A stretch of DNA of 64,000 nucleotides from Clavaria fumosa. Lineage: Eukaryota > Basidiomycota > Agaricomycetes > Agaricales > Clavariaceae. Of this stretch, positions 1 to 64,000 are shown in pieces (position 1 is the first letter of the stretch; every line of letters starts with the position of its first letter). The stretch spans positions 1,488,001-1,552,000 of the forward strand of contig OX637806.1 in assembly GCA_951802425.1 (NCBI GenBank). The letters are read 5' to 3'. The notes beneath the pieces are model-generated. The model did not search any database and had not been told where the DNA came from. It saw only the letters and a list, made by a program, of their open reading frames with translations. Made by a program: the position numbers and the translations under genes.

Positions 1-369
1 ATCCCAAGGTACACTGCCCCTCACAGTAGCTGGCCTACTTGGATGCAACCAGCCACTACTCCAAGCAGGGTGCTCCCTCGCGACCCTATAGGGACTGAAG
101 CAATGCTTCAACCTGCCCCCCGCCTCAAGATTCCAGTCGAGCCCTTTTGTATTCCACAACCGGGAGCGCAACCAGTACCTCCGATCGAGATGTGACCAGC
201 CTCTCGCCCCTCATCTCAGGCTGAAGCCCTGCAAGTCCCTCCGGTTCCCCCTATGCCTCCACACCTTGCCGCCGCACTTCGAGATGAGGCGCCTGGAACC
301 CACCATCACCACTACTATTATCAGGCCCCTCCCTCCAAAGGACCATTGGCCTGAGACGCCTTCGCTCGA

Positions 370-1371
370 GAATCCAAGCTTGACACCAGGCGCCCTGAAC
401 TGTTTAATGGTCGCGATCAGCGAAAATGGAAACCTTTCATCATGGAATGCCTTATGACTTTCTTTGCGAAACCCATAACCTTCCAGGGAGACCACGAGAG
501 GGTTACTTTCGCTGCCTCTTACCTCATGGACACCGTGCAGAGCCACTACACCTCCCTCCTTCAATTCAATGCCAAACACCCAGCTCTACATTCCTGGGAA
601 GGATTCATCCACGAGTTTGGAGTGGTTAACATGCAGATTGAAGCCAACCAAAACCTCCGTATGTTGCAGATGGGCAAAAACGAACATTTCTCAAACCACA
701 TTATCCACTTCGAGTCTTTCGCCTTCGAATCCAACTGGAACTCAGCCACCCTTCAATCAGAACTCTACCGTTCATTGTCCACATGCATTAAAGAGGCCAT
801 GAAAGTCATTCCGCAACCTACGATGTACCAAGAACTTCGAGATTTGGCCATGCAGATTGATCAGAGGCATTGGGAATATGAGAGTGAGACCCGCCGAACT
901 CAATTCCACGCTAACCCTCCTGCTCCTCATCCCTCTGCTCAACAAGGCGGAAATTGCCCCTTGGCTCAACAAGGCGGAAATTGCAACTACCAAACGATGT
1001 CACGACCTTATCCCGCCACTGGCAATAATCCTACAACACCCTGACCAGCCACAGAAAACCCTGTGATTTCACCATGACCCGCCAATCCGCTTTGCCAGCC
1101 GAATCCGAATCTGCCCTATGTCCCCCTTAGCAATGAGGAATGAGAACGTCATCATCAGGGAAACCTCTGCATGAGATGTGGGAAGCCAGGACATTATAGC
1201 GCTGCTTGTCCCGACCGACAAGTAGCAGGACGAGCCATGTTTATGCTGGAGGAAGGAGAGGAAGACTTCCAGGAAGTGTATGAAGTCGAGGAAGAAGTGG
1301 AAGAGGATGTCGATGAACTGCACGAAGAGTTAAATGAGGAAGCGACTCAGGAACTTCCGGGGGAACTCTGA
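370..1371 (+). pseudogene. gag: Element 1 gag (nucleocapsid-type CCHC)
   Basis: The frame is open from before 370 to 1044 and shows the helical gag core of fungal gypsy elements (a block beginning RPELFNGRDQ, then KWKPFIMECL and long amphipathic segments). Two stops and a short disturbed stretch separate it from the zinc knuckle C-x2-C-x4-H-x4-C at 1168-1209, after which an acidic Glu-rich tail runs to 1371. Gag would form the virus-like particle and bind the element RNA. Bases 1-369 are proline-rich and probably hold the gag N-terminus or leader; I see no separate gene there. Broken by stops, so annotated as a pseudogene. Confidence 0.8.
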
Positions 1372-1406
1372 GTCATGACAAACCAACCCCCATACTCGCG
1401 CGGGCC

Positions 1407-3916
1407 ATGACTAGTCCCTCCTCTCCTCAGTTTCTTCATGACTTCTCTAATACTCCTATTGCTTCCCAGTCCTCCCAATCTTTCCTTATAAAGACACAAA
1501 TCCCAGATTTCGGCTCGACTCCCCTAAATACTCTTGTTGACTGTGGTGCATCAATGAATTTTATTGACTCTGTACTTGCGAACACCCGTCCAAACCTCCT
1601 AAAACCACTCCCACAACCCCTACCTCTCCAATACTTCGACGGAAGTTCCTCCAGTTCAAACATAACCCACTACATCCTCGCTAATACGAAATTCCCTGAC
1701 GATACTATCCAATCTATTAAGTTCCTCATCACCAAGACCCATCCACTCACTCCTGTCATTCTATGACTCGATTGGTTACGAACCTGGAACCCTAAAATTG
1801 ATTGGAACCAACCTCTCCCTTAGTTTTGGACAGACAGCCTGCTCCGCGACTATTCTCCTCACTATTTTGGACGCGAAACCCCCGAGTAAACCTCCTCCTG
1901 ACCTCGCGAGCTCAGCACCAAAACCTTCTAAACCTCTGCAAGTTCAATTGGTCAAGGCCACCATGCTTCGCCGTTTGGAGCAACAAGGAGAATTTATAGG
2001 TCTCCTATACTTCCAACCTGCGAACAACCCCTACGACGACGAATCAGTACTCGCGAGTTCCGCAACCACTCAATCCCCTCCAAAACCCGAAGAAACACTC
2101 CCACACGAGTACCACGACTTCCTGGACATCTTTTCCGAAGATCTAGCCCGGGAACTACCTCTGCACCGTGACTACAACCACCGAATTGAACTTGAAGAAG
2201 GTGAAACACCTCCTCACAGGAAGCTATACAACATGTCAGAAGTGGAGCTAAAGACGTTGAAAAATTATTTGGACGACATGTTGGATAAAGGCTTCATTTG
2301 GCCGTTGAAATCCCCCATAGGTGCACCAGTACTCTTCGCGAAGAAGAAAGATGGAGGCCTTTGCCTCTGCATTGATTATCGAGGTCTCAACAAGATCACT
2401 TGCAAAAACCGCTATCCTATCCCCCAAATCGAGACCCTCATCGACCAGTTATGTTCGGCCAAAATCTACTCGAAGATTGACCTTCATGTTAGGTATAACA
2501 ACATGAGGATAGCTGAAGGAGACAAGTGGAAAACTGCGTTCTGCACTTGCTACGGCACGTTCGAATATCTTGTCATGCTGTTTGGACTCACGAACGCACC
2601 CATGACCTTTCAGCACCTCATGAACAATATCTTCCACGATTTGGTTGATGTGAACATGGTAGTTTACCTTGACGACATCCTAATCTACTCGGACAACCTT
2701 GAACAGCATCGCAACCACGTCCGAGAGGTCCTATGACATCTACGAAAGGCAGACCTACACGTGCGACCCGAGAAGTGTGATTTTCACACAGCGACGGTCG
2801 AATACCTCAGAGTTATAGTGTCCCCTGATGGAATTGCCATGGACCCTTCGAAGATACAGGCCATCCTAAGTTGGCCCATACCCACGAAGATCCGTGACCT
2901 TCAGAGCTTTTTAGGCTTTGCTAATTTTTTATCGAAGATTCATAGACAACTATTCTGGCATCGTTATTCCACTTACACAACTCCTACGCAAGGACACACT
3001 GTGGAAATGGAGCCCACGATGCCAAGAAGTCTTCGATATACTCAAGCAGGCCTTTACCGAAGCTCCCGTCCTCTGGCACTATGACCCCGACCACCCCATT
3101 ACCCTCAAATGCGACGCTTCCAACTACGCAATAGCAGCCATTCTCTCCCAAACCGATCCCGCGACTAACAAGCTATGTCCTATTGCTTTCCACGCATGTA
3201 TGATGATCGCCGCAGAGCTCAACTACGACATATATGACAAAGAGCTTCTTGCGATCCATGAAGCCTTCAAGCAATGGCAAGTGTATCTCGAAGGCGCGTG
3301 ATACCAAGTACAAGTCTTCTCCGACCACAATAATTTACGATATTTTACCACCACAAAGCAATTAAGCTGCCAACAAGCCCACTGGGCTGAGTATCTTTCC
3401 AGCTTCGATTATGTTATTCATTATTGAGCAGGAAAGTTAGGTGCGAAGCCAGACGCCCTCATGCGACGACTCAACGTCTACCCGAAGAAGGCCGACCAAC
3501 CTGCGACCAATGCCCTCAACAACAAGGTCACGATACCACTGGAACTCCTTCGAGCAGCCATCATACTCAACGAAGAGGCCCTATTCTCACAAATTCGACA
3601 TGCTCCTCATGACCTGTACTTCACCAAGAAGTCCCAGAGCGTTTCACAAAGTTGCAAGAAGGCTTTTTCGCTCTCACCCGACGGTTTACTACTACTTCGC
3701 AATGGTAAAATATATGTTCCCGACCACGACTCCCTCTGGTTCGATATCCTACACTCAAACCACAACCACAAACTACATGGACATCCAGGTATAAGAAAAA
3801 CAACTCAACTAATAAATAGGTTGTTTTTCTGGCCAGGACTTCGCAAGGACGTAACCGCCTACGTCCGTGGTTGTCACACCTGTGCAAGGGCAAAACCAGT
3901 CTGACACAAACCTTAC
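1407..3916 (+). pseudogene. pol: Element 1 pol, first part: protease, RT, RNase H, integrase zinc domain
   Basis: Order seen: aspartic protease (FLIKTQIPDF lead, catalytic motif DCGA with Cys in place of the common Ser/Thr), RT (block starting around 2090, [10 protein letters not shown] at about 2665-2694), the RT thumb block DLQSFLGFANF, RNase H (CDASNYAIAA, YDKELLAI, DHNNLRYF) and the integrase H-x-H / C-x2-C domain (HGHPGIRKT to CHTCARAKP). A frameshift lies near 2930. TGA stops at 2734, 3299, 3425 and 3902 fall at or near family Arg positions. The frame ends at the insertion site in the conserved RHKPYGLL block; the rest of integrase resumes at 11546. Confidence 0.93.
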
Positions 3917-4035
3917 CAATAGTCCCAGCTAGTTTAGTATACTAAATATCAGTTAATGTACCAAAATGCTTTGAACTCAAGCCAGCTACAGCTGATCCTA
4001 CTAATGTCAGCAAATGCTGTGAAGGCAGTATACTT
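3917..4035 (+). repeat. Left terminal inverted repeat of hAT-like element
   Basis: 119-bp inverted repeat; its partner is 11420-11538. Mismatches are few and mostly transitions. It contains the palindrome TTTAGTATACTAAA (3933-3946), also present at the right end. Confidence 0.92.
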
Positions 4036-4075
4036 ATGTCCAGCTAATGCTGACTATACTATTACAGTACAGTAG

Positions 4076-4390
4076 AAGTCAACTTAATCCAGCAGCTGCT
4101 GGTGAACATAGTATACTAATCTACAGTAATAACAGCTACAGGGTATTTCCAGTTAACTTGATCCAGCAGCTGCTAATTGTTGTAGTATACTATTCAACAG
4201 TAATAGCAGTCATAAAATAACACCAGTTAACTTGGTCCAGTAGCTGCTGGTTAGTATAGTATACTATTCTACAGCAAAAGCAGTGGTAAAAATATTCCAG
4301 TTAACTTGATCCAGCAACTGCTGATTGATGTAGTATACTATTCAACAGTAATAGCAGTCATAAAATATTGCCAGTTAACTTGGTCCATAG
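4076..4390 (+). repeat. Left subterminal tandem repeats of hAT-like element
   Basis: About four and a half imperfect units of 73-76 bp, each starting AGTTAACTTGATCCAGCAG-like and containing the palindromic core CAGCAGCTGCTG and GTAGTATACT. Such subterminal arrays are typical transposase-binding regions of hAT elements; that role is inferred here. Confidence 0.8.
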
Positions 4391-4399
4391 TGCACTTTT

Positions 4400-4789
4400 A
4401 CACAGTAATTTCTGCACACTATGCACAACTTGAGTCTACTATTTGTGAGTGCAGTAGTTACAAGTTTAATTAACTCAGTTGTAGTACTTGTGAATTAAAT
4501 CATTAATTTGAGCACAGCACTTGTAATTATGATAATATAAACATGGCAATGTACTGCCACAGCTTCAGGAAGTTCATTCAATTTTATATAATGTTTTAAT
4601 TTGAGGCCATATTTTGATGTTTATATAAGCTGAATTTCAATATAGAGGCATTTGATAAATATTTGTCTGTATTTGGGCTTATTTATTTCATGTCAATAAA
4701 TACACAGCTATTATGTCTAGTTAACTATTTGATAGCAACTACTGCACTAAGTTCACAGCTCAAGTTAATTAAGTGTGATGTCATGCTAT
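4400..4789. other. Non-coding interior of hAT-like element
   Basis: AT-rich sequence between the subterminal repeats and the Plavaka insertion point. I see no ORF of interest. The last three bases, TAT (4787-4789), are the left target-site duplication of the Plavaka-type element (right copy 11015-11017). Confidence 0.6.
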
Positions 4790-4927
4790 CACGGCGGACA
4801 AATAGGTGTCCATTCGCGTGGCGAAGTGTCATGTCCATCTACCTGTCCACTTACGCGCCACTTACACGCCCCTTACCTGTCCATTCGCTTTTTGTCACAC
4901 TGGCACGTGTCACCACAAATAATATTA
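4790..4927 (+). repeat. Left TIR of Plavaka-type element
   Basis: 138 bp, partner 10877-11014 in inverted orientation. The only mismatch is CG versus CA in the motif CGYGTGG/CGCATGG near position 4818, itself a CpG-type change. Confidence 0.93.
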
Positions 4928-5020
4928 TATAATCATATTATAATCATTATTCGTTATAATGTTATTATTTTATGATCCGTATCGCAGTGTGGCTGGCTCG
5001 AGTAACAGACTGCGACTATC

Positions 5021-6969
5021 ATGAATATCAGTGACAAGCCCTCAAGCTCACCTTCTCTGTCTGAGGCTCTTCGGGCTGTGGACCCACAACTTCTCATGGT
5101 CCTTGAGAATCTCGTGCAGTCAAAGATGGCTGAGACTGAGCAAGCATATCGCCAGGAAATTCAGGCTCGTGACGAGGCCTGGCAGAGGCGTGAACAAGAG
5201 GTGCAGGCTCGAGAGGCCGCTTTGCAAGTCAAGCTCTGTGAGTTAACAGATGAACTTGCGGCTGCTAAAACACGATTGGGGTGCGTTTCAATATTCCTCA
5301 TCTGGGAGCATTTAACCTGACTATCATTAGGACCGCAATGACAGATGATTCGCCTATGGTGGACACACCTCTCCGTCATTCTGAGTCGCCAGAAATCCCT
5401 GCACAAAACACAAGACGTCGTAATCTTCGCCAACATGTGCCGGTACCCAACTTAGCCCCTTCGCAGAACCTTCGCTCGAAGCGCCCCGCTGCAGCAGCAT
5501 TTTTGCCTGACAATCCCCTGGTGCCCAGGCAGAGAAGCGAAACTGTCCCGAAAAACTTGCTATCATCCATGATACCCAAGAAAGACAGGCCTACCACGAA
5601 GCCTGCAAGCCAATTACATCGCCTCTTGCCTTCGGAGTTACCGGGTGACATTGGAGGGCTTCAGGTGCGTTATCATCTGCTCACTCATCAAAAAATACTC
5701 ACAAACCCATGTATTGATAGAAAGCTATGAACCTTCATGTCCGGATTCTTTGGGGCTTACTCGATCCAAAGCAGATCCCTCAGAATCCACCTAACCAAAT
5801 CCTCGCAGCCTTTTCTGCCCGCTTCTCAACAGAAGCATCTCTGTTTGAATGTCGGGAAGGGCCATTGCTCGTTGCACCATCCCTCGTTCAAATCGGCTCA
5901 TCTGTATCTATTACAGACCACGGACAGATAGCTGCCCATGTACTAAAGGTGGAGGAGCACATGCTCGAGTATATACAAGGGTGCCTTGCAAGATTCGGCT
6001 TCTTGACTTGGTGCCCAGACCTTCGCCAAACACCATACGCATTGTATAATGCGGCCTGCCGAGTTATCGCGATTGATACGTTCAAGCAAGCCCTGGTTTC
6101 GCATGCCTATGCTCACCTGAAACCGAATGCCATGTATGTGAGGAACATGGACTTGTTGATCCAGCTATATGATCATGTCGTACATTATTACATGTATTCG
6201 CGGTACAGGAAGGACGGCCGAAACCCTGGAAGTGTCATGGCCATGGACAAAGCAAGTCCTCAATATCATGCACGCACACGAGTAAGTTCTTCAACTATTG
6301 ATGCATCATTACTGATACAACATTTAATTTTAGCTTGCTAATGCTCGTCTCATGTTTCTGAAAGAGAACAACTATCCACAACGTTACCGTGACCTCATCA
6401 ATGTTAAAGCAACATCGGATGACGAGCCAGATCCATCGGATCACACTGTCAAAGGCTTGAAGGTTTACCACATCAAGAAACGTCTGGAGCGTTCAGTAGC
6501 GGCTGAAACCTGGATTCGGCTGCTCGACAAGAAGAGGGAAGAGAATGCACATCACGACCCATCGAAAAGATGGCGTGAACGTCTGCGCATCACGCCTGAA
6601 AACCAGAAAGACACCGAATTCATAGCACTTCCGCAAGGAATGCCAATTGATTATTTTAGCCCAGAATTCTACAACTGCCTGCAACCCCGCTTACGATATC
6701 ACATTACAACAGGGAAGATCTCTCTCCTGCTCGATGTGAATAACTCCTTCACTGGCAATCCAGATGAAAAACTCAGTGACAAGCAGTTCATGGAGAAATT
6801 TGCTGAACCTGTCTTGGCTAAGTATGCTCTGGTGGATGCGGGTGAGCTAGATGATGAGGAAGATCTTTGGCTTGCTGATGAAGGGCCGGTTGATTGTGAT
6901 GGTGAGGACTGGTTGGATGAGGACCTGGCTAGCAGGCGTCAAGAGCTTGCGGCACATCTCTCTTCTTAA
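5021..6969 (+). CDS. Plavaka-type element accessory protein (second gene)
   Basis: Four exons join in frame (5021-5280, 5331-5664, 5721-6281, 6334-6969; introns of 50-56 nt with GT..AG) to give about 596 aa. The N-terminus holds a Glu/Gln/Arg-rich coiled coil (about residues 30-85), followed by a Ser/Pro/Arg-rich linker. Exons 3 and 4 have a mixed alpha/beta appearance with LYNAACRVIAIDTF, YHARTRLANAR and a strongly acidic tail. Plavaka-type fungal elements commonly carry a second protein like this next to the transposase; its function is unknown and could be DNA-end binding or regulation (inference). It converges on the transposase gene with 80 bp between stops. No frameshift or stop. Confidence 0.85.
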
Positions 6970-7049
6970 AGTTGATAAACTAATGGGTCTGTACAGATCT
7001 CATGACACTGAGTAGATATTGATTGTGTGTGAGTAGTATAGTAGTCACA

Positions 7050-10000
7050 CTACTCTCGGTTACGGTGTAAACTGTCTATTAGAATGGTTGTTTCTGCTTT
7101 AATGCCAAATGTACCAGGTGGTCGTTTATAGTAGGCAACATGACCTATTATCTGCTCTGGCTCCACAATAAGTTGTTTGTAGGACTCTGATTGTTGGCTG
7201 TAAATGACAGCACTCAGGAACCCAGGTCTAGATGAATAAGGGCTCCTCTGTTCATCATCCACTGAAAGGAGTTGGTGGGGAGAGACAATGATGAAACAAT
7301 GTGATTTTCCCATCACCACCTGTGTCCACATTGACACAATGAATCCTGCATTGATAGTGCCATCTTTTGATTTGTAGCTGATAGAACTGTTGCCAGGGTG
7401 CATAGAGAATGTTGAATAATCACGTCCCTTGTGCTTTAAGTGATGCAGAGAGACTGCCATGTGGGGCAAGACATAGGCATCCATTGGGTGAGGCAAATTT
7501 TTGAAATGACGCAGAGGAGGTAGTGTGAGCACATTCATGTGTGCTAGAATCAAGTCATACACCTCAATGGAGAGGTTCTTGCCTTGACTATTGTGTTGTG
7601 CCTCAGCAAGAGGAGACATTGTTGCAGGTCCATCCAAGTCAATGCAAGTTTGTGGGACAAGTACTTGCAAAGCTTTGCTCAGTGGGTTTCCCAAAGTCAT
7701 GCAGTCTTGGATGCATGCTGTCAAACGGCCACGGCGGCAAATTTGATGCAGCATTGTGAAGTCCAGCTCCCAGATGTGCCCATTAGTCTTGATCTTCTGC
7801 AAAGTCCCATTATGTTGTTCATATGCAAATTCACTGATCTTGATTAAGGGACCCCAGAATTTCATCAAGTCAGCATTGTGCATAGCATAGTGGTGATTTG
7901 GTCGAGTGTTCACATGTGGGAAAAGAAGTTTTGAGGACATGCGGTACTTGATGTAGTGGTCAAGGTATTTATCTGCTGATGCAGATGACACAGAGTAGGA
8001 GCAGACTAAGTTTGTGCAGGTCACTAGGTCATGGAAGTTATCCAATAGTGCTGCATTGTCTCTGTTGGTTGATGAAAGCCACATCTCAGGAAGAACCAGA
8101 GGGAGAAAGATGGTGAACAGAGTCAGCCAGTGATCAGCTTTCAGCTTTCCATGTGATTTCTCACCCAGATTTGCTGGTGGACGCTCTATCCAACTTGGTA
8201 TTACCACATTAGAAAGGCATGCATGAATCTTTGCCATTGCCATGGCATCAAAGATACACTTGGTTTTCTGAGCTTCTTCACTAGTGTATTCATCATCTGA
8301 ATCTGACTCATTGTCAGGCATGAAGTCTACATCACCAGGGGTGTCACTGCTACCACCATCTGATACTAGAAGAGATGCCTCAGAGTGAAGACGCTTCAAA
8401 TGTGATGGTGTGTCCTTGTATTGCTGACTTTCAGCTTGTAGAGCATTGAGCTCATCATCAAGCATGTCAACATCAAGGTCAAGGTTGGTAAGTGAAGGAG
8501 GTGGAACATCAAGATTTTCCTCTTGGATCTCTGAGTCATCAGTTGATGATATCCCAATCCCCCATTTTTTTCGTGCATGATGCTGAAGTATACCCTCAAT
8601 CCAATTGTGCATCACACCCAGAACAGTATGACAGACAGGGTCACGATAGAGCAGGCGATGAAGTGATGACCAGCGCACACCATGCTTGGAAAATAGTTCA
8701 TTGCGTTGTTTTTTTGTCACTGATTGCCGCCACTGTTCAGCAGCTGCTCGGACCTCAACTCCTACACGCATCTTCCATGAACTGATGTCAAGATTGTCTA
8801 TATCTGCCAGGCGGAGCTTGCAGAATGAGCAGAAATGATGTGATCTTATCCCTGCAAAGCCAAGAGCCTTGCGGATGGCTAACAGATCACCAATAGCCGG
8901 AAGCACAGCAGCACGCCTCCATATTCCATCTGGGTGATGATGTGTTCGGATCATTTTTCCATGCCACATAGCATCAAGGCGGTCAACAATGGGGTCAGAA
9001 ACAGCATTGATTGTGGTAACATTTGGTTCCTTTGGCCCAGGTGTAATGCCAGCAAAGAATGTATTTTCAATGAGGTGCTGAAGTTCATATGGTAGATTGA
9101 GACAAAACAACATAATTGCTCCACATGAAACAGATTTCCCAGCAATCTTATTTGTCAGGGGATTGAACCAGTCAATGTAATAACTAAATGTCAGATTGCC
9201 AGGTGTTGTGGTGAATGCTCCAAGACTATGCCATGCAGGGCTGTCCCAGATGCAGTGCATAACATCAGATGATGGATGATGAATATATGATTTGTCAATG
9301 AGTTCTTCAATGCCAGGGCGAGACAGGAAGAACTCAAGCCATGACTCAAAGTCCTGTGTGCTATAGAGACATTGAGGGACAATGCATGGACCTCCCCTTG
9401 TTGACCTAGTCACCCAAAGAGTTCCACCACAAGGCTTGCTTCTAGGTGACTCACGACGAAGGCAAACCTCAGGAAGAGAATTGAGGGCATATTTTGCATA
9501 ACATTTGGGACAGCAGATTGAGCGGATAATTTTTGGCTCAATAGAAAGGGCAGCCATGGCAGTGCGCACATCATGTGGTAAGGTTAACTTGAGATCAGAG
9601 CTGGTCTGAGACTTGGACACAAAAACAGGTTCAGCTCCGAGTTGAGTGATCAGGTGTCCAAGGTCAATGGCCATAAGAACAATGATTTCCAGAAATTTCA
9701 TCACTTGAGTGGTCATGCCTCGACTAAGGCCGCATACAAGATGCAGCCAAGCTGCAAGCATGCATGCCAGAGTGAACAAAGATTTTTTTGAACTGTTGAG
9801 ACCTTGCAGGGGCTTAGTGATCACACAAGGGTCACAGAGGAGTGTACACACTCAATTCAGAATCAACCATGCCCTGGCGGTCAACCCCACTCCCTTGACG
9901 ATGCAACCCGATGCCCTCAGTGACTGCGGGTGGCAGATCCTCGATAAGTTCTATCTGGGAATGAGCAGGGGGGATCTGTTGGTCATTATCTTAAAAATGT

Positions 10001-10218
10001 AGTTAGATTCATACTGGTGTTGATGTGTCAGACACTGAGCTCTTACCCTTCTTGCGGTGTTGAGTGCGAGTTGATGGTGCAATAAGGCGGCCTGGTTGCT
10101 CGGTGCCATGTTCATTCATGAATGTCTTGAAGGCACATCCAGATGCCTGGCATGTGCACACAACTCGTACTCCGGCTCGTGAAGATTGCGCAGCAGCCGA
10201 TGGTGCTTGATTAGCCAT
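7050..10218 (-). CDS. Plavaka/Tnp2-family transposase
   Basis: Three exons on the minus strand (10218-10047, 9989-9852, 9802-7050; introns 57 and 49 nt) read without a stop as about 1020 aa. The N-terminus has a Cys-rich finger (CTCQASGC ... TRTQHRKK). The main exon has a CCPKCYAKY zinc motif, FESWLEFFLSRPG, the family block IDWFNPL..KIAGKS..GAI, FAGITPGPKEP, then FCSFCKL and a later HNWIEGILQHHARKKWG. These match the Tnp2 transposase of fungal Plavaka (CACTA-like) elements, which cut and paste the element using its TIRs. An acidic low-complexity region lies in the middle. The catalytic triad cannot be assigned with certainty by eye. Start chosen at the Met before the first Cys motif. Confidence 0.9.
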
Positions 10219-10391
10219 TGGGCAGAGTTGTAATGGCAGGAAGTGACGGTGCAGAAGCGCTAAGATAGGGCAAATGCACGTGCGAGGGCCATATCAATGT
10301 TACTATACTACGCAGTTTAAGAATATTATTATTTGGGGTGGAGCAGGGGACTGTCATTGCACATAAATGTGTGTGGGAGGTGATAGAAATT

Positions 10392-10446
10392 AACGGCCCA
10401 GGTCCCTGCCATCGGTCTCTGACCGCAGAGAGGGGCCTGGGCCGTT
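10392..10446. repeat. Nested hairpin, copy 1
   Basis: Perfect 11-bp outer stem (AACGGCCCAGG at 10392-10402 with its complement at 10436-10446) around an inner CGGTC-TCT-GACCG hairpin. A closely similar unit with a 15-bp stem lies at 44719-44774 in unrelated context. Confidence 0.8.
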
Positions 10447-10541
10447 GCTGCCACTACTCTAGTGGTTCTCAAAAGCTTGGGGGCCAGATGGCGCGAGGCT
10501 GTGTCGGGAGGTGCCAGAAGGTGTGGCAGGGCGAGGCGGCA

Positions 10542-10672
10542 TGAGTAGCGAGCGCAGGGGGTGCCAAGTAGCGAGCGCAGGGGGTACCAGTAGTGAGCAG
10601 GGGGTGCCAGTAGCGAGCAGGGGGTACCAAGTAGCGAGCAGGGGGTGCCAGTAGTGAGCAGGGGGTGCGAGC
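10542..10672 (+). repeat. G-rich minisatellite in Plavaka right arm
   Basis: About six imperfect copies of a 20-26 bp unit AGTAGCGAGC..AGGGGGTRCC. It lies upstream of the transposase start and inside the right TIR, where CACTA-like elements often keep subterminal repeats. Confidence 0.75.
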
Positions 10673-10876
10673 ATGTCAGGACTGAGGGTGAGGTGTGATG
10701 ATGAGGCCCACACATTCCCATCATCTGCGTTCCCGGGATCGAGTACAGCAGACATTGGAGAGTGTGGTGTTCGGAGCCGAGTAAAACCAACCAAAAAGTG
10801 TTGTTCAGATTATATAAGCTGTGGGAAATCAGCATGGACCAGTACATGGCCTGTATCCATTTTAGGCATAAAGGTG

Positions 10877-11014
10877 TAATATTATTTGTGGTGACACGTG
10901 CCAGTGTGACAAAAAGCGAATGGACAGGTAAGGGGCGTGTAAGTGGCGCGTAAGTGGACAGGTAGATGGACATGACACTTCGCCATGCGAATGGACACCT
11001 ATTTGTCCGCCGTG
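10877..11014 (-). repeat. Right TIR of Plavaka-type element
   Basis: Inverted copy of 4790-4927, one mismatch. Followed directly by TAT (11015-11017), the right target duplication. Confidence 0.93.
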
Positions 11015-11420
11015 TATACTAGTATAGTCAGCAGTAGCTGGATGTAAGTATACTTGTATAGTCAGCAGTAGCTGGATGTAAGTATACTAGTATAGTCAGC
11101 AGTAGCTGGATGTAAGTATACTTGTATAGTCAGCAGTAGCTGGATGTAAGTATACTTGTATAGTCAGCAGTAGCTGGATGTAAGTATACTAGTATAGTCA
11201 GCAGTAGCTGGATGTAAGTATACTTGTATAGTCAGCAGTAGCTGGATGTAAGTATACTTGTATAGTCAGCAGTAGCTGGATGTAAGTATACTAGTATAGT
11301 CAGCAGTAGCTGGATGTAAGTATACTTGTATAGTCAGCAGTAGCTGGATGTAAGTATACTAGTATAGTCAGCAGTAGCTGGATGTAAGTATACTAGTATA
11401 GTCAGCAGTAGCTGGATGTA
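11015..11420 (+). repeat. 34-bp tandem array, right subterminal repeats of hAT-like element
   Basis: About twelve nearly identical contiguous 34-bp units, TATACTWGTATAGTCAGCAG followed by TAGCTGGATGTAAG, the only common variant being A/T in CTAGTA/CTTGTA. The unit shares AGTATAC and a CAGCAGNNGCTGG-like core with the left array. Confidence 0.92.
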
Positions 11421-11538
11421 AGTATACTACCTTTACAGCATTTGCTGACATTAGTAGGATCAGCTGTAGCTGGCTTGAGTTCAAAGCATTTTGGTACATT
11501 AACTGATATTTAGTATACTAAATTAACAGGGACCACTG
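11420..11538 (-). repeat. Right TIR of hAT-like element
   Basis: Inverted partner of 3917-4035; ends ..GGGACCACTG followed by the ACCTTAC target duplication. Confidence 0.92.
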
Positions 11539-11545
11539 ACCTTAC

Positions 11546-12661
11546 GGACTCCTCAAGCCCTTGCCCATAGGCAAGCGACCTTGGTCTTCGATCTCAATGG
11601 ACTATATCGAAGCCCTCCCCCTCTCTGCGATCTTTGACTCAATCCTCGTCATTGTCTGCTGACTTACAAAACAAGCGATTTTCATCTCTACCAATACTAC
11701 CAACACCGTGAAAGAATTAGCCCAGCATTTTGTCACCCACGTCTTCTTGAAACATGGGTTACCTGCGGACATAGTGTCAGACAGAGGAAGATTATTTGTT
11801 TCCAAGTTTTGGTCTTTGTTATGTCAAGCTTTGGACATTACTTCAAATCTTTCCACAGCTTACCACCTGGAGACCGATGGACAAACAGAGCGAGTCAACC
11901 AGGTCCTGGAACAATATATACGAATCTATACGAACTACCAACAGGATGACTGGACTTACCAACTCCTGCTCGCTGAGTTCGTATACAACAACACCCCCCA
12001 CAGCACTACCGGTGTCTCCCCATTCTTCGCGAATAAGGGATACAACCCCCGAATTACGATTTCTCTTGAGGACATACCCGCACATGAAGCCCACATGGTT
12101 GTGACCGATCTCAAGATGCTCCATCAGCATCTACGAGATCAACTCAAGGTCATGAACGAAGCGTACTTGCGCTTCACAGACAGGAAGAGAGAGATGATGC
12201 CGGATTGGAAGGAAGGGACAAAGGTGTGGTTAGATTTGCGAAACGTGAAGATGAAAAGGCTGATGAAGAAGCTAGATTCTAAACAAGCTGGACCTTTCCC
12301 TATACTTGCGAAAGTCTTGACTCATGCCTATCGCCTCCAGCTTCCAAAATCAATGCAAGGAATTCACGACATTTTCCACGTCGTGTTACTTGAGAAGGTC
12401 TATGACAACGCCTTCCCCCAACGACAACAACAACCCCTGCCCCCTATCAAGATCGACGGCAAACAACACTACGAAGTCGCCAACATACTAGATTCTCGAA
12501 GGAGGGGTAGGAAAGTGCTTTACCTTGTATGTTGGGAAGGTTACGGACCCGAGGACAACACCTGGGAACCCATAGAATCACTTTTCAGATCGAAGGAACT
12601 CCTCCAGGACTTCCACACGACTTACCCAGAAAAACCTCGCGCAACTCGCGCAACTCAATGA
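11546..12661 (+). pseudogene. pol: Element 1 pol, second part: integrase core and chromodomain
   Basis: Continues the interrupted integrase from the RHKPYGLL block. DDE core visible: D in SMDYIEAL, D in IVSDRG, E in TDGQTERVNQ, then a GPFPI..V..HAYRL..P DNA-binding region and a chromodomain (YEVANILDSRRR to YLVCWEGYGPEDNTWEP). Chromodomain integrases (chromoviruses) direct insertion towards modified chromatin. One TGA (11660-11662) sits exactly at the family Arg of the D-R-L-T-K motif. The ORF from 11708 to 12661 is otherwise unbroken and ends with TGA just before the antisense gene. Confidence 0.93.
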
Positions 12662-12788
12662 ATTCCTTCACCCCTCTTTTCATTTTTCTTCACTTTCTCA
12701 CTTCGGAATTCACAGAGTATATACGCGATAATCAAAAAACAAAAACAAAAATCACTATTTACTGGTCACAAGCTTTCTCCTTCCCCTT

Positions 12789-14845
12789 TCACGATCCTTC
12801 TGCCACTTCCCCACCTTCCACACTTGCAACTTTTTCCTCCTCTCCCCCCTTCTCCTCCTCTCCAGCCTCGGGACTTTTCAATTCCACACCCCATTGGTCC
12901 ACCCTCGGGAGATCTAACAACTCCCTCCGCACGCGACGCTGCTCCTGCTCTGCCCATTTCTCCACCCATGGCGGGAGCTCCTTTGGCGACTTCAACAAAA
13001 GGTCTTCATAGGCGAAGAAGACTGTTTCCAGCCCTCTTCGCCCTCAAAATCGAGCCTCGCTGACCATCGTCGTGCACCTACTGCGCAATTCTAGAAACGA
13101 ACTGTCAGCTCATCATCAAGAATATGAAATTCGCGACTACTTACCTTGTTCTTGCTCCCTCGATGCCGACAACTCCCTTCCCATCCTTTCTACAGTTGTG
13201 AACAATCCTACAAAACATGGATTAGTCTATTTTATACTCACGACTGTGGAACTTACTATGCTCCGACTCTTCAGCCTCTGCCAGCCTACACCAGACTTCT
13301 TCCAGTTCAACCTTTTGATCTAAATGAACAGGAAAGTCAGTTGGAACCTCACGAGGCAAGATTGCAACTTACCGGCACCTTCCTTCTTCGCCATTGCCAT
13401 GATCCCCTTCACCTCATCAAATTTGTCACGGGTTTTTTCCAGTATCCCCGACCATTCTGTGGGTGAAATTAGCTCACTTCATACTCGCGAAATTTGGACT
13501 TACCCTCCCTCTCCTTCTTCATCTCCCTCAACTTGTGATGCGCCTCTCTCAACTTGGCCTCTTGGTCTGAATGAAGAGAGAAATTAGTTTGTAACGTGGT
13601 AAAAACCAAACAATTACTTACCTTCCCACTCCCCATGGAGTGCCTCGAACTCCCTCTCTGCTCCCTCAGCCCGTGCCGTCAACTCCGTGACTGTTGTATC
13701 CACAATTTTGGATGTGGGCACCTTCGACGAGGTCCCCCACGCCCCCTCTACTTCTTTGCCTTTCCCTACAGACTCGCAAGTTCAGTAAAATTGCAGAATA
13801 TGAAAGAATTTCGGAACTCACCCTTCGCGCTCCTCCGCGCCTCCTCCAATTCGCGCCTCATTGCTGCCAACTCCACCTCTAATTCCATCTCCCTTGTGGA
13901 CTTTGACACCCACACTGTCTTCTGTATGGGCTCCGCGACTTGCTGTCGGAGCATCGCGAGCTCCCACTCCAAGTCGCCTCTTGGGACCAAAGTCCCCGTG
14001 ACCTTTTCTCTCTCCTCCACCAATCCCCTTGACGACGGCGGTTTTGCCACTCGCCTTTTTGTAGATGGACCGGGCGTCGGTGACCGCGACCTCGTTCTCG
14101 CCCGTTTTCCACGTGTTGCCCTTGTCGGAGTCCCTGGAATAGGCAGGGTGACGTACCCTGCTCCCACTCGACTTGCGACTTTAGGCGTCGCCACCCCCAC
14201 CGTCTCCAATCCCTCTGCACGCTTCAGCGCCTTGTCGACACGCACGTCGTCCCACCCGAACTCGTTCTTCACCTGCCATCGTCGAAACTCTTGGACCCAC
14301 AAACATTTGTTGTGGTCCTCTGCACACTGACGACACTTGCCGGCAGCGCTGCGCTCACACTGCCGGCTCTTTGCGACGCAGTTGTCGCAATCCTGTGACT
14401 TAGCAGTTAGAAGAAACGAATGGGAAGCAGGATTACTGCTACGCACCTCCCGTTCCATCCCATTCCACTCCTTGTTTTCCTTTGCTGATCCTATTTTCTT
14501 CCACACCTTCAGGAATTCTGCAGGCGATGGATCAGCTATCCCCGCGACATCGCCCGCGACTTCACTGGGCCCCGCAAGATCCCCCACAGTCGGGCTCGGG
14601 CCCGTGATGTCACCCGCCGCCTTGCTCGTGTCCACGACATTGCTTTGCGCCTTCTTATGACCTGCGGCTTTGGCTTGAAGAAGTGCACATCACGCCTGTT
14701 CAGCCTTTTGACGGGCCAGTGCATCCTCCAGGATCCCCAGGTTGATACCGGGTTCCGTTTCATCGAAAAAGCGCATTTCACATGCAACTTCATTGTCATC
14801 ATTGTTGGTTTCGGTTTCGTGTTGTTTGATGAAAGCAGAGACCAT
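12789..14845 (-). pseudogene. Antisense gene 1 in element 1: Zn2Cys6 coiled-coil protein
   Basis: Opposite to gag-pol, between integrase and the 3' LTR. It starts at an ATG in a CCACCATGG context (14845), 117 bp from the LTR. Exons on the minus strand can be chained by GT..AG introns of about 45-60 nt: 14845-13822, 13765-13622, then five shorter exons ending 12789. The product has an acidic N-terminus, a Cys pattern C-x2-C-x6-C-x7-C-x2-C-x6-C (CDNC ... CRQC ... C, around 14310-14400) as in fungal Zn2Cys6 regulators, a basic RGKRARTRSRS stretch, then a long coiled coil (RRELEEARRS; LREAHHKLREMKKERE; WVEKWAEQEQRRVRREL). Two TGA codons (14690-14692, 13044-13046) interrupt it and look like mutated CGA. 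Function unknown; nuclear role inferred from the motif. Confidence 0.72.
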
Positions 14846-14945
14846 GGTGGTTGGACTTAGAAAAAATTTTTGGGTGTCATGACCTGATCAACAAACATCA
14901 TGCTGACTAATTGTCATGTGATCTCCACTCTTGCAGGGCTCGAGG

Positions 14946-14961
14946 CTTGAAGGGGGGGTAA
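14946..14961 (+). promoter_or_regulatory. Polypurine tract of element 1
   Basis: Purine run GAAGGGGGGG just upstream of the LTR start TGTCAAGACC at 14962; the expected primer site for plus-strand DNA synthesis. Confidence 0.75.
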
Positions 14962-16279
14962 TGTCAAGACCCATTCATTTTTCCCCTACCCAAACCAACT
15001 CTACCAGCATCTACGAGCCTCCCGACGACCTTCTTCAACTTCACGAGCCCTTATACACACCTCCGGAACCTGCTATCCCCTTCCGAAAACCTCTCCAACC
15101 TCCCCAGCGCTCACACAACACTCGTGACCACCATACCATATACGCAACGCCTCCTACTACTTCACCCCATGCGCACACCCCGTCCAGACCCACCAATTCC
15201 ACACGTGACATGCTGTTGTGCATCTTCTTCCGCCAGCACATGACTTGCTGCGTGGCACCCCCGGCGCTACCGCTACCAGCGCCAATACGTTACCAGCGTT
15301 ATGGCTGTTACTCGCGTTACCAGCATTACCCACGTGACTTCCCACCCATAGGTCACCTACGTCACTAGCGTCACCCACGTGATCGCTCTTATGACCTCAC
15401 AAGCTTAACACTCAAACGCGCCACCAACGGTCAGCTGTATGTACACTTCAAATTATGCTTCCCTTCTTCTCCCCAATCGTCTATAACTACTTCACTTATG
15501 ATCCGAGAATCCCTCAGTAGTTATAGATACATATATATTTATTTAACTAGGATGCAACCCGTGACAGGTCATCTTTGTGACCTTACCTATGCATTCCCAA
15601 CCCCTTGTGGCCTTAGTAGAACATGCGCACAGTCACTCCCTGACTAGTTATACCCCATACTACTATATTCTCGTCGCCTGGCAACCTCTGTACATTCCCT
15701 TTTCTGTTATACTCTCCATATGCATGTATATAAGTCTAGCATGTACTTCTCGTACAGTAGACTTGATATTAACTTAAGCTTGAGGCCTTGATGCCCTTTG
15801 AGCTTGGAACCATTGTGATTGATAGGTCTTGTCTCACTTGGTGACCTCGACAACACCAAGACCACTTTGCAGGTTCTCCCATCAGTTGGCAAAGTCATCG
15901 CCTTCACTGACACACTCTTAAACACTGTTGCAACTACCCGCGACTCTTCCAACATCATCTCTTTCCTTCACCTCGTCTTTTTCTCTCTCACGCTTCGTCG
16001 GTCAACTTCGCAACCTTCTCAGCATCACCTGTTTCTCCCACTTTGTTTATTCTTTTCTTCACGCTTCGTCAGTCAACCTCGCGACCTTCTCAGCAACATC
16101 TCTTGTCTCCTCACTCATCCCTTTCCATCCTACACCTTGTCTGCCAACTTTGCGACCTTCCTAGCAATGTCTCCTGTCTTGCTACTTGTCTGTTTCCATT
16201 CTTACATCTTCCCAGATGTCTCCATGATCTTCCGGGACCGAGCATTTTGACTGTGCTCAACAGTTGATTGGTATTAGCT
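14962..16279 (+). repeat. 3' LTR of element 1, truncated at its 3' end
   Basis: Starts TGTCAAGACCCATTC. A homologous LTR in reverse at 26706-28022 (1317 bp, exact TSD) defines the family. Similarity runs to GATTGGTATTAGC at about 16279 and then stops; the last about 70 bp of the family LTR, ending CTAACA, are missing. Between about 15960 and 16200 the LTR holds three to four imperfect ~70-bp repeats with the core GTCAACYTCGCRACCTTC. Confidence 0.85.
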
Positions 16280-18201
16280 TGTTTAAATTCACCATCGAAA
16301 TGGATGCCAAATTTCTTAAGGGTATGCTAAACAACCTGGACATTCAACCAAACGCTGCCATGAATCAATGGATTGCCAGTATACTACTTTTCGATTTCGA
16401 CCTTGTTCACATCCCCACAGATAAACACACCGGAGCCAACGGATTATCTCGCCGATGTGCCGCGGATGGTGAGGAAGACACCGAGTCCGAAGATCATGAA
16501 GAGTGGATTGATCGGAGCTACGTGTTCGCCATGGAACACATGAATTGAACACTGGAATCTCCCTACCGATCCAAGGCGCAGCTCCCTGGTATCGCTCATA
16601 CTGGCTTCCAACTTCACACAGGATCGATGCTACTCAATTTGATGGTATCATCTGATGATTCACCAGCCCCGAATAAATCCTCCACCATCTTTATACCCCA
16701 GTCAGACGCAGCAAAGAAAAGAGAAGAACAGATCCGCAAAATTGAATCTTTCCTTCGAAACCTGATCCATCCACCCGGCATTGACGCAAACCAGTTCCGA
16801 CGATTAGTCTGCTCCGCATCCGAGTTCTTCATCCTTGATGACAAGCTATGGCGTCGCCAACCTAATGGATGCCACAAGGTAGTACCTCTGGACCACAAGC
16901 AGCTTGCAATTATTACAGAGGCACACAATTCACTTGGCCACAAAGGTGTTTACATTATCCGGATGCATATCTTAAATTGGTTCTGGTGGCCGGTGTTGGA
17001 TCAAGATGTAAAATGGTTTGTCCGAACTTGTCACCAATGCCAGACTTGACAAATCCAGAAGATTTTTATTCCACCGATGGTCGCCACCCTGGCCGGTCTT
17101 TTCCGTCGAGCGCACATTGACACCATGTTCCTACCCAGAGCCTGCGGTTTTCGACTTCTTGTCCACGCCTGATGTTCATTATCCGTGTATCCAGAAGCAA
17201 GACCGCTACGGAATGAGACTGCCTGACTTATCAGAACCTTTATATTCGAAGATATACTGTGCTGATGGGGAGCAGTAGAAGAGATCATTATGGATAACGG
17301 CACCCCATTTATCAAGGCCCTCGATTTCCTCAAGAAACGGTATGGAATCTGTCACATCTGTATCTCTGGATATAATTCCTGCGCTAACAGCGTCATCGAA
17401 CATGCCCACCGGTTGGTCCGCGAGTTGTTAATCAAAGCAGCAGACAGAGATGAATCAAAATGGCCAGACGTTTTACCCTCAGTCATTTGGGTGGAACGAG
17501 CCACAATCCAACAATCCACCGGTCACTCTCCATTTTACATCGCACACAGCATTGAACCGCTTTTCCCTTTCAACATATCCGAAGCAACATATCTAATTCC
17601 GACCACCAACACCCTGACAACTACTATGGAACTGATAGCCCTTCGAGCCCACCAACTACAAAAACGAGAAGAAGACCTAGCGTCCATTGCCAACAAAGTA
17701 CTCACTGCCCGAAAACAATCTGTCAAGCAGTTCATCGACACATATCGGAACTCTATCATTGACTACGATTTCAAACCCGGATCGCTGGTATTGATCCGAA
17801 ACTCGGCCGTAGAAATGGAATTAAACCGGAAGACAAAACCGCGATTCTTCGGACTGATGATCATTGTTCGCCGAACTCAATACGGTGCATATATTCTCTC
17901 AGAACTCGACAGCGCTGTCTCAAAGATCCACTATGCAGCTTTCTGCATCATTCCCTACTATCTGCGATCGCAAACATCGATTCCGGTCACATCTATCATC
18001 GACCAAATGACGGAGATAAATGAGGACATCTCACGCTATCAAATACATGAGGCCTCACATAACTCCATCGATACCGGAGATAGGGAAAGCCAAGCTGCCA
18101 AACTATCTGATGAATCCGACAATAAAGCCGCCGATACCAACGCTCCGGAAACTCGTCCGCAATGCTCCGGAGCAGCCCGAAAACTTCGGCCTCGCCATTA
18201 G
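16280..18201 (+). pseudogene. pol: Element 2 pol remnant: RNase H end and integrase
   Basis: RNase H tail (EMDAKFLKGMLNN, WIASILLFDFDLVHIP, GANGLSRR), integrase zinc domain (HNSLGHKGVY to CHQCQT), core with D in HIDTM, D in IMDNGTPF and E in NSVIEHAHR, then a C-terminal domain (FKPGSLVLIRNS ... KTKPRFFG). No chromodomain is visible. A TGA at 17047-17049 replaces a family Arg after CQT, and there are further stops between 17160 and 17280. The 303-aa stretch 17290-18201 is open. Family resemblance is to the gypsy group with EVDAKYIKGM-type RNase H common in mushrooms. Confidence 0.88.
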
Positions 18202-18416
18202 GCATTTTCCCCAACATCTCCCTTATTTTTCTCATTGTTTTCTTTGGCCAGAACGGCAAAAAAGAAAAAAAGAAAAGAAATTTCGGACAAGTCCAAACTT
18301 TATACCCGATGTTCCATTTTACCTTTATATCTCCCTTTCACATTCCTCACTCACTTTTCTTACACATAATAGTACCATATTGAAAAAGAAGAAAAACACA
18401 GATAAAAACAAAACAT
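18202..18416 (+). other. Spacer between integrase and antisense gene 2
   Basis: AT-rich, non-coding as far as I can see; serves as the 3' flank of both the plus-strand integrase and the minus-strand gene. Confidence 0.5.
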
Positions 18417-20156
18417 TTATATCGTTAAGGGCTCACCAAGGAGAAGCATCTGGAGCAGCTCGGCTCCGGCCTTCACCTGATTAGCCCCCCTTTCCATCAT
18501 CTCCAGCGCCCGCTCCAGCGCCTTCCGTCCGGACACCCCTGGCTCCGTCTCCCACTCCTTTCCCTTTCGGCTGGGACCCGCCTCTGCCTTCTTCCGCTTT
18601 GCCGGCGGCTCCACCACCTCCACGCTCTCCTCATCCTTGATCTCGTCCTCCTCCTCCTCCGGTGTCGTCTCCTCGCGAACCGGTGCCTGCGTCGCACCTT
18701 GCCTTGGCCTCTTGTTGCTGCTCGCCTCCATCGCCTTCGGACCTGCTCCGCTACATTAGCCGACATGGATCCGGTACTCTCTTGACCTACCTCCGGTTCC
18801 GGACACTGCCGCCTTCTCAGTCTTCACTCCTGAAATGTACCAATCAGTTGGCTCATCACTGAAATAAAAAGAATACTACTCACCTCGTACAGCCGAGAGA
18901 CTACATGACACCTTGTAGGTCTGGCACCACCGGCACGCCACTCCTTCCACTCCGTAACACGAGTGCCGTTTCCGGGCGCACGCTTCGCAGGCCGGCTCAT
19001 GCTCCTACTCACCAGATCAGAAGCCTAAGAATCAAAAAGCCCATTTAATGACTTACCTTGTCCCCAGGCTGTCGTGCAGCCCGGAGCTCGATGTCGGCCC
19101 CCACTCCGACCCTCCGCCCTCGCCCTCGTCCCTCCGTTGCCCGTTTTCCAATATCGCCCCATCCCGACATATGATGAGGCATCGCAGTCATCCGCGCACC
19201 GACCCGATGTTCCAGAACAGAGGGCACCTCGACCACTACACGGCGCCCCCCGATCCTCGCACTGGTCGCCCCCACCTTGATGACACCGATGGCCGTTACC
19301 CCGTCGGTTCCCCATAGGGTCCGGTCACCCTCTTGATTGTCCTCTGCGGCCCCCGCCTTGTTCACAGCACCCGTCATTGGATCTGTTTCCTCGCCCACGC
19401 CCGGCTCCAAGACGACTGCCGGATCTGACATGGTCGTGGTCACCGCTGCATCGGCGACCGGCATAGCTGCTGCTGTTGCTGTTGTTGCCTCTGCCGCTGC
19501 CACCCGCACCTCTCCTGTCTCCACCTCCGCAGTCGCCACCTCGTCCGCATGCAGCTCTGCGACGTCCGGCGATATCGTTGTTGTTGCCGCTGCTGCTGCT
19601 GCGGGCTCCTCCGCTCCTGTCGTTGCTGTTGCTGCTACTGTTGCCCCGCTGTCGTCCTCGCTGTCACTAATCACGATGAGGCGCGCCCGGGCAAGGCGCG
19701 CCCTCTTCTCGGCAGCCCTCGCCACCTCCGTCCGCCTCTCCTCCGCCTCCGCCTCTGCTGTGGCCCGCTCGATGGCCGCCCTCTCCTCGTCCGCACGTTC
19801 CTGTTCAGCTTCAGCCTCCTCCTGTTTCCTCGCCTGCTTGGCAGTCCACTCGTCCCCGCGGAGTTTTCGCCATTTCTTGAGCCTTCGCGCAACAAGGACA
19901 AGTCCCTCGTCCACTTCCACGTCATTGTCAATTGCCGCAACATAGCCGGCAAGAAAATCATCCTAAAACCTGTCAGTGCGATGTGAAAAGGAAACAAAGA
20001 AACATCACGTACCGCATCACCCCCGTACATCTGCACCCATTCCGCATATTCACTGTCCTGCCCCCGCTCCGGCAACGCTTCACCCGGTGCCATGGCCCGT
20101 GCCTCCATCATCGCCTGGGCCGTGTTCCGGAAAACAAGAGTATCGAAGTTTTCCAT
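18417..20156 (-). CDS. Antisense gene 2 in element 2: Zn2Cys6 coiled-coil protein, intact
   Basis: Five exons on the minus strand (20156-20013, 19962-19057, 18995-18884, 18829-18791, 18745-18417) join with GT..AG introns into 1530 nt with no premature stop: 509 aa. Layout: N-terminal helical part; a Glu/Ala/Arg-rich coiled coil (about residues 75-140); a long Ala/Thr/Val low-complexity region; at about residues 352-380 the pattern C-x2-C-x6-C-x7-C-x2-C-x6-C (PACEACARKR ... CRWCQTYKVSCS) that matches the fungal Zn2Cys6 cluster; then a Glu-rich acidic stretch, a basic PPAKRKK (nuclear-signal-like) and a C-terminal amphipathic helix. The start is 162 bp inside the 3' LTR. The carrier pol is dead but this frame is open. 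Function not known. Some acceptors (CATGAG, GCGGAG) were chosen to keep frame. Confidence 0.72.
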
Positions 20157-20317
20157 CTTTTTTTGGATGGCTGATGTGTTGTTGTTATTGGAGAAAGCAC
20201 AAATGCGTGTTTGAACCTATGTGCACCCACACAACACGTACTTTATGATCAACAAACGGTTATTTGGCCCTGTTTGGCCGCAACCAAGGGCGGTTGCATT
20301 TTCAGCCCCCGGGAGAA

Positions 20318-21162
20318 TGTAAGGATGATATGCGGTTTAGACAAGGAAACATCACAGATACTGACTATCCGGATATTTAGGCATCAAAGGCAACAGTGAC
20401 CGATAATGATCCGATACTGTCCGATAACGTCCGGGATGTCCGATAAACATCCGATATTGGACTCTCCGGTCTCCAGTCTGCCGTGATGATCACAGCCCAC
20501 AGGTCATACACACCACCCACACCTCTCTATTTCATCACTCCAACATGGTCAGCGCTCGACATACTCACTATTTCATTCCCCCTTCCTTTATTTCACATAC
20601 CATGCTGTAAATTTCATATTGTGATCCCTTTCAACCATCCGATCATTTAAACATTTCAACCCTTTGCAGTGCTTTGCCCATTGTTCCTAGTACCCCTTTG
20701 CTGTACCAGCCACACTTTCCTTCATTTTATGAGTGGTCCAGACATATGCTAGTTATCAGACATTTCATCCCTCCGAACTGCATGACTCACTTATGAATTA
20801 TGGCCCTTATATGACCCTGTACACAATACCGCATTGCCTTCTGTAGCTTCCGGAGATTTCTGTAGGATCAGATTTGCTGTACTTGGAAAAATTGTACATA
20901 AGTATGTACTGGACTCTATGGAAATCCAGCTTTCTGGATGCCCATATTGCACTGGGATCTTTAGCAGGCTCACCCTTCGTCGTACCCATTGATCTGCTAG
21001 CCTTCATCATCACCGGCCCCTCAAACCTTTGATCTGAACATCGGACTCCACCGGATCCAATACTGGATACTTCAGATAACGTATATTTTCATTCATTGAA
21101 CATTTTATACTCAGTCTCTACTTCCTCCAAGGTTCTGTCTAGTGTCTACATCGTGTAACAAG
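20318..21162 (+). repeat. 3' LTR of element 2
   Basis: Follows a CCCCCGGGAGAA purine tract and starts TGTAAGGATG. The 3' limit is set at GTGTAACA (21162) because the minus-strand RT of element 3 appears just beyond; no second copy is in the window to confirm the end. Confidence 0.6.
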
Positions 21163-21229
21163 ACCCCCTGAAGAACCAGGCTGTGAACACTTGTTTGCAG
21201 CCAACACCAGTACAGCCTACTACACCGGT

Positions 21230-22910
21230 CATTGGGGCGATGATGTTGGAGTATCCATGGACAAATGGTGATGGAATTTGGCGAACCCGAGGAAGGACTG
21301 TATGTCTTTGACCTTCCGCAGAGTGGGCCAATCCTGTATAGCTTTAACTTTAGCTGTATCCATAGAAAGTCTGGCCAGAGATAAAACAAATCTGAGATAC
21401 TCCACGGTTTCAGCATGAAATTCACACTTAGCTGGGTTCAGAAAGAGACTGTTCTTCCAGAGCCTTCGGAGTACCTCTCAGACATGTTCAACGTGTTGCT
21501 TTGGGTCCTTGGAGTAAATGAGGATGTCATCGAGATAGATGACCATGAATGTGTTGAGGAGGTCAGAGAATATATTGTTCATGAAGTGCTGGAAAGTGGC
21601 AGGCGCATTGGTGAGCCCAAAAAGCATCACACACCATTCAAAGGATCTGTATCAGGTGCGGAATGCGGTCTTCCATTCATCACCCTCAGCGATACGGACC
21701 AGGTGATACGCATGTCAGAGGTCGAGTTTTGTATAGATTCAGGCTTTCCCTGGAACATCGAGAAGATCTTTAGTCAGTGGAAGCAGATAACAGTCTTTTT
21801 GGTCAATTTATTGAGACCATGGAAATCAACGCATAGTCAGAGCATTCCATTCTTCTTCCAGACAAAGAGCACAGGTGCTCCATGTGGAGAATGGCTTGGA
21901 CAGATAAATCCGATGCAGAGGTGCTCATCCAGAAACTCGCAGAGTTCACTGAGTTCGGACTGCAACAGAGAATAGACCGCACCTGATGGAGGGGATTGGC
22001 CATCCAGCAGGTTGATTTTTAGATCATATGGTCAATGCAGAGCAAGGGCATCTGCCTTCTTTTTACTGAAGACATCTGGAAAGTCCCTGTACTCCTCCGG
22101 AACTGAGAGGAGATCCTGGGGGGTGGTGTCGGGAACATTGAACGAAGCGGAGGCTGTGTGCACGGACTCGCTCGACAATGTCATGCCAAAGACTTGGGAC
22201 CCACGAAGTCCACAAGCTGTGACGAATGCAGCAGCATTCACAAAAGAAACCTTGGGTGTCTCCTGGAGAGATGGAGTAGACGGAAAGGTCAGAGACGTAG
22301 TCAAAGATGGAGACGGAAGCAGAGATGGAGACAGAGTCACTGCAGATGACGTTTGAACTGGAGCGCACGGAGCAGAGACAGACAGAGGGACAGAGGTGAA
22401 CAGAGGGACAGAATGGAGAGTGCTGGCTGGTGCACCCTCCGGATCAGATTTCGGAGTTTTTTTCTCATTAGTAGATGGTCTGGGCTTTATCTGACCAGTA
22501 GTCCAGTCAACCAGTGGGTTGTTTTGGAACAGCCAATTCATTCCCAAGATCACATCACTAGAGGGATCAAGATTGGTAACTACACACAAGACGTTGGTCG
22601 GATCCATGGCAGAGAGCTGAATGGATAACCAGACCACTTTGGTAACCCATATGGAGGTGGTCCCATTAATAAAAACAACCTCCCGAGGGGTCACTGGAGT
22701 TTTCAGGAGACAGAAACGAGAAGCAAATTTGGCATCAATGAAACAAAGTTCAGTGCCAGAGTCTATCATTGCTTTGAACAGAGAAGAAATAGAAGGAGAG
22801 GAGGCAAGAAGAGAAAGAGAACAATGAAAGGAAAGGGTATTGAGTATAGGTTTAGTATGATCAGAGTTGGAGCAGCCAGAGAGTCGTACTGTGCTCTCTG
22901 GGCTGCTCAA
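21230..22910 (-). pseudogene. pol: Element 3 protease and reverse transcriptase
   Basis: Protease: AMIDSGTELCFID and VILGMNWL. RT opens at YRDFPDVFSKK and shows GAPVLFV, LRLCVDFHGLN, NGVWCFLGSP-like remnants in shifted frames, [11 protein letters not shown] (about 21525-21490 on the minus strand) and DIQSFLGFAKF. TGA stops at 22034-22032 (family HRPYD) and 21480-21478 (family VREVL) both replace Arg. At least two frameshifts. Not functional. Confidence 0.88.
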
Positions 22911-24079
22911 TCTTTTTTTGGCACAGAGTCATCTCTGTCAGAGGTGATTCGTGCAGCGCTGGCACTGGCCCGCGAGGTCCGCTTATGACACTCGTTGGCT
23001 TTGTGGCCTGCTATTCCACAGAAGAGGCACAAATTATTATTGAAACACCATTGGCATTCCTCCAGAGTCAGTTTCCCATCCTGACCCAGATGAGCCTTCT
23101 TAGTATCACTGGAGCAACCGGAGTCAGTGGAGCCCTCAGTGGCCTTTGGAATGGAGTTCCTGGAAGTTGAACTGGAGTTCACCGGACACTTTTCCAATGG
23201 TTTCTCAGACTTGGTATTAGTGCCAGAAGTGTTGGGGGACTTGGAATTATCTGAAGTCTCCTTTTTACTGGTGTTGTTAGGCATCAGAGCTTTAACGGAG
23301 TCCCAAGAGATCTCCTGCTGCCGAGCCCAATAATGGCCATCGATCGCACTGGCTTGCTCGCAGAGTCTGCGGAGCATGTCCGCGCAGTTAACGCAGGCCA
23401 GTTCGTCCTTGATGCGGCTGGCAAGTCCTTTGTAGAACTGCCGCTGCAATGCATACTTGTCCCAATGGACAATGGACATGAATCTGTTGAACGAAATGGT
23501 GTATTTTGTCAACCTCTGGTCCTCACACATCCGGAGGCATTCAAGTTCGAACTCCACCTCGCAGATCGCATTGTAAGGACCAAAGTTCTCTGTAAGTTGG
23601 GCAATGAACATCTTATAGTTTGAAAGGACCGGATGGCCTTCGCCATCCAGGATCATTGGTTTGAACCATTCCAGGGCGAAGCCCTGGAGAAAGGAAAGGA
23701 CATAGTGTACCTTATGAGAATCGGACTTGAACACTCTTGGGCAATCAAGGAAGTTCAATTGGCATTGGACCAAGAAGCTTTTCGACTTCTTAGCGTATGA
23801 GCCATCGAAGGTATCGGGGTTGCGTGGTTTAACCATGTCCGAGTGCTAGTTGGCGTCAATAATCTTCTGAAGGAGATGCGCTGGAGTTAGTTTGCGCTCG
23901 GCTCGAGGTGTCGGAGGTTCATTTAGTTCATCATTGTCGTCAGTGACCGGGGTCTGACTCTTCATCGTGGTCCGGGGGTCTGGACACACTCGGAGTTGGA
24001 GTATTGTCGGCCGGATCTGGAATGTCAATGTTGTCGGCAACAGGAGGTGGAAGTCGAGCACCGGATCGTGTAGTAGGCA
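22910..24079 (-). pseudogene. gag: Element 3 gag
   Basis: The likely start is the MPTTRSG Met at 24079, 42 bp after the LTR. One frameshift occurs near 23960 and a TAG (about 23850) follows IIDAN. The core frame 23836-22907 holds PDTFDGS, FALEWFKP and the zinc knuckle CLFCGIAGHKANEC near the C-terminus. It precedes and slightly overlaps the protease frame. Confidence 0.88.
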
Positions 24080-24120
24080 TTGTTAAGTTTGTATATACGA
24101 GGTTTGAAGTTTGAATATAT

Positions 24121-24837
24121 TGTCACAGTCCTAACAGGTTGGTAGTGAAGGGGTTAGCAGAGTGGAGATGTTTTATCAGAGTCCAATCAGGGTCTGATAT
24201 CAGAGAAACAGAGAAGTAAGTAGAGAAGGAGGAGACTTATGGGACTGCGGCCTCAATGTATGTGTTGTGCCACCACGTATATATGTGTCCCTATTTATCA
24301 AACAGAAACAATACCCAAGAGAGAATCAGAATGTAAGTCAAAACTCCGAAGTTGATTGGAGTCTGCTGGAGTTGCTCGGAGTTGGTTGGATGACATGGAG
24401 AATGTCGAGGACGATGAGGATGAAAGCTCAGAAATGTTTAGGATCAAGAGATGTTAATATTCCAACTGAGGAGCAGGGAGATACAGGTGGAAACTTATAC
24501 TGCAAAGACAGAGTATAGGAGTATTGTGAAACAATGTACATATCAAATTACTAGGAGAGTTTCACCACAAGTGCCTGTGCAATTTTCATGGAACAAAGAA
24601 ATAACAACAAAAATAACTCCCATGGGTCGAGGGTATCCTCTCAATGGTAAACAGAATGAGGGGATGGAGGGAGAAGGTTCTAGAATGAAGTCTGAATGGT
24701 CCAAAGGCCGGTGGAGTGAAGTCCGATGAAGGTGCAGAGCGGAGCACACGGAGTTATGGCGGAGCGGATCGGAGTTGGTATGGAGCCTGGAGTCCAGAGT
24801 GGGGATCGTGCTTATGCAAGTGGATGGGGTCATAACA
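24121..24837 (-). repeat. 5' LTR of element 3 (717 bp)
   Basis: On the minus strand it starts TGTTATGACC and ends GACTGTGACA. Relatives lie at 26439-28598 (minus, interrupted) and 28599-28978 (plus, 3' half only). All share GGACTGYGGCCT, TTGTGCCACNNC and a GTATAAGTTYCC block. Confidence 0.8.
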
Positions 24838-26438
24838 CAAAAACAGGAAACAAGGAGTGTTGGAGTTGTACAAAAGGCAACATTGTATGGAACAAGATTT
24901 CGGAGTTTTGTAAAGTCAAGAAAAGTGAGGGAATCAAAAGTATCAAAAATATGAAAAAACAGAGTTTTGGAGATTCGGAATTCATGGGGATTGGAGTAAC
25001 AGGAAACATAAGGACATAGGAAGCATAACAATGTAGCAAAGGAACATAATTTTGGAATTTCGGAGTTTTTGGAGCATCAGAGGAGGGCAGAATCTCAGAG
25101 TTTCAGAGATGTGGAGTCTGAGAATGTGAGTGCAGAGTGGTCCGGAGCTGTGTGGAGATGTGGCATGGAGGTCTGGGACCATGTCAGAGGAGTTTGGAGT
25201 AGTTCAGAGTAGCAAGGATTGCATGAGCAACCTTGCTGGACAGATGTGTTCACAAGATAGCAATCCTGAGAACTGGTGATGCAACCACAGTGGGGAGCAT
25301 CCAGAATCGGGTCCAGATTCAGACTTGCTGCAGCAAGGATAGAATTGGAATCCCAGAGTCGGAGTTCCAGAGTAGGTCTGGAGTATGCACTGGCCAAGTG
25401 CCCATCAGAGTCTGTGCCTGGATCGGGCCGGAGTCAGATCAGAGTTTCGGAGTCAGACCCCCACAAGTGAGGGAGTCCTGGAATTGTTAGGCTTGTACAC
25501 TGGACAATCAGCAGATTGTATATGGTACAGCCAGGTGTCCAAAGGACCAAGTCACACAAGGGGTCAAGATCAGAGTTCAGAGGGCCATGTTGAGACAAGA
25601 CAGTGGGCCATGAAGCAAGATGAAGTGTCCGGAGTTTGGAGTTCCGGATTTTGGAGGTCCAGAGTTTGACAGTCCGGAGTTCAGAGGTCTGGGGTTTGGA
25701 ACTTCCAAGCTTGGCATTTGGCATTTCCTGTCTTGGAGTTTCACAACATGGTAATCCATGAAGGAAACGAGCACAAGGAAAGCTCAAAAAGGAGCAATAT
25801 TGGAGTTCTGGAGTTTGGAAGTTCGGAGTTTTGGGGGTCTGGAGCTCAGAGTTTGGCATTTCCTGTCTTGGAGTTTCACAACATGGTAATCCATGCAGGA
25901 AACGAGCACAAGGAAAGCACAAACAAGAGCCAGAGACTGGATATCCAGCATTCCCCATCTCGGAGTGACCAGAGACGGAGTCTGGATATCCAGAGTTCGG
26001 AGTTTCCCATCTCAGAGCCTCACAACATGGGATATGAAGGAGGCGAGCCAGGGAGAACCCAGGAACAGGGGGCCAGAGTTCAGAAGTCCAGCATTCAGTG
26101 TTTTCCTGCCTCAATTCTCCCAACATGAAGGAGAAGAGCTAAGGAGCACTATGAATTATTGGCTGGAGTTTGGAAAATGTCCTAGTTGTATCACCGTGGA
26201 CAGACCCCTTGTGGCAAATCCAGGTCTGGAGCAAATGCACACAAAGTGCACTCGAATGGACCGGAGTTTTGGAGCGGAGTTTCGGATTGGAGGTGCGGAT
26301 TGGAGGTGCGGATTGGAGGTGTGGATTGGAGGTGCAGATCGGATCTTTGGCTTTTGCAGCAAGGAGCAAGGCAAGCAGCAGCACAAAGGGCAAGCAAAGG
26401 ACCAGTTGTATACACAAGGTTGTTAGTTTGAATATACT
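24838..26438. repeat. GGAGT-rich repeat region without recognisable gene
   Basis: Many short motifs of the GGAGTTTGGAG / TCCGGAGT type. It includes a tandem duplication of about 135 bp (units near 25725 and 25860 sharing TGGAGTTTCACAACATGG, with a weaker third copy near 26010) and a run of GGATTGGAGGTGC units (26284-26330). ORFs over it are low-complexity and judged spurious. At 26400-26438 the sequence resembles the 5' leader next to the LTR of element 3. Confidence 0.6.
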
Positions 26439-28598
26439 GTTAAGATCTGATTCTTTGCTCCAAAGAGGGGTGTAGGGTAGTGTAGAGGAGACCAAAAAAG
26501 GTGGCAAAGGTGAAGCCAGAGCAGAGCGGAGTCCGGTCGGAGTCCGGATCGGAGTTGTGTGAGGACTTCTCCTCTACACAAAAGCTAGAAAGAGCTAGAA
26601 AGGGGTCAAAGGGTTGGGACTGTGGCCTTAACTTATGGGTTGTGCCACTGCATGTATACGTGTCCCAATTCAACCTTGCTGGTACTTCACTTTCCAAGAC
26701 AAGGATGTTAGGGCCTGTCCTGTCTCATAAGTAATACCGAAGGTCAACTTGTTGGTGACCAGTTCTAGAAACTCGCTAAGACCAATCAACTATTGAACAC
26801 AGTCGATAATGCTCCATCCCGGAAGGTCGCGAGGATGTCTAAGAGGATGTTAGAATGAAGAGAAACAAGTAGAGAGGAGGGAGACGTCGCTGAGAAGGTC
26901 GCGAAGTCAGTAGACGAAGTATAAAGAGGGAAAAAGACAAGTTGAGAGAAATAGATAATGTTGAGAGGGTCGCGGGTGGTCATGACAATGTCGAAAAGTG
27001 TATCGGTGAATGCAATGACTTTGTCAACCGACGAGAGAACCTGTGGGGTTTGAAGGAATCAGTATCAAGATGAATAAGAGAGAATACTTAAGCGCGCAAG
27101 TTTATACGAGTGCAGAGGACAAGTTAGAATAGAGTAAAAGTGTCTTGATGATCTTGAAGTCACCAAGAGAGACAAGACCTATCAATTGCGATGGTTCCAA
27201 GCTCAAAGGGTGTCATGGCCTCAAGCTTAAACCAAAGTGTGTCAACATCAAGTCTGGAGTACCGTAAGTACATGCAAGGCTTTATATATGTACGTACAGA
27301 GAGTATAATGGAAAAGGAAAAGTACAGAGGTTGCCAAGTGACAGAACTATAGTAGTACGGGGTATGGTCAGTCATAAAGTGACTATGGACATGTTCTACT
27401 AAGGTCATGAGGGGTAAGGGAAACATAAGTAAGGTCACGAACCTGACCAGTCATGGGTCACAACTTAGTTAAATAATCATATGGGTAACTATAGTTACGA
27501 AGAGATGCTTTGATCATAATTATCATAGTTATAGATGACTGGGGAGAAGAAAGAAAGCATAATTTGAAGTAGTGCTCAACTGGCCATTGGTGATGTGTTT
27601 CATCGTTAAGGTCACGAGGTCCATGCATGTGGCCATGTGGATGGTGGTAGTGATGCAAGTGATGCTTGGGCGGGAAGTCACATGGATAATGCTGGTAATG
27701 CGGGTAATGCTAGTGGTGTTGGTGGTGCCGCATGGCAAGTCACGTGCTGGCTGAGGAAGATTGCATAACTGCATGTCGCGCCTCGATTTGGCAGGTTCGG
27801 GTGGTAGACACACGTAGGGTAAGGTGGCGGGAGGTGACACGAGTATAGTATGATAGTCGCGAGTGTCATGTGAATGTGGGAGAGGTCGGGGAGGCTTCCA
27901 GGAGGGGATGGCGGGTTCCGGAAGTGTGTAGAGGAGCTCGTGAGGTTGTAGAGGGATGTTGGGAGGCTCGTAGGTGCTGGTAAAGTCAGTTTGGGCAAGG
28001 GAAAAATGAATGGGTCATGACAAAGGAAGGATGAAGTCCGAAGGGAAATCACCTGGAGTCCGTCGGAGTCTGCTGGAGTTTTGTGGAACTTGTCAGGACT
28101 GTCAAGAACAGTGAGGATGAAGTCCCTTAACGCATGGACCAAGGTGGCAAGGACCAGAAATAACGTTAATATTCGAACTGAGGATCATGGAGATACATGG
28201 GGGCTTATATGTTACTAGGGTAGGGCATAGGGCAGACTGTGAAACATGAATATATCAAATGTACATGGTAATTTCACCTGAGGAGTGGGAAGGCATAGGT
28301 GATACATGTAAGACAAAGAATAAGTTCCCATGGGGAGTGGGCATCGTCCCATAGGTTGCTAACCATGGACTAGTGCCAAGGAACATGCTAGAAACAAAGT
28401 CCATTTGGTCCGAAGGACAAATATTGAAGTCTGACAAAAGTCCGGACTGGAGCTTCGGAGTTGGAGCCAGAGTGGAGATGGAGTGGAGCGGAGTTCGGGC
28501 GGAACTGTGTCGGAGATGCCGGAGATGCTTCGGAGGTGCTTCGGAGGTGTTTCGGAGGTGTTTCGGAGGTGATTAGGTGACTGGATAGGGCCGTGACA
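26439..28598 (-). repeat. LTR copy B of the element 3 family, interrupted by a solo LTR
   Basis: Two parts, 26439-26705 and 28023-28598, align in order with the element 3 LTR; between them sits a solo LTR with its target duplication. On the minus strand the copy starts TGTCACGGCC. Total family length here is about 840 bp. Confidence 0.75.
26706..28022 (-). mobile_element. Solo LTR of the element 1 family
   Basis: 1317 bp, minus orientation, from TGTCATGACC (28022) to CTAACA (26706), flanked by exact 5-bp AAGGA duplications (26701-26705 and 28023-28027). Homologous along its length to 14962-16279. A solo LTR arises by recombination between the two LTRs of a full element. Confidence 0.88.
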
Positions 28599-28978
28599 CC
28601 TTGCAGTATAAGTTCCCACCTGTATCTCCCTGCTCCTCAGTTCGAATATTAATGTCTCTTGATCCTAAACATCTCTGAGCTTTTGTCCTCATTGTCCTCG
28701 ATGTTCTCCACATCATCCGACCAACTCCGACCAACTCTGGTGGACTCTGATCAACTTTGGAGTTTGACTTACATTCTGATTCTCTCTTGGGTATTGTTTC
28801 TGTTTGATAAATAGGGACATGTATATATGTGGTGGCACAACACATACATTGAGGCTGCAGTCCCATAAGTCTCCTCCTTCTTGTTTACTTCTCCATTTCT
28901 CTGATATCGGACTCCGATCAGACTCCAATAGAACATCTCTGCTAACCCCTTCACTACTAACCTGTTAGGACCTTGACA
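28599..28978 (+). repeat. LTR copy C of the element 3 family, 3' half
   Basis: Plus orientation, ends GGACCTTGACA at 28978, and starts in mid-LTR at the point where copy B abuts. Copies B and C therefore stand head to head, consistent with B (or its parent element) having inserted into C. Confidence 0.75.
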
Positions 28979-30336
28979 GCATACCTACAAGGAACTCCCT
29001 GGCAATTGTTCGAAACTCTTGGTCTTTCAGGCCTCAAAGGATCTGATATCCCAATGTAGGTATTCACTGACTACAAGAAACCCAGACGTGCAGGAATCAC
29101 TCGGTCTCTGACTTGTGTCGAGTCCAGTGACCGGAGTCCCTTTTCCAACCCTTTCCTGCCCCCAACCTGGTACTCCGATCCTGCTCTGGAATCCAACACC
29201 AAAATCCGAAACTCCGATTCGATGGCACCTCTACCCTAAGAGGGGGAGAGTGGCTATGCCATTCTAGGCCTTGAAGCAATTCCCGACTTACACCTGTGGC
29301 AAAACCACTCGAAATCCTCCTCTGGGCATCATACCTCTCAAACTCCAGAACCCAACCCAAAACCTGAACACTTGCATGAGCAAAATCTGACCACTAGACA
29401 CGAACCTGCGAATCACTCGTAGGCCCCGCACAAGCAAAATCTGACCATCCGGACCTTATCCCGGACCCCTCCAACTGGACACCCAGACTTAAACTCCAAA
29501 TGTCCTACCATCTGACAAAGTCCTATAGTCTCGACATGACTGCCCGAAAGCTGGTCAACTTGGACTTACCCAGAAATCTGACCCACCGGGATTATGCATG
29601 GCCCAGCCATCTGCAAAGTTCCGCAATTCCTGTGTGAACTGCTGAGATCAAGTCCTCCGGCTTAAGCCTACAGACTCCTCTGCAACATCCGACTCCAGAG
29701 AAATCACAGAAATCAATCCCCATATATATTTCACTGAACCATCCGAACCCGGTTGCAAACCAGGGATTGTTATCCCAATGTGCAACACAGCCACCCAAGG
29801 AGTTGACTAAATTTTTGTCACACAAGTCCTTACGGACATGGGATTCTGACACACATAATATCTGACCCAAATCCGAAATCTGTCCTGCCACTGGAATTTG
29901 TGAATCAGCAATACCCTGAGCCCTGGAATTTCCCCGATTTCAGGGAATAAGAAATTCCACCTGAACCCATCTGAACCTGTTTCCGGCGCTGCTTCCTGAC
30001 CAATTGTCAAGCTGCCGAAACACATATCTGACCCCCGAAATCTGAACCCGGACATTCATCCACCTGACCCCCGGAGCAACCTAGCGAAGCAATGCTATGA
30101 CCTCCAAAGTGCCATCTACTACTCCTATGTCTGACTTTACCTGTCTCCAGTTACAGTTCACAGAAACCCGAACTCCAAATCCCGGAATCTGACCCCCTGA
30201 AATCCCTCAACTTGCAGGTTTTGAAGTCCAACTCCTGCAAAGGAACTGGTCGCAGATTTTACTCTGCATATCCGACACCACTTGGAACTCACCTGGAACT
30301 TACTCCGATCTCTGTCATTTCCGTGCACAACTTAAT
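28979..30336. other. No gene recognised
   Basis: Moderately GC-rich DNA with many CCGAAATCTGACC-like short repeats; it may be the body or leader of element 4. Minus-strand ORFs of 60-100 aa (for example 29592-29891) show no family features. Confidence 0.4.
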
Positions 30337-30394
30337 TCACACAAGTCCGAACACAAAAGCAAGTACATTAAGAAAAACAAAGGAAACTATGTAC

Positions 30395-31779
30395 CTACGC
30401 AGGCAACTTGTCGTTGCCCGCAGTTGCTTTCCCCGCCGGACCCGGCCCCGGCCCCGATCCCTTCCCCGCATCCGCATCCGCATCCGCTGCCTTTGCGGGT
30501 CCCGGACCTGCGCCCACCTTCTTTTCCGCACCCGCACCCGCACCCGCACCCGCACCCGCACCCGCACCCGCACCCGCACCCGCACCCGCACCCGCACCCG
30601 CACCCGCACCCGCACCCGCACCCGCACCCGCACCCGCACCCGCACCCGCACCCGCACCCGCACCCGCACCCACACCCGCACCCGCACCCGCTCCCTTATC
30701 TGATCCTTTCCCCGCACCCATGTCCGTCTTCCTCCCGACTCCTGGACCCGCTTTCTCCTCCGCTCTCGTCTCCGGCTCCGCATCCGGCATCTCCGTGTCC
30801 TCCTCCAACTCCGGGACTTCGAACCCAACTTCACGAGACTCTCACGGATGTTGCCTTCAACATCGAACGAGATTTGCTCGACAATCTGGGCCCACCTCTT
30901 CGTTGTCGCCTCCCAGTTTAGGGCCCGGTACAGGGCCTGACCATCGGCCACTGCCACTTCCCTCATAACATTTTCCCCTGTCTCCTTGACAGTGGCTCGG
31001 AGAGCCCGCAACTCCCACACGAGCCACTGCACCGCCTGCAGGAACGTAGTCCCCGCAGCAATGTCCCCCGGCATTGGCCCCAGGTTCTGCTCCGACCCCA
31101 CCGCCCGTTGCTTTTTCCGCACAGGCGCCTCCGGCTCCGTCTCCACTGCTTCATCCGACTCCGGACTTGTGGCTCGCTTCCCCGCTTTCTTCCCCCGTTC
31201 TGGCTCTCCCAGCCAGTTGCACACTATGTGCTTTTCACGACATTTGTCGCAGCTCTTGACCCGACTGGGTCTGGTACACTTACACAGCTGCCAGAAATCG
31301 TTAGCCTGGTCCCCAAAATCCCGCACTCCGAATTCCTGAAACCCGGAAATCCGACTTACCAAGCCCTTCTTTGTGCACCGCAGGCACGCCTCGTCTGTGG
31401 CCCGCTGGGCTGCCTCAACGTTTTCTGCCCGTTTCTGGGCCTCCCGCTGCATTGCCACCACCTCCGCAGCAGTCCCTCCGACCTTCTTGACTGTCGGCCT
31501 CGCAGCCACAATCTCCTCCCATCGGGCCCAAGCCCGCTCCCCTGATTCCGCTTCCTTCTGCTCCCGCTCCTCCGCTTTCCATCTCGCTCGTTCCGCTTCC
31601 TCCGCCTCCCTCCGCACTCGCTCCTCCGCCTCCCTCCGAACCCGCTCCACTTCCTCCGCCTCCCGCCTTTTCTGCTCCTCTGCCTCTTTTGCCCTCCGCA
31701 TCCGCTCTGCCTCCAATGCCGCCATCTCCGCCTGCAACTTTTCAAATTTTATTTCCAAGTCATTTCCATCATCTGCCAT
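30395..31779 (-). pseudogene. Antisense gene 3 in element 4: Zn2Cys6 coiled-coil protein with Gly-Ala tail
   Basis: Start ATG at 31779, 208 bp inside the LTR. Exon 1 (31779-31360) encodes a charged coiled coil rich in RREAEE repeats and ends CLRCTKKGL; a GT..AG intron (31359-31288) joins it to LCKCTRPSRVKSCDKCREKH, giving C-x2-C-x6-C-x10-C-x2-C-x6-C, again the Zn2Cys6 spacing. A basic stretch follows (RKKQR), then a helical part (WELRALRATVKE). Near 30825 the frame must shift by one base to continue into the acidic EEDTEMPDAE and the Gly-Ala repeat coded by a hexanucleotide array; this could be a frameshift or an unseen intron. The C-terminus after 30395 is not resolved. Same position and layout as antisense genes 1 and 2. 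Confidence 0.65.
30527..30690. repeat. Hexanucleotide microsatellite (CACCCG)n
   Basis: About 27 units with one interruption (CACCCA near 30667). On the minus strand, in the likely frame, it encodes alternating Gly-Ala; other frames give Arg-Val, Pro-His, Pro-Ala or Arg-Thr. Confidence 0.95.
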
Positions 31780-31986
31780 GCCTGATGGTGGTTCAGGTCT
31801 AAGGAGAAAAACAGGACTTAGGGCATGAGCTCAGACTTATATATCCAGGCTCAGAAATTCAAACTCCACCCGAAATTCCCGATCCGATACTCCGCAGAAT
31901 ACTCTGATCCCATCACAACCCAATCTTCTCCAATCTCCTGGCTCCGATCTAAAGGTCTCAAGGGTTCAACCTTAAAGGGGAGGCAC

Positions 31987-33353
31987 TGTCATGTCCGTGC
32001 TGCTCCCTTCGGGTCCGGACCGGAAACACCATCTCTGGTCCCAGACTTCCTGTCTCCAGCCCCCAACTCTTGTCTCCAGACCCTGACTTCCGATCTCTGG
32101 ACCTGGATCTCTGAACTCCCACTCTGGTGTCTCAGCATCTGAGGGTACCTGCCCCGCATGTGGGGCAAGCTGTCACAGTCGATCCTAAATCTGGAGCTCA
32201 AAGGTCGCGGTGAGGTCACAACAAGGTCGCAAAGGTCACATGGATAGCTGGCGTAAAGGCTCAACGAGGAGGTAGAAAGAGGCGATTTCTGAAGAATATC
32301 AAAGTCTGAAGAATACATGCTAAGTGCCTACTCGTATATATACTGGAATCCAAGACCGTGGGGACGAAATCAGTATAAGATAGTAAGAGAAGACATACAA
32401 CGGGAACGACGGTAGGGAGGAAATGAAAGTATCTGGGCAACGATCATGAAGTCACCATGGTCCCAGGAAGGGAAGCGTCGGTCGGCGGGGGAATGGGATA
32501 GCGGTACAAGGGCGTCAGGGGAACAGGAAGTCGTCATGGGAGGAAGATGGGGATGCCAAGGGGACGGGATAGTGGTAAAGGTGGGGCGTGGGAGAGAACA
32601 AGATCGCGTTAGGAATGGTTGCTTGATGGGCGATGTCAGGTGCCAGCTTGTTGACAGAGTGATGGCATCCCGCTTGATGTGCCATCACATATTTGGGCCG
32701 TACTGTCGGTGGTAGTCACATGAGTTCTCATGACTTACTGATCATGTGACAGGTCATGTGTCCGCGACCTTTGAGGATCACGTGATGTCGCCGCGACACA
32801 AGCACAAAACCCACCTTTGGGGATAGCTCCCCAAGTGGTGATCCCAATTCTGATCCCAATCCCAATCTCCGATCTCCAATTCCCAAACCTGACTTCCCAA
32901 CTGTCGTGAACCGATGTCCATGGTTACTCACCAGCAACAAACTCTGAGCGTGGAAACTGAACAATCCATGCAGTTGCTAGGCAGTGTAACTACCAACCTG
33001 ATGGTAGTAATGTCCAACTCCAGGATCAGGAAACTGATCCCCATTGCTGTTCCATTGCTCCATTGCAATTCCCAATCTCCCATAGTAAGTCCTGCAGTGT
33101 ATCTCCGGGACATTCTCCATAGCTACTGTCAATACTCTGGGTTGCTGGAAATGCCCGGACTCATAGTATATATACTTGACTACTTTGTAGAGTATTTGGC
33201 AGTCTGGGTACCATCCTCGTACACCCTCGCTCCCTCATATACCCTCATACCCTGTACCCAAATCCCGTCCGACCCCGTTTCCCATCCCCCTGTCTATTCC
33301 CGCACTTCCATCCTTTCCGCCCACCACCTTGTAATATGTATAATGTCTAATCC
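31987..33353 (+). repeat. LTR of element 4 and following non-coding DNA
   Basis: A purine tract (TTAAAGGGGAGGCAC, to 31986) precedes TGTCATGTCCGTGC, so an LTR starts at 31987. Its 3' end is not visible before the next LTR at 33354 and may have been removed. I see no gene in this stretch; it contains several TCACATG/CACGTG-like boxes. Confidence 0.6.
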
Positions 33354-33835
33354 TGTTAGGATCGCTTATGTAAGCCATCCCAAAGTGCAGTTGTGGAGAA
33401 ACTGGGGAGGGTTGTTGGAAGGTCACATGACCTGTGGCTGTGGTCAGATTACATAATCGTAAGATCACATGACCTGGGCCTGGGCGCATCACGTGATCCG
33501 AGGGTCTGAGCGTGGGAAAGTCGGCAAGTCCCGAGGCTCTCGCTATATATACTGTGTCCTTTCCATTTTTGTACTCTTTTCCCCTTATGAAATGTGCCAC
33601 TGGCAGCCAGCTGTGTATTCCTTCAAATGGCTGAGTTGGATTACATAATCATAAGATCACATGACCTGTGGCTTGGGTGTGTCATGTGATCCAAGGGTCC
33701 GAGCGTGGGAACTCCGGGAAGTCCTGAGGCTCTCACTATAAGTACTTCGCTTTTTCCTACTTTGTACTCTTTCCCCCTTATGTTAGTATTGTCGTCATGA
33801 CCTTACGCTTAAGTTGTGTGAGACCCAGTCTGATA
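33354..33835 (+). repeat. 5' LTR of element 5 with internal 192-bp duplication
   Basis: Starts TGTTAGGATC and ends CCCAGTCTGATA, the same termini as the 290-bp solo LTR at 58424-58713. The 192-bp excess is a tandem duplication (for example ATTACATAATC at 33448 and 33640), each half with a TATA-like box and a CTTTTTCCC..TTATG stretch. Confidence 0.85.
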
Positions 33836-34402
33836 TAATACTAAGATCTGCCTGTCTGCCCTAGCCCTGTGTCCTAACCCAGTTAGCCTGGACCCTTAAT
33901 TTCAAACTGTGACATGTTGTCACAGCTCAGCCCCTATCATCCTCTTCTCCTTTACCCTGCCCGCGGTGTGTAACAGAACTGCGTGAAATTTTTACTGTGT
34001 GTAGATACATGTGACCAGACCAGGAGGAAGTCAACTGTGACCCTCCCCAAGTGATACCGAGTGCCCAAGGCCCGGAACTTTGTTTTACAGCTACATACCA
34101 GTGAATCGTGTAGTGTACAGGGCCAGGAAAGGCCCTCTACATAGTCTTTCTGTAGTTTCCTGGTCCAGTGGACAGGGCCCTTGCTCTGTGACCATTGTCA
34201 GAAGAGCGCACGGGCAACTCATTAGGAGTTGTGGAGCGACCACCTGGGACACCATTTGGGCCCCATGCTACCAATAGTTTCATAGAATAAGAGTTCTATA
34301 GGTACATAAGTACCTAGAAGAGCAGCCTGAGAGGACAGGACTGTTAAGAGATCGAAGAAATCCTGAGTGCTGAGGGCCCAGAATTTTATTTTACAGTGCT
34401 AC
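33836..34402 (+). other. Leader of element 5
   Basis: No long ORF. Contains a small inverted repeat CTGTGACATGTTGTCACAG (33904-33922) and a partly repeated motif GGCCCRGAAYTTTRTTTTACAG (around 34070 and 34375). Confidence 0.5.
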
Positions 34403-35248
34403 AGAATGCTGGACCTAGCTGTTGCCCCCTTTGATGGGCAGAAAAGGAACTTCTGTATGTTCCTCCGATCCCTTCGCCTCCTGTTTATGGCGAACCCGAC
34501 TGTCTATGCTGTGGACCTGGTGAAGGTCCTTTTTGCTCTGAGCAAAATTACTGGAGAAGGATTTGCTGCAGAGTGGGCGAATATGAAGGCAGAAGAGATC
34601 CTGGGTAGTGGCAAGGCCGGAACCTGGGCAGAGTTTGTGGAGGAGATGAAGTGCACATTCAATGACCCAAATGACCATGCGACTGCCCTTGCCGATATTG
34701 CCAGGCTGAAACAGGGTGCCATGACAGCACCGGAGTTCTTCGTGAAATTCAAGACACTGTTCCAACAGGCGAAGTTGAGTGCAGAGAAGGACTCAGGAAT
34801 CCTAGTCCATTGGCTAGAGTTGAACCTGAGTAGGAGGTTGGTGGAGAGAATCTATGGTGTCTCCCCGATGCCAGAGACATATGGAGAATGGAAGGTGCTG
34901 GCTGAGAGGCTTGATGCCCAGCAAAGGCGACTGGATGGGATACTCACGGAATGGACACCACAACCCACCATGACCCCCGCACGACCCACTGTGACCCTAC
35001 CACGACCTGCCGTGACCATTTCACGACCTCTTGTGACCCCTCTGCTGTGTACTCCAGATGTGGCCATGGCCCGAGGATGGGCCCCTGCTGATGAGAGATG
35101 TTGTTTCCAATGCCACCAGACTGGCCATGCTGTCCGTTTCTGCCCCCTGCCTGATACACATCTGCAGGTCCCAAGGGCCCAAACCCAGGCAGCACCATGT
35201 GCCCCCCAAATGGCGGAGGGATATGAGAAAGAGATTGCACGGCTCTGA
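34403..35248 (+). CDS. gag: Element 5 gag
   Basis: Unbroken frame, 281 aa from the Met of MLDLAVAPFDG. Retrotransposon gag core (FAAEWANMKA, TWAEFVEEMKCTFND, LKQGAMTAPEFFVKF) and a zinc knuckle C-x2-C-x4-H-x4-C (CFQCHQTGHAVRFC, about 35101-35142). The region between holds repeated MTPARPT/VTLPRP/VTISRP motifs. The TGA at the end might itself be a mutated CGA, since related coding sequence seems to continue. Confidence 0.85.
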   Translation, partial: RMLDLAVAPFDGQKRNFCMFLRSLRLLFMANPTVYAVDLVKVLFALSKITGEGFAAEWANMKAEEILGSGKAGTWAEFVEEMKCTFNDPNDHATALADIARLKQGAMTAPEFFVKFKTLFQQAKLSAEKDSGILVHWLELNLSRRLVERIYGVSPMPETYGEWKVLAERLDAQQRRLDGILTEWTPQPTMTPARPTVTLPRPAVTISRPLVTPLLCTPDVAMARGWAPADERCCFQCHQTGHAVRFCPLPDTHLQVPRAQTQAAPCAPQMAEGYEKEIARL

Positions 35249-35326
35249 GCCTGCATAGAGCTGTGAGAGAGAGAGAGGAGGACTCCCGCTGGGGAGAAGA
35301 AGTGTGCCAGCCCCCTTTCCGTCCCT

Positions 35327-37605
35327 GTGCCTGCTGCAAGTATACCCCGATATACTATCTTGCAGCAGAGACATACCCGAATTGGGGCTGAGGTGAAGGA
35401 GGAAGTGAAACTGGCAGAGTGCCTAACCAGAGTGCAGCCAGAAGTGCAGAAACATGTGCCACAAGAGCTAGCCATCCAGGTGCACTTGGAGGCTTTCAGC
35501 ACTGGCAAAGGGACCACAATGAAGGCCCTTGTCGACTCAGGGTGCACCAACTGCTTCATGGATTTGGAGTGGGCGAAAGGAGTGGGACTGGAGCCATCTC
35601 TCCTGCTGAACCCAATCACCATGTATAATGTGGATGGGACACAGAACAGGAATGGAAAGGTCCAGTATGGGATAGAGGTGCTGGTGAGAGTTGGTGACCA
35701 CCAGGAGCAGATCCACTTTCTGCTGGGAAAGACCCAGTCCCACAAGGTCATCCTTGGGCATGACTGGCTCAAGCAGCATAACCCAGATATCGACTGGCAG
35801 AAGGCAGAGCTGAGCCTTACCTGCTGCCCCCCACAGTGTTCCCCATCCCCTCGAGCCTCTGCACCCCTGAAAACGAGTACCCTCGCATCCACGAGTATTC
35901 TGGACACCCATTTTCCCAACTCTGGCCCTACCCCCGATTGGCCCAGCCACTACCCTTTGGTGTTTAGTGAAGCGAAGTGGGATGAACTTCCCCGCTCCTG
36001 ATCAGACTTCGATATTAAGATCAAGTTCAAAAAGGACCCTGAGCACCTCTCTTCCAAGCTGTATTCTTTGACACAGCAGGAGATGGTGGAGATGAACCGT
36101 TGGGTGGATGAGCAGCTTGCTTCTGGACAAATCTGGCCCTCAAAATCCCCGTATGCCAGCCCCTTCTTCTTCAAACATGAGAAGGACAAGCTGCGGCCAA
36201 TCATTGACTACTCGAGGCTGAATGCACACCTGATCAAGGACAAGTACCCCCTCCCCCGCATCTGAGACACAGTGGATGTGCTTAAAGGAGCGTCAATCTA
36301 CTCTAAGATTGATGCAAAGGGAGGTTTCCCATCTATGCAGGTCTGGCCCAAGCACCAGCACCGCTGTGCCTTCCTGACACCCCATGGACTCTTCGAACCA
36401 GCTGTCATGTGGTTTGGACTGCAGAATGCCCCTGCTACCTTCCAACGCTTCATGAATCATGTGTTGAGGGAGGAGATTGCAGGAGGACATGTGAGGGCCT
36501 ATGTGGATGATGTCATTGTGTTTGCAGAGGACTTGGCTACACACTGGTACTGGATGGATCGGGTCTTGAGGAAGTTTGGAGAGAATGGGTTGTGTCTCAA
36601 ACTCAGTAAATGCGAGTTTGAGAAGAGTGAGATCATCTTCCTGGGGATGAAGATCTCCCACAACAGACTAGAGCATGATCTGGCCAAGGGTGTGGCAGTC
36701 TGAGATTGGCCACATCCTAAGAATGTGAAGGATGTCTAGAGGTTCAATGGGATGCTGAACTACCTCCGCCGGCACATCCCGAATCTTTCTGCCTGGGCAA
36801 AGCCACTCTTCCAGCTGACTGGGAATGTTCCGTGGAAATGGGAGGAGGAGGAGGAAGCAGCCTTCCGAGATCTCTGCCAGGCACTCGTATCGGCCCCGGT
36901 CTTGGCTCTGCCTCAGGACAAAGGGAGATGGAAGGTAGAGACAGATGCAAGCAACCTGGCAACTGGTGGAGTGCTCTCGCAGCAGCAGACAGATGGAACC
37001 TGGAGAGTTGTTGATTATATCTCCAAGGCCCTCACTGCAGCTGAGAAGAACTACGATGTGTACGACAAGGAGTTCTTGGCTGTGATTCGGGCACTTTGCA
37101 AGTGGCGAGCATACCTCATTGGAGCAGAGGAGATAATCGAGATCTGGATGGACCATGCAAACCTCCAGTACTTCCGGAAGCCCCAGAAGTTGAAGCTGAG
37201 GCAGGTTCGTTGGGTTGGAGAGCTCCAGTGCTTTGACTTTGAGATAAAGTATTGCACTGGCAAGTCGAATACAAAGGCAGATGCACTCTCCCGGAGACTG
37301 GACTATGGAGAGATGGTGGAGGAGGATGCACCAGTGCAGGTTTTCCCGGAAACGGAAGTCCGTGTGTCATTCACATCGGAAATGGAGATGCTACTCCAGA
37401 AAAATAGCACGGTACACATACAGAAGCCGGAGGAGCCTGATGATGAGTGGACACGAGATCGTGCTGGACTCTGGCGAAAGGGGATAGTCACTTGGGTCCC
37501 CCTAGGAGCTCGTGAGGCCGTTCTCAAGTTTGAGCATGACCTCCCCGCTGCTGGACACCCTGGGCCCCAGAAGTTGAGAGCAGCACTAGTGAAGGGTTAT
37601 TGGTC
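35327..37605 (+). pseudogene. pol: Element 5 pol: protease, RT, RNase H, partial integrase
   Basis: Protease with LVDSGCTNCFMD and VILGHDWL; RT with FFKHEKDKLRPIIDYSRLN, GLFEPAVMWFGLQNAPATFQ and YVDDVIVF (about 36498-36521); RNase H with ETDASNLATGGVLSQ, YDKEFLAVI and KADALSRR; then the start of the integrase zinc domain. TGA at 35999-36001, 36263-36265 and 36701-36703, and TAG at 36737-36739, interrupt it. Similar in layout to element 6. Confidence 0.9.
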
Positions 37606-39160
37606 AATATCCTGGCCTTCCGCAACTCTGAAATATGGGACATCCAGGCTCAGTAAGGGCGTCATTTCAATATGTTCACCAAAGTCCCACCCGAACCCTG
37701 AAGTCCTATTCCAGATGCCCCAGACATCCCAGACCCAAACTCTGAACTCCAACCAGACTTCACCCTGACCCTCCGAGCATGCACATAACAGAGCGCAAGT
37801 GAAGCACCACCGCACCCCTCTCCACACCCTTACGGCCGCACACCCAAGACTCAACCCGGACCGCATGGAGACTATCGAGGTTGTCAGACGCAGTCCGAAG
37901 TACGTCCCGAAGCACACTATCCAAATTGACCACAACAGGAAGACGCAATACAGCACACAAGGGAACATAATGCCAAAATCAAGATATTCACAGACGGCTC
38001 AGGCCACAACGGCGGAGTAGGCGCCGCAGCCACGCTCATAAGGGAAGGACAACCAGAACGAACCCTCCAATTCCACCTTGGAAGTGACAAGAGACACACT
38101 GTGTACAACGCAGAAGTGGTAGGGCTAATACTCACAGCGCAACTAATAGCCACAGAAACCATGCCATTCGCCTTGGTTATGATAGCGACAGACAACCAGG
38201 CAGCCATTCAAGCGACACTACTCCAAAAGCCCACCTCCGGACACGCACTGGTCGACGAATTCACTAATCTCATGAACAGAACATACAGAAGACTGGGAGG
38301 ATTCCAATGCGAGATCATATGGACACCAGGGCACGAAGGGACAGAAGGCAACGAATTGGCGGACGCCCTAGCGAAACAGGCAGCATTGGGCATGTCCTTG
38401 GCACGACACCGCCTGCCCACATCACTGCAACAACCCCTACCGATGAACAAAGCGGCTGCCAAGCAAGCCTATGAGACAAAGGGCAAGGAAAGAGCGAAAA
38501 GAAACTGGAGAGCCTCAACAAGATACGCACAAATGGCTAAGATTGACAGCTCCCTCCCATCACGACGCTTCCTCACACTCACAAAGTCCCTTCCCTGCAG
38601 GCAGGCAGTGCTCCTTCTGCAACTATGGACAGGACACATTGCCCTGAACAGGTACCTACACAGGATGTGCAACAGCCAATCCCCCCTATGCCCAATTTGT
38701 GAAGAAGATGATGAGACAGTCATACATTTCCTACTCAAGTGCCCTGGTCTATGACACCTTCAAGAATGGCTCCAGACCGAAATAGGACATGACACACGAT
38801 CAATAAGCAAGCTTCTAACGAACGAGGTAGCCATAAAATACCTATTGAAATACATAGGCCACACAGGAAGATTCTGGCAGTGCGATCACGAACTACAGGA
38901 AGAATAGATACTAAAACTTCGACATGACCCAAACGATGCATGCCCCCCCCTCATACATCAACACTGACACCGACACTGACCCCGACCCTGACCCCAACCT
39001 CGACCTCGACCCCAACACCCATGTCCAGGAAGACATGCGACCACACCCCGACAATCACCACCCCCCCATCCTGCCCCAGGCCCTTCGACCTGGCCCCTTG
39101 GACCCCACCATACCCTACTCGCAATACTATCGATGCATGCATTCAAAATTTGAATGACTG
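37606..39160 (+). mobile_element. 5'-truncated LINE with RNase H and C-terminal zinc motif
   Basis: From about 37790 the sequence encodes the 3' end of a non-LTR retrotransposon ORF2: TPLHTLTAAHPRL, then an RNase H domain with D (FTDGSGHNGG), E (YNAEVVGL), D (IATDNQAA) and D (GNELADALAK), and a C-terminal CPICEEDDETVIHFLLKC zinc motif (to 38754). After a TGA at 38752-38754 the frame goes on for about 50 codons. The 5' truncation is usual for LINEs. Bases 37606-37790 and the low-complexity GACCCCGACC region near 38965-39010 belong to no clear domain; the 3' end is uncertain. Confidence 0.8.
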
Positions 39161-40419
39161 CCAGTAGCTTTTTCCCCAAAGAAGAATGGGGTTTTTTGAT
39201 GCACCCACCAGGTCACTTTGTAGATAAGACATGTACCATTTGACCCAATACCCCACCCCACCCACATCACTGCAGACTTCCCTGTGCTGGCTGACACACA
39301 GTGTTGACCCCCGCTCATGATCAGACCACAACTGATGTCCATTTTGTTTTTTCTTTGTCATTTCCCATAGAGGCACACAGTAATGAGGAGTATGTCAAGA
39401 TAGAGATGGCCTGGACTCAGAGAAGTGTGATGGACAGACTGTGCAGGAACAAGAGCGGGTGGCTGCAGTATGAAGCAGTGGCAGCATCACACAATCACTT
39501 GAAGTACTCAAAGTTTTCAATTTTTCAAGTTTTCGTTGAGGTCAGACCTCAACAAACTTTTGGTAGTAATATCTCAACCAAATATCTCAATCTCACTTTG
39601 CGACAGAGGGCGTCGGACAGACCCTCTGCCGCACTTGGCAACTTGAGATTGAGATTTTTTTTTTGGCTGAGGATTCCGCATGCGGAATTGCTGCCAGACG
39701 CACTCTAAGCAAATACAGTACAATATATCATAATGTATATGATTTGGCCAAGCCCTAGGGCGATACGGTATGCCATGGTATACGATAGGGTGTGGCGTCA
39801 CATTTTGTGACACTGTGACCCTGCTACAGTGTGACACCCTGAGCCCCATTGCATTTGCTCCAGAGACTGCTCAATGTCACCTGCTTCATAGTTTGTAGCT
39901 CCTTCTGTAGTAACTAGTGGTTGTCGCTGATTCTGGCACCTCCAGGAACCTTGCTCCATCGATTGAAAATTTTCACAAGACATCAAAGTGTGTTTGCTTA
40001 TGTAACCAGTTGATACAAACATGAACAACGCATATTAATTACATAATGTGTGTGCAGGCTTGGGGTCCTTTGGGACCAGGTTTACTTGCATATGCAGCAG
40101 GTTGGTGTGGTTTACACTTCCATCAGCTGTTTTGGACATGCTGGGGGTTCAGCCAGTGAAAACTTCTCATATTTCAAATATACCTAGGGCTAGTATTTGA
40201 ATTCCATACTGTATAAACAGACCATCAGCCTGATACAATATTTGTTATCCACAAAATACTGTGGCTGGTCAGGTACTCGGTCACACCAGGTAGTCAGTCA
40301 ATGTTGAATTGCAAGTCTGGCATGCACTCCCTGCCCTCTTTTCTAGCTGGAACTGATTGACCACATGCCTACCTAGGCTGTGGATGTAGATTGCTTGTAA
40401 TAATTAGTAAGAACATGGA
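39161..40419. other. No gene recognised; palindrome cluster inside
   Basis: Low coding potential. Holds the palindrome cluster 39535-39688 and a GATACGGTATGCCATGGTATACGA-like dyad near 39758-39786. Confidence 0.5.
39535..39688. repeat. Cluster of palindromes and hairpins
   Basis: A 19-bp palindrome GTTGAGGTCAGACCTCAAC (39535-39553); a 12-bp stem ATCTCAATCTCA (39584-39595) paired with 39644-39655 and enclosing a CAGAGGG/CCCTCTG hairpin (39604-39628); and a 16-bp palindrome ATTCCGCATGCGGAAT (39673-39688). Confidence 0.85.
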
Positions 40420-41106
40420 GTACTGTACCATTTAACTCAATTCACCGGTAACGTGTAACGCAGCTCTCAAAATCAGTGAAAAGTAACACATGTAACGCAT
40501 AACAGTCCAAATTGGTGAATTGATTCAACTAGTTACCAAATTGGGTTACTCAGCATCTGAGGCCTCATTGTCCCAGTGCCGTGCAAAGCTTGCAAGGCTG
40601 TAGAGCTGATTTGCTGTCCTCTTTCGCTTGCCTCAGCCCATCTCTCCCTCCTCTTTTTTCTCATCCACAGGGGGAGAAAAGTTTCCTCTGTTGATTGACT
40701 TCCTACACATTTTAAAGACTTGATTTCAGGAGATGCCAATTGTAAGCCTTGATGCAAATTTTGGATCACTGCGGGAGAGGGTGCTGTGCTGCGAAGGAGG
40801 GCTTTTATGTTGTCGGGCAAGATATTAGGAGGTTTGCTAGAAAATGTTAAACTTTTGAAGGTTTTGCCTGTCGCTCGAGGGATATCAAAAGCCAGGAGAT
40901 CAGTTATGGGTAGTTTTTGGCTTGGGAGATACTCTTTCAGGATATCTGGAGGTATCTTGAGTGCGGACATGGCTGAGAGGGATTTTTTCAAGGGTGGTGA
41001 ATGTTACTCCTTGTCACACATAACACTCATTTTTGGTGAAACCCCCAATTCACCAGATGCGTAACGCGTAACACATAGCAGTGAATTGAGTTAAATGGTA
41101 CAGTAC
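40420..41106. mobile_element. MITE-like element with TIRs
   Basis: Inverted ends: GTACTGTACCATTTAACTCA-type sequence for about 26 bp at 40420 and its complement ending at 41106. Further in, both ends carry GTAACGYGTAAC motifs. The outermost TA could be a Tc1/mariner-type TSD. An ORF of 152 codons on the minus strand (40533-40991) has no features I recognise and may be a relic. Confidence 0.75.
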
Positions 41107-41825
41107 AACTGCCATTTCTGTTGGTCAGAGCAAAATTCCCCAAAACACAGGTAGTCCAACTTGATAGGCATTGATTTCATTGTTTAGTCTAATAATGTTC
41201 TGGGTTTTGGTTTCACACATAACTAGAGACATATCTAATTGGATTTAATCACAACAGAAGGTGGAAATAGTCTTGCTTCATGTAGAATATTGAGTGTGAC
41301 CAAGTTCCTGATCAGAGCCAAATGTGGACACTCCACCACTGTCTCCAGTTCTACAAAGTTCACAGCAATACAAACATTATTTATACTGCATCAATACATT
41401 ATCAAGAAGTATGCCCAGCACCCTGAAAAGACCCTGTGTCATTACCTGTGAAATTGCGAGAGAATGAGGCCAAAATAGCTAGTGTGACCGAGTACTAGGC
41501 CATGCACAGTATGGATATCCCCACTGGCCCAAGTCCGTTCCAGGTCAAAACCGATACATTATGGGACCTGATACAGTATGCAGTGATGCAGTATGATATA
41601 TTGTACTGTATGTTGGAAGGCGTCCAAATCAGACTTACAAGTGGCAATCATCGTCTTCTGGGGGCTTCCTGACTACAGAAGGTCGTCCTGCAACGTATAG
41701 AGACACCACAGAGATTCCTCATACAGCTTCTCGCACTCATCAGGAAAGAAAGGAGCTCCTTGCGGGCAGCAGTCCGGCTCTGTATGCGCAAATCAGATTT
41801 TTGGTCATGGGTAGGGTGGGCGACA
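41107..41825. other. No gene recognised
   Basis: Intergenic, AT-rich at first; contains GATACAGTATGCAGTGATGC-like repeats near 41560-41610 similar in style to those near 39760. May include upstream parts of the LCB1 copy. Confidence 0.4.
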
Positions 41826-43626
41826 ACATTTGAAAGGCTGTTCTACAACGTCCCCGGCTCCGCTGTCGTCGCTCGGTACGTGAATCCTCTCATCAGAACG
41901 ACTCTGGCCGGACGTTGCTTGAGGTTATTCTCGATCCGAACCCTTTTACAGTCCAGGACTCGCGCGGATAGAAATGGCCAACATTACGAAAAGTTTTCTC
42001 CAAAGGTGCGGCACCATTCGAGATGACATTTATATACTGATCCTCCATGTGCAGGAAATCGACGAATTGGTTGACGACTGGAATCCTGAACCACTCGCTC
42101 AACCTCTCAATGCATGGGATAATGATGATTTAGCGGATGTACCGGTCATTGCTGGGTCCCATAGCCCCAAACCTGTTATCGTAGAGACCGGCCGACCTGC
42201 AGTTAACCTGGCGTCCTTCAACTTCACGGGACTGTCGGGCAATGAGCAGATCAAGAATGTGGCGATTGAGACACTCAGGAAATATGGGCTTGGTAGCTGT
42301 GGTCCTCCTGGCTTTTACTGCACTCTAGGCAAGTGCTCTTTGATACATGGCGAGGAGTCAGTGCCTCTGATTTTATGTGGAAGATGTTCATATGCAACTA
42401 GAGCGCGACATCGCTGAATTCCTTGGTACAGAAGCCGCCATTTTGTACTCGCAAGGCTTCTCCACCATCTCATCCGTCATCCCTGCGTTTTGCAAGCGTG
42501 GCGATATTATCGTTGCTGATCGAGGTGTCAATTTTGCAATTCAGAAAGGCATTCAGATATCTCGATCCACCGTAAAATGGTTCGAACATAACGACTTGAA
42601 GAGTCTTGAGGGCGTCTTAGCGTCCGAGCATCACCAGGCACAGAGAAAAGAACTGACTAGACGCTTTATCATCACAGAAGGGATATTCGAGAGGGATGGG
42701 TTAATGCTTGATCTCCCCAGACTGGTCAGTTGTGCTCGATAGACCCACCCTGGGAAGTCCTTAGGCCTCCACAGATTGAGATAAAGCAGAAGTACAAGTA
42801 TCGCCTTATCCTCGACGAGAGTATCTCCTTTGGTAGTGTTGGACGTACGGGCCGAGGATTGACCGAGTTGTACGATGTCCCTGTGCCATACTTATCCTTT
42901 CCACGTTACATACTTACCGTCCCCGAGGTCAAAGAAGTCGACATCCTCATAGGTTCCATTGCAAATTCACTGTGTTCCTCGGGCGGTTTCTGTGCAGGGT
43001 CTCAGACAATGGTGGATCATCAGGTAAGAGCCATTCTATACCGTTTCTAGCAAACGACTTTCAAACATTTACTGCGCTAAAGCGGATCAACGGGCCTGCC
43101 TTCGTGTTCTCCGCATCGACGCCTGCACTTCTCGCCGCCAGTGCTTCACAAGGGATTGAAATTCTGCGACGGTCCCCCACCATCTTCGGCAAGTTGCGGG
43201 GCCAATATCCACGCGGCGCGCTCCATCCTTGAACAGTTGGACTGTATCACCGTCCCCTCTCATCCTGCAAGCCCCATTATTCATATCTGCGTGTCACCGA
43301 GAATGGAGAGCACGCCCAGACACTCAATGATCCTACCTTCTTCCAGCTTGGATAAACCCGACTTTCACACACAAGAACGCTTGTTGCAAGACGTCGTCAT
43401 GCAATGCAGACGTCTAGACGTGCTCATCACGCGCGCGGCGAGGCTGAGAGGGCAGGATTCATTCGAAGGGCCGCCGAGCATTCGTCTCGCGCTTTCTAGC
43501 GCGCTCAGCACAGAGGAAACGGTGAAAGCCGTCAGCATCCTCAAGGCCGTTCTAGTGAACACGCTCGCGAAGCAAAATGAAGTAATAGATGCCGATGGTT
43601 GGCGACCCGTTGTGCGAGAGGGCTAA
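41826..43626 (+). pseudogene. LCB1: Serine palmitoyltransferase subunit 1 (LCB1) pseudogene
   Basis: Clear similarity to fungal LCB1, the non-catalytic subunit of the ER enzyme that condenses serine and palmitoyl-CoA at the first step of sphingolipid synthesis. Seen in order: [142 protein letters not shown]. Introns appear at about 42006, 42328 (GC donor), 42721 and 43024. Damage: the N-terminal block needs two frame changes (41878-41945), one extra G near 43197 shifts the frame, and the conserved GFYGT reads GFYCT. A functional copy is expected elsewhere. Confidence 0.8.
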
Positions 43627-43781
43627 TGCACAAGGCCTACGCCAACCAGGGAAGCGCGTACCGCAAAGCGACTCCCTTCGTCGGCACCCCCAGTTCGGTG
43701 GAATTGTACAGTCATTGAGGTCGCGCACGTTCAATGTGATTTGATTCCCGCAAATGTTGCCCTTGAACAGTTCGTCTGGCT

Positions 43782-44530
43782 TTATTCAACGTGTATTTTC
43801 ACGAAGTCACAGCAGTATTGCGTTCCGCGGTTATTACGCCCTTTAACATAATGCCTAACTGTTGGCTGGCGTTGGTACAGTCTGGTGGCCGTGTCCTTCC
43901 ACCAAAACGCCCAAATATCATTTGCATGCGAATGTAGCCCAGGTGCGGAGACGGCGTCTGTTGCTCCCCCATAGAGACGGGGACAGAGTACGGCCTTCTC
44001 ATACAGTGCTACAGAGGGAAGAATATCCATGTCCTCGAGTGTACGGCGATGCAGATACACAGACGACGCCGACACAGAATACACGGACACCCCGCACCCC
44101 AACGATCGCCCCAACCTATCCCCTCCGCCGTCGTCGTCACCGTGCTGTGCCACCTGCCCCTCGCGACTGCGTCAACAGCAATATCAACGGGCTCACAGTC
44201 TTCACCATCGACGATATCCACCACGACTCCACCAAACGGCCACGCCTCCGTCCCCGCCGCTCCCACCACATACGCCAACGCCTCCCGTCCACAAACCGTC
44301 TGCAGCTTCATCTCCCCACTCACATACCACTGATTCACCACAAATGGCGCCTCGACCAGGTCGTTCTGCCTAGCCGCACGCGATGGTCCCGCCTTCGCCA
44401 CGAACATCGTCTGCTCCGGCAACACCATGTTATCCAGCATCGTCACCCCCTCTGCGCTCCTCACCGCATTCCCGTACCAGAATGTGTCTATGAATTGGCT
44501 TCTTGTTTTTATTGTCGTCCCGTTTTTCAT
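43782..44530 (-). CDS. Hypothetical protein, uncertain
   Basis: Two overlapping minus-strand frames (44530-44009 and 44153-43782) could be parts of one gene joined by an intron or frameshift in 44009-44153. The first has an even, globular composition (FVVNQWYVSGEMKLQT, AWPFGGVVVDIVDGED, PVDIAVDAV); the second includes LEDMDILPSVALYEKAV and IWAFWWKDT. I do not recognise a family. It converges on the LCB1 pseudogene. Confidence 0.4.
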
Positions 44531-44718
44531 TCTGCTGTTTTTCTTGCCGCTTGCCTGGCTCCTGCCCTCATCCCGCCCAGCTCCTGCTCTCCGCCCATCT
44601 CAGCCTTTCCCTGCCCCCCCTGATTCCCTCGCCGTTGCCTTGCTCCCTGCCCTGCCGCACACTGCCACTGCCACAGGTATGACTCTTCTCCATCCTCTGC
44701 GCACAAGCTGCCGCGAAT

Positions 44719-44774
44719 CAATGGCCCAGGTCCTTGCTCTCGGTCTTTGACCGCAGTGGGGACCTGGGCCATTG
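44719..44774. repeat. Nested hairpin, copy 2
   Basis: Perfect 15-bp outer stem (CAATGGCCCAGGTCC at 44719-44733 with 44760-44774) around CGGTC-TTT-GACCG. Closely similar to 10392-10446; similarity continues a little into the right flank (GCYGCC..CA). Confidence 0.85.
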
Positions 44775-45182
44775 CCGCCGCATCACTATTGCCATTGCTG
44801 TCCGCCATCAATGCCACCAGCTCAAATCCCAACGATATTAGTTTGTTGCGCTCGCAAACGAGATTTTTCCCCTGGCGCAACGCAATGGCTGGTGTCTGTC
44901 CAGGGTGAATCGTTCATGTGCCGAGAGATGGCGGCAGCTGGGGAGGTCAAGTCGGTGATGGCAGTAGACAGAGTGCTGTGACTACGACACAGAAGCAGAC
45001 GCATAGACAGATGCAGACACCAAAGAGTAGAATAAAGCAAAGGAGAACAGTGGGCGCGGTTCCTCTTCATTGGATGCCTTGTTGATCATCTGCAGCCAGG
45101 GCATTCTGTAGGTGCGCCTGTAACTGCCCCAGCCGCTTGACAGCAAGTGTCATGGTTCCTGCGAAGACCGGTGACTGAGCAC

Positions 45183-45638
45183 CTAGTCCATGGTAAGAGT
45201 GGGCGCAATAGAAGGCAGGAACGGCCCAGGCCTCTCATTCGAATCCAACCGGACGGAGGTGGGAGGATGCAGCGCGACCCCGACACGCGTGGACACAGAT
45301 GGGGTGGAGAGTGCCTCCGCATCACCAAAGGCTGGGGCGGGCGGCGGTGCTAAATCCGACCACGGGCGTGGGATGGAGTGGGTTTCACTGCGGACAGTGG
45401 GGCACAGCCTGAGGAAGCGGGAAGGGCCAGCGTCGGAGCCTCGCCCAAAGTCACCAGGAAGTTCCATGGGAGGAGGTTGGTTCGAGACCCGAGGGAACCG
45501 GAGACGATCCGCGAATGGTTTCCTCTTCCCACCGCTCTTGCTCGCAGGCACTAGCGGTTCCCTAGAGCGCTGGGGGATCCTCGGATGCCGCGGGTGAGAG
45601 AAAACGAACAGCACATGCTGTAAATGAGCACGTGACAT
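45183..45638 (-). CDS. Hypothetical protein, Pro/Arg-rich, uncertain
   Basis: 151-aa frame with KRKPFADRLRFPR, PPPMELPGDFG and a Pro-rich tail, divergent from the NLR gene with about 70 bp between starts. A second open stretch just downstream on the same strand (about 45173-45069) encodes LAVKRLGQLQAHLQNAL and may be a further exon. No family recognised; the opposite frame (45190-45597) is about as long, so coding status is unsure. Confidence 0.35.
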   Translation of the reverse strand: MSRAHLQHVLFVFSHPRHPRIPQRSREPLVPASKSGGKRKPFADRLRFPRVSNQPPPMELPGDFGRGSDAGPSRFLRLCPTVRSETHSIPRPWSDLAPPPAPAFGDAEALSTPSVSTRVGVALHPPTSVRLDSNERPGPFLPSIAPTLTMD

Positions 45639-45709
45639 ACAGCAATGGCAACTGCGCAGCAGACGAGTGTTGGTTGTTATCGATAACCCTCGTCACCGTT
45701 GGCCATATC

Positions 45710-48700
45710 ATGAGTCAAGACTTCAGTTTCGCAACAATCAGTGAGTAGCCTACGTGGTCTCGTGCCGCATGGTATTGACTCTTCTCTCTAGATACATCCA
45801 GTGCAACTGGTCGCGGTGGCGATGTCGGTAGTAATAACCGTTACCTCAACATCGTCGATAACAGAACAATCATTCACAGTGAGTAGGAATGAGATCAAAT
45901 ACATAAGATTGTACCTCATCTGCAATGTAGATCAGGATGCCGCCAATGTGCCCAAACAATTACAGCCAAGGACTCCGTACCGCTTGATGCCTCCGTCCAG
46001 TCCTCGATTCACTGGGCGTGAAGGCTATCTAGACAGACTCCGACATCACTTCAGCATGCCATTCGAGTGCCAGAGGCAATTTCTGCTATATGGAATGGGT
46101 GGTGCAGGGAAGACTCAGATTTGTTTGAGATTTGTCGAACAGAACAGGGATTTGTGAGTCTGGTCTGCTCTGCCACTGATTTTGTCATTCTCACCAGTCC
46201 TGCCAGGTTCTGGGAAGTGTTTTGGATTGATGCGACCAATAATGAGACTGCTGAGCAAAGTGTCAAAGACATTGCAGAGATTCCTGCTGCTCGGCAATCC
46301 GGAGTCCAAAGCTCCGTGGAGTCTCTGCTCCTGTGGCTGTCTTACACTGCCAAGGAGAACTGGCTGCTTGTATTTGACAATGCAAGTGATCCTGACATGC
46401 TCTCCAAGTTCACTCCCAGAGGCAGTCATGGAAACTTGTTGATCACAAGCGGAAATCCAGACATGCGCCGCACTGCACATCCTAAGGCACGGGAGGAGGT
46501 TAAGAAAATGGAGGTGCAGGAAGCAATATCTTTACTGTTGAAGGCTGCATGCCTTGATGAATCTACTGAATCATTGAGGAGCACCTCTCAGTCTGTTGTG
46601 GCTGAATTGTGCTGTTTGCCTTTGGCAGTTGACCAAGCTGGAGCATATATTGCTTCTGGTCTCTGTGGACTTGAGGAATACCTTGGGAAATATCAGCAAT
46701 GTCGTCATGATCTACTAGCACATCCATCATTCAGGGGAGCATCAAATTATGGTCAGGCAGTGTATGGGACATGGGACTTGTCCTTCCAAGCCATAGCATC
46801 AAGAGCTGCAGGACAGGAAAACACCAAGGATGTCCAGGCTGCCAAAAGTGCCATCCTCTTGCTACAAACATTGTCTTCACTTCATCATGAAAGTATATCA
46901 GAAGAGATATTCCAAAGAGCAGCAGCCAACTTTCCAACTGATAGAAATGCCAAAGAAATCAAGCTGTTCCAAAAGGTGGTCTCCTCTATATCCAGTGGAA
47001 GAAAGCAAAGGAGACAAATATCAGAAGCATTCTCAAAGTTTCATGCTGCATTGCTGCAAATAGACAAGGAAGGCAAATGGGATGATGTTTGGTTAAGAGA
47101 AGGGATTACCATCTTGCTATCATTTTCCCTTATCAAGAGTCTGGAAGACAAGATCTACTCCATACACCCATTGGTGCATGTGTGGAGCTGGGATAGATTG
47201 TCAAGGGTTGATCAGCAGATAAGCTGTCTTATGACCAGGAGAATGCTATGTCATTCAATCACAGAGCCAAGAACTACTGAAGACTATAAATTTTGCAAGT
47301 CACTTATTCCACACATTTTTAAAAATGAGGGACATTGCAGAACTGTGAACATTACCAAACAGATGATTGATGAAGAAAAGGGTATTCTGGAAGAAAATAG
47401 TTTGGGATTGGTGTACTTGGCAAATAGTTATTATAAGGAAGCAGCAAAGCATTATATGGAAGGAAGGCATATGTGCGATAGGATCCTTGGGGCAAAGCAT
47501 CCAAGGACACTGAGAATGATCCGTAGACTTGCATTAGCATATGTGAGACTGGGTCATGTCCAGGAGGCAGAAAAACTACAAGTTCAGGTGAGGAAGGGGA
47601 TGGAGAAGGCACATGGGCCAGAACACCCAGACACTTTGACAAGTATTGCCAATCTGGCCACCACATACAGGTATCAGGGGAAGTTGGATCAAGCAGAGAG
47701 TCTAGAAGTGCAAGTGATGGAAATGAGAAAGAGAATACTTGGGCCAGAACACCCACACACTTTGACAAGTATTGGCAATCTGGCAGCCACATACAGGAAT
47801 CAGGGGAAGTGGCATGAAGCAGAGAGTCTACAAGTGCAAGTGATGGAAATGAGCAAGAGAATACTTGGGCCAGAACACCCAGACACTTTGACAAGAATTG
47901 GCAGTCTGGCAGCCACAAACAGGAATCAGGGGAAGTTGGATCAAGCAGAGAGTCTACAAGTGCAAATGATGGAAATGAGCAAGAGAATACTTGGGCCAGA
48001 ACACCCACACACTTTGTCAAGTATTGCCAATCTGGCAGCCACATACAGGAATCAGGGGAAGTTGGATCAAGCAGAGAGCCTACAAGTGCAAGTGATGGAA
48101 ATGAGCAAGAGAATACTTGGGCCAGAACACCCAGACACTTTGATAAGTATTGGCAATCTGGCAGCCACATACAGGAAGCAGAGGAAGTTGGATCAAGCAG
48201 AGAGTCTACAAGTGCAAGTGATGGAAATGAGAAAGAGAATACTTGGGCCAGAACACCCAGACACTTTGATAAGTATTGGCAATCTGGCAGCCACATACAG
48301 GAATCAGGGGAAGTTGGATCAAGCAGAGAGCCTACAAGTGCAAGTGATGGAAATGAGCAAGAGAATACTTGGGCCAGAACACCCAGACACTTTGATAAGT
48401 ATTGGCAATCTGGCAGCCACAAACAGGAAGCAGGGGAAGTTGGATCAAGCAGAGAGCCTACAAGTGCAAGTGATGGAAATGAGCAAGAGAATTCTTGGGC
48501 CAGAACACCCAGACACTTTGATAAGTATTGGCAATCTGGCAGCCACATACTGGTATCAGGCAAAGTGGGATGAAGCAGAGAGTCTACAAGTGCAAGTGAT
48601 GGAAATGAGCAAGAGAATACTTGGGCCAGAACATCCAGCCACTTTGACAAGTATTGGCAATCTGGCAGCCACATACTGGTATCAGGCAAAGTGGGATGAA

Positions 48701-48715
48701 GCAGAGAGTCTATAA
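45710..48715 (+). CDS. NB-ARC/TPR NLR-type protein
   Basis: Four exons (45710-45740, 45792-45878, 45931-46153, 46207-48715; introns 51-53 nt, GT..AG) give 949 aa. The N-terminus is short and lacks an obvious effector domain, followed by PSSPRFTGREGYLDRL and the NTPase: P-loop GMGGAGKT (about residues 94-101), Walker B-like WLLVFDNAS (about 166-174), LPLAVDQAGAYI. The C-terminus is an array of 42-residue TPRs of the kinesin-light-chain type (ILGPEHPDTL, IGNLAATYR.QGKLDQAESLQVQVMEM), nine nearly identical copies plus a degenerate first one. Such fungal NLRs bind a ligand through their repeats and signal in non-self recognition or programmed death (family knowledge). The stop is TAA where other repeats have CAA, so it may be recent. 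Start chosen as the Met that opens exon 1; more 5' exons cannot be excluded. Confidence 0.85.
47600..48715 (+). repeat. 126-bp tandem repeats encoding TPRs
   Basis: Nine head-to-tail units of 126 bp (42 codons) that differ at few positions, such as PDTL/PHTL/PATL and TYR/TNR/TYW. Near identity at the DNA level indicates recent amplification or gene conversion. Confidence 0.95.
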
Positions 48716-49796
48716 GTGCAAGTGATGGAAATGAGCAAGAGAATACTTGGGCCAGAACATCCAGCCACTTTGACAAGTATTGGCAATCTGGCAGCCATAT
48801 ACAAGAATCAGGGGAAGCAGTGAGAAAGAGAATACTTGGGCCAGAACACCCAGACACTTTGACAAGAATTGGCAGTCTGGCAGCCACAAACAGGAATCAG
48901 GGGAAGTTGGATCAAGCAGAGAGTCTACAAGTGCAAATGATGGAAATGAGCAAGAGAATACTTGGGCCAGAACACCCACACACTTTGTCAAGTATTGCCA
49001 ATCTGGCAGCCACATACAGGAATCAGGGGAAGTTGGATCAAGCAGAGAGCCTACAAGTGCAAGTGATGGAAATGAGCAAGAGAATACTTGGGCCAGAACA
49101 CCCAGACACTTTGATAAGTATTGGCAATCTGGCAGCCACATACAGGAAGCAGAGGAAGTTGGATCAAGCAGAGAGTCTACAAGTGCAAGTGATGGAAATG
49201 AGAAAGAGAATACTTGGGCCAGAACACCCAGACACTTTGATAAGTATTGGCAATCTGGCAGCCACATACAGGAATCAGGGGAAGTTGGATCAAGCAGAGA
49301 GCCTACAAGTGCAAGTGATGGAAATGAGCAAGAGAATACTTGGGCCAGAACACCCAGACACTTTGATAAGTATTGGCAATCTGGCAGCCACAAACAGGAA
49401 GCAGGGGAAGTTGGATCAAGCAGAGAGCCTACAAGTGCAAGTGATGGAAATGAGCAAGAGAATTCTTGGGCCAGAACACCCAGACACTTTGATAAGTATT
49501 GGCAATCTGGCAGCCACATACTGGTATCAGGCAAAGTGGGATGAAGCAGAGAGTCTACAAGTGCAAGTGATGGAAATGAGCAAGAGAATACTTGGGCCAG
49601 AACATCCAGCCACTTTGACAAGTATTGGCAATCTGGCAGCCACATACTGGTATCAGGCAAAGTGGGATGAAGCAGAGAGTCTATAAGTGCAAGTGATGGA
49701 AATGAGCAAGAGAATACTTGGGCCAGAACATCCAGCCACTTTGACAAGTATTGGCAATCTGGCAGCCATATACAAGAATCAGGGGAAGCAGTGAGA
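47855..49796 (+). repeat. 971-bp tandem duplication of the TPR array
   Basis: Sequence from about 47855 recurs at a constant offset of 971 bp up to about 49796, including the TAA stop (48713-48715 and 49684-49686). A third partial copy begins near 49792. The offset is neither a multiple of 3 nor of 126, so the second copy is in another frame. Confidence 0.93.
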
Positions 49797-50055
49797 AAGA
49801 GAATACTTGGGCCAGAACACCCAGACACTTTGTCAAGTATTGCCAATCTGGCAGCCACATACAAGTATCAGGGGAAGCAGAGAGTCTAGAAGTGCAAGTG
49901 ATGGAAATGAGCAAGAGCATACTTGGGCCAGAACACCCACACTTTGAGATATATTGCTGGTCTTGCAAGCATATACAGGAATCAGGGGAAGTTAGATGAA
50001 GCAGGAAGTCTATTAGTGCAAGTAATGGAAATGAGCACAAAGATATTTGAGTGAG
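48716..50055 (+). pseudogene. Out-of-frame TPR tail of the NLR gene
   Basis: Downstream copies of the TPR units. After the stop, one repeat has lost about 41 bp (48811-48830, GGGGAAGCAGTGAG), which shifts the frame; a frame of 288 codons (48820-49686) then encodes eight more TPRs ending at the duplicated TAA. Beyond 49700 the units become shorter and degenerate, to about 50055. Confidence 0.8.
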
Positions 50056-50875
50056 AACTTTATCACATGACTTACCCTTCACCCTCTCCCCCATCACACA
50101 ATTGCACATTTCCCTGTATCACCATCCCTTGTGCCTCACCATGCATACTCCTCATGGTTGGTATCCTGCCATGCTTTTCCCACCCCTATGCCTCACACTT
50201 GCTCCAGCCTCATGTATGACTCATTCCTAGTTTATGTACATGACTCACCATGACTCATTGGTCGACTATATATATTTCAGTAGCTAGTTTGTGTATCCTC
50301 ACATCACTATTAAATTTCCTTTCTTCATCTGCTCTCATCACCTTGACCTTTCCCTTTGTGACCTTTGTATTTACCTCATGACCTTATCTCTCTTAGTTTC
50401 CTTGTATTCTTGTAACCATGGACACTCAGAAGTAGTAGAAAATAGGCACAGTGTACTAGACATTGCTTCACCTTGAAATTCTAGTTGATTCCACCCTCTC
50501 CTTGGTCTCACCTGAGCAGCCATGCCTGCCTGAGACATGTCCAAAGGTAAAGACAGCCTTGCATGCCTTTACAGTACATAATTTCAAGGTCCTCCAACCC
50601 TACCTCACACCCACATGACTTAGGGTTCACCCTCCCCTCTCTCCAGCTTGGAAGCCATGTTGGCCTTCAAGCTCCACTCTTACCCTTGCCCAGTTCTAGG
50701 AAGGAACTGAAGATCCATATTGGATAGTCCATACAGGACAAGAAGAGAAACTCCACCAAAATGCTTACCAGCAAACTGGACAGTCCAGACTGTTGGGGAT
50801 TCAGAGACATCCCACCTGACAGCAATAACAAATTGAGCCAAGAAGAGGCATGATCAGTACTTTCTAGTGTGTAAA
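50056..50875. other. No gene recognised
   Basis: AT-rich intergenic DNA downstream of the NLR locus. Confidence 0.4.
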
Positions 50876-51053
50876 AGTCCAGTCCATGAACCTGAAAAAG
50901 ACCGAAACTGGACTGGACTGAACCACAAAAAAACTGGACCACAGGTCCAGTTAAAGCCAGTTTTAGAAACTGTCAGTTAAGGTTTATCTGATTCAAGAAT
51001 TCTAATTTAACTGGTCAAAACTGGTTTTGACTGGTTCTGGACTGGACTTCAGT
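50876..51053. repeat. Inverted-repeat unit with ACTGGAC motifs
   Basis: AAGTCCAGTCCATGAACC at 50876 faces GGTTCTGGACTGGACTT at 51037-51053, with several CCAGTTT/ACTGGTT motifs between. It could be a small MITE or the left end of the hAT element whose transposase starts at 51174. Confidence 0.6.
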
Positions 51054-51368
51054 CCACTTTGGATAATACAAAATATGTACCAGCTATCAAACCATTCTCC
51101 TACAGTATGGTGGACAGCAAGTGACCTTTCAAGTCAAAGGAATGCAATTGCAAACAGTCTCGCACTATTCCTCATGGCACCCTCCAGAAAAAAAGGGTCC
51201 CCAAAGCTTAAATTTGGTAAAAGCGGTCCAACAAAAAGGGCCATACAACAACCTGAAAATTCTGATGACTTGGATGGGGCAGCAAAGGTCACACATCCAA
51301 AGAAGCAGTCCAAAGTTGCAATATCTGATGAAGATTTCCTCAAATTCCCGGAATCTGATGAGCCTGAG

Positions 51369-51693
51369 TGTTACACTTTCACCACATCACCCCCCCTTTT
51401 TCCACTCTTCACACCATGCACACATTCTTCCCCCCACCTATCACATGCCACATGCCTCCCCCCCTTCTACCATATCACTTTGACTCATACTGCGCCTCGC
51501 TGTTTACACGTGTCGGTTTCCTTTTGCCGTGATTCATCATGACTCATACCTTTGTGTGTATATAAAGTAGTCACTTCAGTAACAACCTACCTCAGGTTGT
51601 TACTTCCTATCACTTACTCTTGTTGCTCCCATTCGACTGACTTTCACCTAAAGTTCCTTGAATAAGCAGGAGTCAACTTGGCCTTAGTTGACA
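51369..51693 (+). repeat. 5' LTR of element 6
   Basis: 325 bp; TATATAAA-like TATA box at about 51558-51565. Six of the seven differences from the 3' LTR are CpG versus TpG or CpA. Confidence 0.95.
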
Positions 51694-51719
51694 AGTAACA
51701 ACCTCCTCCCCTGCCTACC

Positions 51720-52355
51720 TCCTCACGGACCTAGGCACCCCCACCCTGCCCAAGCCGAAGCAAGGCTTGTGTATTTGGAGAAGACACACTGCCACGCTTC
51801 TGGACAGTGTACGAACGATTTGTCGGGAGAAGAGCTCTCCTTGGACTAGACCAAGAAACCAATTTTGAACAACTGACACCGCCAAGCACTCCGTATTGAA
51901 CCTACGAGAATTTCCAGTATCCGAGACATTCTGAGGCTGCCCAATTGGCACCCCGCTACCATTTTGCCATGAGAAGAATCTTTGTGCCGCAGGACTTTGC
52001 ACGAAATAACCTGTTGACCATCAAACACGCCCCCGAGTGGCGAACATTCCGAAGAATGCTTGTAGAAAAACTACAAGTAGTAGCTGACGAACAGAAACAC
52101 ACAGACAAAGACACAGAGTTCCTCCAAGGAAACGAGGATTTCACGGATTTCACTAGTGAGGGTGACTATCAGAGTGCTCTTGAAGAACTCGAGGAACCTA
52201 CACATTTGTCTGTTGCGACGCAGACCAACGAGGCACCCCCTACACACCGATCCACTGAAGCACAGACCAACCTTACGATCGGTTCGCTACAAGACCGCCT
52301 ACGAATAGATATTTTCCAAGACCCCCCGCACATCTATCTTGAAGAACTAGACTGA
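51720..52355 (+). pseudogene. Element 6 upstream ORF (before gag)
   Basis: A frame between the 5' LTR and gag. The part from 51945 is open for 136 codons (MAPRYHFAMRR, DFARNNLLTIKHAPEW, acidic middle, VATQTNEAPP ... TEAQTNLT). It continues upstream through one TGA (51897-51899) into TLPRFWTVYERFVGRR and QETNFEQLTPPSTPY. No family recognised. Position and composition suggest an accessory protein or a gag N-terminal extension. Confidence 0.55.
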
Positions 52356-52357
52356 AG

Positions 52358-53658
52358 AAATGGCTGATGTAGCCCCTGACGCCAAACCCGCACCCGAACT
52401 GGCAGCGCCCCTCGCGCCTGCCGTGTTTTCATTGAAAATTGTCCCATACACTGAAAAGAGGCACGAGTTCTAGATGTTCTTGAGAAGCCTGCGCCTAGAG
52501 TTCTGATTAAATGAGGCAAAATACCCTACAGACTTTCACAAAGTGGTATTCTGCCTGAGCCACATGACAGAAGAATACGCAGCAGAGTGGGCAAACCAAG
52601 CCGCGAATGTGTTGTTGGAACCAGGAGGCAAGCATGTGATCTGGGCTACTTTTGAAGCTCGGATGAGGGAAACTTTTGCCCCCATCGAAGACCAGGCATT
52701 AGCTGTGCAGGAACTCAACAGCTTTAAGCAAGTAGGCATGGATGCCACACAATTCTTTCAGAGACTCGAAACCCTCATGAGCCGAGCTGGGTACGAAGAA
52801 GATACCCATTGGAACATAATCTACACTCTGTTGATGAGAGCGCTACACCCGAAGCTCATGGAGAAGATTCTCGCATGCGCGGACCAACCCGCTGATTACC
52901 AAGCCTTCCACGTGTTGGCTATACACCTTGACAGGCAACATCAACTGCACACGGCAGTACAGAGAGAGATGCAGGGACAAGCAGCACCACGCCCTGCCTG
53001 GAACCAGCCCACACAGCACCAACCCCCGCAGAACCGCTACTGGCGCTCGCCTCAGTGGCAACCGCAGGCAGTATGGGAAAGCCAGAATCAATGGGGCCTA
53101 CCGCCCAGACAGCCACAACAGGCACAATGGCAACCGCGCCCTCAGCAGCAGCAGCAACAACAACAACAGCAGGCACTGCCCCCTGCACAATGGAATAGAC
53201 AAGCCCCACCGGGTACCAGGCAAGGTACCCCGATGGACATGAGTCGAGGAACCGGCCCCCGTCGCCCCTTGATTTGCTACAACTGTGGGCAGGTTGGCCA
53301 CCCCACTCGACTATGCCCTGAGCCACCCCAACGCCGCTCCACCCCTCGACAGCAGGTGAGACTCGGCAGTGCATTCGAGATGCACTCCCCCCCTGGATAT
53401 TATACGCCTCCCCCTTTCTCTCCCTACCCTGTCCCTGCATACCCTGCTTCGCACCCAACCTCCCTTACGTCATTCAACCCTTCATACGCCACCTTGACTG
53501 CCGGGCAGAATGATTTCGAAGAAATGGAGAACACAATCGCGCAATTGAGAGATCAATTGCATATCCAACAGAGGCCCAGAGCACCGACACCTGGACCAGA
53601 GACAACTGGAACAACGTCGAATGCTGGAGACCAGGATTTTCAGCAGGGATCCATTTGA
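52358..53658 (+). pseudogene. gag: Element 6 gag
   Basis: From the MADVAPDAKP Met at 52358; TAG at 52471 and TGA at 52504 interrupt the N-terminal part, after which it is open. Gag core (EEYAAEWANQAANVL, IWATFEARMRETFAP), a Gln-rich low-complexity region and the zinc knuckle CYNCGQVGHPTRLC (about 53275-53316). Confidence 0.88.
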
Positions 53659-56600
53659 GTGCTAAAACCAGATCCTTATATATTGCCCCTGCCCACCAAC
53701 ATGTAAAACAGCCTGCGAATAACATACCACTATTCCCGTTGCCAAAAGAGGCTGAGAGGGCTAAGCACACCCTCAAGGACCTCACCTCTAAGAAAGTCCC
53801 AGGATATAACGATGATGTAGACTGGGACATCGACCCCAGGACCACCTATGGGAAAGGAGGAGAACAACAACTGGATATGCCAGGATTTATAACTATGCTG
53901 GACACCAAAGAGACCTACGACATCAAACTGTTAGTTGACTCTGGCTGTACAATATCTGTTATGGACCTGGAGTGGGCCATCGCTAGGAAAATAAACCTCA
54001 CAAAACTCGAAACTCCTATAATATTCAAGAATATCGATGGGACCATGAATGTATCAGGGGCCTTCAAACATTCGGTGGCCCTACAACTCAACATTGGAGG
54101 CCACGTCGAAATCAAGCAGTTTCTACTGGGACGAGTTACCGGCCACCCGGCGATTCTGGGGCACGATTGGCTCCAATACCATAACCCTAGTATCCAGTGG
54201 TTTGAAAAGTACATCCACTTCAACAAGTGCAAAAAGAAAGACTGTCACATTGTAGATTACAGCTATGGCTTTCAAAGCCTACATGATACAGCAACCACGC
54301 CTGACTGGAAGGGCCTATACCCCCTGGTGTTTGCTGGGAAGACTGGCCAGAAGCTACCCAAATCTCTACCAGGAATTGATTATGAAATCAAATTCAAAAA
54401 CAACCCCAGTTTCTTGCGCTCAAAAGTCTACCCGCTTACCAACAGGGAAGATGAGGCCTTGAATTCATGGCTCAAAGAAATTTTAGAGAATGGACGGTTA
54501 GTGTGGGGAGAGTCAGACTATGTCAGTCCCATCTTCTTCAAAGATGAAGGAGACAAATTGCAACCCATTATTGACTACAAACGACTCAACTCGTTCTGCA
54601 TGAAAGACATATACCTGCTACCTAGGATCGATGAGACTGTGGCAAGCCTAAAGAAGGCTAAGGTGTTCACGAGCGTCGACGTGGAATGGGGCTACTGGAA
54701 CGTCGCAATGGCCGAATGGGCACAACACCTCGCCGCGATAATCACCAAATATGGCATGGTATGGCCCACCATCATGCAATTCGGACTAATGAATGCCCCA
54801 TCAGTCTTCCAAAGGAGAATGAACTACATTCTTCGTACGCTAGTAGCCACCAGAAAGGTATTCGTATACATCAACGACATCCTTGTGGCAACAGAAACGA
54901 TCAAGGAACACTGACACCTACTACACGAAGTATTCAGGATACTCCAAGAAAATGACCTCTGCATCCGAGAGTCGAAGTGCAAAATAGAACAGTCAGAAGT
55001 CATGTTCCTGGGACTGCTAATTTCAGAAGGAAGTATCTGACACTCGCCCAAGAAGTGTAGGGGGATAGCTGACTGGCCCGTACCAAGGAACAAACATGCC
55101 CTCCAATGTGGAATCAGACTGTTGAACTACTTCCAAAGATTTATACAGGGATTTGCTACCATTGCCAAGCCGCTCTACGAACTGTTAAGTGACAACACAC
55201 CGTATATCTGGACAGACCGGCAAGAATGTGCCTGGAGACATCTCATTGACACCTTGCAGAGTGACATGGTACTAGCGATCCTGCAAGACGAAGGCAAGTG
55301 GAAAATGGAGGTAGATGTGAGTAATTATGCCACTGGAGGAGTACTATCACAACAGCAACCTGACGGTGTCTGGTGACCAGTAGATTTTATTTCAAAAACC
55401 TTCTCCCCGGCGGAGATGAACTATGCAACATATGACAAGGAGTTCTTAGCAATTATCAGAGGACTGGAAGAGTGGCGCCACTACCTGTTAGGCGCCAAGG
55501 ACCCCTTTGAAATCCACACCAACCATGCAAACCTTCAATATTTCCAAAAAAGTCAAAAACTCAACCCTAGGCAAACACGATGGCACTCGAAACTACAATG
55601 CTTCAATTTCGAAGTGAAGTATAAGCCCGGAAAAACAAATATGAAAGTGGACGCACTCTCCCGACGACCAGACCACTGGGAGGGAACGGACAAATATGAA
55701 AAGCCTACAGTACAGGTTTTCCCAGCCCACCGTCTTGCCACACTGCTAGTCCCTGAACCAACGATCGACCAACTGCTTCTGGAGGCACATGCAAACACTA
55801 TACCACCTAAAGCAATGCCTTACGAAAAAGGAGTAGACGGACTCTTCAGACATGGAGGAAAGATCTGGGTACCCCAAGACCTAGTACACAAAATCTTGAT
55901 GGAACTACACGACTCTCCACTTGGAGGACACCCTGGACCTGAGAAGACATTGGAAAGTGTCACCCAACAATTTACATGGCCAGGAGTCAAGGAAGACGTG
56001 ACGGAGTATGTGGCCGGCTGCGAGAAATGTCAAAGGACAAAACCTGACTGGATGAAGTGACGCGCACCCCTACATCCCCATGCAATACCGCCTTGCCCGT
56101 GGCACACCATCACTTGGGACCTGATCGGACTGCTATCAAAATCTGCCATGAACAATGCCATCCTCGTAATATGTGACAAGCTTACAAAAATGACCTTACT
56201 GGAAGCCACGGACACAAAACTCACAGCGCTAGGAGCAGCAAAAATCTTGTGGGACCGAGTACTCCGCAGTCATGGAGTACCCTGCAAAGTGATAAGTGAC
56301 CGAGGATCCCAGTTTGTGTCGAACTTCATGGAAGAGTTTTACAAAATCATCGGCATAAAAGGAAATCCAAGTATGGCCTACCACCCACAGACCGACAGAC
56401 AAACAGAAAGAATGAACCAGGAGATCGAAATATACCTGCGTTCATATGTCAACTTCATGCAAGATGACTGGTCGGACTGGCTACCCACCACGGAGTTCGC
56501 CCTGAACAACCGACAGCACTCTGCTACCAAGTACAGCCCATTCTTTTTAAATTATGGTTTTCACCCCCACATGGGAGACATCAGTCTACCCGATGTACCA

Positions 56601-57191
56601 CATACCCCGGAAGCCTCTGACTTTGCCACAAAACTACAGAAGTTTAGAGAGAACGCAAAAAGGGCCATGGAGAAAGCCGCGCAATATATGAAAACCGCTT
56701 ACAATAAACATAAAAACAAAAAGGCACCGGACTACAAAAAAGGGAACTTAGTGTGGCTAGACGCTACGAACCTAAACACCGAGCGACCATCAGAAAAGCT
56801 TATGGACAGAAGGGTTGGCCCCTTCGTGGTAATGGAGAAAGTGGGACTGAGTGCCTACTGACTCAACCTACCGGTCACATGGAGAATCCACCTGGTATTT
56901 AACGAAGTACTGCTTACACCGTATAAAGAAGGAAAGTTCCCTAACCAAACTCTGGATGAATGCCCACCTCCTGAGTTAATCGACAACCATTTGCAGTATG
57001 ACATAGAAGAGGTGCTGAAGAGCCGGAAACACAGGCGCAAACTACAATACCTGGTAAAATGGACCGGCTACCCCCATGAAGACAACACATGGGAACCGAA
57101 GGCAAACCTGGAGAAAGCGGCCAAGGCGATCGCGGACTTCCACCGAAAACACCCTGAGGCAGCACATTCTCTCATGGTGTCTTTTGCCTGA
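53655..57191 (+). pseudogene. pol: Element 6 pol: protease, RT, RNase H, integrase, chromodomain
   Basis: Protease LLVDSGCTISVMD (about 53929-53967) and ILGHDWL; RT with FFKDEGDKLQPIIDYKRLN, FGLMNAPSVFQ and, at 54867-54878, YIND in place of the catalytic YxDD; RNase H (EVDVSNYATGGVLSQ, YDKEFLAII, KVDALSRR); integrase HHCC (HDSPLGGHPGPEKT ... CEKCQR), D (TWDLIG), D (ISDRGSQF), E (TDRQTERMNQE); chromodomain (YDIEEVLKSRKHRR ... YLVKWTGYPHEDNTWEP). TGA stops at 54912, 55038, 55374, 56058 and 56859; several sit at family Arg positions. Confidence 0.93.
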
Positions 57192-57276
57192 GTAGGTCAC
57201 ACGTTCAGGGCCGAGCACTTAAAAAGAAAAACTGTAAACAACTTCCTCCACCCTGTCTCAACCTACCCTCGCTGTT

Positions 57277-58029
57277 ATGCCACCCGACCGCACGCCCACG
57301 ACCCCAGGACCGCCCTACTACGCCCGCCATGCTGCTGGATGGCCAAACCGTCTACCATGCCCACCCCCTGCCGAAACCACCCGCCAACGACCTGCGCTTG
57401 ACCTACGACCTGGGCCTGACCCACGAGGCACGCCACTGAGGCTCGAACGCCCACCATCGTCCCCCGGCACAACTGCCCGTATGCGTCACATCTTGGATGC
57501 AGTACGAATCCCCCACACACATTGAGTGCTGGGATTGGACCCCCCACCGCTTATGACTGATGACCCCCCTGGGTGGATACCGCAATTTCGACAAAACAGA
57601 GAGCTTCTGGAGCCTGAAGATGATGTCTGGCTCCGCAGGATGGCCGAGCAGCTCAGTGTGAGTTTCAGCCACGCGATGTGGACCAAACTGCGGGGACTGC
57701 AGTTCGAGCAACAACAGCGCGTCCTCTGCGCTTCCCCCATCCTCGTTGAAATATGGATCAATTCCTGAAGCACGAGATTACAATTCGAGATTCCGCTACC
57801 ACCTGAACCCATCTTGCAAGAAGAGTGGGCTGTTCACCATAGCCGCACAGGCCCCCCTTGGGTCATACCCGTCACCACTGACGTGATGACCCCATGGATT
57901 GTCCCCACCGATGCCTACAAACATCCTCTCGTACCCAACACATGTGACACGAGCATCGACCCCCCCACTGAACTCGAGCCACCGACCGAACCGCAACCCT
58001 GCGAATGCCAAGAGAGCCCAGAGGCCTAG
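57277..58029 (+). pseudogene. Element 6 downstream sense ORF
   Basis: Plus-strand frame after the chromodomain, about 250 codons with TGA at 57523 and 57766 that may be mutated CGA. Pro-rich start (MPPDRTPTTPGPPYY), then a more globular part (DDVWLRRMAEQLSVSF, GLQFEQQQRVLCASPI) and an acidic Pro-rich end. No family known to me. In the same place elements 1, 2 and 4 carry an antisense gene instead. Confidence 0.5.
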
Positions 58030-58067
58030 CGGGCCCGTCGAGACGCCGGACCACTGGGAGGGGATTA

Positions 58068-58392
58068 TGTTACACTTTCACCACATCACCCCCCCTTTTT
58101 CCACTCTTCACACCATGCACACGTTCTTCCCCCCACCTATCACATGCCGCATGCCTCCCCCCCTTCTACCATATCACTATGACTCATACTGTGCCTCGCT
58201 GTTTACACGTGTCGGTTTCCTTTTGCCATGATTCATCATGACTCATACCTTTGTGTGTATATAAAGTAGTCACTTCAGTAACAACCTACCTCAGGTTGTT
58301 ACTTCCTATCACTTACTCTTGTTGCTCCCATTCGACCGACTTTCACCTAAAGTTCCTTGAATAAGCAGGAGTCAACTCGGCCTTAGTTGACA
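58068..58392 (+). repeat. 3' LTR of element 6
   Basis: 325 bp, preceded by the purine-rich CTGGGAGGGGATTA; followed by the CTGAG duplication. Confidence 0.95.
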
Positions 58393-58423
58393 CTGAGGTG
58401 ATTTCAGATGCTGGTGGGACAAC

Positions 58424-58713
58424 TATCAGACTGGGTCTCACACAACTTAAGCATAAGGTCATGACGACAATACTAAGATAAGGGGAAAAGAGTACAAAAA
58501 AGGAAAAGTGAAAGTACTTATAGCAAATGCTTTGGCACTTGCCGGCGTTCCCACGCTTGGACCCTCGGATCACGTGATGTGCCCAGGCCCCAGGTCATGT
58601 GATCTTACATGATTACATAATCCGACCCAGCCCTGGTCATGTGACCTTCCAACAACCCTCCCCAGTTTCTCCATAACTCCTCTTTGGGATGGCTTATGTA
58701 AGTGATCTTAACA
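58424..58713 (-). mobile_element. Solo LTR of the element 5 family (290 bp)
   Basis: Minus orientation, TGTTAAGATC ... CAGTCTGATA, with exact ACAAC duplications (58419-58423, 58714-58718). Excision in silico restores the hAT frame. It lies 26 bp beyond the element 6 target duplication. Confidence 0.92.
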
Positions 58714-60834
58714 ACAACAGATGATGTGAGAATTATTAAAATATTCTTCGGAAGCTCACCTTGTCATTCACTTCAGGATGGTCAAATTGATATTGTGGAG
58801 CAGAGCACTTGCAAGGCAGATTCTTCTTGTGATTTGCTTACAATTTTTTCAGACAGGGTTACCATTAAGTTCTCACAGAAGGGAGGTGTAACAAAGACCT
58901 TGAAGGGATGATGGTGTATTCCATGCAAGTAGGTGCTACCCACAATTTATGGGAAGGAGCACAAATACTCACATGTGTTCTTGAGGGATGACAAAGCGCT
59001 CGTTTCCAACATTGGTTTGCAGAAATGCTTCCATATTGGTGGAAACTCCTCCATTCGCCAGCACATTCGCCAGCATTACAAGCTTTACAAAAAATGCTGC
59101 AAAGAGAGGGAAATCAAATTGCACCACTGGGTGATGCCCAGACAAATGTGGAATGACATGCAAACTGGAAAGAAGCTGCTTCAAGAGGGGAATCTCGTGC
59201 AGGGGAACTTGAACACATTCATGAAGGTCGGGCTATCCATGGAATTTTCTCACCCTGATGTTTTAGATGCAGTTTGTCATGTGTGATGACCAGGTACTTA
59301 ATATGTCTAGTGTTTGAGATGCGCTGGTACTTACAGACTGCTAGTCTCTGGCTGTTGCAAACAATCTGGCCTTTCGGGATTGCCTAGTCACCATGAGGCC
59401 CCAGTCTATGACAGCCGACCTTCCCTCTACCCATGATGTGACCACCCACATCCACAACGCTTTTGTCGAGCTTCTTGAGGATTTCAACAAGCAGATCTCG
59501 GTATGTCATCAACCCTTTCCAATGTGTCTATATCTCAGTTCGTAGACTGCACCCGGTCGGGTGTCAACCACAATCGATGCCTGGTCAGCAGATACTACGA
59601 AGGCCTCGTTTTTAGGTGTTACTGGCCATTGGATTGATGTCCAGGACTCCAAATGGACACTCCGATCTCAAGTTCTTGCGTTTTGAGGCATTTCGGGTGA
59701 ACACAGTGGGGAAAATCTCGGAAAGTACTTGGTTGGGATTTGTGAGCGAGTGGGGATGGTGTCTGCAAAGTGTTTGAAGGCATGTAATATTTATTTCTTC
59801 GTTGATGGTTGATAACATTCATCTCCAGCTTTATTGTTTGACTGCCAACAACGCATCAAATAATGACACTTCTTGTAGCACAATTGAAGCTATTCACGCA
59901 TGGTGGAAGCTTGACTTATGGCCTGCAGACCAAAACCGACTCCTGTAACCACCCTCTCTGCATCCAGTTATTCCCACTCATCACTGGAGTTTTTAGATGC
60001 CTTGCCCACATAGTGAATCTGGGAATCATGGCTTTTATGTCACACATTACCAAAATCGCTGTGGCCGAAAGCGGAATCGCGATATGGGAGTACGACCCAT
60101 CTCTACCAGACAACTGTGTCCTTGGCGGTTCACTAGATATCATATCTGCCATTCGGACCCTTGCAATTAAGGCATGCCAGCCCTCTTGACCTTTCTAGTT
60201 GTTTATCTCTTACACTGATTTTAGATCCAGTCCTCAGGTCAGCACATTGAGTGTTTCAAGAGGTTGCAAAAGGAGTGCGGCATTGAGATCCCACTCAAAA
60301 TCCTGCTACATGGAAATACTCGATGGGGGCACAGCATATAGTATGCTCGATCGGGCTCACCATTTGTGGCAGGTAGGTTTCTCAGTTATCTGTTGTGCAC
60401 ATTCACTGAGAGTCTATCAGGCCATCAAATGTTTTATCACATCAGCTGATGATCTCTATGGACCGATCACAATCTTTCGCAAGGAAGGCAAAGTCACCAA
60501 GCACATCCCTTGGTCAGCGTTCCAATTCAGGGATGGAGATTGGGCATGAGTGATTGATGTCAAGGCGATTGTTGCAGTACGTTTCTCCTGTTCTTCAGTA
60601 TCTCATATTAACTGCATGACAGTCAACTATACAGGATGCCAACGAAATTCAACAGTGCTTCTCGGGGGAACAAAGGCCAACACTGTGGCGTGCTATTCCC
60701 GCTGTCGAGCGCTTGATGACTGCATGGGAGTCCAAGCACAATGACCTAAAGTATGAACTCTACAAGGATGCACTGCAGGATGGAATTGATAAGATTGGTG
60801 TTGGAGTATTCAAGGATTACGAAGATCCGTCCGA

Positions 60835-61133
60835 TGTATAACTTGTACTACTAGCAACTGTAACTAACTTATAGCACGTTGCGTTCATACGAGATAGTGT
60901 AGAACAGATGCTTAGATAAGCAACGACTGTAGCATAGGGATTGTACACATCATTGTAGCACGACCACCATCGCATCACCATACACAAGCACATAACTACG
61001 GAGGATGTATATAAGGACAGTAAAGTACGAATAGCATCTCCTGTCACCTCCCAGTCGGTCGTGATTTGCCATACCTGGTGCTCTCAGATTATGAGACCCA
61101 CTCTTGCGCATTAAGGAAAAGAACTTACCAAAC
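60835..61133 (+). repeat. 5' LTR of Copia element 7
   Basis: Starts TGTATAACTTG where the hAT coding sequence ends; TATATAAGG box at about 61008-61016. The 3' end is placed at CCAAACA (61133), with moderate certainty since no second LTR is in the window. Confidence 0.65.
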
Positions 61134-61167
61134 ACAGATCACAGACCAATAAAGAAGACAGGGAACG

Positions 61168-62190
61168 ATGACGACCACGACATCCATCAAACTCGGCGAC
61201 GAATTCTTTCGAGTACCTCGACTCACGGACGATGGACGGAACTGGGTTATCTACAGAGATAGGCTTGGCCTGTCAGTGTTAGCACGCGGACTTGACGGAC
61301 ACCTCACCGGAGCGTCCGTAGTCCCTACGACCCCTCAACCGACGAGGGCGATCGATGGGAGCGAAGTACCAGTGCCGTCCATGACTATGGAAGCCTACAG
61401 AAAGGAACTACACAACTGGATGCTGGAAGAAGCGATCGTGCTACAGCAGATCGCCTCGACGATACCCGACTCGCTCTACCTAAAGATCAGAGCGAAGACG
61501 ACGGTGAAACAGGCATGGGATGTACTCAAAGCGCAATACGAGACACGCTCGAAGATGTTTACCATTGACCTGCGAAAGAAGCTTCAAGAGACGCAATGTG
61601 AGGAAGGAGGGGACGTACGTACCCATTTCACCACTATGCAGGCTCTGAAAGAGGACTTGGCGGCCCTCGGGGTCACGATCGACGACGAAGAGTTCGCGGC
61701 AATGCTTTTAGGGTCGTTACCGAAGACGTATGGCACCTTCTTGTCAGCGATAACGGCGGCATTGAGAGTCCTAGGCCAACCTTTAAACCCGGAAGCCCTG
61801 ATACAGTCCGTTAGCGACGAGTACGATCGATGACAGATATCAGAAGAGACCGGAAAGAAGGAGAACGCTATGGATGAAGCGTTATTGGCAGGAGAGAAGC
61901 AGAAGAAAAAGAAACTAATGAAATGCTTCAACTGCAATAAACGCGGACACAAGAAAGCTGACTGCTGGGCCAAAGGCGGCGGAAAAGAAGGTCAAGGTCC
62001 AAAAGGGAAGGGTGGAAAGCGAACCGACGGCAGGAACGCAGCCCAAGACGATGACGACGACCTAGAGGCTTTCTCAGCTCAGATCATCAATGACAAAGAA
62101 GAACCCTTACGAGACAACGAACAGCAAGCGGCGCTAGCAGAAGGGGAAGGATCAGGAATGAGCACGTACATGGACGACACTGACCTATAC
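61168..62190 (+). pseudogene. gag: Element 7 gag
   Basis: Copia-type gag (UBN2-like): NWVIYRDRLGLSV, VLQQIASTIPDSLY, QAWDVLKAQYETRSK, TMQALKEDLAALGV, EFAAMLLGSLPKTY. A TGA (61831-61833) follows DEYDR, then the zinc knuckle CFNCNKRGHKKADC (about 61924-61965), a basic Gly-rich linker and an acidic stretch leading into the protease. Confidence 0.9.
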
Positions 62191-63961
62191 GACTCAGGAG
62201 CATCATGACACATGAGCGCTCAACAACAAAGCTACAAGAACTTTGAGAAGATCCAACTGAAAGCGATCCGTGCGGCCGACAAACGAACGTTTCAAGCGAC
62301 TGGGAAAGGTGACATGATGGTCATCATCCCGAATGGCGAAAAACAAACTGCAATAACACTGAAAGACGTACTGTATTGCCCTGGAATCGGCCCCACACTC
62401 GTATCCATATCCGCACTGGCCAAAGACGGCTACACCGTCATATTCCAAGGGACGACGTGTCGCATATTCAACCTAAAGAAAGAGGTAATCGGACGAATAG
62501 AAGTTGACAATGGGCTGTATAGTAAACCACGTCAATACCGCAGCGGCAGCAGCAGAGGATGACGAGACACTCACCCTAGATCAACTTCACCGACGACTAG
62601 GACACGTAGCACCCGCGGCAGCGAAGAAGGCAGTGGACAAGGGGTGGATAACGGGCATAAAATTACGTGCGACGGACGAAACGATCATCTGCGAATCATG
62701 TGAACATGCAAAGATGACTCAAAAAGAAATAAAGTCCGTACACGAAAGACCACGAGCGGAGAAGTTCGGCGAACTAGTCCACTCCGACCTGTGGGGACCA
62801 GCACCAGTCGAAACAAGGACAAAGAAAGTCTACTATGTGTCATTCACAGACGACTATACGAGGTGGACACGATTAACACTGCTAAGGAAGAAAGGAGAAA
62901 CGTTTGACGCTTACAAACAATACGCAGCCTGGATGCGAACTCAACACGGCGTCAAGACGATCAAAGGGCTCATCAGCGACCGTGGAGGGGAGTACATGAG
63001 CGATGAACTGCAAGCTTACCTAGCAGAGCAAGGCATGGCACACTACCCGACCGTACATGATACGCCCGAGTACAACAGAGTATCCGAACGACTAAACAGA
63101 ATGGTTATCGAGAGAACAAGGGCGGTACTTCACGCAAGCTGACTTCCCAGCTTCCTATGGGGCGAAGCAGTCAGACCTATCATATGGTTAAAGAATTGAA
63201 CACCTACGAAGGGAGTAACGGAAGGAAAAACACCGCATGAAATGTTGTACAAGACGAAGCCGACGCTTAAGGGGGTGCACAAGTGGGGAGAAAAGGTTTG
63301 GGTCCATGTTACAGGCAATAACAAGCTGCAGGCGCGAGGAGTACCGGCGAGGTGGCTAGGATATGATGAAGAAATGAACGCTCACCGAATCTACTGGCCT
63401 GAGAAAAAGACCGTCAGCGTTAAGCGAAGCGTCAAGTTCCACGACACTCAAAATGATGACATCGGCGGTATTGAACTTGTACAGGCAGGACAAAACGGGG
63501 GTGAAAGAGAATCAGACCCAGTATCGACGCCAGAACTCGGGAACGCACCTGGAACAGGAGAAACTCATGCAGAGGACCACTCCGAACCAGAACCACTCAC
63601 GAGAGACCCTCTAGGAGAAGACTTCGAAGGACGAATCGAAACGGAACGACCGCAGAGAATGCGAAGACCATCGCAGCATATAAGAAGACTGAAAAGCGGA
63701 GAAGAGACGATTGACGGATGTGTTGGAAGAATGCAAAGAATCCCAGGGCTGTCAACGCTAGACGAACATGAGGCAGGCACAACCGCAGAGGAAACAATAG
63801 AGATTCACACAATGGTTGCTGCCGTAGCCGATGCCGAAGGTCTAGACCCACAGTCCCTGAAAGAAGCCAAGACCCGGCCTGACTGGCCTCGCTGGCTCGA
63901 CGCGATACGAACCGAAATAGAAAATTTGAAACAAGCAGGGACCTGGGAAGTCATGCGATGA
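62190..63961 (+). pseudogene. pol: Element 7 protease, integrase and RT start
   Basis: Protease YDSGAS followed by TGA (62206-62208) where the family has Arg (DSGASRHM). GAG-preIN and zinc domain: LHRRLGHV ... CESCEHAK. Integrase core: D in HSDLWGP, D in ISDRGGEY, E in NRVSERLNR. TGA at 63140 in the HAS-LPSFLW block. Then the C-terminal region (ARWLGYDEEMNAHRIYWP) and the RT start WLDAIRTEIENLKQAGTWEV, with TGA at 63959 before PKDSNIVGSKW. Confidence 0.9.
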
Positions 63962-64000
63962 CCGAAAGACAGCAACATAGTAGGGAGCAAATGGGTACTA

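Follow-up and report, generated by a model that had tools for sequence, protein, structure and literature searches.

The antisense genes of three LTR-retrotransposon families in Clavaria fumosa are real, integral accessory genes. The preliminary description of the window (the whole stretch of 64,000 nucleotides that was analysed) had proposed that the elements carry an antisense gene with introns, and this is supported by the splice sites and by dN/dS, which points to purifying selection. In the genome to which the window belongs (48.8 Mb, 17 contigs) the genes recur at 60, 81 and 50 match places for families 1, 2 and 4, fragments included. Splice sites, dN/dS and cysteines were compared over 25 copies of family 1, 26 of family 2 and 8 of family 4, and their conservation is beyond chance. 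The genes have a defined structure and location, are linked to pol in families 1 and 2, evolve under purifying selection and have kept their cysteines and splice sites. The best reading, and a rather probable one, is that in all three families the product is a self-expressed DNA-binding regulator resembling HBZ.

Position and structure of the antisense genes

Element 1 is a Ty3/Gypsy chromovirus, having an LTR pair and an integrase with a C-terminal chromodomain; the match to the integrase core is weak (rve, E 0.014). Its 5' LTR is located beyond the window (G000:C13:1485845-1486763) and is 92% identical to the 3' LTR, and 127 bp separate the end of its pol from the antisense stop codon (12789). 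The family 1 gene has pol upstream at 27 of 30 loci and an LTR downstream at 21 of 30. The pol remnant of element 2 contains an Integrase_H2C2 domain (PF17921, E 8.7e-14 on 16549-17049), and in family 2 pol homologues were found upstream in 27 of 30 copies with an LTR downstream in all 30. The attribution to Gypsy is supported for elements 1 and 2 by their pol domains; for element 4 it is not confirmed, no pol domain being found among the four sense ORFs scanned in the 1.4 kb upstream of the antisense gene. By place, the genes of families 1 and 2 belong to the antisense accessory genes of LTR retrotransposons (aORF-3R), which are located on the opposite strand between pol and the 3' LTR. In family 4, with pol not found, the genes are bracketed by eight LTR pairs; the distance between LTR starts is 4.6-6.9 kb, into which a complete pol would hardly fit. 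The recurrence in many copies of a family and the coding constraint also agree with aORF-3R.

Positions of the features in the three elements, numbered from the first letter of the window
Element	Feature	Position	Strand	Remarks
1	pol 3' end: integrase C-terminus, SH3_Tf2-1, chromodomain	11708..12661	+	Pfam PF24626 E 4.3e-17, PF00385 E 2.2e-13
1	antisense gene, 8 exons	12789..14845	-	splice sites conserved over 25 copies; family dN/dS 0.23
1	exons 1-4	14845-14447, 14392-13822, 13765-13622, 13566-13504	-	
1	exons 5-8	13456-13373, 13319-13257, 13207-13145, 13090-12789	-	
1	zinc-cluster motif CDNCVAKSRQCERSAAGKCRQCAEDHNKC, beginning at second codon of exon 2	14303..14389	-	Cys kept in 23-25/25 copies
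1	12-mer GTTTGTTGATCA upstream of antisense ATG	14885..14896	-	candidate antisense promoter element
1	3' LTR, 909 bp	14962..15870	+	
2	pol remnant: RNase H-like stretch (by eye), Integrase_H2C2, integrase (core by eye)	16228..18201	+	
2	antisense gene, 5 exons	18417..20156	-	family dN/dS 0.32
2	exons	20156-20013, 19962-19057, 19004-18884, 18829-18791, 18742-18420 + stop	-	
2	zinc-cluster exon 3 (EHEPACEACARKRHSCYGVEGVACRWCQTYKVSCSLSAVR)	18884..19004	-	all six Cys in 26/26 copies
2	12-mer GTTTGTTGATCA upstream of antisense ATG	20246..20257	-	
2	3' LTR, 906 bp	20319..21224	+	after gene in 30/30 loci
2	five direct CCGATA repeats in LTR adjoining antisense gene	20400..20456	+	candidate binding sites
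4	internal block without recognised pol	28985..30380	+	similar blocks before antisense gene in other copies
4	antisense gene, 2 exons split by intron	30395..31779	-	family dN/dS 0.35
4	antisense intron, 72 bp, between Cys 2 and Cys 3	31288..31359	-	GT and AG in 8/8 copies
4	TATATAAG box, 56 bp from antisense ATG	31836..31843	-	present in 8/8 family 4 copies
4	3' LTR, first part	31988..32172	+	interrupted by 628-bp LTR sequence from another family

The antisense starts had been placed 117, 162 and 208 bp inside the 3' LTR. The distances are correct, but the starts are found in the internal region adjoining the LTR, with minus-strand start codons at 14845, 20156 and 31779 and 3' LTR starts at 14962, 20319 and 31988. 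In the window's copies, gene 1 is interrupted by in-frame TGA at codons 52 and 478 and gene 4 is shifted in frame near 30840; the spliced frame of gene 2 is open (511 codons, 511 aa).

Splice sites and coding constraint

The claimed antisense introns are real, seven in gene 1, four in gene 2 and one, between the second and third cysteine, in gene 4. GT and AG are each present in 24-25 of 25 copies for the introns of family 1, in 26/26 copies for those of family 2 and in 8/8 copies for the single intron of family 4, the length of which varies between 42 and 73. The splice sites are near-invariant, with 14 of 14 sites kept in at least 24 of 25 copies in family 1 and 8 of 8 sites in all 26 copies in family 2, compared with only 48 of 298 (family 1) and 35 of 164 (family 2) intron-interior dinucleotides that are missing from no more than one copy. 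No clean intron loss was seen in the 25, 26 and 8 copies of families 1, 2 and 4, as is expected if the transposing RNA is the sense strand, and antisense introns can be used as a marker for which strand transposes. One family 1 copy (L009) has a deletion running through intron 1.

The spliced antisense frame gave a median dN/dS of 0.23 in family 1 (299 pairs), 0.32 in family 2 (323 pairs) and 0.35 in family 4 (28 pairs), and the six cysteines are almost invariant (23-25 of 25, 26 of 26 and 8 of 8 copies, respectively). A dN/dS near 1 and cysteine frames closed among family members, both named in the preliminary description as speaking against its reading, are not what the copies display. Shifted antisense frames have a dN/dS of 0.86-1.14, and the other tested frames are near 1 except the wobble-facing frame of the opposite strand (f1), which is also low (0.36 and 0.46). 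Taken by itself the latter could suggest that the antisense ORFs arose by chance or mirror a sense gene, but a true coding frame is expected to produce a low value in the frame that faces its wobble positions, and the sense pol stops before the region (12661 versus 12789). Of the six frames in families 1 and 2, that of the gene combines the smallest dN/dS with the smallest number of stops. As the splice sites are conserved too, an origin of this kind was rejected and its probability is next to nil.

The sense pol, analysed with the same method, gave a dN/dS of 0.12 in family 1 and 0.22 in family 2 (17 copies each). Distances in pol and in the antisense gene are correlated, with a Mantel r of 0.59 (17 copies) and 0.61 (15 copies), values that were reached by 1 and 0 of 999 permutations. 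The analysed copies are mostly broken, and a fully open spliced frame was found in two of the 25 family 1 copies. In the youngest family 1 group the contrast of the gene frame is weak, because its median dN/dS is 0.40 and the other frames have 0.47-0.83.

The selected entity could also be the antisense transcript, exerting control through double-stranded RNA or RNA interference, with the protein being secondary. Such a transcript would form duplexes with the genomic RNA of the sense strand, as discussed in PMC7264820, but the frame-specific constraint (0.23, with shifted frames at about 1), the invariant cysteines and the splice sites are protein-level signals that an RNA does not need, which makes this explanation quite improbable.

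The zinc cluster and its relatives

Zn2Cys6 clusters follow the pattern C-x2-C-x6-C-x(5-12)-C-x2-C-x(6-8)-C, and this cysteine pattern (PF00172) is found in all three families. The spacing reported earlier was confirmed, C-x2-C-x6-C-x7-C-x2-C-x6-C in genes 1 and 2 and with a middle x10 in gene 4. Zn_clus is the best Pfam match for each of the three isolated cysteine segments, including exon 3 of element 2 (18.0 bits, under the cut-off of 21). The full-length proteins do not reach this cut-off (family 2, 12.2 bits; family 4, 17.1 bits; family 1, no match), which only a 69-aa fragment of family 4 exceeds (22.5 bits), and in a genome-wide Zn_clus search none of the three families' own places was over the cut-off (compared by eye). 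The cluster can be described as Zn2Cys6-like by its spacing, membership in Zn_clus not being confirmed at full length. AlphaFold models were poor (mean pLDDT 58 and 51), with short helices near each CxxC at a pLDDT of about 50; Foldseek gave no significant match with these models and no zinc-cluster chain was among the matches of the PDB sequence searches. The antisense proteins also contain basic stretches and predicted helices or coiled coils. They are similar to the GAL4-type fungal Zn2Cys6 factors (PF00172) in cysteine spacing and in the best Pfam match of the isolated segments, but differ from them in that the full-length proteins fall under the Pfam cut-off and, in families 2 and 4, in a charged helical stretch before the cluster.

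One gene shared by the three elements had been suggested. In hhalign comparisons of the cysteine region, homology was found for families 1 and 4 only (P 2.2e-5, probability 76%), and a common origin of all three was not upheld (families 1 and 2, P 0.024; families 2 and 4, P 0.0087). In protein searches, which scored only the best word-sharing candidates (7,994, 7,991 and 2,320), family 1 had one relative, P0001, with 48% identity over 53% of the query and an apparent read-through intron; none was found for families 2 and 4, nor a host-like full-length homologue for any family. The absence of relatives means little, since most of the shared words are probably those of coiled coils and spliced fungal proteins may be scarce in the collection.

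The intron-rich, host-like structure and the other Zn_clus places in the genome would suit a transcription-factor gene that was captured from the host and is carried along as a neutral passenger. There are 46 such places, of which 27 were flagged over the cut-off, some of them transposon-borne. Among five examined loci, L068-L071 are copies of one repeat (L070 partial), with a DDE-transposase-like ORF recognised by eye in L068, L069 and L071; no transposon was recognised at L072. Neutrality is contradicted by the purifying selection across copies, with dN/dS well below 1, and by the co-inheritance with pol, and among the candidates scored in the protein searches no host-like full-length homologue was found beside the single relative P0001. 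The neutral passenger is highly improbable; the gene may nevertheless have been captured long ago.

Proposed function and known systems

For the self-expressed regulator, the gene, which immediately precedes the 3' LTR and in families 1 and 2 faces pol convergently, would give rise to a spliced antisense mRNA starting beside the 3' LTR. Its product would be of a nuclear type, combining a Zn2Cys6-like cluster with basic stretches and coiled coils, and most likely a dimeric factor that binds DNA in the LTRs or the promoter of its own element. In the simplest case this protein would damp or time sense transcription, as HBZ does for HTLV-1. The antisense gene would be copied within the sense genomic RNA, and its introns would persist because antisense introns are not recognised there. 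Transcription, promoter, DNA binding, dimerisation, target and direction of regulation are the parts of this reading that we infer.

Two of the candidate elements for such regulation, the 12-mer and the CCGATA repeats, were chosen after looking at the sequence. The 12-mer common to the upstream regions of genes 1 and 2 occurs twice in the window against 0.03 expected; for gene 4 the TATATAAG box is the candidate promoter element. The five CCGATA direct repeats within 57 bp of LTR 2 form a cluster seen in 0 of 1000 shuffles, but of 64 tiles of the window 5 likewise contain a five-fold cluster of a 6-mer, and when the whole of LTR 2 is counted its 6-mers were not above shuffles.

Zinc clusters with this spacing are usually DNA-binding, which counts against a post-transcriptional role of the same gene, in which the protein would help to bring the pre-integration complex into the nucleus or to its targets without controlling transcription; the antisense placement with separate upstream elements rather fits a gene timed apart from gag-pol. 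The basic stretches and predicted helices of the proteins favour this role, as does the chromodomain that element 1 already has, and nuclear entry of the pre-integration complex is raised for plant antisense ORFs in PMC7264820, but such a helper function is on the whole unlikely.

A more detailed form of the regulator reading is tentative and somewhat doubtful. Several families would have HBZ-like spliced antisense zinc-cluster autoregulators that bind repeats in their own LTRs (for example CCGATA) and set the activity of the element. An antisense promoter motif would be common to families 1 and 2 in spite of their proteins showing no clear homology, and family 4 may be without pol and use the machinery of another family, with the antisense gene as its only conserved protein gene.

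HBZ of HTLV-1 is a spliced antisense gene that starts at the 3' LTR and encodes a factor restraining sense expression. The likeness is one of analogy only, HBZ being the bZIP of a retrovirus and not a zinc cluster. Antisense genes at this place are already known from the plant elements Grande, RIRE2 and Retand and from Botrytis (brtn). The statement that no Zn2Cys6 version with introns had been described stands, in so far as no fungal antisense zinc-cluster retroelement gene was among the literature matches listed, subscription papers being mostly outside the coverage; precedent for the antisense gene itself extends beyond the plant cases to a fungus with brtn. The brtn gene of Boty-like retrotransposons is reportedly the subject of Zhao et al. 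2011, Virology 417:248. Boty-like Gypsy elements of Botrytis cinerea carry brtn in antisense according to the available parts of PMC8365987, PMC4227169, PMC7264820 and PMC5987419. These describe, as here, a fungal LTR element with gag-pol, a chromodomain and an extra antisense gene, but mention neither a zinc cluster nor introns in the parts available, and the likeness is one of description.

According to PMC7264820, an antisense promoter of HTLV is within the 3' LTR, and gene23 of Grande is driven by a separate promoter and encodes a nuclear product. The plant antisense ORFs have an identical place and strand but differ in host and in having other or no known domains, and neither introns nor zinc are mentioned for them in that text. 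Retand elements have a lineage-wide antisense TRP28 domain before the 3' LTR, for which DNA binding and regulation have been proposed (PMC11963269, available part); TRP28 (PF04195) is not Zn2Cys6, and introns and zinc are likewise not mentioned in that part. The same sources give the origin of most plant LTR-element antisense genes and their function as unknown (PMC7264820), as well as the function of TRP28 (PMC11963269). Among the zinc-cluster proteins with coiled coils that are predicted from fungal genomes, some may themselves be encoded by retroelements. Here three families share one motif of a DNA-binding type, are present in many copies, and have introns that are conserved and selection that can be measured, which makes the regulator hypothesis directly testable.

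Position and structure of the antisense genes

The antisense genes of the three LTR-retrotransposon families start beside the 3' LTRs, as the preliminary description had claimed. The window spans positions 1488001-1552000 of contig C13. In the source genome (48.76 Mb, 17 contigs) the genes of families 1, 2 and 4 have matches at at least 60, 81 and 50 places respectively, fragments included. In family 1 the antisense gene is directly preceded by the C-terminus of pol, encoded on the other strand, at 27 of 30 loci, and is followed by LTR similarity at 21 of 30. For family 2 pol, again on the other strand, precedes the gene at 27/30 loci and the LTR follows it at 30/30, about 162 bp from the antisense start codon. 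Diverged LTRs and loci cut short probably account for the loci without a pol or LTR match. Distances between copies in pol and in the antisense gene are correlated (r 0.59 in family 1 and 0.61 in family 2). Eight LTR pairs bracket the family 4 genes, 4.6-6.9 kb from start to start; this spacing, together with a block in which no pol was recognised, may mean that the LTR element of family 4 lacks pol. The antisense gene is not universal among the Gypsy elements of this genome, since a compact Gypsy family, the source of the 628-bp LTR sequence interrupting LTR 4, has its SH3_Tf2-1 domain 234 bp from the LTR at three loci among the matches listed, leaving no room for such a gene.

Positions of features (contig named where outside the window numbering)
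Feature	Position	Remark
Start of antisense gene 1	14845	
Start of antisense gene 2	20156	
Start of antisense gene 4	31779	
Early stop, gene 1	14692-14690	Arg in other copies, e.g. L004
Early stop, gene 1	13046-13044	Arg in other copies, e.g. L004
Block in family 4 element	28985-30380	1.4 kb, no recognised pol
Compact Gypsy locus	C10:1124708	234-bp spacing
Compact Gypsy locus	C8:1181728	234-bp spacing
Compact Gypsy locus	C3:4403466	234-bp spacing
LTR-2 with weak Zn_clus match	C1, C4 (two), C5, C7, C10, C11, C12, C13	
Inverted repeat	24121-24505	~385 bp, 88% identical to next
Inverted repeat	28601-28978	~385 bp
Reversed family-1-like LTR region	26769-28022	flanked by the inverted repeats
Tandem array	10946-11523	34-bp unit
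Tandem array	47451-49934	126-bp unit, overlaps next
TPR protein ORF	46067-48715	

The alignments comprised 25 of the 30 loci fetched for family 1 (excluding L005 and L006, with match figures identical to those of L004, and the partial L028-L030), 26 of 30 for family 2 (excluding L036, L044, L047 and L052), and the window copy with seven fetched copies for family 4. Seven introns are shared in family 1, each with GT and with AG in 24-25 of 25 copies and 41-59 bp long except for a deletion in L009. The four introns of family 2 have GT and AG in 26/26 copies, and the single intron of family 4 (42-73 bp) in 8/8; as proposed earlier, this intron splits the Cys motif, the cut falling between the second and third cysteine. 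No clean intron loss was seen among these 25, 26 and 8 copies, as expected if the sense RNA is the copied template, where the antisense introns read CT...AC and would not be spliced.

Coding constraint

Nei-Gojobori dN/dS across copies, the check proposed in the preliminary description, gave medians well below those of most other frames, over pairs that are not independent and with decayed copies pulling values towards 1. The antisense frame has 0.23 in family 1 (299/300 pairs; remaining frames 0.93, 0.98, 1.01, 0.36 and 1.18) and 0.32 in family 2 (323/325 pairs; remaining frames 1.07, 0.98, 1.14, 0.46 and 1.12). The 0.36 and 0.46 come from the opposite-strand frame in which the wobble base faces that of the gene, and are an expected shadow. 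Family 4 has 0.35 vs 1.14 and 0.86 in the same-strand frames (28 pairs). Differences by codon position in family 1 are 0.156, 0.157 and 0.289, with 0.24 in introns. Sense pol has 0.12 and 0.22 in families 1 and 2 (17 copies each), the antisense gene 0.25 and 0.32 on the shared copies. The contrast is weak in the youngest family 1 group (13 copies; 0.40 vs 0.47-0.83).

The spliced frame is open in 2/25 family 1 copies, L004 (575 aa) and L019 (557 aa). Of the 26 family 2 copies, that of the window is open over 511 aa and L032 as far as a first stop at 509; L054 has its first stop at 501. Many changes in decayed copies appear to replace Arg by Cys, Trp, His, Gln or a stop codon, the pattern that C-to-T decay at CpG sites would produce. 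Four near-identical family 1 genes, L004-L007 (C4, C2, C1, C11), are no more than ~155 kb from a contig end; they are accompanied by a short remnant of pol, and LTR 1 finds no match beside them. Of the two analysed, L004 is open and L007 is interrupted at codon 360 by a stop.

Zinc cluster and upstream signals

The six cysteines are kept in 23-25/25, 26/26 and 8/8 copies of families 1, 2 and 4, and Zn_clus is the best Pfam match of the isolated Cys segments (11.6, 17.7 and 22.5 bits; cut-off 21). Of 13 family 2 exon members, 10 match it with E up to 1. None of the whole proteins reaches the cut-off, and a genome-wide Zn_clus search flagged none of the three families over it (places compared by eye). 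By hhalign family 1 is linked to family 4 in the Cys region (P 2.2e-5), family 2 showing no clear link to either (P 0.024 and 0.0087). AlphaFold models of the proteins have low confidence (mean pLDDT 58 and 51), and Foldseek gave no significant match. At nine places a weak Zn_clus match of 15.9 bits, short of the cut-off, stands 1,498 bp from an LTR-2 copy and on the other strand; those on contigs of known length are no more than ~300 kb from a contig end. A repeat at L068, L069 and L071 (C2, C4, C12; partial copy L070, C6) has a DDE-transposase-like ORF (Tc1/IS630-like, by eye) and a separate same-strand ORF with a clear Zn2Cys6 motif, CARCKGRKVKCEYVDGSEKCQKC, and constitutes a second, unrelated element class with a zinc-cluster protein.

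Three upstream features are leads picked post hoc. The 12-mer GTTTGTTGATCA stands upstream of both gene 1 and gene 2, each time in antisense orientation (2 in the window vs 0.03 expected), and nowhere else in the 64 kb; TATATAAG precedes gene 4 in 8/8 copies; and CCGATA is present five times as direct repeats within 57 bp of LTR 2, the initial 300 bp of this LTR holding 1-5 copies at each of 30 loci, all related.

Relation to known antisense genes

The element carries an added protein gene under selection with conserved splice sites. Its product would be a DNA-binding factor expressed off the opposite strand that, by analogy with HBZ, might hold back or time the sense programme; the main rival is that the protein acts after transcription. 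HBZ of HTLV-1 is an antisense-strand factor that restrains or times the sense programme. DNA binding is proposed for TRP28 of the plant Retand elements (PMC11963269); brtn of Botrytis Boty-like elements is mentioned in PMC8365987, PMC4227169 and PMC5987419. Antisense ORFs of plant LTR elements are discussed in PMC7264820. In the available parts of these papers no antisense gene was seen with a zinc cluster or introns, and among the papers listed by the literature search there was no fungal zinc-cluster case. Antisense genes in retroelements are thus known, and it is the zinc-cluster, intron-bearing form that appears to be new.
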